From an uncultured Polaribacter sp. (GTDB lineage Bacteria; Bacteroidota; Bacteroidia; Flavobacteriales; Flavobacteriaceae): 64,000 nucleotides of DNA. Shown here one piece after another: positions 1-64,000 of the stretch (positions within the stretch are counted from its first letter, which is position 1; each line of letters starts with the position of its first letter). The position numbers and the translations under genes are program-made. The notes under the pieces were generated by a model, which worked only from the letters and a program-made list of their open reading frames with translations, was not told where the DNA came from and searched no databases. The stretch is from positions 124,001-188,000 of the forward strand of contig CALSOT010000002.1 of assembly GCA_943788045.1 (NCBI GenBank), in the 5' to 3' direction.

Positions 1-3
1 TTT

Positions 4-453
4 TTATTCTTTTTTTATCAAATCCGTTGCTTTTTTAATTCCGCAACCAATTACAAAAATTCTCGTTCTCCAGTCGTTTGTTCCACCATAAGGAATTTTG
101 TCTGTCCAATATTGAATTTCACGATTTTTAAGTTCCGATAATATTTTTTCTACATCTGAACTTTCTTTATACATTCCAATATAATTCCGATTAGAGTGTT
201 CGTCCGCTTTTATTTCTTTTAGAGCATATTGAATAGCATCTTTTTCAGTCGCAAAATATTCCAGCGTTCTTTTGTCTCCACGTTCTGTATAATACCATTC
301 ATAAAGTCCTCCATTATTTTCAATTCCACATCCTTCATAAATGAAATTTCCATTAATGCTATAACTGTTCATTGGATAACAATTCTCTTTTAACCATTTT
401 TCCAATTCTAATACAGTTGCTATTTCTGTTTCGTTTTTCAAGTTACTCGTCAT
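4..453 (-). CDS. Small cytosolic protein, possibly immunity-like
   Basis: A 149-residue protein without signal peptide or membrane segment. It has a middle block with the pattern GGLYEWYYTERG followed by FATEKDAIQYALKEI, which reminds me of small Imm-type immunity proteins (Imm59-like). That resemblance is from memory and weak. It is the second gene of a two-gene cassette: its ATG overlaps the end of the upstream ORF by 11 bases. Its stop codon is three bases from the window edge, so its cassette end lies outside. No orphan toxin gene is visible beside it. Function unknown. Confidence 0.75.
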   Translation of the reverse strand: MTSNLKNETEIATVLELEKWLKENCYPMNSYSINGNFIYEGCGIENNGGLYEWYYTERGDKRTLEYFATEKDAIQYALKEIKADEHSNRNYIGMYKESSDVEKILSELKNREIQYWTDKIPYGGTNDWRTRIFVIGCGIKKATDLIKKE

Positions 454-682
454 TTGGTTTCTTTTTGAAAATTCCGAAAACCCACTTTAGGTTTATAAAA
501 ATCAAAATCACTAAAATTATTCCTATGATTATAAATTCGTTTGTCGGAAGATTTTTAAAAGTCGGACGTTGTATTTTTTCAATTAATGCGATTGAATAAG
601 CAAATATTAAAATACCTGTCATAAATACAAGAATTGACTTTCCAATAAATTTAATTGTATTCAAAATTTGATATTTAATCAT
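443..682 (-). CDS. Small two-helix membrane protein
   Basis: A 79-residue protein with two hydrophobic segments, at about residues 15-33 and 48-66, and a lysine-rich C-terminus that probably faces the cytoplasm. It starts with ATG about 27 bases inside its cassette boundary and overlaps the following ORF by 11 bases, so the two are probably co-translated. I recognise no family. A protein this small next to a soluble acidic protein could be part of a two-component module, but nothing in the sequence proves it. Confidence 0.7.
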   Translation of the reverse strand: MIKYQILNTIKFIGKSILVFMTGILIFAYSIALIEKIQRPTFKNLPTNEFIIIGIILVILIFINLKWVFGIFKKKPNDE

Positions 683-708
683 TCAGTTTGTTAGTTTGGT
701 CAAATTGC

Positions 709-843
709 GTAGAACGTGTTTGTAAAAGATTTAGTTGCGATAGTTTAGTAATGAATTTAATAAATATTTACTGACAAAGAAAATCCGCGAGGATTTTCGT
801 AAGTTGACTAAAAGCAAGCAATTAATTTTGTAAGGTGTTGGCA
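709..843 (-). repeat. attC-like site 1 (family A)
   Basis: 135 bp. The right core, GTTGGCA at 837-843 on the plus strand, pairs with TGCCAAC at 1345-1351, the other end of the cassette carrying ORF 822-1316. The left core at 709-715 ends in AAC but has lost the usual pattern (CGTAGAAC). The body is the common family-A type with a central hairpin at 779-798 whose stem is GAAAATCC/GGATTTTC. Confidence 0.75.
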
Positions 844-1316
844 ACTGGCATTTTTTTCAGAGCTTTATTTAATTCATTTTCTCTTTGTGTCCCAATCACA
901 ATTTTTTTTCCATTTTTAAGTTCAATTGCTAACCCTTTATTTCCATTTATATTATAAACAGTTCCGTATTTACTTCCAAGTCTTATGCCGTAACCTACAA
1001 ATCCATAATTTACAATTTTCACGGATTGTATTTCACTCCATTGAATATTCTTTTTCACAAATGGAATAAAACGCATCTTAATACCGTCATCATTTATTTC
1101 TGAAATTAAAGTCATATACCAATTAAAATATATAAACCCGAAAACTCCAATAGCAAAAAATACCATTCCAACATCTGACATTGGTTTATTTCCAAATTGT
1201 TCACCCAAAATTATTTGTGTGAAAAAACCATAAACAGCGATAGTTCCAAGACCGATTAAAATTAGCCAAAACCACCATTGAGTAAATTTTTGTCTTTCTT
1301 TAAATATAATTTCCAT
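822..1316 (-). CDS. Membrane protein with PH-like domain (DUF6141-like)
   Basis: 164 residues: two predicted membrane helices (about 16-36 and 50-70) followed by a soluble C-terminal half rich in short beta-strand patterns (GIKMRFIPF, IQWSEIQSVKI, GLAIELKNGKKIVIGT). This layout is typical of small bacterial PH-like membrane proteins and resembles DUF6141. The reading frame runs through the cassette end: the last residues VANTLQN are encoded by the core and stem of attC-like site 1, and the stop lies inside that site. It is the only ORF of its cassette. The start ATG sits about 30 bases after the 5' core. Confidence 0.75.
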   Translation of the reverse strand: MEIIFKERQKFTQWWFWLILIGLGTIAVYGFFTQIILGEQFGNKPMSDVGMVFFAIGVFGFIYFNWYMTLISEINDDGIKMRFIPFVKKNIQWSEIQSVKIVNYGFVGYGIRLGSKYGTVYNINGNKGLAIELKNGKKIVIGTQRENELNKALKKMPVANTLQN

Positions 1317-1344
1317 AATATTTCTGCTGTTCGTTTTTGCTTGT

Positions 1345-1476
1345 TGCCAACGTGTTTTTATAAGGAAAGTTGCGTGTTTTAAGCACTGAAATTAACAAAT
1401 GAAACACTGATAGAAAGTCCGCGAGGACTTTCGTAAATTGGCAAAAACCAGTAATTTTTTTTATACGGTGTTGGCA
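1345..1476 (-). repeat. attC-like site 2 (family A)
   Basis: 132 bp. Plus-strand TGCCAAC at 1345-1351 and GTTGGCA at 1470-1476 bound it. The central hairpin at 1413-1432 has the stem GAAAGTCC/GGACTTTC with a CGCGA-type loop. Compared with site 1, the A-T pair next to the loop is replaced by G-C on both sides, a compensatory change. The GTTGGCAATA end pairs with TATTGCCAAC at 2068-2077. Confidence 0.8.
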
Positions 1477-1880
1477 ATAGTATTTTTCACGATTATTTCA
1501 TTCAGTTTCTGTGTATCAGATTCCGAAATTTCCTTTAAGTCAAATGTTATTTTTTTTTCATTGACTTTTGTTATTGTTAATTTTTTTTCATTCAATTCAG
1601 TCTTTTTAATTTCGTCGAAACTCAAGGATTTTCCCATAAAAGAATTAATTCTGATAACAGCTCCTTTTTTGTTCCATTGAATGTAGTTTTTGAACCAAAA
1701 CATTCTACTGAAATAAAGTGCTTGAAGTAAAAATCCAACGCCACTTATTTTCTTATTTATTTTAGGATTTTCAAATGGAATAAATTCAAATATTCCAACA
1801 AGTAAAAATATTATTGATAAAATTAAAATTGTGATTAAAAACCAATTTTTGCTCAAATTATCAAAGTGTATTTTTTTCAT
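1461..1880 (-). CDS. Membrane protein with PH-like C-terminal domain
   Basis: 139 residues with two membrane helices (about 13-32 and 45-60) and a soluble C-terminal part, VIRINSFMGKSLSFDEIKKTEL onward, that looks like a small PH-type domain. It resembles ORF 822-1316 in plan but not clearly in sequence. It shares a cassette with the small ORF upstream through an ATGA overlap. Its C-terminal IANTV is encoded in attC-like site 2, and the stop codon is inside the site, as in the neighbouring cassette. Confidence 0.75.
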   Translation of the reverse strand: MKKIHFDNLSKNWFLITILILSIIFLLVGIFEFIPFENPKINKKISGVGFLLQALYFSRMFWFKNYIQWNKKGAVIRINSFMGKSLSFDEIKKTELNEKKLTITKVNEKKITFDLKEISESDTQKLNEIIVKNTIANTV

Positions 1881-2065
1881 TTTCCCATTATTGATTTAAT
1901 TAACTTGTAAGAATATAAAATTCCGATTAGAAACATAATTCCACAAATCCAATATTCCGCTTTTGAATAATAACTTATTCCACCAAAAACTCCGAAGAAT
2001 GTCCAGATAACGTTTGCCAGAATCTCAATTATATCGTTTTTTTTATTTTTTCGGGTTTCTTTCAT
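1877..2065 (-). CDS. Small two-helix membrane protein
   Basis: 62 residues beginning MKETRKNKKND, with two hydrophobic stretches (about 15-30 and 38-55). I chose the ATG at 2065, ten bases inside the cassette boundary. A longer reading to 2182 would run through the neighbouring attC-like site and is unlikely. Its stop overlaps the next ATG (ATGA), so the pair is translationally coupled. Family unknown. Confidence 0.65.
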   Translation of the reverse strand: MKETRKNKKNDIIEILANVIWTFFGVFGGISYYSKAEYWICGIMFLIGILYSYKLIKSIMGK

Positions 2066-2070
2066 ATTAT

Positions 2071-2204
2071 TGCCAACGTGTTTGTGTATGATTTCGTTGC
2101 GTTGTTTAAGCAGTGAATTTACTAAATAAAACACGAACGGCGAAATTCCGGAGGAATTTCCCAAGTGAGCTAAAACCAGCAATAAAGTTTATACGGTGTT
2201 GTAC
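2071..2204 (-). repeat. attC-like site 3 (family A)
   Basis: 134 bp between TGCCAAC (2071-2077) and GTTGTAC (2198-2204). The central hairpin at 2142-2160 is GAAATTCC/GGAATTTC, a third version of the same stem with both strands changed. The right core belongs to the cassette of ORF 2205-2849 and pairs with TTAGGTACAAC at 2853-2863. Confidence 0.8.
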
Positions 2205-2849
2205 CTAGTTTTTTCTTTTCCATTTTGTTAAAATACTATCAGCTTCTTTCTTTGTTATATTTCCGTAATATGGTTTTCCTGATTTTCGTTGTAAATCTCT
2301 CTTTATAAAATCAGATGTTCCACAATATAAAATATCTAAATCATAAACGGAATGATTTGCCTCAAAGTAGTTTTTATTTCCATTTTCATCTTGAAAATAA
2401 TATCTAATTGATAAAGTTTCTATTTTAACTGAATCAGTATTTTTTTCATAAACATCCATTTCAGATTCAATTCCATTTTTCCAAAAGAGTATATTCGAGT
2501 TTAACCAAATTACTTTATTCGTAAAAATTGTTTTGTCTTCAATAAATTCATTCTCAAAAGTCAATCCTGTTGGAATATTTTCCATACTGAATATTTTTCC
2601 GAATTTTGATATTATTCCGTCATTATAGTTTTCATCTTTTAGCTTATTCCAGTTTTTCCAAGATAATTTTTTAGAATTCCAACTTTTAGAAATTTCCTTT
2701 AATCCGATTTCTTTTCTCTTTGGATTAAAGTCAAAACCATATTTATTAAAAACTTTTTCTTGATTCCAAACAGAAATATAATACATCAAAATTCCGATTA
2801 CCGAAATTCCAATTATTACAAATAATGTTCTGTTTAGCAGTTTTTTCAT
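2205..2849 (-). CDS. Membrane-anchored protein of unknown function
   Basis: 214 residues with a single N-terminal hydrophobic segment (about 7-27), then a soluble, lysine- and tryptophan-rich region that should lie outside the cytoplasm. The stop TAG directly abuts the cassette core, and the ATG lies about seven bases inside the other core, so the ORF fills its cassette almost completely. The flanking core pairs over 10 bases (GTTGTACCTA). No recognisable domain. Confidence 0.7.
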   Translation of the reverse strand: MKKLLNRTLFVIIGISVIGILMYYISVWNQEKVFNKYGFDFNPKRKEIGLKEISKSWNSKKLSWKNWNKLKDENYNDGIISKFGKIFSMENIPTGLTFENEFIEDKTIFTNKVIWLNSNILFWKNGIESEMDVYEKNTDSVKIETLSIRYYFQDENGNKNYFEANHSVYDLDILYCGTSDFIKRDLQRKSGKPYYGNITKKEADSILTKWKRKN

Positions 2850-2856
2850 AAATTAG

Positions 2857-2988
2857 GTACAACGGTCTCGTATAACCGTCAGTTACGGGTTAAAGTTACT
2901 GATTTTCGGTTTAGCACTGACGTTAGCAATTCCGAGTGGATTCGGACGTAGTCGAATCCGCCGTAATTGCGGTTATACATTGTTGTGC
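2857..2988 (-). repeat. attC-like site 4 (family B)
   Basis: 132 bp between GTACAAC (2857-2863) and GTTGTGC (2982-2988). The body differs from family A: outer arms GTATAACCG and CGGTTATAC pair, followed by inner partly complementary segments around TTACGG and CCGTAA, and a long central hairpin GGATTCGGACGTAGTCGAATCC. A related copy is at 16338-16468. Confidence 0.75.
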
Positions 2989-2997
2989 ATAGTATTT

Positions 2998-3477
2998 TTA
3001 TTCTTTACATATTATTCCGTCTTGCGAAATATTTTGTCCTTGGTTTGTTGTCATTGTTGCTTTGTAATACAAACAATTATTTTCAATTTTCGTTTTGGTT
3101 ACAACAATTCCATTATTTTCATTCACCCACTTTTTATCTTCGCTCAATTCCGCTTTTGAAGAGTCATAAGTCAGTCGATAAGTACAATCATCAATCCATT
3201 CAATTATTTCATATTCAGGTATTCCATTTCCGATTCCGTTTTTCCATTCGATTTGAATACTCTTTTCTCGAACTACAATCCATTTTTTAATAGACAAATC
3301 TCGTTTCTCAGTCATTTCCGCAATACTGTCATTCGCTTCGATTGTATATTTACTCATTGCTTCAGTTTCTGGAATATAAAAAGTTCCAATTTTAAAGTCA
3401 GAACAAGTTAACTTTTGAGCACAAGAATTTAATCCGATTAGGCTCAATGTTATAAGTAGTAATTTCGTTTTTTTCAT
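2998..3477 (-). CDS. Small lipoprotein of unknown function
   Basis: About 159 residues from the ATG at 3477. An N-terminal signal with a lipobox-like SLIGLNSCAQ suggests an acylated cysteine. The remainder has TCSDFKIGTFYI, a pattern I have seen in flavobacterial cassette-borne proteins that are often misannotated, so no function is given. A GTG three codons upstream would also be in frame, but it overlaps the cassette core. The ORF fills its cassette, with cores GTTGTGCATA and TATGCACAAC at its two ends. Confidence 0.75.
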   Translation of the reverse strand: MKKTKLLLITLSLIGLNSCAQKLTCSDFKIGTFYIPETEAMSKYTIEANDSIAEMTEKRDLSIKKWIVVREKSIQIEWKNGIGNGIPEYEIIEWIDDCTYRLTYDSSKAELSEDKKWVNENNGIVVTKTKIENNCLYYKATMTTNQGQNISQDGIICKE

Positions 3478-3482
3478 ATTAT

Positions 3483-3616
3483 GCACAACGTGATTGTATA
3501 AGATTAGTTGCGATTTTGTGTGCGAGGATTTTCCGAAGGAAAATCAGACGTAACAAAAATGCAACTAACTTTGGTTAAGCACTAAACTACGCAATTTTTT
3601 ATACACGGTGTTGGCA
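3483..3616 (-). repeat. attC-like site 5 (family D)
   Basis: 134 bp between GCACAAC (3483-3489) and GTTGGCA (3610-3616). The outer arms pair loosely (TGTATAAG... and ...TATACACG). A strong inner hairpin GATTTTCC-GAA-GGAAAATC lies at 3525-3543. The inner arms TTAGTTGC and GCAACTAA are also complementary. Confidence 0.75.
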
Positions 3617-3645
3617 CGTCGTTTTTCTTTTTTTAATCTATTTTT

Positions 3646-4122
3646 TTAGTGTTTTGTAATTTCATAATTTATGAGAATCCCTTCTTTAATTTTGATTTCA
3701 ATTTCGTTTTCATAATAATGTTCAAATTTTTTTTCATCGAACAAATTCTCTCCATAACCACCAAATATTTCACCAGAAAACCAATTGACAAATACTCTTT
3801 TATTTTTGATTTCACTTTTTTCAAAATAATCTTCTAATTTCAAATCTTTCCTTTCGCAAGGTTCTTTTAATCCAATCAAATAAACTCTCTTATTTTCAAT
3901 TTTATATACTCCAATAACACCTCTCCAACACCCACTGCTCATACAATTAATATTATTATCTATTCTTTCCTTCAAAAGTAAATCAGTTTTTACTCTTTGA
4001 TTAAGAGGATAGTTTTCAATAAAAATTTTTTCATTTTTAAAATATAGTATATCTGGATATTGTTCGGTTAATATTGACTTACTTAAAAATATTAAAATTA
4101 ATATGGTCGTGAAGTATTTCAT
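3646..4122 (-). CDS. Secreted protein of unknown function
   Basis: 158 residues with an N-terminal signal peptide (hydrophobic residues about 5-18). The mature part is acidic and lysine-rich with two cysteines (NCMSSGCWRG), which may form a disulphide. It is the single ORF of a cassette whose ends pair over nine bases (GTTGGCACG/CGTGCCAAC). No family recognised. Confidence 0.7.
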   Translation of the reverse strand: MKYFTTILILIFLSKSILTEQYPDILYFKNEKIFIENYPLNQRVKTDLLLKERIDNNINCMSSGCWRGVIGVYKIENKRVYLIGLKEPCERKDLKLEDYFEKSEIKNKRVFVNWFSGEIFGGYGENLFDEKKFEHYYENEIEIKIKEGILINYEITKH

Positions 4123-4131
4123 TTAAATGCG

Positions 4132-4191
4132 TGCCAACGGACTGTGTATGGTGCGTATCCCGAAGGGTATGCACTATACACCTTGTTGGCG
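4132..4191 (-). repeat. attC-like site 6 (short form)
   Basis: 60 bp, the shortest site and the clearest hairpin. Cores TGCCAAC (4132-4138) and GTTGGCG (4185-4191) enclose an almost perfect stem in which GTGTAT pairs with ATACAC, GTGC with GCAC, and TACCC/GGGTA closes a GAA-type loop. There is one unpaired base in the upper stem. Length is at the low end of the attC size range. Confidence 0.8.
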
Positions 4192-4198
4192 GTAGTTT

Positions 4199-5191
4199 TT
4201 ATTCGACATTCAAATTTTGGTTTTCCACTATAAAATCAAAGGATAAATCTGATAAGCTTTTTCCATTCACAGTGGCACCCCAGGGACCATGACCTGCACC
4301 CTCTAATGGATAATAAACAAAATCAATTTCATTTGTTTCACATATAGTTTTTAAATCTTCAGCTCTACTAAAAGGTACGGTAGGGTCTTCTGTACCATGA
4401 GCTATAAACAATGCTGGGTCATTTGAGTCAAACCTTTGGTGTCCATAAATTGACTCCAGTATTTCTATAGATACAGTAGACCCCCAAAAGTCTAAAATTG
4501 TTTGTACTTCATAGGTTTGAGAAAGATTGGTTGTTGATAAGGTATTATCTTCACTTGAGCTTATTTCATCTTTATAGTCACCTAATTCTGATACACCTAT
4601 ACCTATTGATGTAATTGCTCCCGCTGAACCACCACCTACAGTGATATAATCTTTATTTATGTGATAGTTTTGGGCGTTAGCCATAATCCATCTTAAAGCA
4701 GCTTTAGCATCTCTGTGAGCAGGGTACATTGCAAAAATTTGGTCTAGATTTGAAGGGGTACCAACAGAAGTAGCATCAATCCATGCTTGTGGAATCGTTC
4801 CCATATGGTCTCTAAGTCTGTAGTCGATTGAAAATACAACAAAACCTCTTGATGCATAATAATTTGCCATATCCACAATGGCATCCTGTTGCTTGGAACC
4901 ACCAACAAATGCACCGCCATGAATTAACATTAGTAAAGGTCGATTTTGTGAATTATTTTCAGGAACATAAGAGTCCATATATAAAGGGAGTGCAGTTGTA
5001 TTTGAACTGTTCCAATCATCATGACTAAGTCCTTCAGCATAAATGATATCTTCTGTTATATTAACATCATAGGTAGCATTCAACTTCACTGTTGGTGAAG
5101 AACTTTCAGGTGTAACTATGTTATCATCATCTTTTTCACATGAAATCAAAGAAACCATAATTAGTAAACTTGCAAAAATCTGTTTCATCAT
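4199..5191 (-). CDS. Lipoprotein alpha/beta hydrolase (carboxylesterase-like)
   Basis: 330 residues with a lipoprotein signal ending at Cys18 (VSLISCEK). It has the hormone-sensitive-lipase-type oxyanion motif HGG at 91-93, the nucleophile elbow GGGSAG with Ser189, an acid candidate Asp269 in HGTEDPTVP, and the catalytic His candidate His301 in GAGHGPWG. The triad therefore looks complete. It probably cleaves an ester at the outer surface; the substrate is unknown. It is the largest cargo of array 1, with cores GTTGGCGGTA/TACCGCCAAC at its ends. A second ATG lies one codon downstream of the first. Confidence 0.85.
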   Translation of the reverse strand: MMKQIFASLLIMVSLISCEKDDDNIVTPESSSPTVKLNATYDVNITEDIIYAEGLSHDDWNSSNTTALPLYMDSYVPENNSQNRPLLMLIHGGAFVGGSKQQDAIVDMANYYASRGFVVFSIDYRLRDHMGTIPQAWIDATSVGTPSNLDQIFAMYPAHRDAKAALRWIMANAQNYHINKDYITVGGGSAGAITSIGIGVSELGDYKDEISSSEDNTLSTTNLSQTYEVQTILDFWGSTVSIEILESIYGHQRFDSNDPALFIAHGTEDPTVPFSRAEDLKTICETNEIDFVYYPLEGAGHGPWGATVNGKSLSDLSFDFIVENQNLNVE

Positions 5192-5253
5192 AATTTAATG
5201 TTTTAAATTTTCTTCTTAGACTCTTAAAATCATCTAAGGTTTAATTTAATTAC

Positions 5254-5384
5254 CGCCAACGTGTTTGTGTATGATTTGTGGCGTGTTTAAGTACCTAATT
5301 TTGCAAATAAAAACGGAATAGAAAATCCGCGAAGATTTTCGTAAGTAGGCGAGAACAAGCCATTAATTATAAACGGTGTTGTAA
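5254..5384 (-). repeat. attC-like site 7 (family A)
   Basis: 131 bp between CGCCAAC (5254-5260) and GTTGTAA (5378-5384). The central hairpin at 5321-5340 is GAAAATCC-GCGA-AGATTTTC with one mismatch. The right core pairs with TGTTTACAAC at 5946-5955. Confidence 0.8.
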
Positions 5385-5394
5385 ACAGTTTTTT

Positions 5395-5913
5395 TCAAAA
5401 TGATACTCTTTTTGTTTCAGGAAGATTTTTAATATCTTCTTCTTTCAAAATATTGTCAAAGATTCGGTAAAGAAAATCTTTCAATAGTTTCGCCTCTTTT
5501 TCTTTTGATTCCGTATTGAATTCCCAATCTATCTCAACATTAATTGAATCAAATGTAGATTTGAAATAATAGTCAAAACTCGGATTTACAATTACGTGTG
5601 TTGATGGTGTAAAATAATTCGGATATTTAATTATGTTATATTCCTTAATTAGCTGATAAACTCTATTTTTTTCTAAATTACTAATTTTGTAGTTTATGAT
5701 AGTGTCTTTGTCCCAATTTATTGATTTTGAAAATGTATTGTCGTAAGTATTTATACAATATTCATTACTATTTAATTTCACGATAAAATTAAAATCTTCA
5801 GGCATTTTTTCGGGATATTCATAAGAGGTCATTACTCTTTTAGTATTTAGAATTAGAATAATAGAAATAACTAATAATGTTCCTACAGATATAAAAACCT
5901 TCTTTTTAGTCAT
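5395..5913 (-). CDS. Membrane-anchored protein of unknown function
   Basis: 172 residues with one N-terminal hydrophobic segment (about 6-23) that serves as signal anchor. The remainder is soluble and mixed alpha/beta, with no motif I can name. It is the single ORF in a cassette with 10-bp complementary ends. A start at the ATG at 5913 leaves about 35 bases to the 5' core. Confidence 0.7.
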   Translation of the reverse strand: MTKKKVFISVGTLLVISIILILNTKRVMTSYEYPEKMPEDFNFIVKLNSNEYCINTYDNTFSKSINWDKDTIINYKISNLEKNRVYQLIKEYNIIKYPNYFTPSTHVIVNPSFDYYFKSTFDSINVEIDWEFNTESKEKEAKLLKDFLYRIFDNILKEEDIKNLPETKRVSF

Positions 5914-5948
5914 TAGTTTTTCGTTAGTTTTCGTTTTTCTATAATTGT

Positions 5949-6146
5949 TTACAACGGTCTAGTATATGAAACGTAGCGTGTAAAAAGACACTAGCTTTTC
6001 GAATTATACACAATACGATTTTTTAATTTTTATGTTTACTTTTTGTTTTTATAAATATAACCAAATTAAAAAATGGGTGACTTTGTAAATACATACGAAC
6101 CTTTCGGATAGCCTATATTAGCTATGTTTTATATACATTGTTGGCA
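5949..6146 (-). repeat. attC-like site 8 (family C, long)
   Basis: 198 bp between TTACAAC (5949-5955) and GTTGGCA (6140-6146), longer than the usual upper limit of attC sites (about 140 bp). The body shares blocks with sites 9 and 10: TTAATTT/AAATTAA arms, a GACTTT... stretch, and ACCTTTCGG near the right end. The right core pairs with TATTGTTGCCAAC at 6963-6975, a 13-base match. Confidence 0.7.
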
Positions 6147-6610
6147 ACAGTATTTTTCAATTCAGCGGGCTTATTATTTATTTGTTTTATTACATATGCT
6201 ATTAAAAGTCCGATTGAAAAAGTTGTCAGAATTGTACAAACAACAAATGCAATAATTGGTGGAATCATCATTAAAAATATTTCTTTCGTTACGGTAATTC
6301 CGACAATCAGACAAAAAGTTGTCCAAATTATTAAATTAACAATGGTAGAATATTTAAAGGAAGTCAGAATTAGTGATTTTCCGTTATTAATGTTTTTGTG
6401 TGCTAATTTTCCTCCAATCCAAAGAGCAATCAGGAACGCAATTACAAGTCCGACTGTTGAAGCTCCATAAGTTCCAATTATAACCATTGTCAAGAGCCCT
6501 TCACCTGTCAACAATAGAGGAATCCAAATTGTGGCAATTACGGTCAAAATTCCGATTGGTGCTCCAATCAGATAAGAGGTAAGTATGCTCTGTTTTAATT
6601 TCTTTTCCAT
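6122..6610 (-). CDS. Four-helix membrane protein
   Basis: 162 residues with four hydrophobic segments (about 10-32, 40-65, 85-105, 115-140). No motif identifies a family. Its last residues VANNVYKT are encoded within attC-like site 8, and the stop codon lies inside the site. It shares a cassette with the ORF at 6647-6928, 36 bases upstream. Confidence 0.7.
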   Translation of the reverse strand: MEKKLKQSILTSYLIGAPIGILTVIATIWIPLLLTGEGLLTMVIIGTYGASTVGLVIAFLIALWIGGKLAHKNINNGKSLILTSFKYSTIVNLIIWTTFCLIVGITVTKEIFLMMIPPIIAFVVCTILTTFSIGLLIAYVIKQINNKPAELKNTVANNVYKT

Positions 6611-6646
6611 TTTTTATAACAGTATTTTACTCAATCCGTATTTCAA

Positions 6647-6928
6647 TCAGTCTATTTTAGGTGTAGTCAAAAGCACCCAAAACCAGAAAACTGCCCAAAC
6701 AAGTCCAATTGAGTTAATAACCAGTAGTCCTATGCTTCTATTAAATCTCTTTTTGAAGGTTAGCCCTGAAAAGATTAATAAAAGATTTATAGAAACTGAA
6801 ATTGGTAAAATCAAGAGCCCATACCCCATTGGTCCACCTGAGTTTCTAAGTGTTATGAAACTGAAGGGGATAAAATACAGATTTATCAAAATCAAAAGAC
6901 TCGATATGGTCCAATTGGTTATTTTCAT
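6647..6928 (-). CDS. Small three-helix membrane protein
   Basis: 93 residues, almost entirely hydrophobic, with three membrane segments (about 4-24, 33-55, 68-88) and a GGPMGYG loop. It is the first gene of a two-gene cassette with ORF 6122-6610. The cassette ends pair over 13 bases (GTTGGCAACAGTA with one mismatch), the best match in the array. Unknown function. Confidence 0.65.
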   Translation of the reverse strand: MKITNWTISSLLILINLYFIPFSFITLRNSGGPMGYGLLILPISVSINLLLIFSGLTFKKRFNRSIGLLVINSIGLVWAVFWFWVLLTTPKID

Positions 6929-6968
6929 TTTTTATCTTTCAGTTCAAAGTTCTCTTAAGCCATATTGT

Positions 6969-7160
6969 TGCCAACGACCCGGCTATGCGTAGTGCGGGAT
7001 TTGAAAAGCGGAGTTTTCAAATTTGCACGTAGCCAAGAGTTTATATTTTGTTTTTAATTTATTCACTTTAAATACCAAATTAAAGTATTGGCGGACTTCA
7101 TTAATTGCACTGACCTTTCGTTTAGCAGAAAACCCGCATTACGTATAGCCATTGTTGGCA
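6969..7160 (-). repeat. attC-like site 9 (family C, long)
   Basis: 192 bp between TGCCAAC (6969-6975) and GTTGGCA (7154-7160). The outer arms GGCTATGCGTAGTGCGGG and CCCGCATTACGTATAGCC are nearly perfectly complementary, giving a long outer stem. The inner part shares TATATTTTGTTTTTAATTT with site 10. Confidence 0.75.
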
Positions 7161-7172
7161 GTCGTATTTTAT

Positions 7173-7901
7173 TTAATGAACATCAATTCCATCAAAATAA
7201 ATTTCAGTTATCGCTGTATCATTGTATTTGTCTCCTTTGTAAACCTCCAATATTTCAAACCTTAGAACTAAATCGCTTCCATCTTCATTGTGTCCAAGAG
7301 TTCCAATTTTAAATGTTTGGTCAGTTTTAGTATCGGTTAATTTAAGTACTCCGAATTCTTTTCCATTTACATATAACTTTAATGATTTAACACGGTTATT
7401 ATTTTTCCAAGTATTATCTGATTTCATATAACCATTTGAAATTATTATTGAAGTAATTCTGGGACTTTTGTTTTGAAACGAGTATTCAATATACTCTCCA
7501 ATACCGCTATCTTCTTTTCCTTCCACCCAAGCAGTTAAATAACTTAAATCATTTGCTGATTTAGCTTTGTAGCTATTATAGTTTTGAGTCGTCAATTCAG
7601 AAGAAGCAGAAACTTTGTAATTTCCACCACCACAATACCAACTACATCCACCGTCAACAACATCCCAAACACTTTCCACAACTTCACCATATTTTCGAAC
7701 CAAAGTATCAAGCTCTACTTTTTCAGTATCAGTTAAGTCTTCTTTTGACAACAGTTCTGTTTGTCTATCAATTTCATTTTTTGTTTCAAAACTTAGGTCG
7801 GGAGTGTAATGTCCTGAAGGTTCATATGTTTTAAGTTCATTTTGTCCATAAGAAAGAATGGAGATTAATGACACAATAAGTATTAAAGTCAGATTTTTCA
7901 T
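7173..7901 (-). CDS. Secreted protein with NADase-type glycan-binding (discoidin-like) domain
   Basis: 242 residues. Residues 1-19 form a signal peptide ending at SYGQ. A helical region follows, then a C-terminal beta domain from about residue 95. It carries the family's landmarks: ANDLSYLTAWVEGKEDSGIGEYIEYSF, then IISNGYMKS, NNRVKSLKLYVNG, LTDTKTDQTFKI and a closing VYKGDKYNDTAITEI. These match the NADase-type glycan-binding domain, which binds carbohydrate. No enzymatic domain is attached. It is the only ORF of its cassette. Confidence 0.85.
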   Translation of the reverse strand: MKNLTLILIVSLISILSYGQNELKTYEPSGHYTPDLSFETKNEIDRQTELLSKEDLTDTEKVELDTLVRKYGEVVESVWDVVDGGCSWYCGGGNYKVSASSELTTQNYNSYKAKSANDLSYLTAWVEGKEDSGIGEYIEYSFQNKSPRITSIIISNGYMKSDNTWKNNNRVKSLKLYVNGKEFGVLKLTDTKTDQTFKIGTLGHNEDGSDLVLRFEILEVYKGDKYNDTAITEIYFDGIDVH

Positions 7902-7937
7902 TTTGTTATTTTATGTTCGTTAAGATACCTTTATGCT

Positions 7938-8134
7938 TGCCAACGGACTTGTGTATGAAACGTAGCGTGTAAAAAGACACTAACTTTTCGGATAAACACA
8001 GAGCCGAATTTTTATATTTTGTTTTTAATTTTTCTCTTTTTAAAAGCCAAATTAAAAATTTGGCGGACGTTCTAAATATACACAAACCTTTCGGTTAAGC
8101 ATTTATTAGCTATGTTTTATACACCGTGTTACTT
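7938..8134 (-). repeat. attC-like site 10 (family C, long)
   Basis: 197 bp between TGCCAAC (7938-7944) and GTTACTT (8128-8134). It shares with site 8 the block GTATGAAACGTAGCGTGTAA and the right-hand CTTTCGG...TATTAGCTATGTTTTATA. The right core (GTTACTTGCA) pairs with TGCAAGTAAC at 8692-8701, so the core changed in register on both ends of that cassette. Confidence 0.75.
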
Positions 8135-8677
8135 GCAGTTTTTTTTATATTCACTCCATATTTGAAACATATCAATATCAGTCATTATTCCAAATTCAAC
8201 TCTCGGGTCACAATTCAAGTTATTATATATTATTCCATAAGGATGTTCCTCATTTTTTAAACGGTCTAGATATTTAATTCCGTTTTTCGTTGAATATTTT
8301 ATTATTCTTTCCGTTACAATTTTAACTTTTAAATCAGTTTTCGAGATTGAGTCATAAACATTTTTTGCATAAAATCCGAAATCAGAATCCACTTCATAAA
8401 GTCCTTCATTTTCATCTCCGTATTCTTTAAGTAATTCTTCGAATTCTGTTTCATTTGGATGAAAAAACAAAAGATTGTAATTGTCAATATTCAGAGTATC
8501 AAGTTTCTGTTCTGTTTTAGATTCAATTGTGTTTAATGACTTGTTTATTTTGAAATTCTCGATATTTTTTGGGGTATCTGCTTTTACTCCTTTAGCGAAG
8601 TCAAACATTTCAATTCCGAAATAGCTAATTGCAATGATTAAAACTCCAATTATTGTTATTAAAATTCCTTTTTTCAT
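8129..8677 (-). CDS. Membrane-anchored protein, N-terminus shared with a cassette in array 2
   Basis: About 182 residues from the ATG at 8677; a TTG four codons upstream is less likely. The first 38 residues (MKKGILITIIGVLIIAISYF, then GIEMFDFAKGVK) are one membrane anchor plus a short motif. They are clearly homologous to the N-terminus of ORF 17180-17632, while the C-terminal parts differ. The soluble part is acidic. Single ORF of its cassette. Function unknown. Confidence 0.7.
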   Translation of the reverse strand: MKKGILITIIGVLIIAISYFGIEMFDFAKGVKADTPKNIENFKINKSLNTIESKTEQKLDTLNIDNYNLLFFHPNETEFEELLKEYGDENEGLYEVDSDFGFYAKNVYDSISKTDLKVKIVTERIIKYSTKNGIKYLDRLKNEEHPYGIIYNNLNCDPRVEFGIMTDIDMFQIWSEYKKNCK

Positions 8678-8694
8678 TAGTTGGTTCAAATTGC

Positions 8695-8826
8695 AAGTAA
8701 CGGTTCTGTGTATGATTAGTTACGGAAAATCAGTTGTGATTTTCCTAGGAGTACACAAGTTAATTAATTCCAAGGAATTTCCGATGAGGAAATTCAGAAG
8801 TAATTAATTATACACGTTGTTGTACG
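8695..8826 (-). repeat. attC-like site 11 (family D)
   Basis: 132 bp between AAGTAAC (8695-8701) and GTTGTAC (8820-8826). Inner hairpins GGAAAATCAGTTGTGATTTTCC and GGAATTTCCGATGAGGAAATTC are visible. The outer arms GTGTAT and ATACAC pair. Body type as in site 5. Confidence 0.75.
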
Positions 8827-8832
8827 TAGTTT

Positions 8833-9552
8833 TTATTTTTTTGTTACACTATCATAAGCATCCAAGCATTCATTCAATGGTTTTCCTTTAGTATGAATGC
8901 ATTCACAAAATTCAAATCCAACAGTTTGCTTTTCAGTATTTATAAATTGTTTTTTACAATCTGATAAAGAATTTCTAGGCATTACTTCATAACCAAAAAC
9001 AAATATTGCAATTGTCAATCCAACTGTGGCAATTACTCCTGCGAAAAATAGAATTGGGAATTTATTGCTATATTTTTTTGGTTTCTCTACTATTCCGTAG
9101 TTTGAAAACTTTTTAAAAGGTAAAATATATTTTAACTTGTCATAATTCCAAACAAGGATGTATAGATTGGCAAGTACCATTAATGGTGATGTTACAAAAG
9201 ACCCTTCAAATCTAACTGCTAATGATAGTATCCAAATGTTTACAATTATTGGGAAATATAGTAAAGCACCTAATGTTACAGTTCTGGGTATTATCAATAA
9301 AATAGCTGCAAGGACTTGAGCAATCCCAATGGATGTGTAATAATAACCTGTATGATGTAAAGCTTCAAGATAAGCTCCCATTGGATGGATAATAGATAGT
9401 CCACTAGCGAATCTTTCCCCTAAAATTTTCACCATTCCTGCAACAATGAAAGCGTAGGCTAAACTTAATCGACAAAAAATTGAAAATAACCAATACCACC
9501 TATTTCCTTTTATTTTTATATAAAATTGGTCGAATGTAGTTAAAGAGTTCAA
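8833..9552 (-). CDS. DoxX-like membrane protein
   Basis: 239 residues. Four membrane helices lie in the first 150 residues, with the DoxX-like opening FCRLSLAYAFIVAGMVKILG. A fifth helix is near 175-195, then a soluble tail with three cysteines (CKKQ, FCECIHTKG). DoxX-type proteins are small quinone- or redox-associated membrane proteins; this one has an extra extracytoplasmic tail. No ATG is available: the frame has a stop just upstream, and the first start codon is TTG at 9552. Cassette cores GTTGTACGTA/TACGTACAAC flank it. Confidence 0.7.
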   Translation of the reverse strand: MNSLTTFDQFYIKIKGNRWYWLFSIFCRLSLAYAFIVAGMVKILGERFASGLSIIHPMGAYLEALHHTGYYYTSIGIAQVLAAILLIIPRTVTLGALLYFPIIVNIWILSLAVRFEGSFVTSPLMVLANLYILVWNYDKLKYILPFKKFSNYGIVEKPKKYSNKFPILFFAGVIATVGLTIAIFVFGYEVMPRNSLSDCKKQFINTEKQTVGFEFCECIHTKGKPLNECLDAYDSVTKK

Positions 9553-9576
9553 TTAATTGATGATGTTTTAAATTAC

Positions 9577-9708
9577 GTACAACGTTGTTGTGTATGATTT
9601 GTTGCGTTGTTTAAGCACTAAAGTTAGTAAATAAACACTGAATAGGAAGTCCGCGAGGACTTTCGTAAGCTGGCTAAAACCAGCAATTAATTTTATACGG
9701 TGTTGTAA
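9577..9708 (-). repeat. attC-like site 12 (family A)
   Basis: 132 bp between GTACAAC (9577-9583) and GTTGTAA (9702-9708). The central hairpin at 9646-9664 is GAAGTCC-GCGA-GGACTTTC. It is nearly identical to sites 2 and 3 in body. The right core pairs with TTTTTTACAAC at 10407-10417. Confidence 0.8.
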
Positions 9709-9713
9709 AAAGT

Positions 9714-10400
9714 TTAGTTCAGGTTTACCCACTTAATTCCATTCCACATTTTCAGATTTTTTGTTTCCGCATCATAGTATATAGTTCCTTCTTTTAATTC
9801 CTTAGGGACTTTATGAGTAGGAGTAATAATTAAGACACCTTCGATTTCTAAATCAGCATTTACATCTAATTTATCAGTTTGAAAATCTCCGTAAATTAAA
9901 GGTTTATCAGATTCAGAACTTTCAATTATCAGTTTATTAGAGAAGTTTCCATGTTTTCTACCAGCATGAGTTCCAATAACAATATTTCGATCTCCTAGTT
10001 TTCCTTGAGCTGCAGCTTTACCAATTATAACGTTATTTTGTCCTTGTACATTTCCGCCAGCATAGTTTCCTAAAATTACATTCCCATATCCTCTTGAATT
10101 TACTCCTGCATGATATCCAACTAATAAAGAATTCCTCGTCATATGCGAAGTTGCTCCTGCTGAGTTCCCTATAAAAACGTTTTCACTTGCTTTGTTATAT
10201 TTCCCAGCATCAATACCTACATAAGTTATATGTTTACCATAATAACCTTTTCCTTTTTCTATTATTCTGTAATTAGTTGTTTGTAAGCTTTTAATACTGT
10301 CATTTAATGAGTTAATTCTATTTTCAAGTATAGCGACTCTTTTACTTATTCCGCAAGAACTTAAAATTAGTAATAACACTATTGGTGTAATTTTTTTCAT
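9714..10400 (-). CDS. Lipoprotein with YadA/tail-fibre-like head repeats
   Basis: 228 residues. A lipoprotein signal ends at SSCG (Cys16). A coiled-coil stretch (about 20-45) follows. Then come several copies of a repeat with the core NVxIGxxAG (for example VFIGNSAG, SLLVGYHAG, VILGNYAG, VIIGKAAA, IVIGTHAG) at about residues 62-160. Such repeats form left-handed trimeric beta-rolls in YadA heads and tail-fibre tips. The C-terminus reads IYYDAETKNLKMWNGIKWV, a motif common before S74-type or tail-fibre ends in Bacteroidota. First cassette of array 1; cores GTTGTAAAAA/TTTTTACAAC. Confidence 0.8.
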   Translation of the reverse strand: MKKITPIVLLLILSSCGISKRVAILENRINSLNDSIKSLQTTNYRIIEKGKGYYGKHITYVGIDAGKYNKASENVFIGNSAGATSHMTRNSLLVGYHAGVNSRGYGNVILGNYAGGNVQGQNNVIIGKAAAQGKLGDRNIVIGTHAGRKHGNFSNKLIIESSESDKPLIYGDFQTDKLDVNADLEIEGVLIITPTHKVPKELKEGTIYYDAETKNLKMWNGIKWVNLN

Positions 10401-10423
10401 TTTTAATTTTTTACAACTAGTAT

Positions 10424-10480
10424 ATATGCTGATGTTATATCAGTATATCGGATGATTTTGGTAGGATATGCTGATGTTTT
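10424..10480 (-). repeat. Array-head element, copy 1
   Basis: 57-bp sequence directly upstream (minus strand) of the first cassette core of array 1. It contains a hairpin, ATATGCTGAT-gttat-ATCAGTATAT, and a second copy of GATATGCTGATG about 30 bases away. The same element lies at 27104-27160, again 5-6 bases from a cassette core. It could be an attachment site (attI-like), a leader or a promoter. The sequence does not decide. Confidence 0.7.
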
Positions 10481-10574
10481 ATGTTATTATTTATCACTTT
10501 GGCTTGCTCGTATAAACGATTTTTTCCAAATATTTTACACTTTTCAAACTTAAAATAATTATTTTTAATATCAC

Positions 10575-10610
10575 TGCGGTTTTCCACATTTAAAACTGTG
10601 GATTTCCGCA
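10575..10610. repeat. 36-bp imperfect palindrome, copy 1
   Basis: TGCGGTTTTCCACA, eight bases, TGTGGATTTCCGCA: a 14-bp inverted repeat with one mismatch. Copies of the same length are at 13477-13512 and 27343-27378. All three mark edges of accessory blocks. Confidence 0.85.
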
Positions 10611-10948
10611 AAATGAATTTAGTTTTGTATGTTCTTGTTGAGGTGCTTTATCAGAACAAAAAACACTTTTTTTTGCTAGGTTTACCGCTTCTAAAACCAA
10701 ACCGTAGAGACGTTTTATTTTTAGCTATAGGCAAGTAGCCTCGAAAAGGAATTTAAAGCCGTTACATAGCTTATAAGACACCTTAAATAGCTTTTAAATT
10801 ATGTTTTAAAATGGATTAAGTCTACAGAAATAAAATGAATAGAATTGTAGTCGTGTAAAATAATCTCATTACGTTTTTTGAGCATTAAATCGGGTAGTAA
10901 TGCACCTCTTTGTTATAGCAAATAACTTTATGAAATACACTTGTCATA

Positions 10949-11061
10949 AAAACAAAAGCCCCTTAAAAAGAGACTTTTGAATACTTATTTATGTTTTTTA
11001 ATGGCTTGTGCAACGATTACCGTTGTTAGTTGTAGTTTTTTCTTAGGATTTATTTATTAAC
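10949..11061 (-). pseudogene. 3' tail of an unidentified gene with its terminator, copy 1
   Basis: On the minus strand a short open frame ends ...VIVAQAIKKHK and stop at 10985-10987, followed by an imperfect terminator-like hairpin (AAAGTCTC/GGGGCTTT). The same end, ...CCVAQATKKHK plus a perfect hairpin, is at 19423-19500. The bodies of both genes are missing. This suggests relics of the same family of lost gene or element. Family not identified. Confidence 0.5.
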
Positions 11062-11109
11062 TATAACTCTAAGGTCTTACTTATTAAATAAACTTTCCCA
11101 TTTTTATAA

Positions 11110-11784
11110 TATTCTGATTTTATTAAAATCCCACGAGAATTCGTAAAATGGTGGGAGAGAGCTATTGATGTTCAATATGTACTTACACAAATTCTTAAGG
11201 ACAAGGAAATCGGGATAAAAATAGATACCTCAAGAATTGGTGGAGTTGGTTTTTCTTTGGGAGGTTATACCAATATTGCGCTCGCAGGCGGATATGTTGA
11301 TCGAGCCATGAGAAAAAATGAGCATGGAGCACACCGAAAACTGCCTCCTGAATTTCCCCAAACACAAGAAGTCATAGATTTTCACAATGACAGCCTCATC
11401 GCTGCATCTTACAACAAATATAAAAATCAAGTAAAAGATGATAGATTCAAAGCATTTTTCGTCATGGCACCCGGAATAGGATTTGGATTCCACTCGAAGG
11501 AGCAGACAGCTAAAATTACAAAGCCAATTTTTATACTTGCAGGAAAAGGAGATGTGGAAACTCCTATTGCAAGCAATGCAGCAAACTATCATCGTTTGAT
11601 TAAAACCGCCAAAATTCATCTTTTCAACACGCATGTTGGCCACTATGTCTTTCTAAACGAACCTACCGAATATGGAAAAATAGTAGCTCCAAACATAACC
11701 ATTGACAACCCATCCATAGACAGAAAGAAAATACACAAAGAAACTTTGAAATTAGCAGTAGATTTTTTCAAGAGTAGCTTATAA
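11110..11784 (+). pseudogene. 5'-truncated alpha/beta hydrolase
   Basis: The frame is open from a stop at 11107-11109 and reads without an ATG into IKIPREFVKWWERAIDVQYV and on to the nucleophile elbow GVGFSLGGY. It ends with an acid candidate (KGDVETPI) and a catalytic histidine candidate in NTHVGHYVF. This is the C-terminal two thirds of a dienelactone-hydrolase-like or serine-aminopeptidase-like protein. The N-terminal region, including the oxyanion motif, is absent. It lies just inside the left inverted repeat, so its start was probably lost when the block formed. Confidence 0.75.
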
Positions 11785-11983
11785 AACGAGCATAAACAGC
11801 AGCAATCGTTGCATACGCATCCTGAACAGCACATTCTCGAAGCTAAAGAAAAAAACAGATGTTTTACTCTGCAAACAGCGGTTCTCTGCAGTACACAAGC
11901 ATGAGAAATTTTTGTTCATTTCGCTATTTTTTTTAAAATAAAAATTGTACATTTCCCTGATTACCAAACAATAATAGCGCATT

Positions 11984-12697
11984 ATGAATACTCACGCTGA
12001 CAGAACGGAAGAAAATAAAAGCCAATCGGTTTCTGCAGCAAATTTTCAAGAGCAAAACAGCAATGCAGCTACTTTTCAGTTTGTAGACCATAGGCCTGAA
12101 GCTATTGCACAAAAAAAGCTCCAAGAGATGGGTGATAATAGTGTACAAGTTGCCCAACTTATGGCTTATCAGGAAATGGCTGATACAAGCAAAGTCAATA
12201 GTCATACCGTGCCATATGGCACCCCGATTTCTGCGCTGAGTGCCTCAAGTAATCGAGACCAACCCGTTCAAAGAGTTTTTCATGAAAATGCAGAAAAAGA
12301 TGCCTTATTATTTCAAAAGAATGATCCTAGTTCGGCCGGTAATCCAACCATTCCTCAAGAAGCAATCGATCTAGGAATTCAAGAACTCAATATGACCCAT
12401 TATCTAGAGAGGCATTCCTATACTCATCAAAGACTCAATGGTAAAACAATTAAAAATGCTGCAACCATGTTCAATAAAAATATGGGGGAGGCCGAAATTT
12501 CTGCTACTTTAGTGGCATGCTTGAAGCAATTAACCTCAGGAGATGATGTAACAAAAGGGGTTGAAAAAGTTGTGGACGGTGTCACCTACAGAATGACTTC
12601 TATTGACGGAAAAAAATTAAATGGATTTTTTCCCATAACGGGTCATGTGTATACAGCGGACGAATTAAAAGAACTACGAGCAGAAAAAAATAAATAA
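11984..12697 (+). CDS. Polymorphic-toxin-like effector with Bacteroidota targeting N-terminus
   Basis: 237 residues. Residues 31-57 read FQFVDHRPEAIAQKKLQEMG and on to QVAQLMAYQEMA. From memory this is the signature N-terminus of Bacteroidota effectors that also carry DUF4157 and are linked to contractile injection systems. Here DUF4157 is absent. The C-terminal ~100 residues contain THYLERHSYTHQRLNG, then AATMFNKNMGEAEI, which resembles the His-rich start and the TF...AE pattern of RNase-A-like CdiA toxin domains. That activity is inference. A start at the ATG with TACATTTC about 30 bases upstream is plausible. The next gene follows after eight bases, as toxin-immunity pairs do. Confidence 0.65.
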   Translation: MNTHADRTEENKSQSVSAANFQEQNSNAATFQFVDHRPEAIAQKKLQEMGDNSVQVAQLMAYQEMADTSKVNSHTVPYGTPISALSASSNRDQPVQRVFHENAEKDALLFQKNDPSSAGNPTIPQEAIDLGIQELNMTHYLERHSYTHQRLNGKTIKNAATMFNKNMGEAEISATLVACLKQLTSGDDVTKGVEKVVDGVTYRMTSIDGKKLNGFFPITGHVYTADELKELRAEKNK

Positions 12698-12705
12698 AAG
12701 AAACA

Positions 12706-13227
12706 ATGACCCATTCAAAAGAGTTAAAAGCAGCGTTTTGCATCTTTGATTTTACAAATTCAAACCATGACGATTCAAAATGTATACTAGATTCTGCACT
12801 GGAAAAAAAATCAGGAAACGTCGGTTCGATTTTCGAAAACAATGAAGATTTTTTGGGCGAAATTACAATTTCCTATGATGGTGTCCATACTCGTTTTAGC
12901 GATAATGTATATGCACTTGTTCGCAATATGTGCTTTCGTTCTATGGAGAAATTAATTCGAAAAGAAAAGGTGAAACTGATGTATTTCACAACCCATGGTT
13001 ATATACATTTGAATCCAATGGATCATGAGATTCATCTCATGGGAGATCATTTTGAAAGTGTTGTTGTACCCTATGAAGACTTCATTCGATCCATTTTTTA
13101 TCTAGGAAAACGATTCACCGCACTTTTTGAAAGAACTGCTACTGCAACAGCAGAGAACATCCATTTGATAAAGCTCCTGAAAGAAGATGAAAATGCAGCA
13201 TTCATTGCATTAGAAAAACTAGCATAA
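12706..13227 (+). CDS. Probable immunity protein for the upstream effector
   Basis: 173 residues, no signal peptide, no membrane segment; acidic with many histidines (MYFTTHGYIHLNPMDHEIHL). I recognise no family. The call rests on position: it starts eight bases after the effector stop, on the same strand, at the typical size of an immunity protein, and nothing else follows in the block. It could also be an unrelated cytosolic protein. Confidence 0.55.
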   Translation: MTHSKELKAAFCIFDFTNSNHDDSKCILDSALEKKSGNVGSIFENNEDFLGEITISYDGVHTRFSDNVYALVRNMCFRSMEKLIRKEKVKLMYFTTHGYIHLNPMDHEIHLMGDHFESVVVPYEDFIRSIFYLGKRFTALFERTATATAENIHLIKLLKEDENAAFIALEKLA

Positions 13228-13630
13228 AACAACCTTTAAAATTCAATGATGCTTCTTCACGAGCGCTCATGATAGAGCGGTACTTAGAACTAATTTAAAA
13301 GCTATTTAAGATACAAAATAAGCCTTTTAGTGGCTTTAAATTACCTTTTCATATGTATGTGTAATAAAAAAAGGCCTCTCTCACTCTATTTCGGAAGTAA
13401 TAAGTTTAACTTTAAATAATGATTTTAAATCCTATAAAAATACCTCATCAAGAAAATAGTAAATAAACTTTCATTTTGCAGAAAACCGCAGTTTTAAATG
13501 TGGAAAACCGCAGTGATAATGAAAATAATTATCTTAGGTTTGTAAAGCTCAAAATATTTGACAAAAATTACTTTTGTACCATCAAATTAAGTACATAAAT
13601 AATAACATAAAAATTTATTTTAAAGAAATA
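13228..13630. other. Gene-free stretch with right inverted-repeat arm
   Basis: No gene. It contains the right arm segments 13291-13351 and 13470-13541 (reverse complements of the left arm) and the second 36-bp palindrome at 13477-13512. The remainder to 13630 is AT-rich, without motif. Confidence 0.6.
13477..13512. repeat. 36-bp imperfect palindrome, copy 2
   Basis: TGCAGAAAACCGCA, eight bases, TGTGGAAAACCGCA. It is the reverse-complement orientation of copy 1 at 10575-10610 and part of the longer inverted repeat around the toxin block. Confidence 0.85.
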
Positions 13631-14578
13631 TTATTTTATTAATTTATCTGTAAAAAAATCTACTAGTGAATTATATTTTGTTTTCGATCCGGGGTATTTC
13701 AAATCGACTTCAATATTTAATTCATCCATTTTTTCTTTAAGAGCTATTCCAAAATCTACATGATGAATTATCCAACCTCTCACTTTCCTTGGGTTTTTGG
13801 GAGCCTTTGCATCTGGAGCCATAAAGTAACTCATAAAAACAGGTGGGTCATCGGCCGAAATTAATGATAACGCTGATAAATTATTAGCAATTTTATCGGC
13901 TTCTTTAAGTGTTTTAGCACCATAGGTAGCCATACGATTTCGATCTCTTCTAGCAGTATCTCCAAATATTTTTGCAATGTAATTTGTGTTGTTTTTATCT
14001 TTCAAATGTCTTTCAGCTAGTGCTTTCCAAAACTTAGAACTCATAGTTGTTTGCCCAATAATAGGCGCTATACAACTAACTCTTGTTGATTCCCTTTCTA
14101 GAGGGGTGTCACTATCTGCATTGGCCATATCGTTGCTAAAGGCTAGCCACATGCAAATTTGTGCACCGGCAGACCCACCAAATAAACCGATTCTTTCTTT
14201 ATCTATTTTCCATTCCGTGGCTTTTGAACGTATAAACTGTAAAGCATGCTTCGCATCAATATGTGCTGCTGGCAAGGGAGCATTTGATAATAGTCGATAA
14301 TTTATGGATGCAACTGAAATTCCTGCTTCTAACAATTCTGACAATTCATTAGCCCTAATTTTCTCTTTACTACCCGCTTTAAAGCCTCCTCCATGTATAT
14401 AAATTACCATAGGAGTCGTTTTGTTAGAATCTGCAAACCAAACATCTACAACATTGCGTGTATGCTCGCCATATTTAACATTTGCTAAATCGGGCACAGG
14501 TTTACTTTGCTGCGCATAAGAAAAGTTTAATGTAATGAATAAGGTTATAATTATCTTGATTGTTTTCACTGTTTTCAT
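13631..14578 (-). CDS. Secreted alpha/beta hydrolase (esterase)
   Basis: 315 residues with a cleavable signal peptide (to about YAQQ, residue 23). Oxyanion motif HGGG at 62-65, nucleophile elbow GGSAG with Ser136, DSDTP and late HHVDFG supplying acid and histidine candidates. The family is the carboxylesterase/acetyl esterase group of the HSL class, often acting on acetylated polysaccharides. It lies 22 bases downstream of a sulfatase gene on the same strand, which suggests a shared role in processing a sulfated or acetylated glycan (inference). No cassette core is found at its 3' end, next to the right arm of the inverted-repeat block. Confidence 0.85.
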   Translation of the reverse strand: MKTVKTIKIIITLFITLNFSYAQQSKPVPDLANVKYGEHTRNVVDVWFADSNKTTPMVIYIHGGGFKAGSKEKIRANELSELLEAGISVASINYRLLSNAPLPAAHIDAKHALQFIRSKATEWKIDKERIGLFGGSAGAQICMWLAFSNDMANADSDTPLERESTRVSCIAPIIGQTTMSSKFWKALAERHLKDKNNTNYIAKIFGDTARRDRNRMATYGAKTLKEADKIANNLSALSLISADDPPVFMSYFMAPDAKAPKNPRKVRGWIIHHVDFGIALKEKMDELNIEVDLKYPGSKTKYNSLVDFFTDKLIK

Positions 14579-14600
14579 TTTTTAAGTTTTATTAGCATAT

Positions 14601-16259
14601 TTACACCCCTTTTTTGGAGGGTCTTGGTGTTGGAGTTTGAATTTTAACTTCATCAGAAAATTTAATCCATTCATTTAGAAGTTCAGCATATTTTTCTTTC
14701 TCTAATTCCTTAAGATTGATTTGCTCTCCGATGTCATTCGAAAGGTTGTAGAGAGCAAAATTATCAATTTTGAATGGTCTTGTGAAATTTGTGATTTTCC
14801 AATTCCCTTTTCTCAGCATAGCGTTTCCGTAATGCTCTAGCGCAAACACATAAGTTGAATCATGAATTTCATTTGATTTTCCTGAGACAAATGGAATGAG
14901 TGAATTACCTTTTAGAGGATAGACTTTATTTCCTTGGTAAGCTTTTGGATAAGACACATTGGCCATCTCATAAAAAGTAGGAGCCAAATCCAAAAGACTT
15001 GTAAATCCATGATGAATTTCATTTTTTCTATTCACATTCGGGCCACAAATAATCATCGTTGTATTTGTACCTCCTTCGGTTGCAAAATCTTTGTAATACC
15101 TAAAAGGAGAAGAACCAGCCTCTGCCCATTGTGGCCCATAAGAAATATAGGAATTGGCATTTCCCATATTGTCGAAGTCATCGTTGTAGTATTCCTTTAA
15201 ATTCGTAAATCTATCATCATTTATAAAGTCTCTGTTTGCAGCGCCATTGTCTGACATGAATACAAACAGCGTGTTTTTATATTCGCCAATGTCTTTTAAG
15301 TGTTTCATCAATCTACCAATATTGTGGTCTAAATTGTCAACCATGCCGGCATACAATTCCATTTTTCTGGCTTCTTTCCTCTGTTCTTGTTTCGATAAAG
15401 AATCCCAGGGCATTACACGCACATGGCTGGGCGGAGAAATAGCATTTTTTGGAATGATTCCTGCTCTTTTAAGACTAATCAATCTACGTTCCCGTAATTT
15501 CTCATATCCATCGTCATAAAGACCTTTGTACTTTTCCCAATATTTTTTATCGACCTGCAAGGGCCAATGTGGCGATGTGTATGCGGCAAATGCAAAGAAG
15601 GGTTTGTTATCTCTTTTATCAGAATCTATGTATTCAATTAATTTATCAGTATAAAAATCTGTAGAATAATTGCCTTCTGTCCATGATGTTGGGTTACCAT
15701 CCTCTGTATAACTAGATAGTTTATTGTAGAGGGCACTTCGGTTGTTGTAATGATTTCCGGCACCTTCAAGCAAAACAAAAGAGTGTTCAAATCCTTTTTG
15801 ATGTGGATTGGATTCTGGCGTTTTGCCAAGGTGCCATTTGCCTGCCATATACGTATGGTAACCACTTTGCTTTAATAAAGCGGGAATTGTAACAATCCGG
15901 TTTGTCAATCTTCCTTCATAACCAAACACATCTGTAACATTACCTTGGCTACCCATGCCTGCAATATGGTTGTCATTTCCAGAAAGTAACATGGCCCGAG
16001 TAGGTGCACACATTGGAGCAGTGTGAAAACTGCTAAACTTAATCCCTCTGTGCGACAATTTATCAATGTTTGGTGTTTTAATATCTCCACCATAACAGCC
16101 GATATCGCCAAATCCCAAATCATCGGCAACGATTAACACGATATTGGGTTTCTTCGTAATTTCCTTTTCTTGTTTTGTGCACGATAGCATGATTGTTGAT
16201 GCCAGTAATACAGAGAAGAAAAGTTTGATGTATCTGTATGTTTTCTTCTTATTCATCAT
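14601..16259 (-). CDS. Lipoprotein sulfatase (arylsulfatase family)
   Basis: 552 residues. Lipoprotein signal with Cys27 (STIMLSCTK). The metal-binding opening VADDLGFGDIGCYGG lies at about 44-58, and the formylglycine motif CAPTR at 84-88 has cysteine as the residue to be modified. MAGKWHLGK near 140 and a late FMSDNGAA supply further metal and active-site residues. Length is normal for the family. It should remove sulfate esters at the cell surface; substrate unknown. Probably co-transcribed with the esterase 22 bases downstream. Its 5' side ends in an attC-like site at 16338. Two ATGs stand in a row; the second is as good. Confidence 0.9.
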   Translation of the reverse strand: MMNKKKTYRYIKLFFSVLLASTIMLSCTKQEKEITKKPNIVLIVADDLGFGDIGCYGGDIKTPNIDKLSHRGIKFSSFHTAPMCAPTRAMLLSGNDNHIAGMGSQGNVTDVFGYEGRLTNRIVTIPALLKQSGYHTYMAGKWHLGKTPESNPHQKGFEHSFVLLEGAGNHYNNRSALYNKLSSYTEDGNPTSWTEGNYSTDFYTDKLIEYIDSDKRDNKPFFAFAAYTSPHWPLQVDKKYWEKYKGLYDDGYEKLRERRLISLKRAGIIPKNAISPPSHVRVMPWDSLSKQEQRKEARKMELYAGMVDNLDHNIGRLMKHLKDIGEYKNTLFVFMSDNGAANRDFINDDRFTNLKEYYNDDFDNMGNANSYISYGPQWAEAGSSPFRYYKDFATEGGTNTTMIICGPNVNRKNEIHHGFTSLLDLAPTFYEMANVSYPKAYQGNKVYPLKGNSLIPFVSGKSNEIHDSTYVFALEHYGNAMLRKGNWKITNFTRPFKIDNFALYNLSNDIGEQINLKELEKEKYAELLNEWIKFSDEVKIQTPTPRPSKKGV

Positions 16260-16337
16260 TTAACTCGCTTTTGTATTTTATGGAATATTGATTCTTTATT
16301 CATGTGTATTGTGTTATTCACGATTAGCAGCAATTAT

Positions 16338-16468
16338 GCGCAACGGTCTCGTAAACCATCAGTTACGGTATTAAATTTACTAATTTTAGTAATAGCAATG
16401 ATACTTGTAATTCCATTAAATTTCTACATATTCCAATTCGCCGTATTTATGGTTATATATTGTTAATT
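16338..16468 (-). repeat. attC-like site (array 2, family B)
   Basis: 131 bp between GCGCAAC (16338-16344) and GTTAATT (16462-16468). The body matches site 4: CGGTCTCGTAAACC...CAGTTACGG on the left and CCGTATTTATGGTTATATATTG on the right. It is the clearest intact site of array 2. Confidence 0.75.
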
Positions 16469-17086
16469 TTCCTGTTGGTTTTTCTCTTTTTCAAGGTGGT
16501 CTAAATAAAGTATCCCATTAAGATGATCAATTTCATGTTGAAAGATAACAGCAGTAAATCCAGAGATCTTTTCTCTTGTACGTTTTTTATTAAATTGATC
16601 ATATTCTATCATGATAGTTTCTGATCTTGTATACGTGGTATCTCTTCTTTTAGGTATTGATAAGCAACCTTCTAAGCATGGTTGTTTTTTATATGAGTAT
16701 TCAACTATTTCAGGATTGAGATATACTTCAAATGGAAATTTTTCTTTATCAAAACGCTGAACCCATATAATTTTTTTCAATACACCTACCTGTGGTGCAG
16801 CGATTCCGACTCCAAGTGACATACTATCTCTAACGGTGCTGTATAATCTATTTATAAATGTTTTAAGTATTTCATCGTTTGGATCTATCTTGATTTTAGA
16901 ACTTTTTGTTCTTAGCAGAATAGAATCGGAAGAATTTGTGATTTTCAGAACTCTCATTGGTGTTGCGCTGTCTCCCATTTTAATAAGAGATTTTTGGTTT
17001 TTCGTAAACCTGTATGAACTTTTACAACCAACTACAGAAACTATAAGTAGAACTAAAATTAAAATACGATTTAAATTTTTTACCAT
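16463..17086 (-). CDS. Peptide deformylase with a lipoprotein signal
   Basis: 207 residues carrying all three deformylase motifs: GVGIAAPQVG (92-101), EGCLSIP (139-145) and QHEIDH (173-178), so the metal ligands Cys141, His174 and His178 and the catalytic Glu175 are present. Unusually, the protein begins with a hydrophobic signal and a lipobox, VSVVGC (Cys21), followed by about 50 extra residues. A deformylase normally works on nascent chains in the cytoplasm; this one should be exported. It is cargo of an attC-like cassette, and its stop TAA lies within the core of the site. A housekeeping copy would be expected elsewhere in the genome. Confidence 0.85.
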   Translation of the reverse strand: MVKNLNRILILVLLIVSVVGCKSSYRFTKNQKSLIKMGDSATPMRVLKITNSSDSILLRTKSSKIKIDPNDEILKTFINRLYSTVRDSMSLGVGIAAPQVGVLKKIIWVQRFDKEKFPFEVYLNPEIVEYSYKKQPCLEGCLSIPKRRDTTYTRSETIMIEYDQFNKKRTREKISGFTAVIFQHEIDHLNGILYLDHLEKEKNQQEN

Positions 17087-17097
17087 GCTTGTATTAC

Positions 17098-17172
17098 ATT
17101 TAACAATTAGTATATGATTTCGTTCTGTGTTTCAGCAATAAATGCAGCAATTAATTATACAAGGTGTTACCA
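17098..17172 (-). repeat. attC-like site (array 2, short form)
   Basis: 75 bp between ATTTAAC (17098-17104) and GTTACCA (17166-17172). Inner arms TATATGATTTCGTT... and ...TTAATTATACAAGG resemble a shortened family-A body (GTATATGATT, CAGCAATTAATTATAC). Core pairing with the deformylase cassette end (GTTAATT) is only partial. Confidence 0.65.
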
Positions 17173-17179
17173 AACGTTT

Positions 17180-17632
17180 TTATTTTGCACGCTCATAATT
17201 TAGAGTATTTCCTCTCGAAAGATAACTCAAACTTAAGAATTCATCACTGTATTTAAGTATGGAATATTCTAAAGTATCAGAATAATTTGTGATCGTTAGA
17301 TATTCGAAAGGTTTATGTTTAGTTCCTAATTCCTTTATATATGCTCTTCGTATTTTGAAATCGTAAATATCGGAAGAGTCGGTTTCCATTCCCTTGTAAA
17401 ACATAATCCATTTTCCGTTTATAATTTCAATTCCAGCAAGAGAATCAGTTGTACTTATCCAACGTCCGTTTTTAAATTCCGTAAGTTTTACAAAAGAATT
17501 TTGTTTAAGTTCAGTTTTGTTTTTTTTTACATCTTGTTTTACTCCTTTTGTAAAGGCAAACGTTTCAATTCCGAAATACGTAATTCCGATAATTATAATT
17601 CCAATTAATGTGATTAAAACTCCTTTTTTCAT
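17180..17632 (-). CDS. Membrane-anchored protein, N-terminus shared with a cassette in array 1
   Basis: 150 residues. The N-terminus MKKGVLITLIGIIIIGITYF followed by GIETFAFTKGVK is homologous to that of ORF 8129-8677, and the rest is unrelated. One membrane anchor precedes a soluble domain containing ENGRWISTTDSLAGIEIINGKWIMFYKG-like repeated strand patterns. Function unknown. Its 3' core GTTACCAAACG and 5' end TGTTTGTTTACGG still pair with two mismatches. Confidence 0.7.
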   Translation of the reverse strand: MKKGVLITLIGIIIIGITYFGIETFAFTKGVKQDVKKNKTELKQNSFVKLTEFKNGRWISTTDSLAGIEIINGKWIMFYKGMETDSSDIYDFKIRRAYIKELGTKHKPFEYLTITNYSDTLEYSILKYSDEFLSLSYLSRGNTLNYERAK

Positions 17633-17781
17633 TGATGGTCAAATGTTTGTTTACGGTAAATTTTGCGATTAGTGGCAGATTTAGTAGCACTTGCTTCTTA
17701 ATCTGCAATGAAGTTTGAACTAGATAGAAACCTAGAAATTTTGCTCAACTTAGCATTACTTATTCAAAATATCAGCAAACG

Positions 17782-18390
17782 TTATTCTTTGCAATAATCT
17801 TTGTACAAATCCATATACTCAAAAATAATTTTTATGGCATCTTCTTTCATATCTATCTGTAATGCATCATTGATTCGAACGTTATTTGTTAAATTATAAA
17901 CTTCACACCAATCAGAACCCATTGCTTTTTGGGCTTCTATGAGCGCGCAAATTATGTTTATGGTGTAACTATTTTTCTTCTTTAATTTTGCTTTTTGTGC
18001 AAATTTTATGGCATCATCAACATCAAAGTAATTGTCTAGTGCTTTTAAATAGGCATAACAAATAAGAATATCAGCACTAGTTTCATTGATATCTTTTAGA
18101 TTTTGGTTTTCTTTTAAATACTCATAAAATAGGGTTGAATTGTTTTTTCCATTAAAATCCCAACCCAGTGCATTTATTAAAGCTATTTTCAGTTCAATAG
18201 GTTTTTTAGTGTCACTTAAATAATTCATCAGTGCAACAGTTAGTTTGCCTTCAGTTTTTAAAGCTAACTGAATAATCGCTGAATCTTTATAAGCTTCATG
18301 AATATTAGTTGAAGTTAGAGGTGAACCCGCAAGTAAATTTTGATTAAATAATAGTCCTATTACTACGATAATGAGAAGTTTTCGTTTCAT
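17782..18390 (-). CDS. Secreted helical protein of unknown function
   Basis: 202 residues with a signal peptide (to about LLAGSP). The mature part is helical with a HEAT/TPR-like feel (AIIQLALKTEGKLTVALMNYL, IELKIALINALGWDF, ADILICYAYLKAL), which suggests an alpha-solenoid. No family assigned. The stop codon falls within a core-like GTTATTC at 17781-17787, and a degraded partner AAGAATAGT is near 18430. Confidence 0.7.
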   Translation of the reverse strand: MKRKLLIIVVIGLLFNQNLLAGSPLTSTNIHEAYKDSAIIQLALKTEGKLTVALMNYLSDTKKPIELKIALINALGWDFNGKNNSTLFYEYLKENQNLKDINETSADILICYAYLKALDNYFDVDDAIKFAQKAKLKKKNSYTINIICALIEAQKAMGSDWCEVYNLTNNVRINDALQIDMKEDAIKIIFEYMDLYKDYCKE

Positions 18391-18429
18391 AATTTTTTAT
18401 TTTTTTAATCTTTTGCTCAGGGATTGTGC

Positions 18430-18550
18430 AAGAATAGTTGTGCGAATCACGAAGTTAATGTAGTAAATATTTATTGACTAAGAAAGTCCTTAAGAACTTT
18501 TGAAAGTAAATTAAAACCAACAATTAATTGGAGAGGGTGATGGACTCAGT
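18430..18550 (-). repeat. Degraded attC-like site (family A)
   Basis: The body retains a family-A order: ...TTAATGTAGTAAATATTTATTGACTA..., hairpin GAAAGTCC-TTAA-GAACTTT at 18482-18500, then TTAAAACCAACAATTAATT. The right end reads GGTGATGGA instead of GGTGTTGxx, and the left core is AAGAATAGT. It is probably no longer functional. Confidence 0.55.
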
Positions 18551-18552
18551 TT

Positions 18553-19341
18553 TTATTCAATCCATAAATTTCCAATTGAATAAGTTTTTGCTTTTCCGCT
18601 GATGATGACTCTATCTTTTTTATTTAGGCATTGTAATTCTCCAACTCTATCCGAAATTTGTATTGCATTAAGTTTTTCTTTTCCCAGTCTTAATGACCAA
18701 AACGGGATTAGTGAGCAATGTGCTGAACCAGTAACCGGGTCTTCTAAGATTGACGCTTGTGGTGTGAAAAATCTTGAAACAAAATCGCAATTTTCTCCTT
18801 TTGCTGTAACAATTACTCCGCCTGGATCAAGGTTTATTTGGTCAAAAAATTGTCTATCAATTTTAATATTCTCAATTTCTTGCTTTGAGTCATATACTAA
18901 CATATAATCTCTTGCTTTAAGAATTTCTTTCGGTTGTATGTTTAATGATTTTTTAATTATTTCTGGGAGTTCACAAGCAACCGGCATTCGCGAAGGGAAG
19001 TCTAAACTGTATAAATCATTTTTTATTGAAACAATTAAATCGCCACTTAAGGTTTCAAAGATTATTCTGTCTTTTGGATAATTTAAAATTGATATTAAAC
19101 AATGAGCTGTTGCCAGAGTTGCGTGACCGCATAAATCCATTTCAATTTCAGGTGTAAACCAACGTAAATGTATTTTATCACCTTTGTCAACGAAGAAAGC
19201 CGTTTCAGCAACAGCATTTTCTTTAGTAATTTTCAATAATATTTCATCTGGCAACCAATTATTCAAAGGGACAACACAAGCAGGATTTCCGCCAAATATT
19301 TTATCTGTAAATGCATCTATCTGATATCGTTCAAATTTCAT
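18553..19341 (-). CDS. PhzF-family isomerase-like protein
   Basis: 262 residues. It opens with the family hallmark YQIDAFTDKIFGGNPACVV. The catalytic glutamate candidate is in ENAVAETAFF (Glu46), and DLCGHATLATAH and late DPVTGSAHCSL are conserved PhzF signatures. PhzF enzymes isomerise or epimerise small molecules; most family members have unknown substrates. Length is normal. It lies in a cassette-like unit of array 2 with degraded ends. Confidence 0.9.
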   Translation of the reverse strand: MKFERYQIDAFTDKIFGGNPACVVPLNNWLPDEILLKITKENAVAETAFFVDKGDKIHLRWFTPEIEMDLCGHATLATAHCLISILNYPKDRIIFETLSGDLIVSIKNDLYSLDFPSRMPVACELPEIIKKSLNIQPKEILKARDYMLVYDSKQEIENIKIDRQFFDQINLDPGGVIVTAKGENCDFVSRFFTPQASILEDPVTGSAHCSLIPFWSLRLGKEKLNAIQISDRVGELQCLNKKDRVIISGKAKTYSIGNLWIE

Positions 19342-19354
19342 TATTCGTAGTTCG

Positions 19355-19500
19355 TTTTAATTACCACCCGCGTGTTTGTAAATGATTAGTGGTTGTGCAA
19401 CTAGCACTAAAGTTAATAAAAAAAAAGTCCCTTAAAAAGGGACTTTTGAATAATTATTTATGTTTTTTAGTGGCTTGTGCAACGCAACACTTTTTTTTAC
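19355..19500 (-). repeat. attC-like fragment joined to gene-tail relic, copy 2
   Basis: 19355-19415 looks like the left part of a family-A site (CGTGTTTGTAAATGATTAGTG...CACTAAAGTTAATAAA). It breaks into a perfect terminator hairpin, AAAAGTCCCTTAAAAAGGGACTTTT at 19423-19447, and the tail of a minus-strand gene ending ...VAQATKKHK (stop 19454-19456). The same tail is at 10949-11061. The junction looks like a recombination scar. Confidence 0.55.
19423..19447 (-). terminator. Perfect terminator hairpin after relic gene tail
   Basis: AAAAGTCCC, a seven-base loop region of TTAAAAA, GGGACTTTT. On the minus strand it directly follows the stop of the relic tail and runs into a long T tract (plus-strand run of nine A), so it is a rho-independent terminator for that strand. 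Confidence 0.75.
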
Positions 19501-19598
19501 ATGGATGAAGCGTTGGTGTAAAAGTGTGTGGCATGGTAATTTGTTTAGAATATGTCAAGTTTTACTTCCCAATTACTATTCCTTTTTATATTTAAAAC

Positions 19599-21977
19599 CT
19601 ATCGTCTTCTACCACCAGAATAGGTCATCGCTTCTCCTTTACCAAATCCATAGCTTATTCCTAAAGTAAAAAATCGTCCTCGTTGTCCAAAGCTATAGGT
19701 TTCAAAAGTTGGTTGATTCACAAAACGCTCTTGAATTCTTGAAGCAAACACATCACGTACACCTAAATTTACAATCGCTTTTCCTTTAAATATTTTTTTA
19801 CGAATACCTAAATCCATAAAAGCAAATCCTGTTTGCTCGCCTTGTAAGGTTTCAAATCCTGAACGATAATTTCCTGTAAGTTCTAAATCAATATCTGTTG
19901 GAAATCCTATTTTAGAGCCTAATCTTGATGACCATTGACTACCTGTAAAATCAAACACTTGGTTTTCAAATGTTCCTGCTCTGTCAAAATAATTGAAGTT
20001 AAAATCGCCTGTTAATGTCAGCCATGTATTAGGACTGTATTTTCCGTTGGTCTCAAAACCTATGGACGAATTTGTACCAATATTTTCAGGTGTATAAAAG
20101 GTTACGTTGTCTTTAAAAGTTGAAACTCGCTCAACCACATCTGTTGTATATCTGTGATACAAACTTGAACTTAAGGACGCTTTTCCTATCTTATAAATAC
20201 TCGTCAATTCATACGAATCAGTAAATTCTGGTTGCAAATTTGGATTTCCTACTCGAATATTAAAGTTGTTTCTAATGTTAAAAAATGGGTTTAAATCCCA
20301 TAAACGTGGTCTAAAAATTCGTTTTGAATAACCAGCTTGAAGCGAAAAATTATCCGAAATTTTATAAGATGTATGTAGCGTAGGGAAAAAGTTAGAGTAA
20401 TCACGCTCATTGCTTTGGTTCGTATTGGTCAATAAGGTATTTACATTAGTCTGTTCTAAACGCAAACCAGCTTTTATTCCCCATTTTTCTTTCTCGTAAG
20501 CACCAGTTGCGTACAATCCTAATACCTTTTGATTCCATTCAAAATTGTTGGTCAAATCTTCATTTACAACATATGCTCCATCTATTAATTCACGCACCTC
20601 AAAATCGTTACCAACATCATTAATTACATATTGCGCGCCAGTTTCAATGGTGTAAACTTCACTTACAGGATTTACATAATCTGCTTTAAAGGTGTAATCT
20701 GCCTGTTGAAAATTGGTTTCGGTCTGCTGGTCGCTATTAATATTTGTACCTGATGAGGTAGTATTTGTAAACTGAGACGCTAGTTCTTTACCAAAAAAAC
20801 TTCCCAATGCACTAAATTGTAAGGTATGGTCTTCATTATTTTTAAACTGCTTTTTATAATTCAGTTCGTATCTGTATTTTGGGTTGGTGGCTTCTGTTGA
20901 TTCTTCACGTATCCAATTTGAAATTAAGTTGTTATTCTCATCAAAAAACTGAAAATTATAATTAGAGGGTTGGTCTTCAATTTCATACGCAAAATTTCCA
21001 GAAAGAGTAAGCACGTTTAAATCGTTGATATGATAATCTGTACCCAGTGTCAAATTAAAAAACGTTTCGTTTCTAAATTCTTCACCATTACTTAAAAGCA
21101 CTTCATTTGTGATTAAGTTTTGATTTATGTTTTCCGATTCTTGTGGAAGCGAACGATAACCAGCACCTAATTGTGCAAATAGATTAAAATTTTCTGTTCT
21201 TCGGTTTAAACTCAAACCCAAACTGTGATTATCCGGAATTCCAGTATTTACTGATACCGAACCATTCCAACCTTTTTTTTCTTCTTTTTTAAGGATGATA
21301 TTTAAAATTCCAGCAGTTCCAGAAGCCTCATATTTAGCTGAAGGATTTGTGATAATTTCAATACTTTCAATCATATCTGCAGTAATTGTACCTAAAGCAT
21401 TACTAGATTGGTCTGCGAGTACAGATGGTTTTCCGTTGATTAGTATTTGTACACCAGAACTTCCACGAAGACTTATATCTCCCTCAATATTTACGTTTAC
21501 AGAGGGTACATTATTTAGCACTTCTAGTGCACTAGCACCTGTACTACTTATGTCTTTCCCAACGTTAAAAACACGTTTATCTAGTTTAAAAACGGTTTTA
21601 GAGACTTCGCCAGTTACAACAACCTCATCGAGAGCTTGACTGTTTGGTAAGAGTTTTATTGTTCCTAAATTTACTTTTCTATTGGTAACTGTAAATTCAG
21701 TTATAGTTTTGGTTTCAAAACCCATAAAACTTATTTCTACATAGAAATTTGGTTTTGTAGTAGTAACGATAAAATTTCCACTATTATCCGTAATGACACC
21801 TGTTATGTTTTTATTTGTGCTTTTGTCCTTAATAACTAAAGTCGCATAGGGTATAGGCTGAGACGTTTCTTCCTCTACTAATTTTCCTATTATCTCTATA
21901 TTTTCTTGTGCGATTGCAAAGCTGCTCGATAAAATTAACAGTAATAAGTAAATGGAATTTTTAAGTATTGATTTCAT
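19599..21977 (-). CDS. TonB-dependent outer-membrane receptor, CarboxypepD_reg type
   Basis: 792 residues: signal peptide (to about AIAQ), a carboxypeptidase-regulatory-like beta-sandwich (about 28-110, IIGKLVEEETSQPIPYATLV), a plug domain (about 125-230, with VEVLNNVPSVNVNIEGDISLRG), then an outer-membrane beta-barrel. It ends in GISYGFGKGEAMTYSGGRRR rather than a classical aromatic residue. This is the outer membrane beta-barrel family common in Flavobacteriia, likely importing a peptide, metal chelate or oligosaccharide. No SusD partner is adjacent, so a glycan system is not indicated. It probably forms a transcript with the SRPBCC gene 29 bases upstream. Confidence 0.9.
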   Translation of the reverse strand: MKSILKNSIYLLLLILSSSFAIAQENIEIIGKLVEEETSQPIPYATLVIKDKSTNKNITGVITDNSGNFIVTTTKPNFYVEISFMGFETKTITEFTVTNRKVNLGTIKLLPNSQALDEVVVTGEVSKTVFKLDKRVFNVGKDISSTGASALEVLNNVPSVNVNIEGDISLRGSSGVQILINGKPSVLADQSSNALGTITADMIESIEIITNPSAKYEASGTAGILNIILKKEEKKGWNGSVSVNTGIPDNHSLGLSLNRRTENFNLFAQLGAGYRSLPQESENINQNLITNEVLLSNGEEFRNETFFNLTLGTDYHINDLNVLTLSGNFAYEIEDQPSNYNFQFFDENNNLISNWIREESTEATNPKYRYELNYKKQFKNNEDHTLQFSALGSFFGKELASQFTNTTSSGTNINSDQQTETNFQQADYTFKADYVNPVSEVYTIETGAQYVINDVGNDFEVRELIDGAYVVNEDLTNNFEWNQKVLGLYATGAYEKEKWGIKAGLRLEQTNVNTLLTNTNQSNERDYSNFFPTLHTSYKISDNFSLQAGYSKRIFRPRLWDLNPFFNIRNNFNIRVGNPNLQPEFTDSYELTSIYKIGKASLSSSLYHRYTTDVVERVSTFKDNVTFYTPENIGTNSSIGFETNGKYSPNTWLTLTGDFNFNYFDRAGTFENQVFDFTGSQWSSRLGSKIGFPTDIDLELTGNYRSGFETLQGEQTGFAFMDLGIRKKIFKGKAIVNLGVRDVFASRIQERFVNQPTFETYSFGQRGRFFTLGISYGFGKGEAMTYSGGRRR

Positions 21978-22006
21978 TTCAATTTTCTTTTTTGGGATTT
22001 ATTCCA

Positions 22007-22540
22007 TTAGGTTTTTATGTTTGAAAACATACGATTATTTCCAAATTGGTTCTTTTCTATTGACTGCCCAGTTTCGATATAATATTTGAATCCTTTAACA
22101 ACATCTTTTACATAATTTGACATATTGGGTAAAAGATAAAATTTCTCAATTGCCCCACGTAAAAACTTCGAGTATCTTTTTAGCGCAATATCAGAATATA
22201 TATTGATTGATATTGATAGCACTGAAATTTCATCTTCTTTAGCAGTGATTTCCCATACAACTTTTGCTGTTGCATATCTACCTCGTCCAATAAGCAATTT
22301 ATATCCTTTACCTGTATTCCACTCAGTGAATAATCGATGTAATTTCAGTCCATTATAATATTGAATGGTATCTTGTGCTCCAACTTCAGCCCATCTAGTT
22401 ACTTTATTTTCTTTACAGAATGGATGACAAAACTCAAGAATTCCTGGTGTTGATATCACCTCCCACAGTTTTTCTTTGGAGCAATTGATATTCATTTGAT
22501 AAGTAATCTCGGAGGCGCGTAGTTTCTGATTTATTAACAT
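22007..22540 (-). CDS. SRPBCC (START-like) family protein
   Basis: 177 residues. The opening ASEITYQMNINCSKEKLWEVISTPGILEFCHPFC is the typical first strand and helix of the SRPBCC fold, a hydrophobic ligand-binding cavity protein. The C-terminal helix follows at about 135-160. There is no signal peptide. It sits 29 bases upstream of the TonB receptor gene on the same strand. Its 5' side is a family-A attC-like element, so it may be old cassette cargo. Ligand unknown. Confidence 0.75.
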   Translation of the reverse strand: MLINQKLRASEITYQMNINCSKEKLWEVISTPGILEFCHPFCKENKVTRWAEVGAQDTIQYYNGLKLHRLFTEWNTGKGYKLLIGRGRYATAKVVWEITAKEDEISVLSISINIYSDIALKRYSKFLRGAIEKFYLLPNMSNYVKDVVKGFKYYIETGQSIEKNQFGNNRMFSNIKT

Positions 22541-22910
22541 GATAAATTGAAGTATACTTATTTCATTAGATAATTCTGATTGTGGCTAACGTGGTTGTGT
22601 ATGATTTCGTTACGTGTTTAAGCACTAAAGTTAGCAAATAAAACACAGATAGAAAGTCCGCTAGGACTTTTGCAAGTGGACACTAACTAGCAATGAATTA
22701 TACATGGCTTAAGTTTGTAATTCATTAAATTAGAATTATAACAGGTCAGCAATCTGTTTTATTGCAGCGCATACAGCTTATTTTAACCACGTGCAACTTT
22801 AAAAGAAAAGCTTCTTAAATGCTTAACTAATTGGTTTTCAAGTTTTTTTTTACTTGGTAAGCTTTAGTAAACCATTAAAAATGGGTATATTAGAGCTAAA
22901 ACCGATTCAT
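22541..22910. other. Gene-free stretch with degraded attC-like site
   Basis: 22584-22710 is the degraded site described separately. 22711-22910 has no gene, only AT-rich sequence that should contain the promoter of the plus-strand secreted protein; no clear TAnnTTTG is seen. Confidence 0.5.
22584..22710 (-). repeat. attC-like site with lost right core (family A)
   Basis: Left core GGCTAAC (22584-22590), family-A body with hairpin GAAAGTCC-GCTA-GGACTTT at 22652-22670, and the usual TATACA near 22700, but then CATGGCTTAAG instead of CGGTGTTGxx. The right-hand cassette has evidently been replaced by other DNA at this point. Confidence 0.65.
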
Positions 22911-23840
22911 ATGAAAACTTCAATTGCACTATTAGTTACTATGTTTACCATAGCATCTTACTCTCAAACACTAATTACGGATGCAAATTTTGATGATGCA
23001 ATAGCCAATTGTTTGTCATTAGCGCCAGAAGACGGTCGCTGCACTGACAGTGAATATGGCATCATGCCAGAATGGGATGTGAGTAGTGTAACTAAAATGA
23101 ATCTTGCTTTTTTTAATCTACCCACTTTTAATGCAGATATCAGTAAGTGGGATGTTGGCAAGGTAACTGATATGACAGGAATGTTTTATGGAGGACTTGC
23201 GTTTAATCAAGATTTAAGTAATTGGGACGTGTCTAGAGTTACCGAAATGACGGGTATGTTTGAAATTACGAGTAATTTTAATGCAGATATAAGTAAGTGG
23301 GATGTTGCTAATGTTGAGGCGCTAAGCCAGATGTTTCGCCAGGCAACCGCATTTGACCAAGATATAAGCAGTTGGAATATTGCCAACGTAACCAATATCA
23401 CCGATATGTTTGAAGATTCAGGTCTTACAACAGACAATTACGATGCGCTGTTAACAGCATGGTCACAGCAGGCGGTGCGTTCTGATTTACAATTTGGTGC
23501 TCAAGGCACGAGTTATTGCAACGCAGCTGCGGCAAGACAGCTATTAATAGACAACAAAGGCTGGATAATTACCGATGCGGGTTTAGATTGCAGTGCTGCA
23601 GGGATAAACGATCAAAGTAAAAATAGCGTAAAGCTATACCCAAATCCTACTTCTGGTGTGTTATACATAGATGCAGATATTTCTCTTTCAAACATAATCG
23701 TACACGATTTGTTAGGCAAAGAAGTACTTCGCATATCAGGATCACAAAGTATTGATATGGGGTCTTTAATGTCTGGCGTATACCTCCTAAAGCTATACGA
23801 AGGCAACAATCTTTCTATACAACGTGTTATAAAAGAATAA
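22911..23840 (+). CDS. Secreted BspA-type (DUF285) repeat protein with T9SS sorting domain
   Basis: 309 residues from the ATG at 22911, which places a signal peptide (MKTSIALLVTMFTIASYSQ) at the N-terminus. Residues about 55-195 hold four to five repeats of the pattern FNxDISxWDVxxVTxMxxMF, the BspA/DUF285 surface repeat. The last ~75 residues (KLYPNPTSGVLYID to YLLKLYEGNNLSIQRVIKE) are a type A C-terminal sorting domain for the type IX secretion system. The product should be exported by T9SS to the surface or medium and may mediate adhesion. It is on the opposite strand to its neighbours. Confidence 0.92.
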   Translation: MKTSIALLVTMFTIASYSQTLITDANFDDAIANCLSLAPEDGRCTDSEYGIMPEWDVSSVTKMNLAFFNLPTFNADISKWDVGKVTDMTGMFYGGLAFNQDLSNWDVSRVTEMTGMFEITSNFNADISKWDVANVEALSQMFRQATAFDQDISSWNIANVTNITDMFEDSGLTTDNYDALLTAWSQQAVRSDLQFGAQGTSYCNAAAARQLLIDNKGWIITDAGLDCSAAGINDQSKNSVKLYPNPTSGVLYIDADISLSNIIVHDLLGKEVLRISGSQSIDMGSLMSGVYLLKLYEGNNLSIQRVIKE

Positions 23841-23870
23841 TAGAACCCTTTTTGTTATACGTATTTAAGT

Positions 23871-24740
23871 TTAATCACAATTGCTGCAGCTGTTAAAACA
23901 AACTGTAGGCAGCGTTGTGTTACCGGCTATGGTAGCCACTCTGTTTGTATATTCAGCAGCGGTCTTGGTGCACGCAGTTCCTTCTTTAAATGTTTCTTGA
24001 GCATTCCAACCATCTAGAGTAAATTTGTATTCAATATTGCCAACGGGTACATCAAGGGTAATCTCGTAAATACCATCGTTATTGTCGTCAGACATGGTGT
24101 TACAAGCGCCACACCAATTGTTAAAAGTACCATTTAAACACACCGATTTAAATGCCTCTTTGTAATTGGATAAATCTACCGAAAAAGTGGTGGAAACCAT
24201 CTCAGAATTAGTGGTTGTATGATTGTAAATTTTAAAAAACCAAACCTTTCCATTTTTAATATAAACATTGGCATGGTTGTCTTCTTGCATCATGCTTTTG
24301 CCGTTACGAGTATTTAGTTTATGGCCATTTATAATCCAATCTCCTTCATCTTTTTTTCCGTCTTTATCCACAAAGTTAATCGGTATTCCCCATTCTTGCT
24401 GAATCGTAATATCATTGTTATTTAACCATTGCGTTATAAACGCTTTAAATTCTTCTTTACCAGTTATAGTGATGTTGTTGGGCGCTTTAATACTGATAGA
24501 ATCACTAGCAAGGTTTAGTAAGCCTTCAATATCTTTTTTTGCATGTAAATCGCACCATTGTATCCAAATATCTAAATTTTCTTGACGACCAAGTAGCCAA
24601 CTATTTTCAGGACTTCCGGCAAATCCAACAGATTTTAAAGCAGCATTCGTTGTGGAAATCTCTTTGGAAGTTTCATGGGTTTGCTTGCATGAAAATAGCA
24701 ATGTAATTATAAGTAAGCAGAAAATTTTTGATGTGTTCAT
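23871..24740 (-). CDS. Lipoprotein with NTF2/SnoaL-like domain and C-terminal CBM48-like domain
   Basis: 289 residues. Lipoprotein signal with Cys18 (LLFSCKQ). The middle (about 50-175) looks like a SnoaL/NTF2 fold: WLLGRQENLDIWIQWCDLHAKKDIEGLLNLASD, a cone-shaped fold often used for small-molecule binding. The C-terminal ~100 residues (VCLNGTFNNWCGACNTMSDD, YEITLDVPVGNIEYKFTLDGW) match the E-set/CBM48-like domain found near starch-acting proteins, with four to six cysteines added. Convergent with the T9SS protein, 30 bases between stops. Binding role inferred; no catalytic site seen. Confidence 0.75.
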   Translation of the reverse strand: MNTSKIFCLLIITLLFSCKQTHETSKEISTTNAALKSVGFAGSPENSWLLGRQENLDIWIQWCDLHAKKDIEGLLNLASDSISIKAPNNITITGKEEFKAFITQWLNNNDITIQQEWGIPINFVDKDGKKDEGDWIINGHKLNTRNGKSMMQEDNHANVYIKNGKVWFFKIYNHTTTNSEMVSTTFSVDLSNYKEAFKSVCLNGTFNNWCGACNTMSDDNNDGIYEITLDVPVGNIEYKFTLDGWNAQETFKEGTACTKTAAEYTNRVATIAGNTTLPTVCFNSCSNCD

Positions 24741-25126
24741 TTTAACAGAATTTTAAAAGTAAGGGGTTAATTTACAAAACATTAGCAAATTTTAAAAATT
24801 TAACACAAAAAAATATACTTTACCATTCGGAAATCCGCATACGTATTTGGTAGCAAGAATGTAACTTTGGTAATATGGGTTATAGAGCAATTGCAATAAT
24901 AGTATTACCCTTAAATACATTCCTAATTCATTTAATACGATTCATATTTAATGTCAGAAAGATTACGCACCAAATCACGATATAAGTTGGCAAATCTCTG
25001 CTTGAATACTGTAAGTTAGATACCCTGGAAATGGAAATGATGTATGAGTTTTTTAGTAAAGTGTGTGGGTTCATTAAATAAGTGATAGCATTAAATTAAA
25101 GTAGGGTACACCAAGCACCAAACCGA
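24741..25126. other. Gene-free stretch
   Basis: No ORF of note, no repeat and no attC-like element. It should include the promoter of the minus-strand lipoprotein at its left end, though no TAnnTTTG stands out. Confidence 0.5.
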
Positions 25127-25291
25127 TTAGCCACTCGTTATGAAATATTCCAGATTGTTCTTTTGCCCAACTGAAGTGATTAATTCTCCTTTTTTGTAAT
25201 GCTTGTATTTAGCAATATCAGCAATCTTCCCTGTAGATTTTTTAGAGATGTTACTTACAGCGTTTATGATTGGGCTAATTTTATTTTGCAT
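25127..25291 (-). pseudogene. N-terminal fragment of a Crp/Fnr-type regulator
   Basis: 54 codons from ATG at 25291: MQNKISPIINAVSNISKKST, then ADIAKYKHYKKGELITSVGQ and KNNLEYFITSG, then stop. The KKGELITSVGQKNN...YFITSG part matches the start of the cyclic-nucleotide-binding-like domain of flavobacterial Crp/Fnr regulators. The rest of the sensor domain and the whole helix-turn-helix are missing. It begins one base after the stop of the upstream membrane gene. Confidence 0.65.
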
Positions 25292-25292
25292 T

Positions 25293-25655
25293 TTACATGG
25301 TATTGTAGAGTCGTTTTTTTTCTTTAATTGAAATTATCAAAAGTATTATCTGTGATGGTATTCCAATACCGTAACACAATTGTCCTACTTCTTTCATTCG
25401 ATGTCCTGATGCAAGGAAATCTTGTAACCATAATGGCAATCCAGTCATAATTGTAATAATCAAAATAACTGTTGTCAATATTATATGGAATTTTGATTTT
25501 CTTATCGAATACATAGCTAATAAAGTCAATATTGATGCTATCAATACTGTCAAGTATGTCAAAATGAACTGTAGTCCTGGAGGTTCTAAATACATAGTAG
25601 AACCGAATAGATTTACAATTATTGATACGACTATAAGAGTTATGTATATTTTCAT
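25293..25655 (-). CDS. Four-helix membrane protein
   Basis: 120 residues with four hydrophobic segments (about 3-20, 30-48, 58-78, 95-112) and a conserved-looking LPLWLQDFLASGHRM loop. I recognise no family. Its 5' side is a short attC-like element (25665-25714), so it is a cassette cargo, followed directly by the truncated Crp/Fnr fragment. Confidence 0.65.
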   Translation of the reverse strand: MKIYITLIVVSIIVNLFGSTMYLEPPGLQFILTYLTVLIASILTLLAMYSIRKSKFHIILTTVILIITIMTGLPLWLQDFLASGHRMKEVGQLCYGIGIPSQIILLIISIKEKKRLYNTM

Positions 25656-25659
25656 TGGT

Positions 25660-25714
25660 TATGCTCTACGGTTTGGCTAAGCTGCCTTTTAATGCAGTTT
25701 AGGTTGTGTTGGCA
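25660..25714 (-). repeat. attC-like site (array 2, short form)
   Basis: About 55 bp ending in GTTGGCA (25708-25714). The inner stem CTAAGCTGC-cttttaat-GCAGTTTAG is strong, flanked by GGTTTGG on the left. The left core has decayed to CTCTACGG. The right core still pairs with TGCCAAC at 27092-27098. Confidence 0.65.
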
Positions 25715-25727
25715 AATCGTTTTTTAT

Positions 25728-26250
25728 TTATGGTATTAGTATCAGTCGTTGTTTTAACTTTTCTTTTCCTAAAACCCAAACAATTAAATATCCACCAGTT
25801 CCATCGCTATTCCATTGATGCACAATATAATCGCCTTTGTTTTTGTTAATTTCAAATTCATTATTACATTCAAAAATATCCTCGTAAAGGATGTCAGGAA
25901 TTTCAATCAATTTTCCATTTATTGAGACTTCAATTCCAACAACTTCCGTTTTAGGTATATTACCGTCAGTTCCATAAATTCTACGTCCATTAATTTTGGT
26001 AAGCCATTTTCCGTCAAAATCAGAAATTTTATTTTCGATATTAAATTCCTTTAATTTATAATTAAATGAAAATTCAGTTCCGCTATATTTATTTAAATTT
26101 CAATTGGACATAAGCGACTTTTGTGCATGTAACCAATAAAAGTATTGTCTTCTCCGAAATCAGTGTATTTGCAGATATATAAATCCTCTTCAGATTCGCT
26201 TTTAGTTCTTACAAATATTCATAGAATCCAGTAACCATAATTGCTAAAAC
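25728..26250 (-). pseudogene. Multiply frameshifted gene of unknown function
   Basis: Three consecutive open segments in different frames read as one protein. Near 26230, VTGFYEY. Then about 26105-26220, RTKSESEEDLYICKYTDFGE and on to YMHKSRLCPIEI. Then about 25728-26090, NLNKYSGTEFSFNYKLKEFN through DGKWLTKINGRRIYGTDGNI to a normal stop. There is no usable start for the last segment. Family not recognised. It sits inside the last cassette of array 2. Confidence 0.6.
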
Positions 26251-26339
26251 TGCTTAGCGTTTTGATTTGATTCCGTTCTTTAGTTTTCAATTCCGATTAA
26301 GTTAGATTAATTGTAATTCCACATTAGTATATTTTTATA

Positions 26340-27086
26340 TCAATTTTTTGAATTATAACCATCCTCAATTTTATCATTTGAATAGTTTAAAGCAAAACGT
26401 AATTGACCATTAGGATAATAATAGCTTAATGTTTTTGTTCTTTTTCCATAAGAATTTTTATTTGCGGAATTATCAAGATTGATATTAGTATTAGTAAAAT
26501 ATTCTTCAATTTTTATTTGACCGTTTTCGTAATATTCAGTCCACTTTCCGTTTTTAACTCCTGTTGAGTCATAAGTTTCAATCTTTCTTAAATTACCATT
26601 TTCATAAAATGATTTCATATAAATTTTATTAGAAAAGACATAGCCGTTTCTTGCAGTATCTAATTTATATTTTACACTATCTCTTATTTTTCCGTTTTCA
26701 AAATAATGAACTCCTAAGTCGGTGATATTTTCATCAAGGTAATTTTCGATTAATTCTATCTGTCCATTTTCATAATACTGACTATACTTACCATTTAATT
26801 TGCCATTTTTCAATTCGAAAATCTTAGCTGGAATAGAATCGTGGTTTTTATAAAACTGAATCCATTTCCCATCTGTAGTTTGTTCTTTATTAAGCCGATA
26901 CTTTTCCCTTATTATATTGTCTTTCCAAGTCAGAGTATTAATATTCATATATTTTTCATCGTGACTTTCGGGATAAATAAAATAGGATTTACCTTGATAT
27001 TCAGTAGAAGCTATTTTATCCTGACAATAGGAATGACTTAAATAAAAGAAAATTAATATCGTTAGTAGTAGTTTGTTCATTTTCAA
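26340..27086 (-). CDS. Secreted MORN-variant repeat protein (YwqK-like)
   Basis: 248 residues with a signal peptide (to about SYCQD). From residue 75 it has five to six repeats of the type GKxxGxYxxYYENGQIxxxxxY (QYYENGQIELIENYL, HYFENGKIRDSVKY, SFYENGNLRKIETY, EYYENGQIKIEEYF, YYPNGQLRFALNY). These are the MORN-like repeats found in proteins annotated as YwqK-family antitoxins, although here the protein is secreted and no toxin is adjacent. First intact gene of array 2; its 5' core TGCCAAC is six bases from its head element. A second ATG lies two codons downstream. Confidence 0.8.
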   Translation of the reverse strand: MKMNKLLLTILIFFYLSHSYCQDKIASTEYQGKSYFIYPESHDEKYMNINTLTWKDNIIREKYRLNKEQTTDGKWIQFYKNHDSIPAKIFELKNGKLNGKYSQYYENGQIELIENYLDENITDLGVHYFENGKIRDSVKYKLDTARNGYVFSNKIYMKSFYENGNLRKIETYDSTGVKNGKWTEYYENGQIKIEEYFTNTNINLDNSANKNSYGKRTKTLSYYYPNGQLRFALNYSNDKIEDGYNSKN

Positions 27087-27103
27087 ATTGGTGCCAACGC
27101 TTT

Positions 27104-27160
27104 TATATGCTTATGTTATATCAGTATATCTTATCTTTTTGGCAGGATATGCTGATGTTT
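27104..27160 (-). repeat. Array-head element, copy 2
   Basis: Matches 10424-10480 over 57 bp with few differences: the same ATATGCTTATG-TTAT-ATCAGTATATC hairpin and the same GGCAGGATATGCTGATG block. The downstream DNA differs, so the element itself is what is conserved at the 5' end of the two arrays. Confidence 0.7.
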
Positions 27161-27342
27161 TGTGATGTTATTTCACGAATTCTGTTTGTGAAAATATAGG
27201 TTTAAAACAAGTAAGCAAAAGAATTTTGTGTTTTTCTCAAAGCTTAAATCCTTAAATCTATGTTCTTGTTTTATTGGTGTTCTCTCGTTTCTCTTGCGTT
27301 CTTAACGTTTTTTAAATGTACATAGTATTAGTCGATTTTGTT

Positions 27343-27378
27343 TGCGGTAAACCGCAATTCTAAATGTGGTTTTCCGCA
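27343..27378. repeat. 36-bp imperfect palindrome, copy 3
   Basis: TGCGGTAAACCGCA, eight bases, TGTGGTTTTCCGCA. Same length and spacing as the copies flanking the toxin block; orientation as in copy 2. About 180 bp upstream of the array-2 head element, while copy 1 is about 95 bp from the array-1 head. Confidence 0.8.
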
Positions 27379-27705
27379 GAGAATTACTGTTTTTAAAACT
27401 ACATCAATTGCATTGGTAACTTAAAAAATTACCGTCTCATTCAATTAATCGATAATAACCCCGGCGTATGTGTAATATGTTGCATGATGGACTTGGTTGC
27501 ATTTGTAATCGTTTTTGTTGTTTTCTAAAACACTTGCCGAAACTATATATTGTAACATTAGAGGGGTTGTAATTTTCTGAGATGACCTCCACAATCGCAA
27601 AGGTCATTTTAATGGGTGCTCTAATTTAACATCATCAAAGACAACTAAAACAATTTAATTTTAAACGATTGTAATAAGCTATCATTTGTGATTATCTAAT
27701 GGATG

Positions 27706-29091
27706 TTAATTTTTATTTTGCAAAAGTTCTTTTTTGCCTGTAGTAAAGTCTTTTTTAATGACAGTTCGGTCATATTCTTCTCCTAAAACATTATAAGCCA
27801 CATAGGTCAACTCGTTACCTGCAATGCTGATTACCTGAAAGAACTGCGTTTGTTCAGCTGTTTTATCTGGTTTGTATCCCTCCACCAAATAGTTCTTTAT
27901 TTGGTTAGCGTCTAATGGATACTGTTTAGGGCCACTCACTGAGGTAACATACACAGTGCCTAATCCGTTTACTTCGTCTTTATCGATGGTTTGAACCGGT
28001 ACATGACCTCTTGCATAGGTATGATCATGGCCATTAAGTACTAAGTCAACATTATATTTATCGAATAGTGGTTTCCAATTTTTTCGCGCAAACTCGAAGT
28101 CTCGACCTTTCGCCGGAGAAAATACAGAGTGATGGCAGGTAACGATATGCCATTTTGCATTAGAGTTTGCTAATTGTTGTTCTATATAACTGGTTTGTTC
28201 TTCGAGCTTCGTATTAGAGTTAAGTACAATAATACGTATGTCTTGATAATCTACAGTATAAACAGTTTCATGAAATTCCGGGTCTAAACTTTCCTCAACC
28301 GGTAAGGTAAATTGTGGTCTCCATTGAATAGAAAGCTTCTTGCCTTTACCTTTAGCGATTGGTCTAAATTCATGATTCCCAACAACGGGAATTGCAGTCC
28401 ATTGGCTATGAATGAAGCTACCCGCTTTATACCATTCTGCCCACTCATAATCGCGATGTGCTTTATTAATTAAATCTCCGGCGTGGATAACAAAGGATGC
28501 GTCTGGTGCGGTTTGATAAGCCATGCGAATTACACGAGACCAATGAGATAGAACATCGTTTTGGGCATCGCCAAAGTACACAAATTTAGTTGGTGAATAA
28601 TCGGCTTTTGCTGTGCGAAACTGTATCCATTCCGACCAATAGGTGCTACCATCTCCAACACGATAAGCGTAAAGTGTATCTGGCTTTAGCTCTTTAAATA
28701 CCACACTGTGATAATTAACAAAAAGCGATTTATTGCCTTTGTACAAACCAAGATTAAACAACTCTGTTTCGGCATTTATGGTCATGGCATTATCTGCAAA
28801 CTTTGAATTAACGGTTGCTTCTGCTATTTGCGCAATTGCTTTTTTAATAGTGGTATCAGTACGCCAAGTTACCGCTCTATTTGTAGCCGGATCACCATGA
28901 AAAGTAAGTATAATTCTGTCGGGGTCTTTACTAGGAATCTCCCAGTGATGCAATCCATTATGATCATGATCATGATGATGCTGAGCCGATATAGGAGTAG
29001 ACATAAATAAAGTAAAGATAAAAATAGCTAAGGTTGTAATATGTTTTTTAAGCACAGTTAATGTATTTTGAATGCATATATTAGTATTCAT
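27706..29091 (-). CDS. Purple-acid-phosphatase-like metallophosphoesterase
   Basis: 461 residues. Signal peptide (to about ISAQ), a His/Asp-rich linker, an N-terminal fibronectin-III-like domain (DRIILTFHGDPATNRAVTWR, about 58-160) and a calcineurin-like phosphatase domain. The metal-site motifs are in order: FVYFGDAQND, IHAGDLIN, VVGNHEF, TCHHSVFSP, NGHDHTYARG. This is the purple acid phosphatase group. It probably releases phosphate from organic phosphate outside the cytoplasm. A single gene, with no phosphate regulator adjacent. Confidence 0.9.
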   Translation of the reverse strand: MNTNICIQNTLTVLKKHITTLAIFIFTLFMSTPISAQHHHDHDHNGLHHWEIPSKDPDRIILTFHGDPATNRAVTWRTDTTIKKAIAQIAEATVNSKFADNAMTINAETELFNLGLYKGNKSLFVNYHSVVFKELKPDTLYAYRVGDGSTYWSEWIQFRTAKADYSPTKFVYFGDAQNDVLSHWSRVIRMAYQTAPDASFVIHAGDLINKAHRDYEWAEWYKAGSFIHSQWTAIPVVGNHEFRPIAKGKGKKLSIQWRPQFTLPVEESLDPEFHETVYTVDYQDIRIIVLNSNTKLEEQTSYIEQQLANSNAKWHIVTCHHSVFSPAKGRDFEFARKNWKPLFDKYNVDLVLNGHDHTYARGHVPVQTIDKDEVNGLGTVYVTSVSGPKQYPLDANQIKNYLVEGYKPDKTAEQTQFFQVISIAGNELTYVAYNVLGEEYDRTVIKKDFTTGKKELLQNKN

Positions 29092-29459
29092 ATAAATAAT
29101 AAGTTGTTATCGTTTAATTTTTTTTGTTCGTATACTTTTATATTTACTAATCGTTCTCTAAATAACTAGTAACGTGTTTTTGTTCTGATTCTGTTGTGTC
29201 GAAAATCAGAACGATTTTCAGAGTAGGAATTACTTGCACTGATAATGTGGTCAAATATAACTTTTATTACGGTTTTAGCAATGAATTTTATATGATGTAC
29301 CTGTTGCATATCTATGCAAATACAAATAGTCATCTAAATTAAAAGGAACCTTTTTATTTGTTAATAACCGCATTTTTACAAGAGGGAACTAGATGTTGAT
29401 AAACCTAATGAGGACAATATATAAATTGGTAATGAAACGTTTTTAAAAAACGATGTTCG
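29092..29459. other. Gene-free stretch with possible attC-like remnant
   Basis: 29167-29240 starts TAGTAACGTGTTTTTGTTCTGATT, close to the left part of family-A and family-D sites, has a hairpin GAAAATCAGAACGATTTTC, and ends GGAATTACTTGC where a core would be. It could be an isolated attC-like remnant outside the arrays. The rest shows nothing. Confidence 0.35.
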
Positions 29460-29720
29460 TTAATCGCAACAAGCGCCTTCAACGTAAGTAGTTACTCCCG
29501 CATTTGTTGCATGGCATGAATTAGAATAAGTAACATTGTTACAACCACAAACAGGTTCATACTGTTCTGTGCAAAGAGCGTCTGGTTCAATGAGTGTTTC
29601 ATCAATACAATTTTCAGATGAAGTTTGTGATTTAGACGTGCAATTGTTTTCGTCTTCGCGACACGCAATAACAGACAGACAAATGATAAGTAAGAAAAGT
29701 ATTGATTTTAACTGTCTCAT
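29460..29720 (-). CDS. Kazal-type lipoprotein
   Basis: 86 residues. Lipoprotein signal with Cys20 (LSVIACRED). The C-terminal 45 residues are a Kazal domain: CTEQYEPVCGCNNVTYSNSC followed by HATNAGVTTYVEGAC, with the family's cysteine spacing. Kazal domains inhibit serine proteases; a small lipoprotein form is common in Flavobacteriia and may protect the surface. Single gene. Confidence 0.88.
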   Translation of the reverse strand: MRQLKSILFLLIICLSVIACREDENNCTSKSQTSSENCIDETLIEPDALCTEQYEPVCGCNNVTYSNSCHATNAGVTTYVEGACCD

Positions 29721-29936
29721 AATTGCTCGAGTTTTCTATACAACGATTTTTATGAAATAATATTGTACTTAATAGTATTGTTGTATTGAGTTTTAGGGCA
29801 GTTCAAGATTTGTTATCAATAGTTTTTATTTCTACTTTTTTTTGCTGGATGGATGAGTTAGCAAGGATTGTCAAAATGTTACATTTTTTTGCAAAAAAAA
29901 AAGTTGGAGTTTGTCTTTTAATTCAGTTTTTTAAAA

Positions 29937-30521
29937 TTAATGATTTTTGACAAAGTTGTTCAGTGCTCGCATGGTTTTTAGTGACCAACCTTTTTGTATC
30001 ATATTTTTTATAAAACGAGGTATGCTTCCGCCAGGATCAAATTGAACCATTACTTCTAGATGTGTTTCTTTTTAACTAACTTCTTCTAGGGTAAAGGTGT
30101 AGATTGGTAATGTGCCTCTAACTCTATCTGGTTTTTCTGGGTAATCAGGGTGTTCTATGGATGTTACTTTGACTATAGCTCTATTCTTTTTTTGATATAG
30201 CGATTTTTCTAAAGTCTGCTGAAATACATAATCACGGTTGCTAATTGGCCAAATTAAATCATAGGCTTCATAACTTAACCATGCACCGTCATCTGGTTTT
30301 CCTTTAATGAGAATATTTTTAGACATGCGTTCTACCCATTTTAATCGTGCTTCTGGTTGGCATACTGCTTTGGTAATTTTATCTATATCGCAGGCAATAG
30401 TTGTCGTTCCACGAAATATTCTTATTTCTCCGGGTATATCTTTACTTTCTGTAATTGACATTGGACTTTTAGGAACACCTGGTTCTAGCGGTTTCTCATC
30501 AACTTTCATCCAATTTTTCAT
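29937..30521 (-). pseudogene. START-domain protein gene with an in-frame stop
   Basis: The frame starts at 30521 and meets TAA at 30072-30074, but continues in the same frame to 29937: ...YTFTLEEVS, stop, KETHLEVMVQFDPGGSIPRF through MRALNNFVKNH. The whole 194-residue reading is a START (steroidogenic acute regulatory-related) lipid-binding domain: EARLKWVERMSKNI, DLIWPISNRDYVF, and the GGSIPRFIKNM...W end that completes the fold. Either the gene is newly inactivated or the stop (one base from a sense codon) is a sequence error. Nothing suggests recoding. Confidence 0.75.
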
Positions 30522-30627
30522 AATACAATTGCGATTGTGTTTAGTTTATATAGGTCTAATTATTTCATCATTTCTGTGCATAATGTTCAAAATGATGCAG
30601 TCTAATTTTAGGACAAGACACAAAAAC

Positions 30628-30670
30628 ATAAAAAAAGCGCAACATTTAAAAGTTGCGCTTTTTTTTTGTA
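30628..30670. terminator. Bidirectional terminator hairpin
   Basis: AAAAAAAGCGCAACATTTAAAAGTTGCGCTTTTTTTT: a ten-base stem with A and T tracts on both sides, so it can end transcripts from either direction. It lies ten bases after the stop of the sulfate permease gene, which is transcribed towards it. Confidence 0.85.
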
Positions 30671-30679
30671 GATATTTTA

Positions 30680-32572
30680 TTAGAACTTATACTCACCCAA
30701 AGGTTTTGGAAAATCTTCAGGATTTGCTGCTAAGTGATAACGAGGATCATCAATACCTTCTTCTATGACCCCTGTAAAAATAGGCGATGCCTTGTATAAT
30801 AGTACTTTACAATCTTCGCTTAAATGTTTTAGTATAATTTTTTTGCCAGCAGCTTGGTATTTTTCAACCAAAATAAAAATAGCCTCAATACCAGAGTGAT
30901 CAGAAATACGAGCTTCTATAAAGTCAATTTCTATGGCATCGGGGTCATTCTTTACATCAAACTTTCCGTTAAAATCGGTAATACTTCCAAAGAAAAGAGG
31001 TCCCCAAATTTCATAAATTTTTGTACCATCTTCTTTAAAGCGTTTTCTAGCTCTAATTTTCTTAGCACTTGTCCAAGCAAATGATAAGGCAGAAATAATT
31101 ACCCCAACAAATACAGCAATAGCCAAATCAAAGAACACCGTTACTGCAGAAACAATAATTAATACAGCGGCATCTGACGTTGGTATTTTCTTTAAAATTC
31201 TAAAACTAGACCAAGCAAACGTTTCTATAACCATCATAAACATTACCCCAACAAGGGCTGCAATTGGTACTTGTTCTATATATTTATCTGCAAATAAAAT
31301 AAAGGTTAATAAGGTTAAAGCCATCATTACACCTGATAAACGCCCTCTTCCGCCAGCATTGATATTAATAACCGTTTGTCCAATCATACCACAACCACCA
31401 GTACCACCAAACATACCGCTTACAATGTTTCCTGCACCTTGTGCAACACATTCTTTGTTTCCGTTACCCCTAGAGTCTGTTAATTCATCTACCAAATTCA
31501 TGGTCATTAATGTTTCTATTAAACCAACAGATGCCGCTAAAAATGCATAAGGTGCTATAAACTTTAACGTATCTAGATTAAAAGGGAGGTTGCTCCATAG
31601 TTCTAGCACGTTTAATTTCTTTGAAATTTCATCGATTCCATTTAATCCTGCACCACCACCATCTCTAATAAAATCGCCAACATTAATAGAGTGCAAGCCT
31701 CCAAAAATTGAAATTAAAGAAACAATTAAAATGGCTGTTAATGCTGCCGGTATTTTTGTTGTTAATTTGGGCAAACCCCATACGATTAGCATCGTTAGTA
31801 GTACCAAACCAATCATTAGGTAAAGTGTTTCTCCTTGCATGGTTGTTTTTACAACTCCACTATCTTTTACAGAAAAGAATCCTTCTTCTGAAGCGTTAAA
31901 AACAACTTTCTTTGTTTTTGCGTCAAACACTTGGCCTTCAGATAAGAAAAATACTTCTTTGTTTGTGCTACTATTCTTTACCGATTTACCATCAATCGTA
32001 AACAATACAGTATCAGATATGAGGTCTTTTACTTGGTTGTTATCTACTTTGTAAACCAGTTCTTTAGATGCTGTATTACGCATATTTTGTCCGAAGAAAT
32101 CTTTTTTATTTTCTGTGAACATCCCCAATTGCGCCATAAAAATAACAATAGCCAACCCGTTTACAAATCCCATCATTACTGGATGCGGAATTAAACGTAC
32201 AAATTTTCCTAATTTAAAGACACCGGCAAAAACTTGTATGATTCCCATTAAAACCACAGCAGCCAGTAAATAGAAGTACCCCATGTTTTCTACAGGTGTA
32301 TCAAAAAGCAATCCTTTTGCGTGTCCTTCTTGTATCATATGTACAAAAATAACAGCTACTGCACCTGCAGCACCGGAAATCAATCCTGGTCTTCCGCCAA
32401 AAATGGCTGAAATGATTCCCACTACAAAAGCACCAAATAAGGCAACTATTGGGCTTATTTGTGCAACAAAAGCAAAAGCAACCACTTCAGGTATCATTGC
32501 CAGAGAAACAGTTATTCCCGCAAGAACATCGTCTTTTGCGTTGGGTATTATTTTTCTAATAAAATCAGTCAT
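30680..32572 (-). CDS. SulP-family anion permease with STAS domain
   Basis: 630 residues. It starts with the SulP signature region DVLAGITVSLAMIPEVVAFA and has about eleven to twelve membrane helices. The C-terminal STAS domain runs from about 530 (IYEIWGPLFFGSITDFNGKF, IDFIEARISDHSGIEAI). Between helices near residues 150-240 there is an uncommon hydrophilic insertion of about 90 residues (FFGQNMRNTASKELVYKVDN to GVVKTTMQ). It resembles a small extramembrane domain and is discussed separately. It should import sulfate or bicarbonate; substrate uncertain. A TATCTTTG at 32598-32605 is a likely -7 element, 25 bases before the ATG. Confidence 0.9.
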   Translation of the reverse strand: MTDFIRKIIPNAKDDVLAGITVSLAMIPEVVAFAFVAQISPIVALFGAFVVGIISAIFGGRPGLISGAAGAVAVIFVHMIQEGHAKGLLFDTPVENMGYFYLLAAVVLMGIIQVFAGVFKLGKFVRLIPHPVMMGFVNGLAIVIFMAQLGMFTENKKDFFGQNMRNTASKELVYKVDNNQVKDLISDTVLFTIDGKSVKNSSTNKEVFFLSEGQVFDAKTKKVVFNASEEGFFSVKDSGVVKTTMQGETLYLMIGLVLLTMLIVWGLPKLTTKIPAALTAILIVSLISIFGGLHSINVGDFIRDGGGAGLNGIDEISKKLNVLELWSNLPFNLDTLKFIAPYAFLAASVGLIETLMTMNLVDELTDSRGNGNKECVAQGAGNIVSGMFGGTGGCGMIGQTVININAGGRGRLSGVMMALTLLTFILFADKYIEQVPIAALVGVMFMMVIETFAWSSFRILKKIPTSDAAVLIIVSAVTVFFDLAIAVFVGVIISALSFAWTSAKKIRARKRFKEDGTKIYEIWGPLFFGSITDFNGKFDVKNDPDAIEIDFIEARISDHSGIEAIFILVEKYQAAGKKIILKHLSEDCKVLLYKASPIFTGVIEEGIDDPRYHLAANPEDFPKPLGEYKF

Positions 32573-32597
32573 AATGTTTGTAATTTTTACAAGTCGG

Positions 32598-32605
32598 CAA
32601 AGATA
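32598..32605 (-). promoter_or_regulatory. -7 element upstream of the SulP gene
   Basis: TATCTTTG on the minus strand matches the Bacteroidota TAnnTTTG element. It is 25 bases upstream of the ATG at 32572. No TTG -33 box with good spacing is visible. Confidence 0.5.
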
Positions 32606-32614
32606 GGTTGTTTT

Positions 32615-33220
32615 TTAATAAAACGACTGTTCTTTATAAGTATCGTAAACTATTTTAATGTTTTCGTAGGTGTTTTTAAAAATTTCTTTGATTTCTTCCT
32701 CGTTTTTGAAAGCAACTTGTGTAATTCCCTCTTCAGTTTGAGGGGTTAATGCTTTCTGATGATCGGAACTCATTAGAAACCAATAGGTTTGTTTTAGCTT
32801 TACTCCTTTATGAAAGTAAATATGATACGTGTTTACTAAGGGTTTTATGAGTTTTAAATTAAAAATACCACATTCTTCTTCAACCTCTCTTATAGCGGCA
32901 TTTTCTATAGTTTCACCTTTATCAATCCAACCTTTAGGTAAATCCCAAACCCCATTTCTAAAAATGAATAAAACGTCATTATTAGTATTTAAAACCAAGC
33001 CTCCTGCAGCAGGAATTACTTCTGTATTTGTAAGAAATGACTTCCAATCTTTTTCTAAGTTGTTTGTAATTAGGTTGATACCCTTTATTTTTTTGTTTCT
33101 TAATTTTTCAATCAGATCTTCTAAAACTACATCCTTATATGGGAGGGTTAAAAAGTTATTAGATGTTTTAGAAGAAGAAGTAATAATTATTGGGCTATCA
33201 TTTACAAAAACTTTATACAT
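32615..33220 (-). CDS. Nudix hydrolase
   Basis: 201 residues from the ATG at 33220. A longer reading to 33355 would lie across pyrE and is rejected. The N-terminal half (MYKVFVNDSPIIITSS...) is a flavobacterial addition. The Nudix box lies at about residues 128-150: GWIDKGETIENAAIREVEEE followed by CGI, which fits GX5EX7REUXEEXGU. It hydrolyses a nucleoside diphosphate derivative; substrate unknown. It is divergent from pyrE with only seven bases between the two starts, so each gene's promoter must lie inside the other. Confidence 0.9.
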   Translation of the reverse strand: MYKVFVNDSPIIITSSSKTSNNFLTLPYKDVVLEDLIEKLRNKKIKGINLITNNLEKDWKSFLTNTEVIPAAGGLVLNTNNDVLFIFRNGVWDLPKGWIDKGETIENAAIREVEEECGIFNLKLIKPLVNTYHIYFHKGVKLKQTYWFLMSSDHQKALTPQTEEGITQVAFKNEEEIKEIFKNTYENIKIVYDTYKEQSFY

Positions 33221-33223
33221 TTG
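33216..33223 (+). promoter_or_regulatory. -7 element for pyrE, leaderless start
   Basis: TACATTTG, an exact TAnnTTTG match, ends four bases before the pyrE ATG and overlaps the ATG of the divergent Nudix gene. Transcription would begin at or next to the start codon. Confidence 0.6.
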
Positions 33224-33227
33224 CGCT

Positions 33228-33869
33228 ATGATTTTAAACAAAGATACAGCAAAAAAAACAGCTGAACATTTATTACAAATTAAAGCAATAAAATTAAATC
33301 CTAACGAACCTTTTAATTGGGCATCTGGTTGGAAATCTCCAATATATTGCGACAACAGAATTACGTTATCTTACCCTTCAGTTCGTGTTTTTTTAAAGCA
33401 AGAAATTGCAAAGATTGTTGAGCTAGAATACGGCAAACCAGACGTAATTGCAGGTGTTGCTACAGGGGCAATTGCTATCGGAATTTTAGTGGCTCAAGAA
33501 TTAGGTGTTCCTTTTATTTATGTGAGGCCAGAGCCCAAAAAACATGGTAGAAAAAACCAAATTGAAGGTTATTTAGAAGGCGGGCAAAATGTTGTTGTTA
33601 TCGAAGATTTGATTAGTACAGGAAATAGCAGTTTAAATGCGGTAGAGGCCTTAAAAGAAGCTGGAGCTGTTGTGAAAGGTATGGTGGCTATTTTTTCTTA
33701 CGGATTTGAGGTTGCAGACAAAAATTTTGAGGAAAAAAATGTTCGATTGGCTACGTTAAGTAATTATGACAGTCTGTTAGAACAGGCTTTAGATAGCAGT
33801 TATATTAATGAGGAAGAGTTAATCACTTTAAACGATTGGAGAAAGAGTCCGAGTGAGTGGAAGCAATAA
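33228..33869 (+). CDS. pyrE: Orotate phosphoribosyltransferase
   Basis: 213 residues. Opening MILNKDTAKKTAEHLLQIKA, then NWASGWKSPIYCDNR (substrate region), KPDVIAGVATGAIAIG, and the PRPP-binding motif VVVIEDLISTGNSS at about 122-135. It makes orotidine 5'-phosphate from orotate and PRPP in pyrimidine synthesis, in the cytoplasm. Length is normal. The start ATG at 33228 is only four bases after an exact TAnnTTTG, so the transcript is probably leaderless. The downstream SRPBCC gene follows after 14 bases. Confidence 0.95.
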   Translation: MILNKDTAKKTAEHLLQIKAIKLNPNEPFNWASGWKSPIYCDNRITLSYPSVRVFLKQEIAKIVELEYGKPDVIAGVATGAIAIGILVAQELGVPFIYVRPEPKKHGRKNQIEGYLEGGQNVVVIEDLISTGNSSLNAVEALKEAGAVVKGMVAIFSYGFEVADKNFEEKNVRLATLSNYDSLLEQALDSSYINEEELITLNDWRKSPSEWKQ

Positions 33870-33883
33870 AAAAAAACAAAAGA

Positions 33884-34273
33884 ATGCATATAAACGGAAA
33901 TACAGTAGTTGTTGAAAAATCTGCAAAAGAACTATTTACTTTTTTTACAGATTTAAAGAATTTTGAAGGAATTATGCCTGAAAATATTCAGAAATTTGAG
34001 GTGGACGGAGCGTCCTTTATATTTGGATTGCCCGGAATGCCAGAAATTAGACTGGTTTTAAAAGAAAAAACAGAGTTTTCTAACATTACCTTGGGTGCAG
34101 CAAGTAGTAAATTACCTTTTACATTGGCAGCAGATTTTAATGAGGTGTCTGAAAATAAAACGGAAATTAAATTAGATTTCAATGGCGAGTTTAATCCAAT
34201 GATGTCAATGATGATCAAAAAACCGTTGACAAAATTTGTAGAAACACTTACAGAAAACATTGAGAAACTTTAA
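33884..34273 (+). CDS. SRPBCC family protein
   Basis: 129 residues from the ATG at 33884 (MHINGNTVVVEKSAKELFTF); a reading from 33857 overlaps pyrE and is rejected. It has the SRPBCC pattern: first strand, FFTDLKNFEGIMPENIQKFE, EFNPMMSMMIKKPLTKFVETL at the C-terminal helix. It occurs next to pyrE in many flavobacteria (memory). It probably binds a hydrophobic ligand. Its stop overlaps the convergent birA stop by four bases. Confidence 0.85.
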   Translation: MHINGNTVVVEKSAKELFTFFTDLKNFEGIMPENIQKFEVDGASFIFGLPGMPEIRLVLKEKTEFSNITLGAASSKLPFTLAADFNEVSENKTEIKLDFNGEFNPMMSMMIKKPLTKFVETLTENIEKL

Positions 34274-35001
34274 AGCATAGAGACTTCTTTAATACCAAAT
34301 TCTTTTACAGAATCGTCCTCTAATTGGATTTGTAAATTTCCTTGATCACTAATTCCGGAAATAATCCCCATAAAAATCTCATCCTTACTAGTTTTAAACA
34401 TGGTAGGGATGTTTTTCTTGTATAATACATTTAAATATTGTTTCTCTAAAAGATGAAAATCTTTGGATTCCAATAACTTTATATTGGTTTTAAGTTCAGC
34501 CAAAATTTCATGCAGTAAAAGATTTAAATCTGTTTCTTTTAAAGTTGCCAGTTTTAAAGAAGTAACATTACGAAGTGAGTTTGGAAACTTTTCTTGATTC
34601 ACATTTAGACCAATTCCTACAATTGTACTCTTTATTTGATCGCCAAAAAAGGTGTTTTCAATTAATATTCCACAAATTTTCTTGTTGGCAACCATCAGAT
34701 CGTTTGGCCATTTGATAGAAATTTTCGGTATATTTTTATCAAAAAGTACTCTGTAGATAGCTAAAGAAATTGCAAAATTTAAATACTTTTTATGTATTAT
34801 TTTTACATCTTTTAAAGATGTAAATACGCTAAAAGTTAAGTTTTTATAGGGTTCGGAGAGCCACTTATTTTTTTGTTGCCCTCTTCCTTTAGTTTGCTTT
34901 TGAGTAACCACTACAGTAAAATTTTCTAGAGCAGCACTAACTGACAAATCCTTTAAAAAAGAATTTGTAGAGACAACAGTATCGAGTTTGATTATTTTCA
35001 A
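34270..35001 (-). CDS. birA: Biotin-acetyl-CoA-carboxylase ligase
   Basis: 243 residues. Biotin/lipoate ligase core: VVTQKQTKGRGQQKNKWLSE (about 32-50, biotinyl-AMP loop), ISIKWPNDLMVANKKICGIL (about 97-116) and GIGLNVNQE. The regulatory helix-turn-helix domain of E. coli BirA is absent, as usual in Bacteroidota. It activates biotin and attaches it to acetyl-CoA carboxylase. No ATG is available near the N-terminus; the start appears to be TTG at 35001. Convergent with the SRPBCC gene (four-base overlap) and divergent from rsfS. Confidence 0.93.
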   Translation of the reverse strand: MKIIKLDTVVSTNSFLKDLSVSAALENFTVVVTQKQTKGRGQQKNKWLSEPYKNLTFSVFTSLKDVKIIHKKYLNFAISLAIYRVLFDKNIPKISIKWPNDLMVANKKICGILIENTFFGDQIKSTIVGIGLNVNQEKFPNSLRNVTSLKLATLKETDLNLLLHEILAELKTNIKLLESKDFHLLEKQYLNVLYKKNIPTMFKTSKDEIFMGIISGISDQGNLQIQLEDDSVKEFGIKEVSML

Positions 35002-35058
35002 GTGTTAAATAAAGTGTAAACTAGTGTAATAATACATAAAATACTCGCAAAAAAATAA

Positions 35059-35066
35059 TAACTTTG
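35059..35066 (+). promoter_or_regulatory. -7 element upstream of rsfS
   Basis: TAACTTTG, a TAnnTTTG match, 22 bases upstream of the rsfS ATG. The intervening leader is short and A-rich. No clear -33 TTG at the standard spacing. Confidence 0.5.
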
Positions 35067-35088
35067 CTCTAAATTAGAAATAACGTTA

Positions 35089-35457
35089 ATGACAAAGCAA
35101 CAAGTAAGTACGGATGATTTAATTGCCTGTATTATTAAAGGTATTGATGAAGTTAAAGGAGAGGATATTCAATTACTAGACTTACGAGATATAGAAAATA
35201 CTGTTTGCGATTATTTTATAATCTGCACTGGTAATTCAAATACACAAGTAAATGCAATTTCTGGTTCTGTTCAAAAAATGGTAAGTAAAGAACTAAAAGA
35301 CAAGCCTTGGCATATAGAAGGCCAGACAAACGCTGAATGGATTTTAATGGATTATGTTAATGTGGCAGTGCACGTTTTTCAAAAACATATTCGTGAGTTT
35401 TATGATATTGAAAGTCTTTGGGGTGATGCTAAAATTACCGAAATCAAATCAGTTTAA
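35089..35457 (+). CDS. rsfS: Ribosome silencing factor
   Basis: 122 residues. Contains DIENTVCDYFIICTGNSNTQVNAIS and KPWHIEGQTNAEWILMDYVNVAVHVF, the two conserved stretches of RsfS. It binds ribosomal protein L14 on the 50S subunit and blocks subunit joining under starvation. It lies 20 bases before ftsH, an order common in Bacteroidota. Confidence 0.95.
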   Translation: MTKQQVSTDDLIACIIKGIDEVKGEDIQLLDLRDIENTVCDYFIICTGNSNTQVNAISGSVQKMVSKELKDKPWHIEGQTNAEWILMDYVNVAVHVFQKHIREFYDIESLWGDAKITEIKSV

Positions 35458-35477
35458 AATTTTTATTTTATAAATAA

Positions 35478-37466
35478 ATGAGTGATAATAAAAAAGAAAA
35501 GAATTCTAATGTGCCTAAATTTAAGTTTAATGCATATTGGGTCTATGGTGCAATTTTTTTACTAATAGTTGTTTTTCAATTTTTTGGTAGTGGAGATTTG
35601 GCTACTAAAAGTATTTCAAAAAATAAGTTTAACCAGATATTAAGAGATAATGATATTGAATCTATCACTGTTTTAAATAACAGTGTAGCTCAGATTTATA
35701 TAAAAGAAGAGGCTCTCAGTAAAGAGGAATACAGCAAACTTGTACAATCTGCTTTTTACACAAAAGGGGCATCACTTTATGAGTATAATATTGGTAATTT
35801 AGAGAATTTTGAGAAAAATATAGAAAGAGCGAAACAGGAAAATGGTTTAACTTTCGATGTAAAAAACGAAGACAAAACTAGTTTTACAGACATGTTTATT
35901 GGTTTCTTACCATTTATTATTCTGATCGCTGTGTGGTTGTTTTTTATGAGAAGAATGTCTGGTGGAGGTGGTTCTGGTGGTGGAGGCCAAATTTTTAATA
36001 TTGGTAAATCAAAAGCCAAGCTCTTTGATAAAGATACGAAAGTGAAGACTACTTTTGAAAACGTAGCAGGCTTAGAAGGTGCGAAAGAAGAAGTTCAAGA
36101 AATTGTAGATTTCTTGAAAAACCCCAAAAAATATACTTCTTTAGGAGGTAAAATTCCGAAAGGAGCTTTATTAGTAGGTCCTCCTGGAACAGGAAAAACT
36201 TTATTAGCAAAGGCTGTTGCGGGTGAAGCAGATGTTCCTTTTTTCTCATTGTCTGGTTCAGATTTTGTTGAAATGTTTGTAGGTGTTGGTGCTTCTAGAG
36301 TAAGAGATTTATTTAAAAAAGCTGCCGAAAAATCGCCTTCTATTATTTTTATTGATGAGATTGACGCTATTGGTAGAGCTCGTGGAAAAAATAGTATGAC
36401 TGGTGGTAACGATGAGCGTGAAAATACGTTGAATCAGTTATTGACAGAGATGGATGGTTTTGGTACTGATGTGAATGTGATCGTATTAGCAGCAACAAAC
36501 CGAGCAGATGTTTTGGATAGTGCGTTAATGCGTGCGGGACGTTTTGATAGACAGATTTATGTAGATTTGCCTAACATTAATGAAAGAGAAGAAATTTTTA
36601 AAGTACATATCAATCCTTTAAAATTAGCAGAAGATGTTAATATTGGATTTTTAGCACAACAAACTCCTGGTTTTTCTGGTGCAGACATCGCAAATATGTG
36701 TAATGAATCTGCGTTAATTGCTGCAAGAAATGGTAAGAAAGCAATTCATCATCAAGATTTTTTAGATGCTGTAGATAGAATTGTAGGTGGTTTAGAAAAG
36801 AAAAATAAAGTAATTACACCAAAAGAGAAGAAGGTAATTGCTTTTCATGAAGCCGGTCATGCAACGATTAGTTGGATGCTAGAGCACGCAGCTCCATTAG
36901 TAAAGGTTACTATCGTTCCTAGAGGTCAGTCTTTAGGTGCTGCTTGGTATTTGCCAGCAGAAAGAATGATTGTACAAACGGAGCAGATGTTAGATGAAAT
37001 GTGTGCTACAATGGGGGGGAGAGCAGCAGAAAAAGTGATTTTCAACAAAATCTCTACGGGAGCATTAAGTGATTTAGAAAAAGTAACGAAGCAAGCAAGA
37101 GCTATGGTTACTGTGTATGGTTTAAATAGCGAGATAGGTAATGTTACGTATTATGACTCTTCTGGTAACGATGGTTTTGTAAAGCCTTACAGTGAAGAAA
37201 CTGGAAAGAAAATAGACGAAGAAATATCTATGATGATTGAGGCTCAATATGAAAGAGCTATTCAAATTTTAGAAGGTAACAAGGATAAATTAACAGTGCT
37301 CGCAGATTTATTGTTAGAGAAAGAAGTTATCTTTAAAGATGATTTAGAAAAAATATTTGGAAAAAGACCTTTTGAAGATGTTTTACCAGTTACTGAATCG
37401 GAAGAAAAAAAAGTAATTAAAAAAGAAGAGGAAATACAATCAGTAGCAGAGCCTACAGAAGAGTAA
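35478..37466 (+). CDS. ftsH: ATP-dependent zinc metalloprotease FtsH
   Basis: 662 residues. Two membrane helices (about 20-37 and 139-156) enclose a periplasmic domain. Then a glycine-rich linker ([10 protein letters not shown]), an AAA domain with Walker A GPPGTGKT at 234-241, Walker B IIFIDEID, a second region of homology with RAGRFDRQ, and a peptidase domain with the zinc site HEAGH near residue 457. It degrades membrane and some cytosolic proteins. It is followed by 18 bases and the LUD gene; likely operon with rsfS. Confidence 0.97.
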
Positions 37467-37484
37467 TTAAGCATCTTTTATTGT

Positions 37485-38068
37485 ATGAGTTTTTTTAAGA
37501 AGTTATTCAATATCCCTATAAAGAAAACGAAGCCATTCTAAATCAAGAAGTAATTCTTTCTTTAGATGACTTGTTTGTGAATAATTTTGTTGAAAAAGGA
37601 GGGAAGTTTCTATATTCTTTGGACAAGAAAGAAATAGCAGATAACTTATCGAAAATTCTAAAAGAAAATAATTGGAAGCAATTAACGGTTTTAGATGAAA
37701 AGTTATCTTCTTATTTTAATAAAGAAGAGGTTGAAATAAGTGAAATTTTTAAACCCGATATTCCTGTTTTCTTAAATTGTGAGCATTTAATTGCAGATAA
37801 TGGAGATATTTTATTTTCATCAAATCAGTTAAAAAGTATAAAGTTATGTGAGATGCCAAAAAACTTTATAGTTTATGCAACTACTAGTCAGATGGTTAAT
37901 GATATGGGCGAGGGTTTAACTGGTATAAAAACACACTACAAAGAAAATATACCTACAAACATTTCTGCTGTTAAAAATTACAACATTAATAAAAATGAGG
38001 ATAATTTATTAAACTTCGGCAACAGTAATTCAAAAAACTTATATTTGCTGCTATTAGAAGATTTATAA
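37485..38068 (+). pseudogene. LUD-domain protein, frameshifted near its start
   Basis: The ATG at 37485 reads MSFFKKLFNIPIK and ends at a stop after 18 codons. A second frame, entered about 37505-37525, reads KENEAILNQEVILSLDDLFV and continues without break through SKILKENNWKQLTVLDEKLS to the normal stop. Together they form a complete LUD-domain (LutC/YkgG-type) protein of about 194 residues, a family tied to lactate utilisation enzymes and common at this locus in flavobacteria. One base is missing or two are extra in an A-rich stretch. It could be a real frameshift or a sequencing indel. Confidence 0.8.
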
Positions 38069-38069
38069 T

Positions 38070-38864
38070 ATGAGTAACCTTTTAAAGAGGAGTCTTTCAG
38101 GAATTATTTACGTTTTAATTTTTTTATCTTCGATTCTTTTTTCGAAAGAATCTTATATAATTTTAACTTCATTATTTTCTATAATATGCGTTTGGGAGTT
38201 TTGTAAATTAATAGATTTTAAAGGTTTTATAGGGTATGTTTTTTTTGGGGTCACATTATTCTTAATGTTAAAAAGGCCAGAAAGTTATGCCGTCGTTGGT
38301 ATTTTAGGAATTACTATAATTTCTTCTTTATTCTTAACTTATTATTTATTATCAAAAAAAGAAATAATATTTTCTACAGATAGAGCCAAGTCTGGCTTGT
38401 TAATAAGGTACGTTATTTTTTCAATGGTATTCTTAGTTCTTTTACCCATTTATAAGGGTGAGTATAACCCTTATCTAATGATTTCTATACTTGTGATGAT
38501 CTGGGTTAACGATAGTTTTGCATTTTTAGTTGGAAAAAACTTTGGAAAAAGAAAATTATTTGTTTCTGTTTCTCCTAAAAAAACGCAAGAGGGGTTTATC
38601 GGTGGTCTGGTATTTGCCCTCATTTCTGGTTATATCATTAGTTTGTTAAATAAAGATTTTAGTGCTCTTCATTGGCTTACTATAGCTCTTATTGTAAGTG
38701 TAATTGGTACTGTTGGAGATTTAGTAGAATCTAAATTTAAAAGGCAAGCTAATATGAAAGATAGTGGTACTATTATGCCTGGTCACGGAGGTATGTTAGA
38801 TAGATTAGATAGTTTGCTGTTTGCAGCCCCGTTTGTATATTTGTTTATTAATTTTATAATTTAA
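38070..38864 (+). CDS. cdsA: Phosphatidate cytidylyltransferase
   Basis: 264 residues with seven to eight membrane helices. The CdsA signature lies near the C-terminus: SPKKTQEGFIGG, GTVGDLVESKFKRQANMKDS and GTIMPGHGGMLDRLDSL. It converts phosphatidic acid to CDP-diacylglycerol in the inner membrane, the precursor for phosphatidylserine and others. It starts one base after the LUD stop and is followed after two bases by psd, so the three are co-transcribed. Confidence 0.95.
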   Translation: MSNLLKRSLSGIIYVLIFLSSILFSKESYIILTSLFSIICVWEFCKLIDFKGFIGYVFFGVTLFLMLKRPESYAVVGILGITIISSLFLTYYLLSKKEIIFSTDRAKSGLLIRYVIFSMVFLVLLPIYKGEYNPYLMISILVMIWVNDSFAFLVGKNFGKRKLFVSVSPKKTQEGFIGGLVFALISGYIISLLNKDFSALHWLTIALIVSVIGTVGDLVESKFKRQANMKDSGTIMPGHGGMLDRLDSLLFAAPFVYLFINFII

Positions 38865-38866
38865 GT

Positions 38867-39523
38867 ATGATTCGTTTTCACAAAGAAGGATATAAAATAA
38901 TTACTGTTGCTTTACTTTTATCTGTTTCAGGTATTTTATTGGCCGAAAATTTCATTGAGACACTCTGGTTGGTAAAGGCAGTTCAGATTTTAATTTTGGC
39001 TTTTTTAATAATTATTTTACAGTTTTTTAGAAACCCTAAAAGGGTAGCTCCTTTAAATGACAACGCATTAGTTGCCCCTGTAGATGGCAAGGTTGTTGTA
39101 ATTGAAGAAGTAGAAGAGCCAGAATACTTTAAAGGAAAAAGATTGCAAGTTTCTATTTTTATGTCTCCAATTAATGTGCACGTTACGAGATATGCTATGA
39201 GTGGTGTTGTAAAATATAGTAAATACCACCCTGGTAAATATTTGGTTGCTTGGCATCCAAAGGCATCTACAGAGAACGAGAGAACTTCTGTTGTATTGAA
39301 TAATAAAGCTTTCGGTGATGTTTTATACAGACAAATAGCGGGAGCTTTGGCTAAAAGAATTGTAAACTATGCCAAAGAAGGAGATAAATCTGTACAAGGT
39401 GAAGATGCTGGTTTTATTAAATTTGGCTCTCGAGTAGACCTTTTCCTTCCATTAGGAACAAACTTAAAAGTATCTTTAGGCGACAAGGTTAAAGGAGGGG
39501 TGCAATTAATTGCAGAAAAATAG
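38867..39523 (+). CDS. psd: Phosphatidylserine decarboxylase
   Basis: 218 residues, the short (archaeal-type) PSD class. Two N-terminal hydrophobic helices, then NPKRVAPLNDNALVAPVDGK, IFMSPINVHVTRYAMSG and the self-cleavage site FIKFGSRVDLFLP, where the Gly-Ser bond is cut to form the pyruvoyl group. It makes phosphatidylethanolamine, directly downstream of cdsA with two bases between; a phosphatidylserine synthase gene is not in the window. Confidence 0.95.
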   Translation: MIRFHKEGYKIITVALLLSVSGILLAENFIETLWLVKAVQILILAFLIIILQFFRNPKRVAPLNDNALVAPVDGKVVVIEEVEEPEYFKGKRLQVSIFMSPINVHVTRYAMSGVVKYSKYHPGKYLVAWHPKASTENERTSVVLNNKAFGDVLYRQIAGALAKRIVNYAKEGDKSVQGEDAGFIKFGSRVDLFLPLGTNLKVSLGDKVKGGVQLIAEK

Positions 39524-39528
39524 GATTT

Positions 39529-39786
39529 ATGGAATCTGATTTAGACAAAGAGTTTAATGAAGCATTCGTTAGGATTTCAAAATTAAGAAAAGCGATTGCT
39601 CCAGACATTATGCTAAAACTTTATGCTTATAACAAACAAGCACATTTTGGTAATAACCTCTCGGCTAACAGTGATCTCGATGTAAGAAATGCTTTTAAAT
39701 TAAATGCATGGATGCAATTAAACGGAATGAATTCTGAGGAAGCAAAGCAAAAATATATTAATTTAGCAAAGACAGTTTTACATTAA
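39529..39786 (+). CDS. Acyl-CoA-binding protein
   Basis: 85 residues with the ACBP four-helix pattern: LDKEFNEAFVRISKL, MLKLYAYNKQAHFG and FKLNAWMQLNGMNSEEAKQKYI. ACBPs bind long-chain acyl-CoA in the cytoplasm. It starts five bases after psd, consistent with a lipid-synthesis operon. Confidence 0.9.
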   Translation: MESDLDKEFNEAFVRISKLRKAIAPDIMLKLYAYNKQAHFGNNLSANSDLDVRNAFKLNAWMQLNGMNSEEAKQKYINLAKTVLH

Positions 39787-39798
39787 AAGAATATCATT

Positions 39799-40428
39799 AT
39801 GAAAAGAGTAATCATTTTATCATTATTATTGGTTGTATCACTTAATTTTTCGTCTTGTAAATCAGAGAAACCTACTGATAAATCAGAGAAAAGGAAGGTA
39901 GAAGTTAAAAAAAGTAAGTCAAAGTTTTCATTAGAAAACGCTAACAACGAAATTAATTTTGTAGCTTATAAAACAACAGATAAGGTGCCCGTAGGTGGTC
40001 AGTTTAAGAAGGTTGATATTTCCCAAGGAGGCGAAGGGAATTCAATTAAAGAAGCTATTCATAATGCGGAGTTCTCGATACCTGTAAGTAGCCTTTTTAC
40101 ACAAAACGCTAGTAGAGATTATAAAATAAAAAAATTCTTTTTTGGCTTTATGGACAATACCAAGTTATTGTCTGGTAAGTTGGTTTTAGAAAACGATTCC
40201 GTTGGTTATGCAAATATTAAAATGAATGGTATCACAGACAAAGTATCTTTTCTATATCGTATCAAAGCAAATACTTTTTCTATGAATGCTACTATGGATG
40301 TAGCCAACTGGAATGCTCTAGATGCTATAAACTCTATAAATACAGTTTGTAAAGAATTACATAAAGGAGCTGATGGCGTGTCTAAAACGTGGAGTGAGGT
40401 TGCTCTAAATATTAAATCATCGTTTTAG
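39799..40428 (+). CDS. YceI-like lipoprotein
   Basis: 209 residues. Lipoprotein signal with Cys20 (LNFSSCKS). A lysine-rich linker follows, then a YceI-like lipocalin-type beta-barrel (FSLENANNEINFVAYKTTDK, MDNTKLLSGKLVLENDSVGY). Family members bind long isoprenoid chains. Last gene of the lipid cluster; its terminator lies about 150 bp on, inside the convergent gene. Confidence 0.85.
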   Translation: MKRVIILSLLLVVSLNFSSCKSEKPTDKSEKRKVEVKKSKSKFSLENANNEINFVAYKTTDKVPVGGQFKKVDISQGGEGNSIKEAIHNAEFSIPVSSLFTQNASRDYKIKKFFFGFMDNTKLLSGKLVLENDSVGYANIKMNGITDKVSFLYRIKANTFSMNATMDVANWNALDAINSINTVCKELHKGADGVSKTWSEVALNIKSSF

Positions 40429-40547
40429 TTTTTATCGATAATAGAAGCTATTCAATTATTTTCCTACCATAATTTGTGATTATGAATGATTACAAATCTG
40501 CACTAAGAAGATAAACGTGGATAGAGAAAATGAATAAGATGTGTTTT

Positions 40548-41424
40548 TTATAAATCACTCAAAGCTTCGTGAAGCTTTGCAAATCGAAAAGAATATGTAT
40601 TCTTTTCGATTTTTTTTGTTGAGATTCTGCTTCCTGTTAAAAGAATAACCGACATTTCACCGAATAAAATTTTAAGTAGAAAACCGGGTACACCAATTGC
40701 TAAATAGGGTTTTTTAAAATTCTTGGCTAGTGCTTTAGAAAAAGAAATACTGGTGTGATGTTCTGGAGCTACTGCGTTAAAAACACCGATTAAATTATCT
40801 TCTATTGCTGCGATATATAGATTGACAAAGATCGTCAATATGAATCCAAGGAATGTATTGTTTTCCAGAGCCTATAGGAGTTATTACAGGTGTTTTCATT
40901 TTCTCTAATGCGCCACCTTTTTTAGCTAAAACGATACCAGTCCTTAAGATGGTTACGGGTGTGTTCTGTCTTGAAAACTGATGTGCAGCTTCTTCCCATT
41001 TTTTACAGGTATTACCTAAAAAATCAGTCCCAACTTTAGCAGTTTCTTCAAAAATGATTTGAGAATTTACTGCTCCGTAGTAACCAATTCCTGAAGCGGA
41101 AATGAACCCTTTTAATTTGATGTTTAAAGTTGTTATTTTTTCAAAAAGTAAGTTTGCTGTTTCAACTCTACTATCAATAATTACTTGTTTTCTTTTTTTT
41201 GACCAGCGTTTATCCGCGATTCCAGCTCCGGCTAAATGAATAATGTAATCTATATTTATTAGTGCTTTTTCATCAACATAATTAGAGGAAACATCCCATC
41301 TAAATTCATTCTTCTTTTTTGGATTTCTGCTTAAAATAAGTACTTCATGATTTTTTGCAATTAACATTTGTGTTAATCTTTTTCCAACTAAACCTGTTCC
41401 ACCCGTAATTAAAACTCTTGCCAT
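40548..41424 (-). pseudogene. TIGR01777-family NAD-dependent epimerase, frameshifted at a TA repeat
   Basis: The N-terminal frame from 41424 reads MARVLITGGTGLVGKRLTQM, the Rossmann glycine motif GGTGLVG, then ASGIGYYGAV and IPWIHIDDLCQSIYRSNRR, stop. A second frame continues NLYIAAIEDNLIGVFNAVAP through KKPYLAIGVPGFLLKILFGE to a stop at 40548. The join lies in a TATATA run (plus strand 40813-40819): one more AT pair would restore CQSIYIAAIEDN. Full length would be about 292 residues, normal for this SDR family. Confidence 0.8.
40561..40617 (+). terminator. Tandem hairpins forming a terminator inside the convergent gene
   Basis: AAAGCTTC-GT-GAAGCTTT (40561-40578) is followed by a 14-bp perfect stem AATCGAAAAGAATA/TATTCTTTTCGATT (40582-40611) and six further T. 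Reading the plus strand it is a strong rho-independent terminator for the YceI gene. It also lies within the C-terminal codons of the epimerase gene on the other strand (SFRFAKLHEAL). Confidence 0.75.
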
Positions 41425-41859
41425 TTGGTAAAAATAATAAATCGCATTCGAATTGATTACGATTTGTATTAGAATTATTTCATCTCTTGTAGTGCATTTG
41501 TAATTAATTTTTTTGAGATATTCATATGAGCTTTTATTGCTAGTTCAGCTTTAAACTATTTATCAAGTTTTAATGATTTTAAGGTTGTAAATAGTTATAG
41601 ATAATGCAACTGTTAAAAAGATTGTTTGTGTAGATTACAAATGAGCTAAATTCCACGGAATTAAAAAGTTTTTGGGTATACATAGATGGTTAATTTATGG
41701 TAAAAGTTTATTAATGAAAGAATCATATTTTTTGTGTTAACGGCCTTTTATTCTTAATATGTAATTAAAATTACTTTAATAAATATAAATAATAGTCATA
41801 TTCATTAAAGTAATATTAATGTGTTAAATGACAGCTTTTAAATATGTATTTTTATAGAA
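41425..41859. other. Gene-free stretch
   Basis: 435 bp, strongly AT-rich, no ORF, repeat or RNA recognised. It must carry the divergent promoters of the epimerase and of the 41860 operon; neither has a clear TAnnTTTG. Confidence 0.5.
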
Positions 41860-42090
41860 ATGAAAAATGACACAAAAAGAAAAGGTTTTGTTTTTAAAAC
41901 CTACGAAGCAAAAAGTCAGTCTCCTTTTGAAATGCTTTTTGAGATTTTTAAAGAACTGATTACGCACACCTCTGGCGATTTTGATGAAGCTATTGATTGG
42001 CTGCGTACCTTAGATAAAGAGTATAAGCTAACCAATGATAAGTATACCATTGATGATTTTATAGATGACTTGAAGAAGAAGGGTATATAA
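41860..42090 (+). CDS. Small conserved protein of a VWA/AAA operon
   Basis: 76 residues, acidic, cytosolic, no named domain (FEMLFEIFKELITHTSGDFD, YTIDDFIDDLKKKGI). It is followed after eight bases by the VWA gene and probably belongs to the same complex. The start ATG is unambiguous. Confidence 0.75.
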   Translation: MKNDTKRKGFVFKTYEAKSQSPFEMLFEIFKELITHTSGDFDEAIDWLRTLDKEYKLTNDKYTIDDFIDDLKKKGI

Positions 42091-42098
42091 AAGAGGAA

Positions 42099-42983
42099 AT
42101 GAAAGGAGATGGAACAGGAGGAACAAAAATTACTCCAAAAACAGAACGTGCCATTCGTCAACAAGCTTTAAATACTATTTTTGGAAAAATAAAAAGGAGT
42201 GGTAGTGGAAATCATAAAAGTAAATCTGCAGGAATTGGAGATGAGCATACTGGAGATTTAAGGGCTTATCAATTCGGAGATGCTTTAGATAAAGTATCCA
42301 TGACAGAAAGCTTAAGGAACGCTCAAGTTAATAACGGAATAGAAAACTTTAATCTAACAGAAAATGATTTGGTTGTTGAAGAAACGCTGCATAAAAGTCA
42401 AATGAGTACTGTTTTAATGATCGATATTAGTCATTCGATGATTTTATACGGAGAAGATAGAATAACGCCGGCCAAAAAAGTAGCGATGGCGTTGGCAGAA
42501 TTAATTACAACGCGTTATCCAAAAGATACCATAGATATTATTGTTTTTGGAAACGATGCCTGGTCTATAAAAATTAAGGATTTACCTTATTTACAAGTGG
42601 GGCCTTATCATACAAATACGGTGGCTGGTTTGCAGTTAGCAATGGATTTATTGCGAAGAAAAAGAAATACAAACAAACAAATATTTATGATTACTGATGG
42701 AAAACCAAGCTGTTTGCGTTTACCAGATGGACAATATTATAAAAATAGTAACGGTTTAGACTCCTATATTGTTAATAAATGTTATGCAATGGCGCAGCAA
42801 GCAAGAAAGTTACATATTCCTATCACCACCTTTATGATTGCTCAAGATTCTTATTTAATGCAATTTGTAAGGGCTTTTACAAAAGCAAATCAAGGAAAAG
42901 CATTTTACACTGGTTTAAAAGGTTTAGGAGAAATGATTTTTGAAGATTATGAAACCAATAGAAAAAAAAGAATTAGAGGATAA
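42099..42983 (+). CDS. VWA-domain protein
   Basis: 294 residues. The N-terminal part is basic and includes GDLRAYQFGDALDKV. The VWA domain from about 105 has the MIDAS motif DISHSM (about 110-115) and later TDGKPS; both are intact. It is the partner of the AAA ATPase 60 bases downstream, as in MoxR-VWA and magnesium-chelatase-like (ChlI/ChlD) pairs, which use ATP to remodel or insert cofactors into target proteins. Target unknown. Confidence 0.88.
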   Translation: MKGDGTGGTKITPKTERAIRQQALNTIFGKIKRSGSGNHKSKSAGIGDEHTGDLRAYQFGDALDKVSMTESLRNAQVNNGIENFNLTENDLVVEETLHKSQMSTVLMIDISHSMILYGEDRITPAKKVAMALAELITTRYPKDTIDIIVFGNDAWSIKIKDLPYLQVGPYHTNTVAGLQLAMDLLRRKRNTNKQIFMITDGKPSCLRLPDGQYYKNSNGLDSYIVNKCYAMAQQARKLHIPITTFMIAQDSYLMQFVRAFTKANQGKAFYTGLKGLGEMIFEDYETNRKKRIRG

Positions 42984-43042
42984 AAATAAACAACAAAGTT
43001 GCTTTGTAAAAGAAGTAAACTTTGTTTTAGATAATAAAATAT

Positions 43043-44509
43043 ATGAATATAAGTAACATAAACACTTTAGGCGAATTAATTAAGGCAGGATACACGTCGA
43101 AATCTATAAAAGATGAGTTGCGTGAAAACTTAATTCGTAAGATGCAGCATAAAGAAATTGTTTTTAAAGGAATTCATGGTTATGAAAACACTGTAATTCC
43201 GGAGTTAGAAAGAGCAATTTTAAGTAAACATAATATCAATCTATTAGGATTAAGAGGACAAGCAAAAACACGTATAGCAAGATTAATGCTAGATTTGTTA
43301 GACGAATATATCCCTGTAGTAGAAGGCTCTGAAATTAACGATGATCCGCTTCATCCAATTTCAAGATTTGCGATAGAAGCCATTAAAGAAAAAGGTGATG
43401 AAACTCCTATTTTTTGGTTGCACAGAAATGAGCGTTTTGCAGAGAAATTGGCAACTCCAGATGTTACTGTTGCCGATATTATTGGTGATGTAGATCCCAT
43501 AAAAGCAGCGAATCTAAAATTATCTTATGCAGATGATAGGGTAATTCATTACGGAATGATTCCCAGAGCGAATAGATGTATTTTTGTAATAAACGAATTG
43601 CCGGACTTACAAGCAAGAATTCAAGTTGCTTTATTCAATATCTTACAAGAGGGAGATATTCAGATTAGAGGTTTTAAATTAAGACTTCCCTTAGATATGC
43701 AATTTGTATTTACGGCGAACCCTGAAGATTATACCAATAGAGGTAGTATTGTAACCCCCTTAAAAGATAGAATAGGCTCTCAAATTTTAACCCATTATCC
43801 AGAGGATATAGAAACTGCAAAAAAGATAACGCAGCAAGAAGCGAGTAAAGCAAGTGCTTTAAAAGATTTTATTGCTGTGCCTGAATTGGCAAAAGATTTG
43901 TTGGAGCAAATAGTTTTTGAAGCCAGAAAAAGTGAATATATTGATGCAAAAAGTGGTGTGAGTGCACGTCTAAGTATTACCGCTTTTGAAAATTTGTTAA
44001 GTACAGCAGAAAGAAGAGCTTTACTTTGCGGAGAACAAAAAACCATGATTCGTTTAAGTGATTTTGATGGAATTATTCCCGCAATTACAGGTAAAGTAGA
44101 ATTGGTTTACGAGGGAGAACAAGAGGGTACGCAGGTAGTTGCAGAGAACTTAATTAAAAACGGCATTAAAACATTGTTTCCAACCTATTTTCCGGAGATA
44201 AAAAAGTTAGAAAAACAAGATGCGGAAACTCCATATGATGATATAATTTCTTGGTTTTTTAATGCAGACGTTGATTTTGAATTATTAGATGATTATACAG
44301 AAGAAGAATACAAGGCAGAATTAGACAAAGTAAAGCCCTTGTCTGTTTTTATAAAAGCTTACCAGTCAGGTTTAAATGAGTCTGATATTTACTTTATGAA
44401 AGAATTCGTTTTGTGGGCATTGGTCGAATTTAAGAAGTTAAGCAAATATCGTTTTGCTGAAGGAACACAATTTAAAGATCCTTATGGTAATTTTATAAGT
44501 GGGTTGTAA
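43043..44509 (+). CDS. MoxR/ChlI-like AAA ATPase
   Basis: 488 residues. The Walker A variant GLRGQAKTR is at about 70-78. Further motifs are FVINELPDLQARIQVALFNI (Walker B/sensor region), TANPEDYTNRG (sensor 1) and a C-terminal ChlI lid region (SGVSARLSITAFENLLSTAE). Annotated as magnesium chelatase or sigma-54 activator in many genomes; the VWA partner gene supports MoxR-type function. Soluble. 59 bases separate it from the VWA stop. Confidence 0.9.
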   Translation: MNISNINTLGELIKAGYTSKSIKDELRENLIRKMQHKEIVFKGIHGYENTVIPELERAILSKHNINLLGLRGQAKTRIARLMLDLLDEYIPVVEGSEINDDPLHPISRFAIEAIKEKGDETPIFWLHRNERFAEKLATPDVTVADIIGDVDPIKAANLKLSYADDRVIHYGMIPRANRCIFVINELPDLQARIQVALFNILQEGDIQIRGFKLRLPLDMQFVFTANPEDYTNRGSIVTPLKDRIGSQILTHYPEDIETAKKITQQEASKASALKDFIAVPELAKDLLEQIVFEARKSEYIDAKSGVSARLSITAFENLLSTAERRALLCGEQKTMIRLSDFDGIIPAITGKVELVYEGEQEGTQVVAENLIKNGIKTLFPTYFPEIKKLEKQDAETPYDDIISWFFNADVDFELLDDYTEEEYKAELDKVKPLSVFIKAYQSGLNESDIYFMKEFVLWALVEFKKLSKYRFAEGTQFKDPYGNFISGL

Positions 44510-44753
44510 ACTTAATTAAGTTTAGTTATTGGTTGTAAGAATTTTGGACTCGTTTCAGTTGTTAATATAATGACTGATTGAAGAAAAATTACAAATAGGA
44601 ATTTACTTATTTCTTGCTGTATAGATTATTTTTATCCTTCATTGACGTGTGGCTTTTTATCATTTTACTCTTATGTATTGTATTACAATTTAAAAGGACC
44701 AAATGTTCTTTTTATTGATTATTTTAGTGTTCAGAAACAATAAACAATTTATT

Positions 44754-45113
44754 ATGAAAAATCATTTTAAAATTAGAAAAGAATTTCTCGTTCTTCTGGT
44801 ATCTGTCTTTTTTGTATCTTGTATAACAAATGTTGAAGAAGATGATTTTGATGAAGAAGAAGTTATTGTAGACTCTTGTGTAGAAATTACATTTTCTCAG
44901 AATATTAAACCAATTATTGATGCAGCTTGTATTGATTGTCACGGAATTGGGGGGAACTTTCCAAATTTAACATCTTATAGTGCTATCAGCTCAAATGCTA
45001 ATAGCGTAAAAGCGGAGGTTGTAAGCAGAAGAATGCCTAAAGGAATTTCTTTAACACAATCAGAAATAGATGCTATTGTTTGTTGGGTAGAAAGTGGTGC
45101 TTTAGATAACTAA
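44754..45113 (+). CDS. Lipoprotein with a c-type haem motif
   Basis: 119 residues from the ATG at 44754, which yields a good lipoprotein signal ending in VSC (LLVSVFFVSCITN). The upstream start at 44703 would bury the signal. It has one haem-binding CIDCHG, a distal RRMPKG methionine, and an acidic linker (EEDDFDEEEV). It is a small periplasm- or surface-facing monohaem cytochrome. First gene of a four-gene operon. Confidence 0.85.
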   Translation: MKNHFKIRKEFLVLLVSVFFVSCITNVEEDDFDEEEVIVDSCVEITFSQNIKPIIDAACIDCHGIGGNFPNLTSYSAISSNANSVKAEVVSRRMPKGISLTQSEIDAIVCWVESGALDN

Positions 45114-45123
45114 ACAACAGAGG

Positions 45124-45540
45124 ATGAAAAAAAATAAAATAGTCATCGTAATTTTAATTGTTGGATTTGTGGGTGTTTTTGTTGCCTATAAAATGTATAA
45201 CAAACCGCATGTGAATGTTGTTGACACAAAATCTGATATTATATTATCTGCATCAAAAATTTTGAATGATTTTTCTACTGATGAAAATGTAGCCAATAAG
45301 TTATATCTCGAAAAAATTATTAAAATTAATGGTACAATTTCTGAATTAAATATAGAGAAAGAGAGGGGCATTATCACCCTAAAAACAACGGATGATTTTG
45401 GAAGTGTTTTGTGCCATTTATCCGAGGGAGGAATGAAAAAAATGAAATCACTAAAAGTAGGACAAACTATTACTTTAAAAGGAATATGTACAGGTTTTTT
45501 AATGGACGTTATTCTTGTAAAATGTGAAATAATTAGCTAA
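45124..45540 (+). CDS. OB-fold (tRNA_anti-like) membrane-anchored protein
   Basis: 138 residues with one N-terminal membrane anchor (about 5-22). The soluble part has the OB-like pattern KIIKINGTISELN and VGQTITLKGICTGFLMDVIL, found in the tRNA_anti-like family of extracytoplasmic Bacteroidota proteins. Ten bases after the cytochrome gene. Role unknown. Confidence 0.8.
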   Translation: MKKNKIVIVILIVGFVGVFVAYKMYNKPHVNVVDTKSDIILSASKILNDFSTDENVANKLYLEKIIKINGTISELNIEKERGIITLKTTDDFGSVLCHLSEGGMKKMKSLKVGQTITLKGICTGFLMDVILVKCEIIS

Positions 45541-45551
45541 ATGTAAAAAAC

Positions 45552-46097
45552 ATGAAAACTATTTATACAATCATAATTTGCTTTCTATTTGTAACTGCAA
45601 ATAATGCTCAAGAAAAGTTTTTAACAAAAAATGGTTCGATATCTTTTTTTTCCTCTGCGGTGGTGAAAGATTTTAAAGCAGACAATAATCAGGTATTAAG
45701 TATTATTGATACTGATTCAGGTAAAATGGCAATTTCTATTTTAATGAAATCATTTATGTTTGAAAAAGCATTAATGCAAGAACATTTTAATGAGAACTAT
45801 GTGGAGTCAGATAAGTTTCCGAAAGCAACTTTTAGAGGCGCTATCGTTGATTTTGAGAGTATAACAGATTTAGAGACAAAAGTAGAAGTGGAGGGAATAA
45901 TTACAATTCATGGTGTCAGTAAAGAAATTGTAATTAGTGCAAATATGACGAGATCAGAAGAAAGTATTGTTTTAAGAGGCGAGTTTAATGTATTATTGGC
46001 AGATTACAATATTGAGATACCGAGGGTAGTTTCTAAAAGTATTGCCAAAACAATTAAAGTTACTTTCGATTTTAATCACAAACCTTACAATAAATAA
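45552..46097 (+). CDS. YceI-family periplasmic protein
   Basis: 181 residues with a signal peptide (to about NNAQ). YceI beta-barrel pattern: ISFFSSAVVKDFKADNNQVL, MQEHFNENYVESDKFPKATF, VEVEGIITIHGVSKEIVISA. It binds isoprenoid lipids in characterised members. Eleven bases after the OB gene, three before the next. Confidence 0.88.
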   Translation: MKTIYTIIICFLFVTANNAQEKFLTKNGSISFFSSAVVKDFKADNNQVLSIIDTDSGKMAISILMKSFMFEKALMQEHFNENYVESDKFPKATFRGAIVDFESITDLETKVEVEGIITIHGVSKEIVISANMTRSEESIVLRGEFNVLLADYNIEIPRVVSKSIAKTIKVTFDFNHKPYNK

Positions 46098-46100
46098 AAG

Positions 46101-46961
46101 ATGAAAAAAATTATACTAACCATTTTTGTTGTTCTTTTAAGTATACAGATACCAGCACAAGATCTATTAGATATTTTAGATAGTGAAACTCCAAAAACAG
46201 ACAACATTGTTTCAGCAACTTTTAAGGGAACAAGAATATTAAACGGACACTCAATAGAAAATAGAAAAGACAAGGAGTTAGAGTTTATCATATCTCACAG
46301 GTTTGGACGCATAAATTTAGGTTTTGATGAACTTTTTGGTTTAGATAAATCAAATATTCGTTTTGCGCTAGAATACGGTGTAAATAACAATTTAACTGTT
46401 GGTTTAGGTAGAAGTAGTTTTGAAAAAACATATGATGGATTTTTAAAATATAGTTTGTTAAAGCAGAAAACGGGAGCAAATTCCTTTCCTTTTGCAGTTT
46501 CATTTTTTGGGAGTGTAGCGGTAAAAACATTAAAAGATTATGACCCAGCTGATAAAAGAACCTTTGCAGAAAGCTTGTTTTACGTTGGTCAGGTGTTAAT
46601 AGCCAAAAAGGTAAGTCCTTCTTTTTCTTTTCAAGTAACACCTACGTATGTGCATAGAAATACAGTAAGAATCGCTGCAGATCCTCATGATATTTTTGCA
46701 GTAGGTTTAGGAACAAGAATGAAATTAACGAAAAGAGTTTCTTTTAATAGCGAGTACTATTTTGCTTTTGACCAATCTAAATCAATAGATGCAAGAAACT
46801 CATTAGCTTTTGGTGTAGATATAGAAACTGGCGGGCACGTATTTCAGTTGATTTTATCAAATGCAATTACAATGATAGAAAAAAGTTTTATTACTGAAAA
46901 TACTGGTGATTTTTTCGCAGGCGATATTCATTTTGGTTTTAATATTTCTAGAACTTTTTAG
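46101..46961 (+). CDS. DUF5777-like outer-membrane beta-barrel protein
   Basis: 286 residues. Signal peptide (to about IPAQ). It begins LLDILDSETPKTDNIVSATF, then KGTRILNGHSIENRKDKELE and FIISHRFGRINLGFDELFGL, a pattern known as DUF5777. Repeated amphipathic strands end in an aromatic FGFNISRTF. It lies three bases after the YceI gene. The set of cytochrome, OB protein, YceI and DUF5777 recurs in Bacteroidota and suggests an envelope electron- or quinone-related function (inference). Confidence 0.85.
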   Translation: MKKIILTIFVVLLSIQIPAQDLLDILDSETPKTDNIVSATFKGTRILNGHSIENRKDKELEFIISHRFGRINLGFDELFGLDKSNIRFALEYGVNNNLTVGLGRSSFEKTYDGFLKYSLLKQKTGANSFPFAVSFFGSVAVKTLKDYDPADKRTFAESLFYVGQVLIAKKVSPSFSFQVTPTYVHRNTVRIAADPHDIFAVGLGTRMKLTKRVSFNSEYYFAFDQSKSIDARNSLAFGVDIETGGHVFQLILSNAITMIEKSFITENTGDFFAGDIHFGFNISRTF

Positions 46962-47006
46962 ATGCGCTAGCACTTAATCTAGAAACCCACATAATTATGC
47001 TGATTT

Positions 47007-47429
47007 CTAAGACTCTATGAACATTTTTTTGGCTAGGTTTTCCTTATAATTGGCAATTATGGTTTTAATAAATTCATCTTTATTAGCTTTTATTGTATCT
47101 AGCTTATCGCTTTCTTTCATATTCGCGTGTAGCTCTCTTATGTTTTCACCACTCCAAATTGCTAGTTCTACAATAATAGATGTTAATGATAGCCCTCTAT
47201 CTGTTAAATGGTAGTAAACAGATTTTTTATTATGAGGTAATTTAGATTTTTTTACAATTTCGAGTTCTGTTAGTAGTTTCAGTTTTGTAGCAAGAATGTT
47301 AGTAGCAATAGCTTCATTACTTTCTGTAAAATCTTTAAAAGTTTGTTTTTCTTCAAATAGCATTTGTTTGACAAGCACTAATACCCATTTATCTCCAATT
47401 ATATCAATTGCAGAAGTAAGTGCAGACAT
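47007..47429 (-). CDS. HxlR-family transcription regulator
   Basis: 140 residues. Winged helix: SAIDIIGDKWVLVLVKQMLF, then IATNILATKLKLLTELEIVK and YYHLTDRGLSLTSIIVELAIWSG. The HxlR family's N-terminal cysteine is absent; the ATG begins just inside the usual domain start. The frame is open upstream to 47520 without ATG, so a non-ATG start is possible. Convergent with the DUF5777 gene. Ligand unknown. Confidence 0.85.
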   Translation of the reverse strand: MSALTSAIDIIGDKWVLVLVKQMLFEEKQTFKDFTESNEAIATNILATKLKLLTELEIVKKSKLPHNKKSVYYHLTDRGLSLTSIIVELAIWSGENIRELHANMKESDKLDTIKANKDEFIKTIIANYKENLAKKMFIES

Positions 47430-47540
47430 ATTCCCAACTAAAAGAGTCTTTAATTGGAAACCAATTTCTTTTGAAAAAACGCTAATAGATAGTGCGAAAT
47501 CTGTAGAGAATTTAAGCTAGCGAACTTTAATTTTTATACC

Positions 47541-47577
47541 AAGTCCAGAATTATTTTAAACAGTTCTGGACTTTTTT
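47541..47577 (+). terminator. Terminator-like hairpin with no plus-strand gene before it
   Basis: AAGTCCAGAA, thirteen bases, TTCTGGACTT, then TTTTT. As a plus-strand terminator it has no gene to serve within 580 bp (the nearest plus-strand gene ends at 46961). It lies between two minus-strand genes. Confidence 0.6.
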
Positions 47578-47711
47578 AAATTCGATATAATTTAGTGCAA
47601 GTATTGCGCTCTGTTTAAACTTGCAATGGGGATTGATGAATTGAAGTTTGTTTAAGAGAAAAAACAATTAATAATTCTTGCTTTATAATAAAGATACTGC
47701 AGAAAAAAGTT

Positions 47712-49268
47712 CTAAAAACCTGCAATTGCAGCTTCAGCACAGCGCTCGCCATCCATGGCAGCAGAAACAATTCCACCTGCATAACCACCACCTTCTCCAC
47801 AAGGAAATAAGCCTTCTATTTCAGTATGCTCTAAAGATTCTTTCCTTGGTATGTTTACAGGAGATGAGGTTCTAGATTCTACTCCAATAATGTTTGCTTC
47901 ATTGGTATAATAGCCATGCATTTTTTGCCCGAAAGCAGCAAATCCTTTTCTTAATCTTCCTCCAATTATTTTAGGTAATAAAGAATGCAGTGGAGCAGAA
48001 TTTAATCCAGGTTGGTAAGAGCTATCATTTAAGTCTGATGATAATTTTCCATCAACAAAATCTACCAATCTTTGTGCAGGAGCAGTTTGTGTTCTTCCAC
48101 CAGCAAAAAAAGAGGTTTTCTCTAAATCTTTCTGAAATTCTAAGCCTTTTAAAGCTCCAAATTGTTCGTACTTTTTGAAGTCTTTGTCAATATCTAATTC
48201 AACAACAATACCTGAATTTGCAAACCGATTATTTCTTCTACTTGGCGACATTCCGTTTACAACAACTTCACCATTTGCAGTAGCAGCAGGAACAATAAAA
48301 CCTCCTGGACACATACAAAAAGAATACACACCTCGGTTCTTTACCTGGTGCACCAGGCTGTAAGCGGCAGCTGGTAAAAGTTCATCTCTTTGGCCAGAAC
48401 AATGGTATTGAATTTGATCGATTATTTCTTGTGGATGTTCTACACGAACTCCCATTGCAAATGACTTGGCCTTTAAAGCAATCTCTTTTTTATGCAATAA
48501 CTCATAAATATCTCTTGCAGAATGACCTGTTGCTAAAATCACTGAATTAACAGCCATTTCTTTTCCATTCTTTAGCTGAATTGCTTGAAGCTTATTATTT
48601 TTTATCTTAAAATTTGTGACTTTACTTTCAAAATGAATCTCACCACCATATTTTAAAATGTTTTCACGAATATTTTCAATGATTTTGGGTAATTTATTCG
48701 TTCCAATATGAGGATGTGCGTCTACTAAAATTTGTTCTGTAGCGCCATGGAAAACAAGGTTTTCAAAAATACGCCTTACATCTCCTCGCTTTAAACTTCT
48801 AGTATATAATTTCCCATCAGAATACGTTCCTGCGCCGCCCTCACCAAAACAATAATTAGAATCTTCGTTTACAATATGATCTTGATTTATGGCTTTTAGA
48901 TCACGTCTTCTATCTTGTACATTTTTTCCGCGTTCTAAAACAATAGGTTTGTAGCCTAATTCTATACAGCGCAAAGCGGCATACATTCCTGCAGGGCCAA
49001 AACCAATAATATGAACTTCTTTGGCATTAGAAACATCTTTATATTCAAAAATATAATCAGATTTTTCAGGTACTTTCTCATTGATATAAACAGCTACCTT
49101 GTAATTAAAAATAATGTCTTTTTTACGAGCATCAATCGATTTACGCAATACCTTTACTGCAGATATTTCACTTTTATCAACACCTAATTCCTGAGAAGCC
49201 TTGAATAAAAGCGTATTTTCTTTGCGTTCTTCAATTAAGTTTACTCGAAGTTGAATTTCTTTTACCAT
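47712..49268 (-). CDS. NAD(P)/FAD-dependent oxidoreductase (YhiN/HI0933-like)
   Basis: 518 residues. A small N-terminal domain precedes the FAD-binding motif IIGFGPAGMYAALRCIELGY (Rossmann GxGPAG) at about 89-108. Then YCFGEGGAGTYSDGKLYTRS, GHSARDIYELLHKK, RVEHPQEIID and FPCGEGGGYAGGIVSAAMDG near the C-terminus, typical of the uncharacterised FAD-dependent dehydrogenase group. Cytosolic. Its start is preceded by TATTTTTG four bases away, a probable leaderless promoter. Confidence 0.9.
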   Translation of the reverse strand: MVKEIQLRVNLIEERKENTLLFKASQELGVDKSEISAVKVLRKSIDARKKDIIFNYKVAVYINEKVPEKSDYIFEYKDVSNAKEVHIIGFGPAGMYAALRCIELGYKPIVLERGKNVQDRRRDLKAINQDHIVNEDSNYCFGEGGAGTYSDGKLYTRSLKRGDVRRIFENLVFHGATEQILVDAHPHIGTNKLPKIIENIRENILKYGGEIHFESKVTNFKIKNNKLQAIQLKNGKEMAVNSVILATGHSARDIYELLHKKEIALKAKSFAMGVRVEHPQEIIDQIQYHCSGQRDELLPAAAYSLVHQVKNRGVYSFCMCPGGFIVPAATANGEVVVNGMSPSRRNNRFANSGIVVELDIDKDFKKYEQFGALKGLEFQKDLEKTSFFAGGRTQTAPAQRLVDFVDGKLSSDLNDSSYQPGLNSAPLHSLLPKIIGGRLRKGFAAFGQKMHGYYTNEANIIGVESRTSSPVNIPRKESLEHTEIEGLFPCGEGGGYAGGIVSAAMDGERCAEAAIAGF

Positions 49269-49638
49269 AGTGCAAAAATAATGAAATTAAAAGGTTAAAA
49301 AATAAATTAGTTTCTACTAAAATTAAGTTTATATAAAATAATTTTGTTAATTTAAGTTGTTATGAATGTGGTAATTATAATAATTATAAAATGATATAAA
49401 AATGGAATAAAAAATGACTATTTTTTTTATCTTTAAAAAATATTTAAAATGGGGAGATTTAGAGAAAAATATAATCTCGTAGAACTTATTTTTTATCAAA
49501 GAATTAAATATGAGGAATAGGTTTTAAGTCAAAATTAAACAATGATTAGTTAAAGCTTTTATTCATACTTTCGTTGCAACCTCGATATCAGAAATAATTA
49601 AAAATCTGCTCCTGTTTTACGGGAATTATAATAAAAAA
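49269..49638. other. Gene-free stretch
   Basis: 370 bp between the FAD oxidoreductase and the exonuclease. At the left is the TATTTTTG promoter of the oxidoreductase (minus strand). Near the right, TACTTTCG at about 49567 is an imperfect -7 candidate for the exonuclease. Nothing else seen. Confidence 0.5.
49273..49280 (-). promoter_or_regulatory. -7 element, leaderless start of the FAD oxidoreductase gene
   Basis: TATTTTTG on the minus strand, four bases (CACT) before the ATG at 49268. Same layout as for pyrE and the GNAT gene. Confidence 0.6.
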
Positions 49639-50466
49639 ATGGAATTAAATTTAACAAAACCAATCGTATTTTTCGATTTAGAAACAACAGGAGTAAATAT
49701 AGCAACAGATAAAGTTGTAGAAATAGCAATTTTAAAAGTGTTTCCTAACGGAAATAAAGAAAGTAAGACTTGGTTGGTAAATCCAGAAATGGAAATTCCA
49801 CAAGAATCTATTGATGTGCACGGAATTACTAATGAAAAAGTAGCTGAAGAGCCTACTTTTAAAGAGTTGGCAGGACAAATTAGTGCGATGATTGCAGATT
49901 CGGATCTAGCAGGTTTTAACTCAAACCGTTTTGATATTCCTCTATTGGCAGAAGAATTAATGCGTGCAGGTATTGACTTTGATATGAAAAATAGAAAAGC
50001 AATTGATGTGCAAGTTATTTTCCATAAGAAAGAACAAAGAACGTTGAGTGCAGGTTATCAGTTTTATTGTGGTAAGGAATTAGAAGGTGCTCATGGGGCA
50101 GAAGCAGATACCAATGCTACTTACGAAATATTATTAGCGCAATTAGATAAATATGATGACATAGAGAACTCTGTTGCTGCTTTAAGTGAATTTTCTACAC
50201 ACGGAGAAAGAGCAGATTTTGCGGGTTTTGTTTTGATGAATGATAAAAAACAAGAGATTTTTTCTTTCGGAAAATACAAAGGAAGAACCGTTGAGGAGGT
50301 TTTTAAAGAAAACCCTGGTTATAATAATTGGATGCAAAATGCAGATTTTCCTTTATACACGAAAAAGGTGTTGAATGAAATTAAGCAAAGAATGACTCCT
50401 CCGAAAAAGAAAATGTCTGATAAAGAAAAGTTACAAGCTTTGCAGCAGAAATTTAATTTACGATAG
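49639..50466 (+). CDS. DnaQ-like 3'-5' exonuclease
   Basis: 275 residues. DEDDh exonuclease: FFDLETTG (Asp12, Glu14), HGITNEKV, AGFNSNRFDIPLLAEEL (Asp) and HGAEADTNATYEI (His and Asp). A C-terminal region KQEIFSFGKYKGRTVEEVF is a quorum-like domain typical of flavobacterial homologues. Related to the epsilon subunit of DNA polymerase III, but a stand-alone protein; proofreading or DNA repair role probable. Confidence 0.9.
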   Translation: MELNLTKPIVFFDLETTGVNIATDKVVEIAILKVFPNGNKESKTWLVNPEMEIPQESIDVHGITNEKVAEEPTFKELAGQISAMIADSDLAGFNSNRFDIPLLAEELMRAGIDFDMKNRKAIDVQVIFHKKEQRTLSAGYQFYCGKELEGAHGAEADTNATYEILLAQLDKYDDIENSVAALSEFSTHGERADFAGFVLMNDKKQEIFSFGKYKGRTVEEVFKENPGYNNWMQNADFPLYTKKVLNEIKQRMTPPKKKMSDKEKLQALQQKFNLR

Positions 50467-50523
50467 GTTATTAGATGGTTAGAGAATAACCCAGTAATCT
50501 AGTAATCACATAATCTAAAAAAT

Positions 50524-51009
50524 ATGTTCACAGAATATAAAAATTTACCAAATAATTCTCGTGTTTGGATTTATCAGTCTGATAGAGAATTTAAAGAAAA
50601 AGAAATTGAATTTATCTCCGAGAAAGCAGAAGAGTTTATTAATCAATGGACGCGTCATGGAGATGATTTGAAAGGTTCTTTTACAATAAAATATAATCAG
50701 TTTTTAGTCTTAGCGGTAGATGAAAGTTTTAATAATGTTTCTGGCTGCTCTATTGATGCTTCAGTTCGCTTTGTGAAGGGGTTAGAGCATGAATTGAAAT
50801 TAGATTTAATGAATAAAATGAACATTACCTTTAGAGATAATGAAAATATTAATTTAGTGAAATTATCTGATTTTCAGAAATTTGCGAAAGAACAAAAAGT
50901 AACTTCAGAAACGATTGTGTTTAATAATATGGTAAGTACAAAGGAAGATTTTGAAAATAATTGGGAAATTCCGGCAAATGACAGTTGGCACAAACGGTTT
51001 TTGGTATAG
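50524..51009 (+). CDS. Conserved flavobacterial protein (often misnamed ABC transporter ATPase)
   Basis: 161 residues, cytosolic, no ATP-binding motif. Contains FINQWTRHGDDLKGSFTIKY and FLVLAVDESFNNVSGCSIDA, which I recall from a conserved Bacteroidota family given misleading names. No function known. It follows the exonuclease by 57 bases on the same strand. Confidence 0.8.
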   Translation: MFTEYKNLPNNSRVWIYQSDREFKEKEIEFISEKAEEFINQWTRHGDDLKGSFTIKYNQFLVLAVDESFNNVSGCSIDASVRFVKGLEHELKLDLMNKMNITFRDNENINLVKLSDFQKFAKEQKVTSETIVFNNMVSTKEDFENNWEIPANDSWHKRFLV

Positions 51010-51144
51010 CTATTGTTTTAAATTTAGTATGGAGCTTTTCGGTAAACCACGTTAAGGATTGAAATGACATCCTTTTTGAAGGAACGAAAAAAAGATATAA
51101 TGGAAAGCCTGTTAAAACGCCCAAAATAAATATTGACGAAAAAA

Positions 51145-54063
51145 ATGAAGAGAGAGTTACTTATTATGTTTTTTATTTGTTTTGCTTTTAAAATATCTGC
51201 ACAAAGTGTAGATCCTTTAATAGCGAAAGATTCAGAAGCACAAACTATTTGGGTAGATAGTATTATGAAAAATATGACTTTAGATGAAAAAATAGGTCAG
51301 TTATTCATGGTACAAGCGTATTCTAATAAAGATGAAAAACATGCAGATTTTATTACAAAGATGATTAAAGAATATCATGTTGGTAATCTAATTTTTATGC
51401 AAGGAACTCCAGAAAAACAAGCTGAGCTAAACAATAGATATCAAGATGCTGCAAAAGTACCTTTAATGATCGGTTTTGATGGGGAATGGGGTTTAGACAT
51501 GCGTTTAAAAAACACGTATCGCTTTCCCTGGAATATGACGCTGGGTGCTATTAGAAATGATTCTTTAATTAAAGAATTAGGTGTTCATTTAGGGAAACAT
51601 TGTAAGCGTTTGGGAATTCATATAAACTTTGCACCCGTTGTTGACATAAATACAAATCCTGAAAATCCTATTATTGGAAATCGTTCTTTTGGTGAGAATA
51701 AAGAAAACGTAACTCAAAAGGCAATTGCTTTGACACAAGGGATGCAAAGCGAGGGTGTTTTGGCAAATGCAAAACATTTTCCTGGTCATGGAGATACAGC
51801 CTCTGATTCTCATCATACATTGCCTGTTTTAAATTTTGATATCGCGCGTTTAGATTCTGTAGAATTGTATCCGTATAAAAAAGTTTTTGACGCGGGTATT
51901 GCGAGTGTGATGACTGCGCATTTAAGTATACCTAGTTTAGAGTCTGATAAAAGGCTGCCAACTTCGTTGTCTAAAAATGTTGTAACCAATTTATTGCAAC
52001 AAAAATTAGGCTTTTTAGGTCTGGTAATTACAGATGGTTTAAACATGAAAGGTGCTGCAAATTATGCAACATCTGCAGAAATAAATTTGGCTGCAATACA
52101 GGCAGGAAACGATTTACTATTAATACCTCAAGATATACCTGCTACGGTAAACATAATTAAAAAAGCAATTGAGTTAAAAACATTGACAGAAGAACGAGTA
52201 GACTTCTCTGTCAGAAAAATATTAAATGCTAAATATTGGGCGGGTTTGCATAAATATAAACCAATTATTCTAGACGGTATTGCAAAGGATTTAAATGCAA
52301 TAGAAGATGAGTTACTGCATAGAGAATTGGTGAAAAATTCTTTAACAGTTGTTAAAGATATCAATGGAAATTTACCGATTAGTAATTTAGAAAAAAGAAA
52401 AATTGCTTATGTTAAGTTAGGAGATGATTCAAGTATAGATTTTGTTAAAATGCTAAAGAATTATGGAAAGGTTGATGTGGTTTCTGATGAAAATTTAGAT
52501 GGAATTATAAAAAAATTGAAGCCTTATAATTTAGTTATTATTGGGTTTCATAAGTCAAATTTAAATCCATGGAAAAGTTATAAGTTTAAAGATAAAGACC
52601 TTGTTTGGTTGCAAGAGATTGCAAGAAAAAATAACGTGATTTTAGATGTTTTTACAAGTCCTTATAGTTTATTGCAATTAAAAACTTTTACAAATATAGA
52701 AGGAATTCTTGTTTCTTATCAGAACAGTAAATTAGCGCAAGAACTTTCTGCACAATTAATTTTTGGTGCTTTTCCCGCAAAAGGAAAATTACCTGTTTCT
52801 ATAAAAAGCGAGTTTAGAGAAGGTCATGGTTTAATGACATCAAGTCTTAGCCGGTTTGAGTACACAATTCCAGAAGCTGCAAACATGTCCTCTCTAAAAT
52901 TAAAAAAGATAGATTCTTTAGCCGAGATTATTTTGTCAAAAAAAATGGCTCCAGGTTTTCAAGTTTTTGCAGCAAGAAGAGGCAAAGTTGTTTTAAATAA
53001 AAGTTATGGATATCATACAGAGAAAAAGTTGCTAAAAGTAAAAAATAATGATGTTTATGATTTAGCATCACTTACAAAGATATTAGCTTCTTTGCCGCTA
53101 TTAATGAAGGCAGAAGAAGAGCAAAAAATTAATTTAAACGAAAAGTTACAAGATCTTTTACCAAGTTTTAAAGGATCAAATAAAGCAAGTGTTTCTGTAA
53201 GAGAAACACTGTCTCATTTTGGTAAGTTGAAAGCATGGATTCCTTTTTATAAAGGAACTCAAGATACGGTCACTCACAAAAATTTACCTATATTTTATCG
53301 CAAGGAAAAATTAAAAAATTACTCGGTTAAAGTTGCCCAAAATTTGTACTTAAAGAATTCTTATAAAGACAGTATTTATAAACATATTAGAGAGGCGGAA
53401 CAAAGAGAGGAAGCAGGTTATAAATATAGTGATTTGGGTTATTATATATTTAAAGAGGCTCTTGAAAGAGAATATAATAAACCATTAAATACTTTGGTTG
53501 ATAAAAATATTTATCAACCTTTAGGCGCGAATAGAACGAGTTATTTACCGCTTCAAAAATTTCCTAAAGATGAAATTGTTCCAACGGAAAATGATGATTA
53601 TTATCGCAACCAATTATTACATGGAGACGTACATGATATGGGTGCAGCAATGTTGGGTGGAGTAGGAGGTCATGCGGGGTTATTTTCGAACGCGAACGAT
53701 GTTGCTAAAATTATGCAAATGTATTTGCAAAAAGGATTTTATGGAGGCAAACGCTATTTAAATACAGCAACTTTAGATAAATTTAATTACCGTTATTTTT
53801 CTGATAAAAAAGTTCGCAGAGGTTTAGGCTTTGATAAGCCTCAGTTAAATCCTGAAATTAAGGCAACTTGTGGCTGTGTTTCTGATGAAAGCTTTGGGCA
53901 TTCTGGATTTACAGGCACTTATACTTGGGCGGATCCAAAAAGTGGACTGGTTTATGTTTTTCTATCAAATAGAGTATATCCAACAATGAAAAACACAAGT
54001 CTGTTGACTAATAATATTCGTACTGAAATTCAGCAAATTATTCAAGATTCTATTTTAGATTAG
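51145..54063 (+). CDS. Fusion of GH3 beta-N-acetylhexosaminidase-like and serine hydrolase (beta-lactamase) domains
   Basis: 972 residues from the ATG at 51145, with a signal peptide (to about ISAQ). Residues 30-370 are a GH3 N-terminal domain: NAKHFPGHGDTASDSHHTLP (NagZ signature) and VITDGLNMKGA with the nucleophile Asp. The C-terminal ~370 residues (from about 600) form a class C beta-lactamase-like domain: SLTK (SxxK motif), YSDLGYYI (YxN-like; here Y-S-D) and GHSGFTGT. GH3-NagZ enzymes release N-acetylglucosamine from muropeptides, and serine hydrolases of this class act on peptidoglycan peptides. Together they suggest peptidoglycan recycling or degradation in the periplasm. A TTG start four codons earlier is possible. 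Confidence 0.9.
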   Translation: MKRELLIMFFICFAFKISAQSVDPLIAKDSEAQTIWVDSIMKNMTLDEKIGQLFMVQAYSNKDEKHADFITKMIKEYHVGNLIFMQGTPEKQAELNNRYQDAAKVPLMIGFDGEWGLDMRLKNTYRFPWNMTLGAIRNDSLIKELGVHLGKHCKRLGIHINFAPVVDINTNPENPIIGNRSFGENKENVTQKAIALTQGMQSEGVLANAKHFPGHGDTASDSHHTLPVLNFDIARLDSVELYPYKKVFDAGIASVMTAHLSIPSLESDKRLPTSLSKNVVTNLLQQKLGFLGLVITDGLNMKGAANYATSAEINLAAIQAGNDLLLIPQDIPATVNIIKKAIELKTLTEERVDFSVRKILNAKYWAGLHKYKPIILDGIAKDLNAIEDELLHRELVKNSLTVVKDINGNLPISNLEKRKIAYVKLGDDSSIDFVKMLKNYGKVDVVSDENLDGIIKKLKPYNLVIIGFHKSNLNPWKSYKFKDKDLVWLQEIARKNNVILDVFTSPYSLLQLKTFTNIEGILVSYQNSKLAQELSAQLIFGAFPAKGKLPVSIKSEFREGHGLMTSSLSRFEYTIPEAANMSSLKLKKIDSLAEIILSKKMAPGFQVFAARRGKVVLNKSYGYHTEKKLLKVKNNDVYDLASLTKILASLPLLMKAEEEQKINLNEKLQDLLPSFKGSNKASVSVRETLSHFGKLKAWIPFYKGTQDTVTHKNLPIFYRKEKLKNYSVKVAQNLYLKNSYKDSIYKHIREAEQREEAGYKYSDLGYYIFKEALEREYNKPLNTLVDKNIYQPLGANRTSYLPLQKFPKDEIVPTENDDYYRNQLLHGDVHDMGAAMLGGVGGHAGLFSNANDVAKIMQMYLQKGFYGGKRYLNTATLDKFNYRYFSDKKVRRGLGFDKPQLNPEIKATCGCVSDESFGHSGFTGTYTWADPKSGLVYVFLSNRVYPTMKNTSLLTNNIRTEIQQIIQDSILD

Positions 54064-54099
54064 AGGTTTTTTCGTTCTTTTTTACTCGTTCTTTAAAAT

Positions 54100-55146
54100 T
54101 TAAGCTTCTGTATTGGTAGTAGATAATTTGGTGTAAAGAAGAATTAAAAGTAGAGAAGTTAGAACATAAATCCCCGCAATATTCCAACCAAAGAATAAAT
54201 GAATAATCCAAGTTTGAAAACTATAAAAAATAGGGAATGTAACTTTGTTAATTGTAAACCTAAAAGTGTCTATAAACTCGATTTCATCAATTTTTTTTGA
54301 GACTTTTTTCCATATTAAAAAAGGAATAAAACTGTTTAAAAGAATAAGGTAAAAAATAGGTTTTAAAAGATTTGTATTTGCTTCTTTTTTCTCAGGTATA
54401 TTTCCAGATAGAATTATTTTGTTTACCAATTCTACATTCGTAAAATCTACTTGAGCATCATTTAGCTTTGCTAAAGTGCATTCGTAATTTTCATCATCTT
54501 TAATATGAACACTCAGTTTTTTTAATTGACAACTGACTTCATTTTTTAGTTGAACAGTAGAAATATTTAGTTTTTCTGGGTTGTAAAAGTCATTTGCCGA
54601 AATTGGTTTTCCAAAATTTAAAGATACTTTTGCTGGGTAGTAAGAAACGTTTTGGTAGGTTAATCCAACAGGAATTATTTTTATATCTAAGTCCGGGTAT
54701 TTCTCTAAAGCGCCAAAAACGATTCTTGTAAAACCTTTACTCAAAGGTCTTACAGTACGTTTTCTATTATGACTTCCTTCAGGGAAAATCATCAAAGTTT
54801 CTCCTCGATTGAAAATATCAAAACAACTTTCAAAAATTTCTTGGTTTTTACCTAACTGACTGGCACCATCTCTAATTCTGTAAATAGGCATTAAGTTTAA
54901 AGAGCCTAGAATTTTCTTCACAACAGGTTTCTTAAAAGAAGCCGCTCTAACTAAATAATGATTGTCTCTTTTTATGTTTGTTGTTGCAATTAAAGGATCA
55001 ATCAATCCATTAGGGTGATTGATTGCGAATAAAACAGCGCCTTTTTTAGGAATATTATTTTTACCTGAAACTTTTATTCTTTTGGTGTAAAAGAACAAAC
55101 CGATTTTAATAATTAGTCTTATAAAGTTGTACCAAATTCCTTTCAA
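54100..55146 (-). CDS. Lysophospholipid acyltransferase (PlsC-like)
   Basis: 348 residues. PlsC motifs: NHPNGLIDP (HX4D catalytic, His39) and FPEGSHN (about 125). Three or more membrane helices lie in the C-terminal ~100 residues (LLKPIFYLILLNSFIPFLIW, IFYSFQTWIIHLFFGWNI). It transfers acyl groups to 1-acyl-glycerol-3-phosphate or similar. First residues include a signal-anchor-like FIRLIIKIGLFFY. Downstream gene of the minus-strand cluster; it lies nine bases from the BASS gene. Confidence 0.9.
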   Translation of the reverse strand: MKGIWYNFIRLIIKIGLFFYTKRIKVSGKNNIPKKGAVLFAINHPNGLIDPLIATTNIKRDNHYLVRAASFKKPVVKKILGSLNLMPIYRIRDGASQLGKNQEIFESCFDIFNRGETLMIFPEGSHNRKRTVRPLSKGFTRIVFGALEKYPDLDIKIIPVGLTYQNVSYYPAKVSLNFGKPISANDFYNPEKLNISTVQLKNEVSCQLKKLSVHIKDDENYECTLAKLNDAQVDFTNVELVNKIILSGNIPEKKEANTNLLKPIFYLILLNSFIPFLIWKKVSKKIDEIEFIDTFRFTINKVTFPIFYSFQTWIIHLFFGWNIAGIYVLTSLLLILLYTKLSTTNTEA

Positions 55147-55155
55147 TAGAAATAA

Positions 55156-56097
55156 TTATTTATTTGTGTTGTGAAGCACAGTTGCCAGTTTTTGCTTGGT
55201 TTTTCTTCCCCAATAAGTGGCCAATGCCATACCAGAAAACACATCCCAAATACCCCAAAAAGCTGCTAGTAAAGCCATTCCTCCTAATCCTTCAAAGAAT
55301 CCAAAAATAAGAAGTAAACCTAAGCCGCCATTTTGTATGCCTGTTTCCATAGCAATTGTTTTACGATCTTGACTATTTAATTTAAAACTTTTTGCAGTAT
55401 AGAATCCTAAGATGTATGCAAAAACATTATGAAAGATAACTAAGAACAGTACATGATGAATGTGATTTACAAAAACGTCTAAGTTTTGAGAAAATGCAAT
55501 GAAAATTAATGCAATAAAAACCAACATTGATAAAGGTTTTAAAACTTTTTCAATTTTTCCAGCCATTTCAGAATGGTAATGTTTGATGAGCATTCCGAGT
55601 ATTAAAGGGATTCCTAAAATTAAGGAAACTACTTTAAATAAATTAAAAGGATTTAAAGAAACTGTCTTTAAAATTTCATTAGTCGGTTTGTATAAACTTC
55701 CCCAAAATTGTAAATTAAAGGGAGTCATTATAATACATATTAAAGTAGCAAAAGCAGTTAAACTAACTGATAAAGCAGCATTTCCACCAGCCATTTTGCT
55801 AAAAAAGTTAGAAACATTTCCACCAGGACAAGCAGCAATCATCATCATTCCAAGAGCAAAACTAGGATGCGGTTCTATAATTAGAATGGCTAAAAAAGTA
55901 AGTGCTGGTAATAAAATGAATTGAGATAGAACTCCAACAAAAACTATTTTAGGGTTCTTAAAAAGTCGTTTAAAATCTTCTATTGTAATTCCTAAGGCAA
56001 CCCCAAACATAATAATAGCAATGGCAATATTTAATACCCATAGCCCACTTTCATCAAAGTTTATTCTTATTTCGTCTATGTTTATTTGGTTTTGCAT
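55156..56097 (-). CDS. Bile acid:sodium symporter family (BASS) protein
   Basis: 313 residues with eight to nine helices. Family landmarks: MMIAACPGGNVSNFFSKMAG (substrate/Na+ region), ETGIQNGGLGLLLIFGF and LALSVSLTA. It probably transports an organic anion with sodium. Nine bases before the acyltransferase gene. Confidence 0.88.
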   Translation of the reverse strand: MQNQINIDEIRINFDESGLWVLNIAIAIIMFGVALGITIEDFKRLFKNPKIVFVGVLSQFILLPALTFLAILIIEPHPSFALGMMMIAACPGGNVSNFFSKMAGGNAALSVSLTAFATLICIIMTPFNLQFWGSLYKPTNEILKTVSLNPFNLFKVVSLILGIPLILGMLIKHYHSEMAGKIEKVLKPLSMLVFIALIFIAFSQNLDVFVNHIHHVLFLVIFHNVFAYILGFYTAKSFKLNSQDRKTIAMETGIQNGGLGLLLIFGFFEGLGGMALLAAFWGIWDVFSGMALATYWGRKTKQKLATVLHNTNK

Positions 56098-56145
56098 TAT
56101 AAGGTTTTATTTTAATAATTCGAATTCTTTACTAACAGTGAAACG

Positions 56146-56787
56146 TTAGTTTTTAAAAGTGTACTCTATAATATTAGCACCCATTTTTAATGCTTTTTCT
56201 CTCACACTTTTAGAATTGTTATGTATAATTTCATCTTCCCAACCGTCGCTTAAATCTGTTTCATAATCGTAAAAAACGACCAACCTTCCTTGATGAAATA
56301 ATCCAAAACCTTGTGCCATTTTTTTATTATGCTCATGAATTTTCGGAATTCCGTTTGGAAATTTAAAAGTCTGATTATAAATTGGGTGGTTCGTTGGGAT
56401 CTCTTTTAATTCCAATTCAGGGAATACTTTCTTTAATTCTTTTCGAATAAATTTATCCAAACCATAATTGTCTGAAATGTGTAAAAATCCACCAGAAATT
56501 AAATAATTTCTTAGGTTATTTGCATCATTATCAGAAAAATCGACATTACCATGCCCGGTCATAAATAGGATGGGGTAATTAAAAAGATCTTCACTACCAA
56601 TATATACAGCTTGTGGATTCTTGGAGATATTGGTTTTTATATTTGTGTTAGAAAATGCAACTAAATTTGGTATTGCAGTTGGGTTTGCATACCAATCTCC
56701 ACCACCATTGTATTTTAAAATAGCAACATCTTGAGCGCTGATCGAAAGAAAAAAAAATGTATAGAGTAGAAATTGAAATTGCTTCAT
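56146..56787 (-). CDS. DUF4159-family secreted protein
   Basis: 213 residues with a signal peptide (to about SAQD). Family pattern: AILKYNGGGDWYANPTAIPN, LFMTGHGNVDFSDNDANNLR, GGFLHISDNYGLDKFIRKEL. DUF4159 proteins have a flavodoxin-like fold and are usually encoded near MoxR/VWA clusters; here they are not adjacent. Role unknown. It precedes the BASS gene by 48 bases and follows rsmE by 40. Confidence 0.88.
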   Translation of the reverse strand: MKQFQFLLYTFFFLSISAQDVAILKYNGGGDWYANPTAIPNLVAFSNTNIKTNISKNPQAVYIGSEDLFNYPILFMTGHGNVDFSDNDANNLRNYLISGGFLHISDNYGLDKFIRKELKKVFPELELKEIPTNHPIYNQTFKFPNGIPKIHEHNKKMAQGFGLFHQGRLVVFYDYETDLSDGWEDEIIHNNSKSVREKALKMGANIIEYTFKN

Positions 56788-56827
56788 TAATTATTTTGAT
56801 CAGATTTTATAGCAATATAATAAAAAC

Positions 56828-57535
56828 TTACTGATTGATAAACGAAATTGTATTCACTGCAACCAAAGCCGCCGTCTCTGTCCGCAACCGACTCTCTCCC
56901 AAAGAAATAGGAGTCATATTTTTTGATAAACATTTTTTTATTTCTTCTGATGAAAAATCACCTTCTGGACCAATAAGTATGGTTGTTTTTTCTGATGGTT
57001 TTACAACAGATTGTAACAATGTTTTTTCTTGTTCTTCGCAATGTGCGATACAAACTTGCCCGTCTAAATCTTGTTTTAAAAAGTCATTCAACTTTATAGG
57101 TTTATTCAGTTTTGGCAATGTAAACTTTAAGGATTGTTTCATTGCAGATTGTATTATTTTGTCAAAACGTTCTAATTTTACAATTCTACGTTCAGAATTA
57201 GAGCAAATAATTGGTGTAATTTCGTCAACACCAATTTCTGTTGCTTTTTCTAAAAACCATTCTATTCTATCATTGCTTTTAGTGGGGGCAATGGCAATAT
57301 GTAAATAATAATTCCAAGGTTTTGATTTCTCTTCAAAATGAGTAACTTCTGCAAGGCATTTTTTATCGCTAGCAATAATTATTTTTACATCAAATAAAAA
57401 ACCTTTTCCGTTTGTTATTTTAAGAGTATCATTTATTTGTTTTCTTAAAACACGCACAATATGTTTACTTTCAATTTTGTCAAATGTAATTTGCGTCGTT
57501 TGTGAAGTGATTTCTGAATTATAAAATAGTTGCAT
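56828..57535 (-). CDS. rsmE: 16S rRNA m3U1498 methyltransferase
   Basis: 235 residues. N-terminal PUA-like part (TQITFDKIESKHIVRVLRKQ), then EWFLEKATEIGVDEITPIIC and the SPOUT trefoil knot motif ILIGPEGDFSSEEI followed by SLGESRLRTETAALVAV. It methylates U1498 of 16S rRNA. Its start codon lies inside the 3' end of the upstream GNAT gene (17-base overlap). Confidence 0.95.
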   Translation of the reverse strand: MQLFYNSEITSQTTQITFDKIESKHIVRVLRKQINDTLKITNGKGFLFDVKIIIASDKKCLAEVTHFEEKSKPWNYYLHIAIAPTKSNDRIEWFLEKATEIGVDEITPIICSNSERRIVKLERFDKIIQSAMKQSLKFTLPKLNKPIKLNDFLKQDLDGQVCIAHCEEQEKTLLQSVVKPSEKTTILIGPEGDFSSEEIKKCLSKNMTPISLGESRLRTETAALVAVNTISFINQ

Positions 57536-58653
57536 TGATATCTAATTTATAAGTTCTTCGTCTTTTGTGAGTTACAGGTTTAAAGTTTTCCCACAATTTA
57601 TTTATCGCTTGGTTTTCTTCTAACTCAGGAGTTCTGATACAATTATCGATACCTAAAGGTTTAAATGTTTTAGTGTATTGATCAAAAATAATAGCATGTA
57701 CACCTTTATTTTGATAATCTGGATGTACACCAATCAAATAAAAAGTAACATCTTTTGCGTGCTTTCTTGCTTTTAATAAATGAAACAATCCAAATGGGAA
57801 TAACTTTCCTTTTGCTTTTTGCAAAGCTTCAGAAAAAGAAGGCATTACAATGGCAAAAGCTACCAATTTATTGTTTTCATCAACTACAAATTTTATGTAC
57901 TCTGGGTTGATAAATGAAATGTATTTCTTTTTAAAAAATGCGATTTGAGAATCAGAAATAGGAACAAAGGTAGATAGTTTAGAATATGATGCATCAAAAA
58001 CTTCAAACATTTCATCAACATAAGGCATAATGTCTTTTGTTTTTTTAAAGTCTAATGCTTTTAGCTTAAATCGTCTTTTTAAAATGTTACTTATTCTATC
58101 AAAATAAACACCGTCAACATGCTTAAATTTAAATTTATTCTCTAAATATTCTTTCTCTTTAATGAAACCTAATTGTTCTAAATGATCTTTGTAATAAGGG
58201 TGATTATACCAGGTAATCATAGTTCCTAAATGGTCGAAATCCTTCTGTTAAAACACCGGTTTTATCTAAGTTATTAAACCCAACAGGCCCCTCAATATAT
58301 TCTAAGTTATTTTCAAGTCCGATTTCTCTTACTTTGTTTAAAAGTACTTTTGAAACTTCAATATCGTCAATCACATCAAACCATCCAAAACGCATTTTTT
58401 TAATTTGTTGCTTTTCTACTTCAAACCAATTGATAATTGCAATGACTCTACCAACAATTTTATTATCTCGCATTGCTACAAAAAACTGCGCATCGGCATT
58501 TTCGAAGACAGGATTTTTTGTTGGATCAAAATTGTCAATTTCGTCCTTGATAATTGGAGGAACCCAATACTTATTGTTTTTGTACAATGAAAAAGGAAAT
58601 AGCACAAAGGCTTTCATTTCTTTTTTTGAGGCAATTTTTTTTAGCGTAATCAT
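57519..58653 (-). pseudogene. GNAT-like protein of about 380 residues, split by a frameshift
   Basis: From the ATG at 58653 the frame reads MITLKKIASKKEMKAFVLFP through RVIAIINWFEVEKQQIKK to VLTEGFRPFRNYDYLV, stop. A second frame overlaps at GFDHLGTMITWYNHPYYKDH and continues to 57519 through FYLIGVHPDYQNKGVHAIIF, an acetyl-CoA-binding-loop-like region. One extra base near 58236 (plus strand) separates the halves; without it the text would be ...LTEGFDHLGTMITWY... Both halves belong to the large flavobacterial GNAT-like family. The gene starts four bases after TATTTTTG. Confidence 0.8.
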
Positions 58654-58657
58654 AGCA

Positions 58658-58665
58658 CAAAAATA
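58658..58665 (-). promoter_or_regulatory. -7 element, leaderless start of the GNAT gene
   Basis: TATTTTTG on the minus strand, four bases (TGCT) before the ATG at 58653. It also lies just outside the stop of the neighbouring 58672-59874 gene. Confidence 0.6.
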
Positions 58666-58671
58666 AGAATT

Positions 58672-59874
58672 CTATTTGTTATCTTTTTCTATCTCTTTTT
58701 CGAGATCTTTAATTTCTCTTTCTAATTTTTCGATATCTGTTTCTTCTTTTTTGTTTTTCTTGTCTGATTTTCTTGTTCTTTTCCGTCTTTTTCGATCACT
58801 TGTCTTTTCTTCTTTTTTGTTTTTCTTCTTGAATAGACCGAAAAATCCTTCTTTTTTCTTTTTAGTGAGTGATTTTCTTTCTCTTGTCGGTCTTTTTCGA
58901 TCACCTGTATTTTTTTCTTTTTTCTTGAAAACATTTAAAATCCGAGAGAAAAACCCACCTTTTTGTTGTTCGTTGTACCTTGTGATTGGTGTTTCTTTTA
59001 TTTCTTTACCATTCTCATCTAACTCCTTGTAAGAATCTTTATGTTTATTAATTCTGTATGATGCTCCGAAACCTCCATAAAAACCAGAAGTATTTCCCTC
59101 TAAAAGATATCTCGCAGAAGCATTAATTTGAAAATCTTTACTAAATAAGTAGGCTACTCCTGTTCCGAAGTTTAATTTGTTTTGGTTTTCTGTTAATATT
59201 CCTTGATGCTCTACAAAACCAGACCATCTTGATCTAAAATTATGCGTCGCCGTTATTATATAAGATATTTCAGAAAAATCAGTTCCTATTTTATCATAAA
59301 AAACATTTGAAATAACATTAAATTCATTGGTAAGATTCTGTTGTAATAAAACGCCCGCTTTTGGAGTAATACTCTCTGTTTTGTATATATCATTTACTAA
59401 ATCGGTATTCATACCTATATAGATAGCTACAGAGGGAATCAATCGTTTAAAATCAAAAGCCTTTCTTCGTTTCCAACTCCGAACTTCTTTCGTTTTATCG
59501 GTATATTCAGGTTGGAATATTAAATACTTCGCGCCAATGGTAAAATTACTCAAACCAGAAGTAGAAATATTATTGAGAGCATCTTTGTCTTTTTGATATG
59601 TTAATTGAGTATTTAATTCTAGTTTTTCTAGAAAAAAACTAGTTCTAAAAAGTAAGTCTACTCCCAAAGATTTTGGTCTAGAAAAAGAATTTTCTATCCG
59701 AGTGTCTTTCATAAAGAAGCCTGTCTCAAATTGATAAATACCAGTGCCAACGCTATAAGGGCTCTCTGAAAAACCAGGTTTATTTGAGTTTATGACATCA
59801 GTATATTGTGCATGCAGAGCAATATTTATAAGAAATATAAAGGCTAAAAAAGATTTCGGAAAAAGGTTCTTCAT
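58672..59874 (-). CDS. Outer-membrane beta-barrel protein with a highly charged C-terminal tail
   Basis: 400 residues. Signal peptide (to about HAQY). Residues 25-285 alternate hydrophobic/polar as in a transmembrane beta-barrel (transporter-like family of Flavobacteriia). From about 288 the sequence turns into a lysine/arginine/glutamate-rich tail with two copies of KKKxxGDRKRxxRxRKS-like segments and FFGLFKKK, then a coiled coil (DIEKLEREIKDLEKEIEKD). Such a tail after the barrel is unusual for a secreted protein and is discussed separately. Function unknown. Confidence 0.75.
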   Translation of the reverse strand: MKNLFPKSFLAFIFLINIALHAQYTDVINSNKPGFSESPYSVGTGIYQFETGFFMKDTRIENSFSRPKSLGVDLLFRTSFFLEKLELNTQLTYQKDKDALNNISTSGLSNFTIGAKYLIFQPEYTDKTKEVRSWKRRKAFDFKRLIPSVAIYIGMNTDLVNDIYKTESITPKAGVLLQQNLTNEFNVISNVFYDKIGTDFSEISYIITATHNFRSRWSGFVEHQGILTENQNKLNFGTGVAYLFSKDFQINASARYLLEGNTSGFYGGFGASYRINKHKDSYKELDENGKEIKETPITRYNEQQKGGFFSRILNVFKKKEKNTGDRKRPTRERKSLTKKKKEGFFGLFKKKNKKEEKTSDRKRRKRTRKSDKKNKKEETDIEKLEREIKDLEKEIEKDNK

Positions 59875-60053
59875 AAATTAGAATACAATTTTATAAACAG
59901 TAGCTATCCGTCAACACAAACATAGGTTAAAAATGCTGTTTTATAAAAGTAAACGATACTTTTTTGAGTTTGTGAAACTTTTGTAGTTTGTTAACGCTTC
60001 AATTGTATTCAAATTGTTATTTTTGAATGATTTTTTTACAAATACAATTTTAA

Positions 60054-60314
60054 ATGGGTTTACTAAAAACTATATTTTATATACTTCTATTTTATTATGC
60101 TTTTAAGTTTCTAGCAAAATTATTTGCACCTTTTTTAATGAAAAAAGCTGCAGAAACAATTAAAAATAAGGCCGAGCAGCAATATGGTCAACATCGGCAG
60201 CAACAAAAAAGTAATGTACAAGAGGGGAAAACTGTAATAGACAAACACCCAGGTACTCAGAAACAAAGTAAAAACTCTGTTGGGGAATATGTCGATTTTG
60301 AAGAAGTTGATTAA
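60054..60314 (+). CDS. DUF4834-family small membrane protein
   Basis: 86 residues with one membrane helix (about 3-20: LKTIFYILLFYYAFKFLAKL), then a helical, Gln-rich cytoplasmic tail (NKAEQQYGQHRQQQKSN) ending VGEYVDFEEVD. Matches DUF4834 as I know it from Bacteroidota. A TATTTTTG at 60018-60025 may be the -7 element. It lies 57 bases before the YfhO gene. Confidence 0.85.
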   Translation: MGLLKTIFYILLFYYAFKFLAKLFAPFLMKKAAETIKNKAEQQYGQHRQQQKSNVQEGKTVIDKHPGTQKQSKNSVGEYVDFEEVD

Positions 60315-60370
60315 TTAAGGTTTTTCTTAGTTAGTTTTATTGTTGAAAACATTAATTAAAAAGTATTCAT

Positions 60371-62790
60371 TTGAAGAATTTTAATAAAGTTATACCTTAT
60401 ATAATAGCTATAGCAGTTTTTGCTTTGGCTTCAATCATTTATTTTCATCCGGTTTTAAAAGGACAAAAATTAAATCAATCTGATATCACTCAATTTAGAG
60501 GAATGGTAAAAGATATTAATGATTTTAGAGCTGATAAAAATACAGAACCGTATTGGACTGGTGCTTCTTTTAGCGGAATGCCAGCATATCAAGTAAGTGC
60601 TTATTATCCGAATGATTTTGTAAGAGTTTTAGACAAAACTTTACGTTTTTTACCAAGACCAGCAGATTATACTTTTTTATATTTTTTAAGCTTTTTTGTA
60701 TTGATGATGGCGTTAAAAATAAATTGGAGATTGGCAATTTTAGGATCGCTCGCCTTTGGGTTTTCAACCTATTTAATTATCATATTCGGGGCAGGACACA
60801 ATGCAAAAGCACACGCAATTGCCTATATGCCTTTGGTTTTAGCAGGAGTTTTGTGGGTTTTTCAAAAACGATATATTTTAGGGTTTTTAGTTACAGGTGT
60901 CGCAATGGCTTTAGAAATTTATACAAATCACCCACAGATGACTTATTATCTCGGGTTTTGTTTATTGATTTTAGGAATTGTAGAACTTGTAAATGCAGTC
61001 AAAGAAAAGATACTTCCTGTTTTTATAAAACAAAGTATTGTTATTATTGCTGCAGTTTTATTAGGTATTGGTGCAAATTCTTCTCGTTTAATGGCGATGA
61101 AAGAATATGGAGATTATAGTACAAGAGGAAAATCTGAATTAACAATAAACCCTGATGGAACTAAAAAAGAAGCGTCTAAAGGATTAGATAAAGCATACAT
61201 TACAGAATATAGTTACGCAAAATTAGAGACTTTTAACTTGTTTATTCCTCGTTTTATGGGCGGAGGAACTGTTGAAAAATTAGGAGATGATTCTAATTTT
61301 TATAAAACGATACAGAAAAAAGCAGGAAGAAAAGTTGCAGACGATTACTCATCACAAGTTTTAACTTATTGGGGAGATCAAACAATTGTAGAAGCGCCAG
61401 CTTATATTGGCGCTGTAATTTTCTTTCTATTTTTCTTAGGAATATTCTTAGTAAAAGGAAGGTTAAAACAATGGTTAGTAGCAGCAACGGTTTTTTCAAT
61501 TTTAATGAGCTGGGGAAGAAATTTCGATTTTTTAACTAATTTTTTCATTGATTATATTCCTCTTTATAATAAGTTTAGAGCAGTTTCTTCAATACAAGTT
61601 ATTGCAGAATTATGTGTTCCTATTTTAGCTATTTTAGGGTTAAAAGAATTCTTTTCGTCAACTATTTCTTCTGGTGAAAAACAAGAAGGATTAAAGAAAG
61701 CAGTTTATGTTTTTGGCGGATTAGTTATTGTAGGATTTTTATTAGCACATGGTTTTTCAACTTTTGAGGGTTTAAGAGATTCTCAATACGACCAATTACC
61801 AGGTTTAATAGATTCAGTTATTGCAGATAGAAAATCGATGTTATTAATGGATTCGCTACGTTCTTTAGTTTTAATGTTACTTTCTGGAGGAGTTTTATGG
61901 ATGCTATTAAAAGATAAATTAAAACAAAGTGTTACAATTATTACATTAGTAGTTTTTGTTTTGTTTGATTTAATATCTGTGGATAAAAAATATGTAAATG
62001 AAGATGATTTTAAATCGGCAAGAAAAATAGAGAAACCATTTACAGCTTCATCTGCAGATAAATTAATCTTAAAAGATAAAGCACATTTTAGAGTTGGTAA
62101 TTTTACGGTAAACCCAATGAATGACGGAAGTACTTCTTATTTTCATAATTCTATCGGAGGCTATCATGCGGCAAAATTAGGGCGTTATCAAGAATTATTT
62201 GACTTTCAAATTGCCAAAAATAACATGCAGGTTTTAAACATGTTAAATACCAAATATTTTATTGTTGGTAATGATAAAGGTGAAAAACAAGCGCAATTAA
62301 ATCCTGATGCAAATGGAAATGCTTGGTTTGTTGATAATGTAAAAGTTGTAAATTCTAGCTAATGAAGAAATGCTAGCTTTAGATTCGTTGAAGACTAAAA
62401 GAGGTTGCGGTTTATGCGAAATCTTTGATTAAGCAAAAAGAAATAAAATTCCCGCAAGAAAAAGATTCAACAGCTACAATAGCACTTTTAAATTACGATG
62501 TTACCACACTAACATATCAATCTAAAACAGCAAAAGAACAATTTGCAGTTTTCTCCGAAATCTATTATAAAGATGGTTGGAATGCATATGTTGACGGGAA
62601 ATTAACACCACATTTTAGAGTGAATTATGTTTTAAGAGGAATGATCGTTCCTGCCGGAAAACATACAATTGAATTTAAGTTTGAGCCAAAAGTAATTCAG
62701 CAAGGAAAAATAATTTCCTTATCTTCTTATGGTTTGTTAATCTTTATTACTGTTGGTTGGTTCTTTTATGAACGGAAAAAGAAAGTATGA
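60371..62790 (+). pseudogene. YfhO-family membrane protein, frameshifted near its end
   Basis: The first frame (start TTG at 60371) gives 663 residues: N-terminal helix, periplasmic loop, YTNHPQMTYYLGFCLLILGI, about ten to eleven membrane helices, and a C-terminal periplasmic domain with FHNSIGGYHAAKLGRYQELF. It stops at 62360. The homologous sequence continues in another frame (NEEMLALDSLKT) and then a third (KEVAVYAKSLIKQ-like, 62400 on) to 62790. Two extra A-type bases (near 62357 and 62397-62400) explain it. YfhO proteins are linked to lipid-linked glycosylation or teichoic modification; in Bacteroidota the role is unsettled. Confidence 0.8.
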
Positions 62791-63977
62791 AAATAGGAAT
62801 GATACTTGATGCTCCGTTTCCACCAGATCCAAGAGTAGAAAATGAAGCAGTTTCTTTGGTAAACGCGGGACATGAAGTTTTTCTTTTTTGTTTAAAATAT
62901 GCTAATGAAAAGGCATCCGAAACCATTAATGGAATTCAGGTAAAAAGATATTCTTCTAATAAATTAGAATATAAATTATCCGCTTTAGCGTATACAATAC
63001 CTTTGTATAGTTTCTTGATGAAAAGTAAAATTCATCGTTTTATAAAAGAAACAAAAATAGATGCTTTACATATACATGATATAAGAATTGCTGATGCCGT
63101 TTTTAATGCAAATAAAAAATTTAATGTACCTGTAGTTTTAGATTTACACGATAATATGCCAGAAGTTATGAAGTTGTACCCGCATCTTCAGAAGTTTCCT
63201 GGAAAATATATAATTTCTCCACTAAAATGGAAAAAGAAAGAAAGAGAATTTATAGAAAAAGCGAATAAAGTTATTGCTGTTTCTCCAGAATTTCTTGAAA
63301 ATTTAGAAGAAAGAATTCCTACTTCAAAAGATAAGCTAGTTTTAGTACCAAATACAATTAGAGAGTCTTTTTACACGGATTATCAGTTAGAAGAAACAAT
63401 CACAAATAGATATAAAGACGATTTTGTAATCTTGTATTTAGGTGATACACATTTAAGAAGAGGATTACAAACGGCTATTGAATCTATTTGTTATTTAAAG
63501 GAAATAATTCCGAATATTAGGTTAGTAATTGTTGGTAGAAATACGACAGATGTAATTTTGAAACAGCAAGTTGTCAATTTAAAATTAGAAGATTTTGTTG
63601 ATTTTGAAGGTTGGCAAAACGTATCATTATTCCAATCTTATATTCTATCTAGTGATATTTGCATTTCTCCTTTGCATAGAAATTTACAACATGATGTTGC
63701 GTATGCGAATAAGATTTTTCAATACATGAGTTTGGCAAAGCCACTTTTAGTGAGTGATGCAACTGCACAGAAAAAGTTGGTAGAGAAAAATTATACAGGT
63801 TTGATTCATAAGGAAAGAGATGTAAGCGATTTTTCTGATAAAATTCTAAGACTTTATAAAAATGAAACATTAAGAAATGAATTAGGTCAAAACGGCAAAC
63901 AGTTTATAGAAAATGAGTTTTCTTGGGAACAAACATCAAAAAAACTGCTACATTTATACGATAATTTAGAATCTTGA
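62787..63977 (+). CDS. Glycosyltransferase family 4
   Basis: 396 residues. GT-B fold: N-terminal MKIGMILDAPFPPDPRVENE, DALHIHDIRIADAVF, VVLDLHDNMPEV, then the C-terminal nucleotide-sugar domain from about 190 (FVILYLGDTHLRRGLQTAIE, GRNTTDVILKQQVVNLKLED, and CISPLHRNLQHDVAYANKIFQYM). It transfers a sugar from a nucleotide donor; acceptor unknown. Its ATG overlaps the YfhO stop (ATGA), a translational coupling. Confidence 0.92.
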   Translation: MKIGMILDAPFPPDPRVENEAVSLVNAGHEVFLFCLKYANEKASETINGIQVKRYSSNKLEYKLSALAYTIPLYSFLMKSKIHRFIKETKIDALHIHDIRIADAVFNANKKFNVPVVLDLHDNMPEVMKLYPHLQKFPGKYIISPLKWKKKEREFIEKANKVIAVSPEFLENLEERIPTSKDKLVLVPNTIRESFYTDYQLEETITNRYKDDFVILYLGDTHLRRGLQTAIESICYLKEIIPNIRLVIVGRNTTDVILKQQVVNLKLEDFVDFEGWQNVSLFQSYILSSDICISPLHRNLQHDVAYANKIFQYMSLAKPLLVSDATAQKKLVEKNYTGLIHKERDVSDFSDKILRLYKNETLRNELGQNGKQFIENEFSWEQTSKKLLHLYDNLES

Positions 63978-64000
63978 AAGTATTAATAATTACATATTAT
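63974..64000 (+). CDS. Start of another glycosyltransferase (partial)
   Basis: A TTG that overlaps the preceding stop by two bases (TTGA) opens the frame MKVLIITYY to the window edge. This is the usual start of GT4 enzymes in Bacteroidota polysaccharide clusters. Too short for certainty. Confidence 0.45.

What the first reader, a model, noticed from the sequence alone, without database searches (positions are those of the whole stretch)
1..10417. Integron-like gene cassette array with a non-canonical core in a flavobacterium
Seen in sequence: thirteen minus-strand ORFs in units bounded by GTTRnnn/nnnYAAC, separated by twelve fold-back elements of 60-198 bp; ORFs start and stop within a few bases of the cores. 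Established: integron cassettes are circularisable units whose ends carry GTTRRRY and RYYYAAC from a folded attC site. Here GTTR is invariant, but RRY is not, so standard attC models may miss them. Inference: this is a cassette system of Bacteroidota mobilised by an unseen recombinase.
Basis: partly seen in the sequence, partly recalled or inferred. Interest (0 to 1): 0.93.

Follow-up and report, generated by a model that had tools for sequence, protein, structure and literature searches.

The report
Integron without an integron integrase
In this Bacteroidota genome, genes sit in a row of units that each carry their own matching end sequences and a fold-back DNA site; a recombinase encoded beside a second such row in the same genome likely captures and shuffles them, which would make this an integron that works without the usual integron integrase.

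Summary
The array is real and is a cassette array. Each gene block has its own end sequence (GTT + 7 bases) that matches in reverse complement across the gene, not across the fold-back site. In a blind test, on sites found with a model that never saw those 7 bases, 41 of 48 cassettes matched at 6 or 7 of 7 positions (295/336; best of 5000 permutations 171). The 'unseen' recombinase was found: contig C5 of the same genome carries a 385-aa tyrosine recombinase, a leader 84% identical to the one at the window array's start, and five cassettes (four with matching ends), one a 99.9% copy of a window cassette with breakpoints at GTT. Related recombinases, many followed by such arrays, occur in several Bacteroidota families. 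All 73 sites folded are more stable on the bottom strand. The recombinase lacks the ~42-aa integron-integrase insertion and scores under NCBI's integron-integrase cut-off, and 0 of 15 cores fit GTTRRRY: it works like an integron but fails membership of the IntI kind. Recombination itself is not shown. Whether IntI integrons descend from such systems is undecided (AU tests). Ten library searches found no description.

The parts
10418..10525 (-). attI-like leader, insertion point before GTT at 10417; 83.6% identical (alignment window 10400-10525) to the leader beside the recombinase on C5
   Evidence: no recombinase remnant beside it
9702..10417 (-). cassette 1, ends GTTGTAAAAA/TTTTTACAAC, 228-aa ORF
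9581..9704 (-). site 1 (AAC..GTT)
8819..9583 (-). cassette 2, ends GTTGTACGTA/TACGTACAAC, 239-aa membrane protein (DoxX-like by eye only; no Pfam match); with site 2 it is a 99.9% copy of C5:13295-12411
8699..8821 (-). site 2
8128..8701 (-). cassette 3, ends GTTACTTGCA/TGCAAGTAAC, 186-aa ORF
7942..8130 (-). site 3 (189 nt)
7154..7944 (-). cassette 4, ends GTTGGCA/TGCCAAC, ORF with NADase_transloc domain
6973..7156 (-). site 4 (184 nt)
6140..6975 (-). cassette 5, ends GTTGGCAACA/TGTTGCCAAC, two ORFs (93 and 162 aa)
5953..6142 (-). site 5 (190 nt)
5378..5955 (-). cassette 6, ends GTTGTAAACA/TGTTTACAAC, 172-aa ORF
5258..5380 (-). site 6
4185..5260 (-). cassette 7, ends GTTGGCGGTA/TACCGCCAAC, esterase (BD-FAE); gene block identical in C5:9907-8832 but with other flanking sites
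4136..4187 (-). site 7 (52 nt)
3610..4138 (-). cassette 8, ends GTTGGCACG/CGTGCCAAC, 158-aa ORF
3487..3612 (-). site 8
2982..3489 (-). cassette 9, ends GTTGTGCATA/TATGCACAAC, 162-aa ORF
2861..2984 (-). site 9
2198..2863 (-). cassette 10, ends GTTGTACCTA/TAGGTACAAC, 214-aa ORF
2075..2200 (-). site 10
1470..2077 (-). cassette 11, ends GTTGGCAATA/TATTGCCAAC, 139-aa ORF
1349..1472 (-). site 11
837..1351 (-). cassette 12, ends GTTGGCAAC/GTTGCCAAC, 164-aa ORF
713..839 (-). site 12; its right core is GTTCTAC
1..715 (-). cassette 13, window part (runs to C2:123990), two ORFs (79 and 149 aa); the array goes on outside the window with two more cassettes

Best explanation
The window holds a gene-cassette array in which every gene block carries its own matching ends (GTT plus seven bases) and is followed by a fold-back site, and a tyrosine recombinase, encoded on another contig of the same genome beside a second such array, likely excises and inserts these cassettes by recombining the folded bottom strand of the site at the GTT triplet. 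Shown: cassette-specific ends, one cassette shared by two arrays with breakpoints at GTT, a recombinase with an attI-like leader directly before the second array, the same layout in relatives, and a predicted folding bias to the bottom strand. Inferred: that the recombinase cuts at GTT, that it uses the single bottom strand, that the leader is the main insertion point (attI), and that the window array, which has a leader but no recombinase beside it, is served in trans from C5. In this reading a circular cassette has one site whose two outer arms (7 nt + AAC and GTT + 7 nt) pair fully; on insertion the arm before the gene and the arm after it stay with the cassette while the site's GTT end meets the next cassette, which is why complementarity is seen across genes and not across sites.
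For: Own-end rule, blind test: sites found with a profile of nine window sites reaching only from AAC to GTT; 73 full-length sites; 48 cassettes between neighbouring sites; 295 of 336 positions match, 41 of 48 cassettes at 6-7 of 7, permutation mean 123.6, maximum 171, 0 of 5000 reach it; outside the own genome 34 of 39 cassettes in 10 loci; across the sites 207 of 490. Copy with cassette breakpoints: C5:13295-12411 = C2:133583-132699, 99.9% over 885 nt, GTT to GTT, with the leader on the left in one and a site in the other. Recombinase and leader on C5; R243, K268, K271, H332, R335, H358 and Y367 invariant in the 53 aligned rows (catalytic roles recalled). Adjacency in relatives: a 10-nt own-end cassette starts within 400 nt after the recombinase stop in 21 of 60 loci, against 4 of 75 upstream and 2 of 60 reversed (three of the 21, L071, L080 and L092, do not resemble the leader motif and may be chance). 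Leader motif ATATAANNA|GTT within 350 nt of the stop in 24 of 71, reversed control 1 of 71 (motif written after seeing some of the leaders). Orientation: 59 of 59 site hits in relatives lie on the recombinase's strand. Bottom-strand bias: 73 of 73 excised-form sites fold better on the bottom strand, mean -25.7 against -22.0 kcal/mol, difference 3.66 against 0.99 for letter shuffles of 40 of the 73; in the 16-pair inner stem 164 cells are G.T on the bottom strand only, 4 on the top strand only, of 1168 cells, with changes on both sides at several columns. A homologous cassette in another genus (L186) has GTTGTGCGTA/TACGCACAAC where the window has GTTGTACGTA/TACGTACAAC, a change at both ends that keeps the pairing.
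Against: No recombination was observed; all of this is footprint and prediction. Gene content between strains of one species could not be compared. Only 8 of 80 recombinase loci have a cassette chain above the best control score of 22, and 39 of 60 show no 10-nt own-end cassette near the stop; many of these contigs end soon after the recombinase. Seven of 48 cassettes do not match at 6 or more; in two of them a site that the model misses lies in between (window site 7; a 184-nt site in L043), one C5 cassette (about 10715-10030) truly has ends that match at only 4 of 7, the rest were not resolved. Of the three in-register homologs of cassette 2, one keeps paired ends (L186), one only in part (L187) and one has no right end (L188). 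Six of 31 site-bearing genomes searched have no homolog above about 35% identity (G651, G452, G402 and G453 with Xer-like hits only, G384 and G420 with none). The esterase block is identical in both arrays (0 mismatches in 1051) while the sites on both sides differ, which a simple gene+site cassette does not explain. Of the 164 bottom-only wobble cells, 142 sit in three columns, the sites are related, and five of the 73 sites were counted out of register. Shuffled sites also favour the bottom strand slightly.
Confidence: 0.85

Rival explanations
1. A canonical integron or CALIN: ordinary attC sites recognised by an IntI integrase, merely divergent.
Against: Score under the 265-bit cut-off; the region between KGKKDR and HTLRH is 73-76 aa in the printed insertion-less rows (XerD 80) against 115 aa in eight canonical IntI; 0 of 15 cores fit GTTRRRY and 0 of 15 RYYYAAC; no TIGR02249 match at E 1e-40 in the own genome; the site model finds nothing at E up to 1 in ten loci from outside, seven of them with canonical IntI, 134 kb.
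Confidence: 0.06
2. A fossil: once mobile cassettes, now moved only by homologous recombination or by the host XerC/XerD; the recombinases beside the arrays are passengers.
For: The window array has no recombinase beside it; lone or decayed sites lie at window 16342-16464, 18432-18529 and 22588-22710; the esterase copy with different sites looks like homologous exchange.
Against: The C5 reading frame is open over 385 aa and keeps the residues invariant in 53 rows; one cassette is 99.9% identical between arrays with breakpoints at GTT; recombinase, leader and first cassette stand together in many genera.
Confidence: 0.08
3. The fold-backs are RNA hairpins (terminators or regulators) between genes of an ordinary accessory region, and the cassette look is incidental.
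For: The sites lie between genes on one strand and contain hairpins; a promoter-like TAnnTTTG box occurs in 10 of 27 leaders (3.7% in shuffles), though in neither of the two own leaders.
Against: No Rfam match at gathering score in the array; RNA would be the top strand, but the fold is better on the bottom strand in 73 of 73; end matching across genes has no role in a terminator.
Confidence: 0.01

Closest known systems
Integrons with an IntI integrase (class 1 and sedentary chromosomal integrons)
   Same: Array of mostly one-gene cassettes, fold-back site after each gene, conserved GTT/AAC triplet, bottom-strand folding bias, ends that belong to the cassette, an attI-like leader beside the recombinase gene. 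Bottom-strand use and the AAC crossover are as read in passages of PMC4792948; GTTRRRY in a passage of PMC9892861.
   Different: Recombinase lacks the IntI-specific insertion and carries about 100 extra N-terminal residues; core is GTT + 7 free bases instead of GTTRRRY; inner stem of 16 pairs; on C5 the recombinase is codirectional with the array (canonical intI is usually divergent, recalled), though a related short type is divergent (L240).
Integron-like subgroup of tyrosine recombinases (PMC8138268, passages)
   Same: Described as holding integron integrases whose insertion is not fully conserved, so insertion-less relatives may already sit in it.
   Different: The passages seen tie no cassette arrays to insertion-less members and call the insertion essential for integron function.
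CALIN (attC cluster lacking an integrase, defined in PMC9024848, passages)
   Same: The window array has sites and a leader but no recombinase beside it.
   Different: Cores are not canonical; the likely recombinase is on C5 of the same genome.
XerA/XerC/XerD chromosome-dimer recombinases
   Same: Highest Z with archaeal Xer chains (4a8e 22.6 at rmsd 9.6, 5hxy 20.6 at rmsd 15.8); no insertion.
   Different: Stands beside cassette arrays, has an N-terminal extension, and scores under the XerA, XerD and XerC cut-offs. The genome has XerC and XerD elsewhere.
CALIN of Polaribacter phage P12002L (PMC9892861, passages)
   Same: The site model finds four sites there (58.6, 43.5, 40.7, 36.5 bits, E below 1e-4); one unit has 10 of 10 matching end bases, two have 8 of 10 (no control run).
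   Different: Published as canonical attC sites; in the phage the genes between the sites are annotated on the strand opposite to the sites. Whether its tested attC1/attC2 are these sites could not be checked, since supplements could not be read.

Membership tests
IntI integron | Integrase over the integron-integrase family cut-off (TIGR02249, 265 bits) | tested here: not met
   186.7 bits, in two stretches; no match at E 1e-40 in the own genome
IntI integron | IntI-specific additional domain around patch III | tested here: not met
   73 aa against 115 aa in eight canonical IntI; the alignment to 2a3v breaks there
IntI integron | attC cores GTTRRRY / RYYYAAC | tested here: not met
   0 of 15 and 0 of 15
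IntI integron | Cassette-specific ends, exchange at the GTT triplet | tested here: met
   295 of 336 in 48 blind cassettes; copy breakpoints at GTT; cutting itself untested
IntI integron | Fold-back site with better folding of the bottom strand | tested here: met
   Predicted for 73 of 73; wobble asymmetry 164 to 4
IntI integron | attI beside the integrase gene, first cassette at it | tested here: met
   By sequence and position only: C5 leader and leader motif in 24 of 71 loci; function untested
IntI integron | Integrase-dependent excision and insertion | not testable with these tools
   needs an assay
CALIN | Two or more attC sites of the canonical model, no integrase nearby | tested here: inconclusive
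   No recombinase remnant near the window array; IntegronFinder's attC model was not at hand
XerA/XerC/XerD | Score over the equivalog cut-off | tested here: not met
   XerA_Arch 209.2 of 220, XerD 169.3 of 329.6, XerC 159.4 of 335.15

The most novel reading that the evidence does not exclude
A second kind of integron: a Bacteroidota-wide cassette system run by tyrosine recombinases that never had the IntI-specific domain, with longer cassette-specific cores, found also in a lytic Polaribacter phage; either the older form from which IntI integrons arose or an independent invention of single-strand gene capture.
Probability: 0.5. Interest if true: 0.93.

Novelty: new variant of a known kind. 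Interest (0 to 1): 0.86.

Why it matters
Integron integrases are described as having a specific domain for folded-site recombination (PMC4792948 abstract; PMC9668308 and PMC8138268, passages, call it necessary or essential). If recombinases without it run folded-site cassette arrays, that domain is not needed for single-strand gene capture, and the origin of integrons becomes testable. It would also open a large cassette pool: the site model hits 64 of 296 sampled genomes of the phylum, whereas among the 75 genomes with an IntI-model match in another sample of 247, only one of the own class is over the cut-off (how many own-class genomes were sampled is not printed).

Tried and rejected
Rfam at gathering score: nothing on the array, only Flavo-1 at 51041. 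Pfam on 20 cassette ORFs: over the gathering score only NADase_transloc, the esterase models and Acyl_transf_3, so no common function. XerC/XerD of the genome as the movers: not excluded for orphan arrays. Canonical attC by pattern and arm pairing in 25 loci: nothing found, so no use as a comparison, the threshold probably being too strict; GTTRRRY chains in 14 loci: length 0-2 against controls 0-2. A lone site near a canonical IntI (L246) has a decayed left core, so I do not count it as a shared site. Tree: 85 recombinases hand-picked from the loci (broken or short ones dropped); canonical IntI (18 rows) one clade, SH-aLRT 100, placed among insertion-less rows (a first tree with 3 Xer rows, agrees), but the AU tests reject none of three groupings (p 0.361, 0.528, 0.453), so no origin is claimed. 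First structure model poor (pLDDT 62.7); the second, from 53 sequences, 88.0. The N-terminal domain was not searched alone. No TTG box in front of TAnnTTTG in any of 27 leaders. One site against the phage collection by blastn: no match, although the site model finds sites in one phage record. Literature: ten searches listed no paper that describes such a system, judged from titles and abstract starts; subscription papers and preprints are not held. Read in passages only: PMC9024848 (only In0 earlier in Bacteroidetes, then a complete integron in Salinibacter), PMC9668308, PMC8618304, PMC9892861, PMC8138268, PMC4792948, PMC8352920 (109: eleven taxon attC models, Bacteroidota not named).
Full report
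WHAT IS THERE. The minus strand of window 1-10417 carries gene blocks separated by 12 fold-back sites of 52-190 nt. The window is C2:124001-188000 of a 2.9 Mb genome in 8 contigs. The array continues to C2:122028 with two more cassettes. Each block begins with GTT and seven bases and ends with the reverse complement of those bases, wholly or nearly: GTTGTACGTA..TACGTACAAC, GTTACTTGCA..TGCAAGTAAC, GTTGGCGGTA..TACCGCCAAC. In 16 units 105 of 112 positions match within the unit, 44 of 105 across the sites; one of the units was later assigned to an inserted element, and boundaries were partly chosen by the match.

BLIND TEST. I built a profile from nine sites of the array cut at AAC and GTT, so that the seven bases were not in it, and searched the window, its flank, C5 and 80 recombinase loci. 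It found 73 full-length sites. Of 48 cassettes between neighbouring sites, 41 match at 6 or 7 of 7 positions; in total 295 of 336, against a permutation mean of 123.6 and maximum of 171 in 5000. Outside the own genome 34 of 39 cassettes do. Across the sites 207 of 490 positions match. Of the seven that fail, two span a site that the model misses (window site 7; a 184-nt site in L043), one on C5 has ends that match at 4 of 7, four were not resolved. The pattern is what circular cassettes with one site leave behind when they are inserted at the GTT triplet.

THE RECOMBINASE. The genome has five matches to the phage-integrase family: XerD, XerC, a 418-aa one, a fragment, and a 385-aa one on C5. 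The last is followed on its own strand by a leader and cassettes at 13295-12531, 12413-11687, 11567-10836, about 10715-10030 and 9907-8832. The leader is 83.6% identical to the one before the window array, beside which no recombinase remnant was found. The first C5 cassette is a 99.9% copy (885 nt, GTT to GTT, gene plus site) of window cassette 2, with a different neighbour on each side. So the window array is likely served in trans.

RELATIVES. One scan of named genomes gave 80 loci. Cassette chains lie beside the recombinase in Flavobacteriales ALC-1 (12), Algibacter (9), Aurantibacter (8), Arundinibacter (7, the first of them doubtful) and Flavobacterium selenitireducens (6 and 5); 8 of 80 loci exceed the best reversed control (scores 68 to 26 against 22, 20, 18). 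Within 400 nt after the stop a 10-nt own-end cassette starts in 21 of 60 loci, against 4 of 75 upstream and 2 of 60 reversed. A leader motif ATATAANNA|GTT is found in 24 of 71, control 1 of 71. All 59 sites in relatives lie on the strand of the recombinase. In another group (L240) a short recombinase, open frame 282 aa, stands divergent from its array. Homologs of the recombinase at E up to 1e-30 occur in 218 of 299 genomes of the family, most of the listed ones at about 40% identity. A covariance model of 39 sites finds 21 places in the own genome at E up to 0.01 and hits in 64 of 296 genomes of the phylum. In 25 of 31 site-bearing genomes the recombinase has a homolog above about 35% identity, two of these only as fragments (my count from its table). 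One 882-nt cassette matches in 226 of 397 family genomes, most of the rows listed covering only its last 140 nt, the site; in three genera the gene's similarity starts at base 1 of the cassette.

SITE STRUCTURE. The sites have an outer arm (GTT + 7), a spacer that is three bases longer on the right in 68 of 73, and a 16-pair inner stem. In the excised form the bottom strand folds better in 73 of 73. The stem departs from Watson-Crick pairing mostly where the bottom strand can still pair G.T: 892 Watson-Crick cells, 164 bottom-only wobbles, 4 top-only wobbles, 108 others of 1168. Integron attC sites are known for bottom-strand use (PMC4792948, passages).

PHAGE LINK. Polaribacter phage P12002L was reported to carry a CALIN, and one of its sites (attC2) recombined with attI1 through IntI1 on the bottom strand with no clones for the top strand (PMC9892861, passages). 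The site model finds four sites there at E below 1e-4, with a unit GTTGGCAGTA..TACTGCCAAC (10 of 10); the genes between those sites are annotated on the opposite strand. I could not check whether the tested sites are these. It suggests that cassettes of this system can ride on phages.

LIMITS. No activity was measured, no within-species comparison was possible, and one shared gene (the esterase) is identical while both flanking sites differ, which the simple model leaves open.

Noticed in passing
window 4185-5260 and C5:8832-9907 (L009): The esterase block is identical over 1051 nt in both arrays, but the sites before and after it differ; a gene moved without its site, or its site was replaced.
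   Followed up: partly
window 10927-11029, C2:121929-122032 and window 19483: A stretch with GGTAA[CT]CGTTGCACAAGCC and a terminator-like hairpin lies on both sides of the array; in G001 (L241) similar elements with inverted GTTGCACAAG ends appear to sit inside sites, perhaps a small mobile element that targets them.
   Followed up: partly
window 16342-16464, 18432-18529, 22588-22710: Lone or decayed sites outside the array; the PhzF-like gene (by eye) 18553-19341 ends beside one of them, and its homolog in G387 (L245) sits beside an intact site.
   Followed up: partly
L045 11932-12098, 18816-18983, 19158-19324, 19500-19667: Four cassettes of 167-168 nt with one and the same end GTTACTTGCA, too short for a usual gene: perhaps gene-less cassettes, in Flavobacterium selenitireducens.
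   Followed up: no
L240 (G342) and L241 (G001): Short recombinase without the N-terminal domain, divergent from its array as in canonical integrons (for G001 read from the positions).
   Followed up: partly
L251 (NC_028924) 30952-32924: Cassette-like units of this kind in lytic Polaribacter phage P12002L, one spanning a DNA methyltransferase gene on the opposite strand.
   Followed up: partly
window 51041-51118: Flavo-1 RNA (Rfam RF01705), 43 bits, gathering score 42.
   Followed up: no
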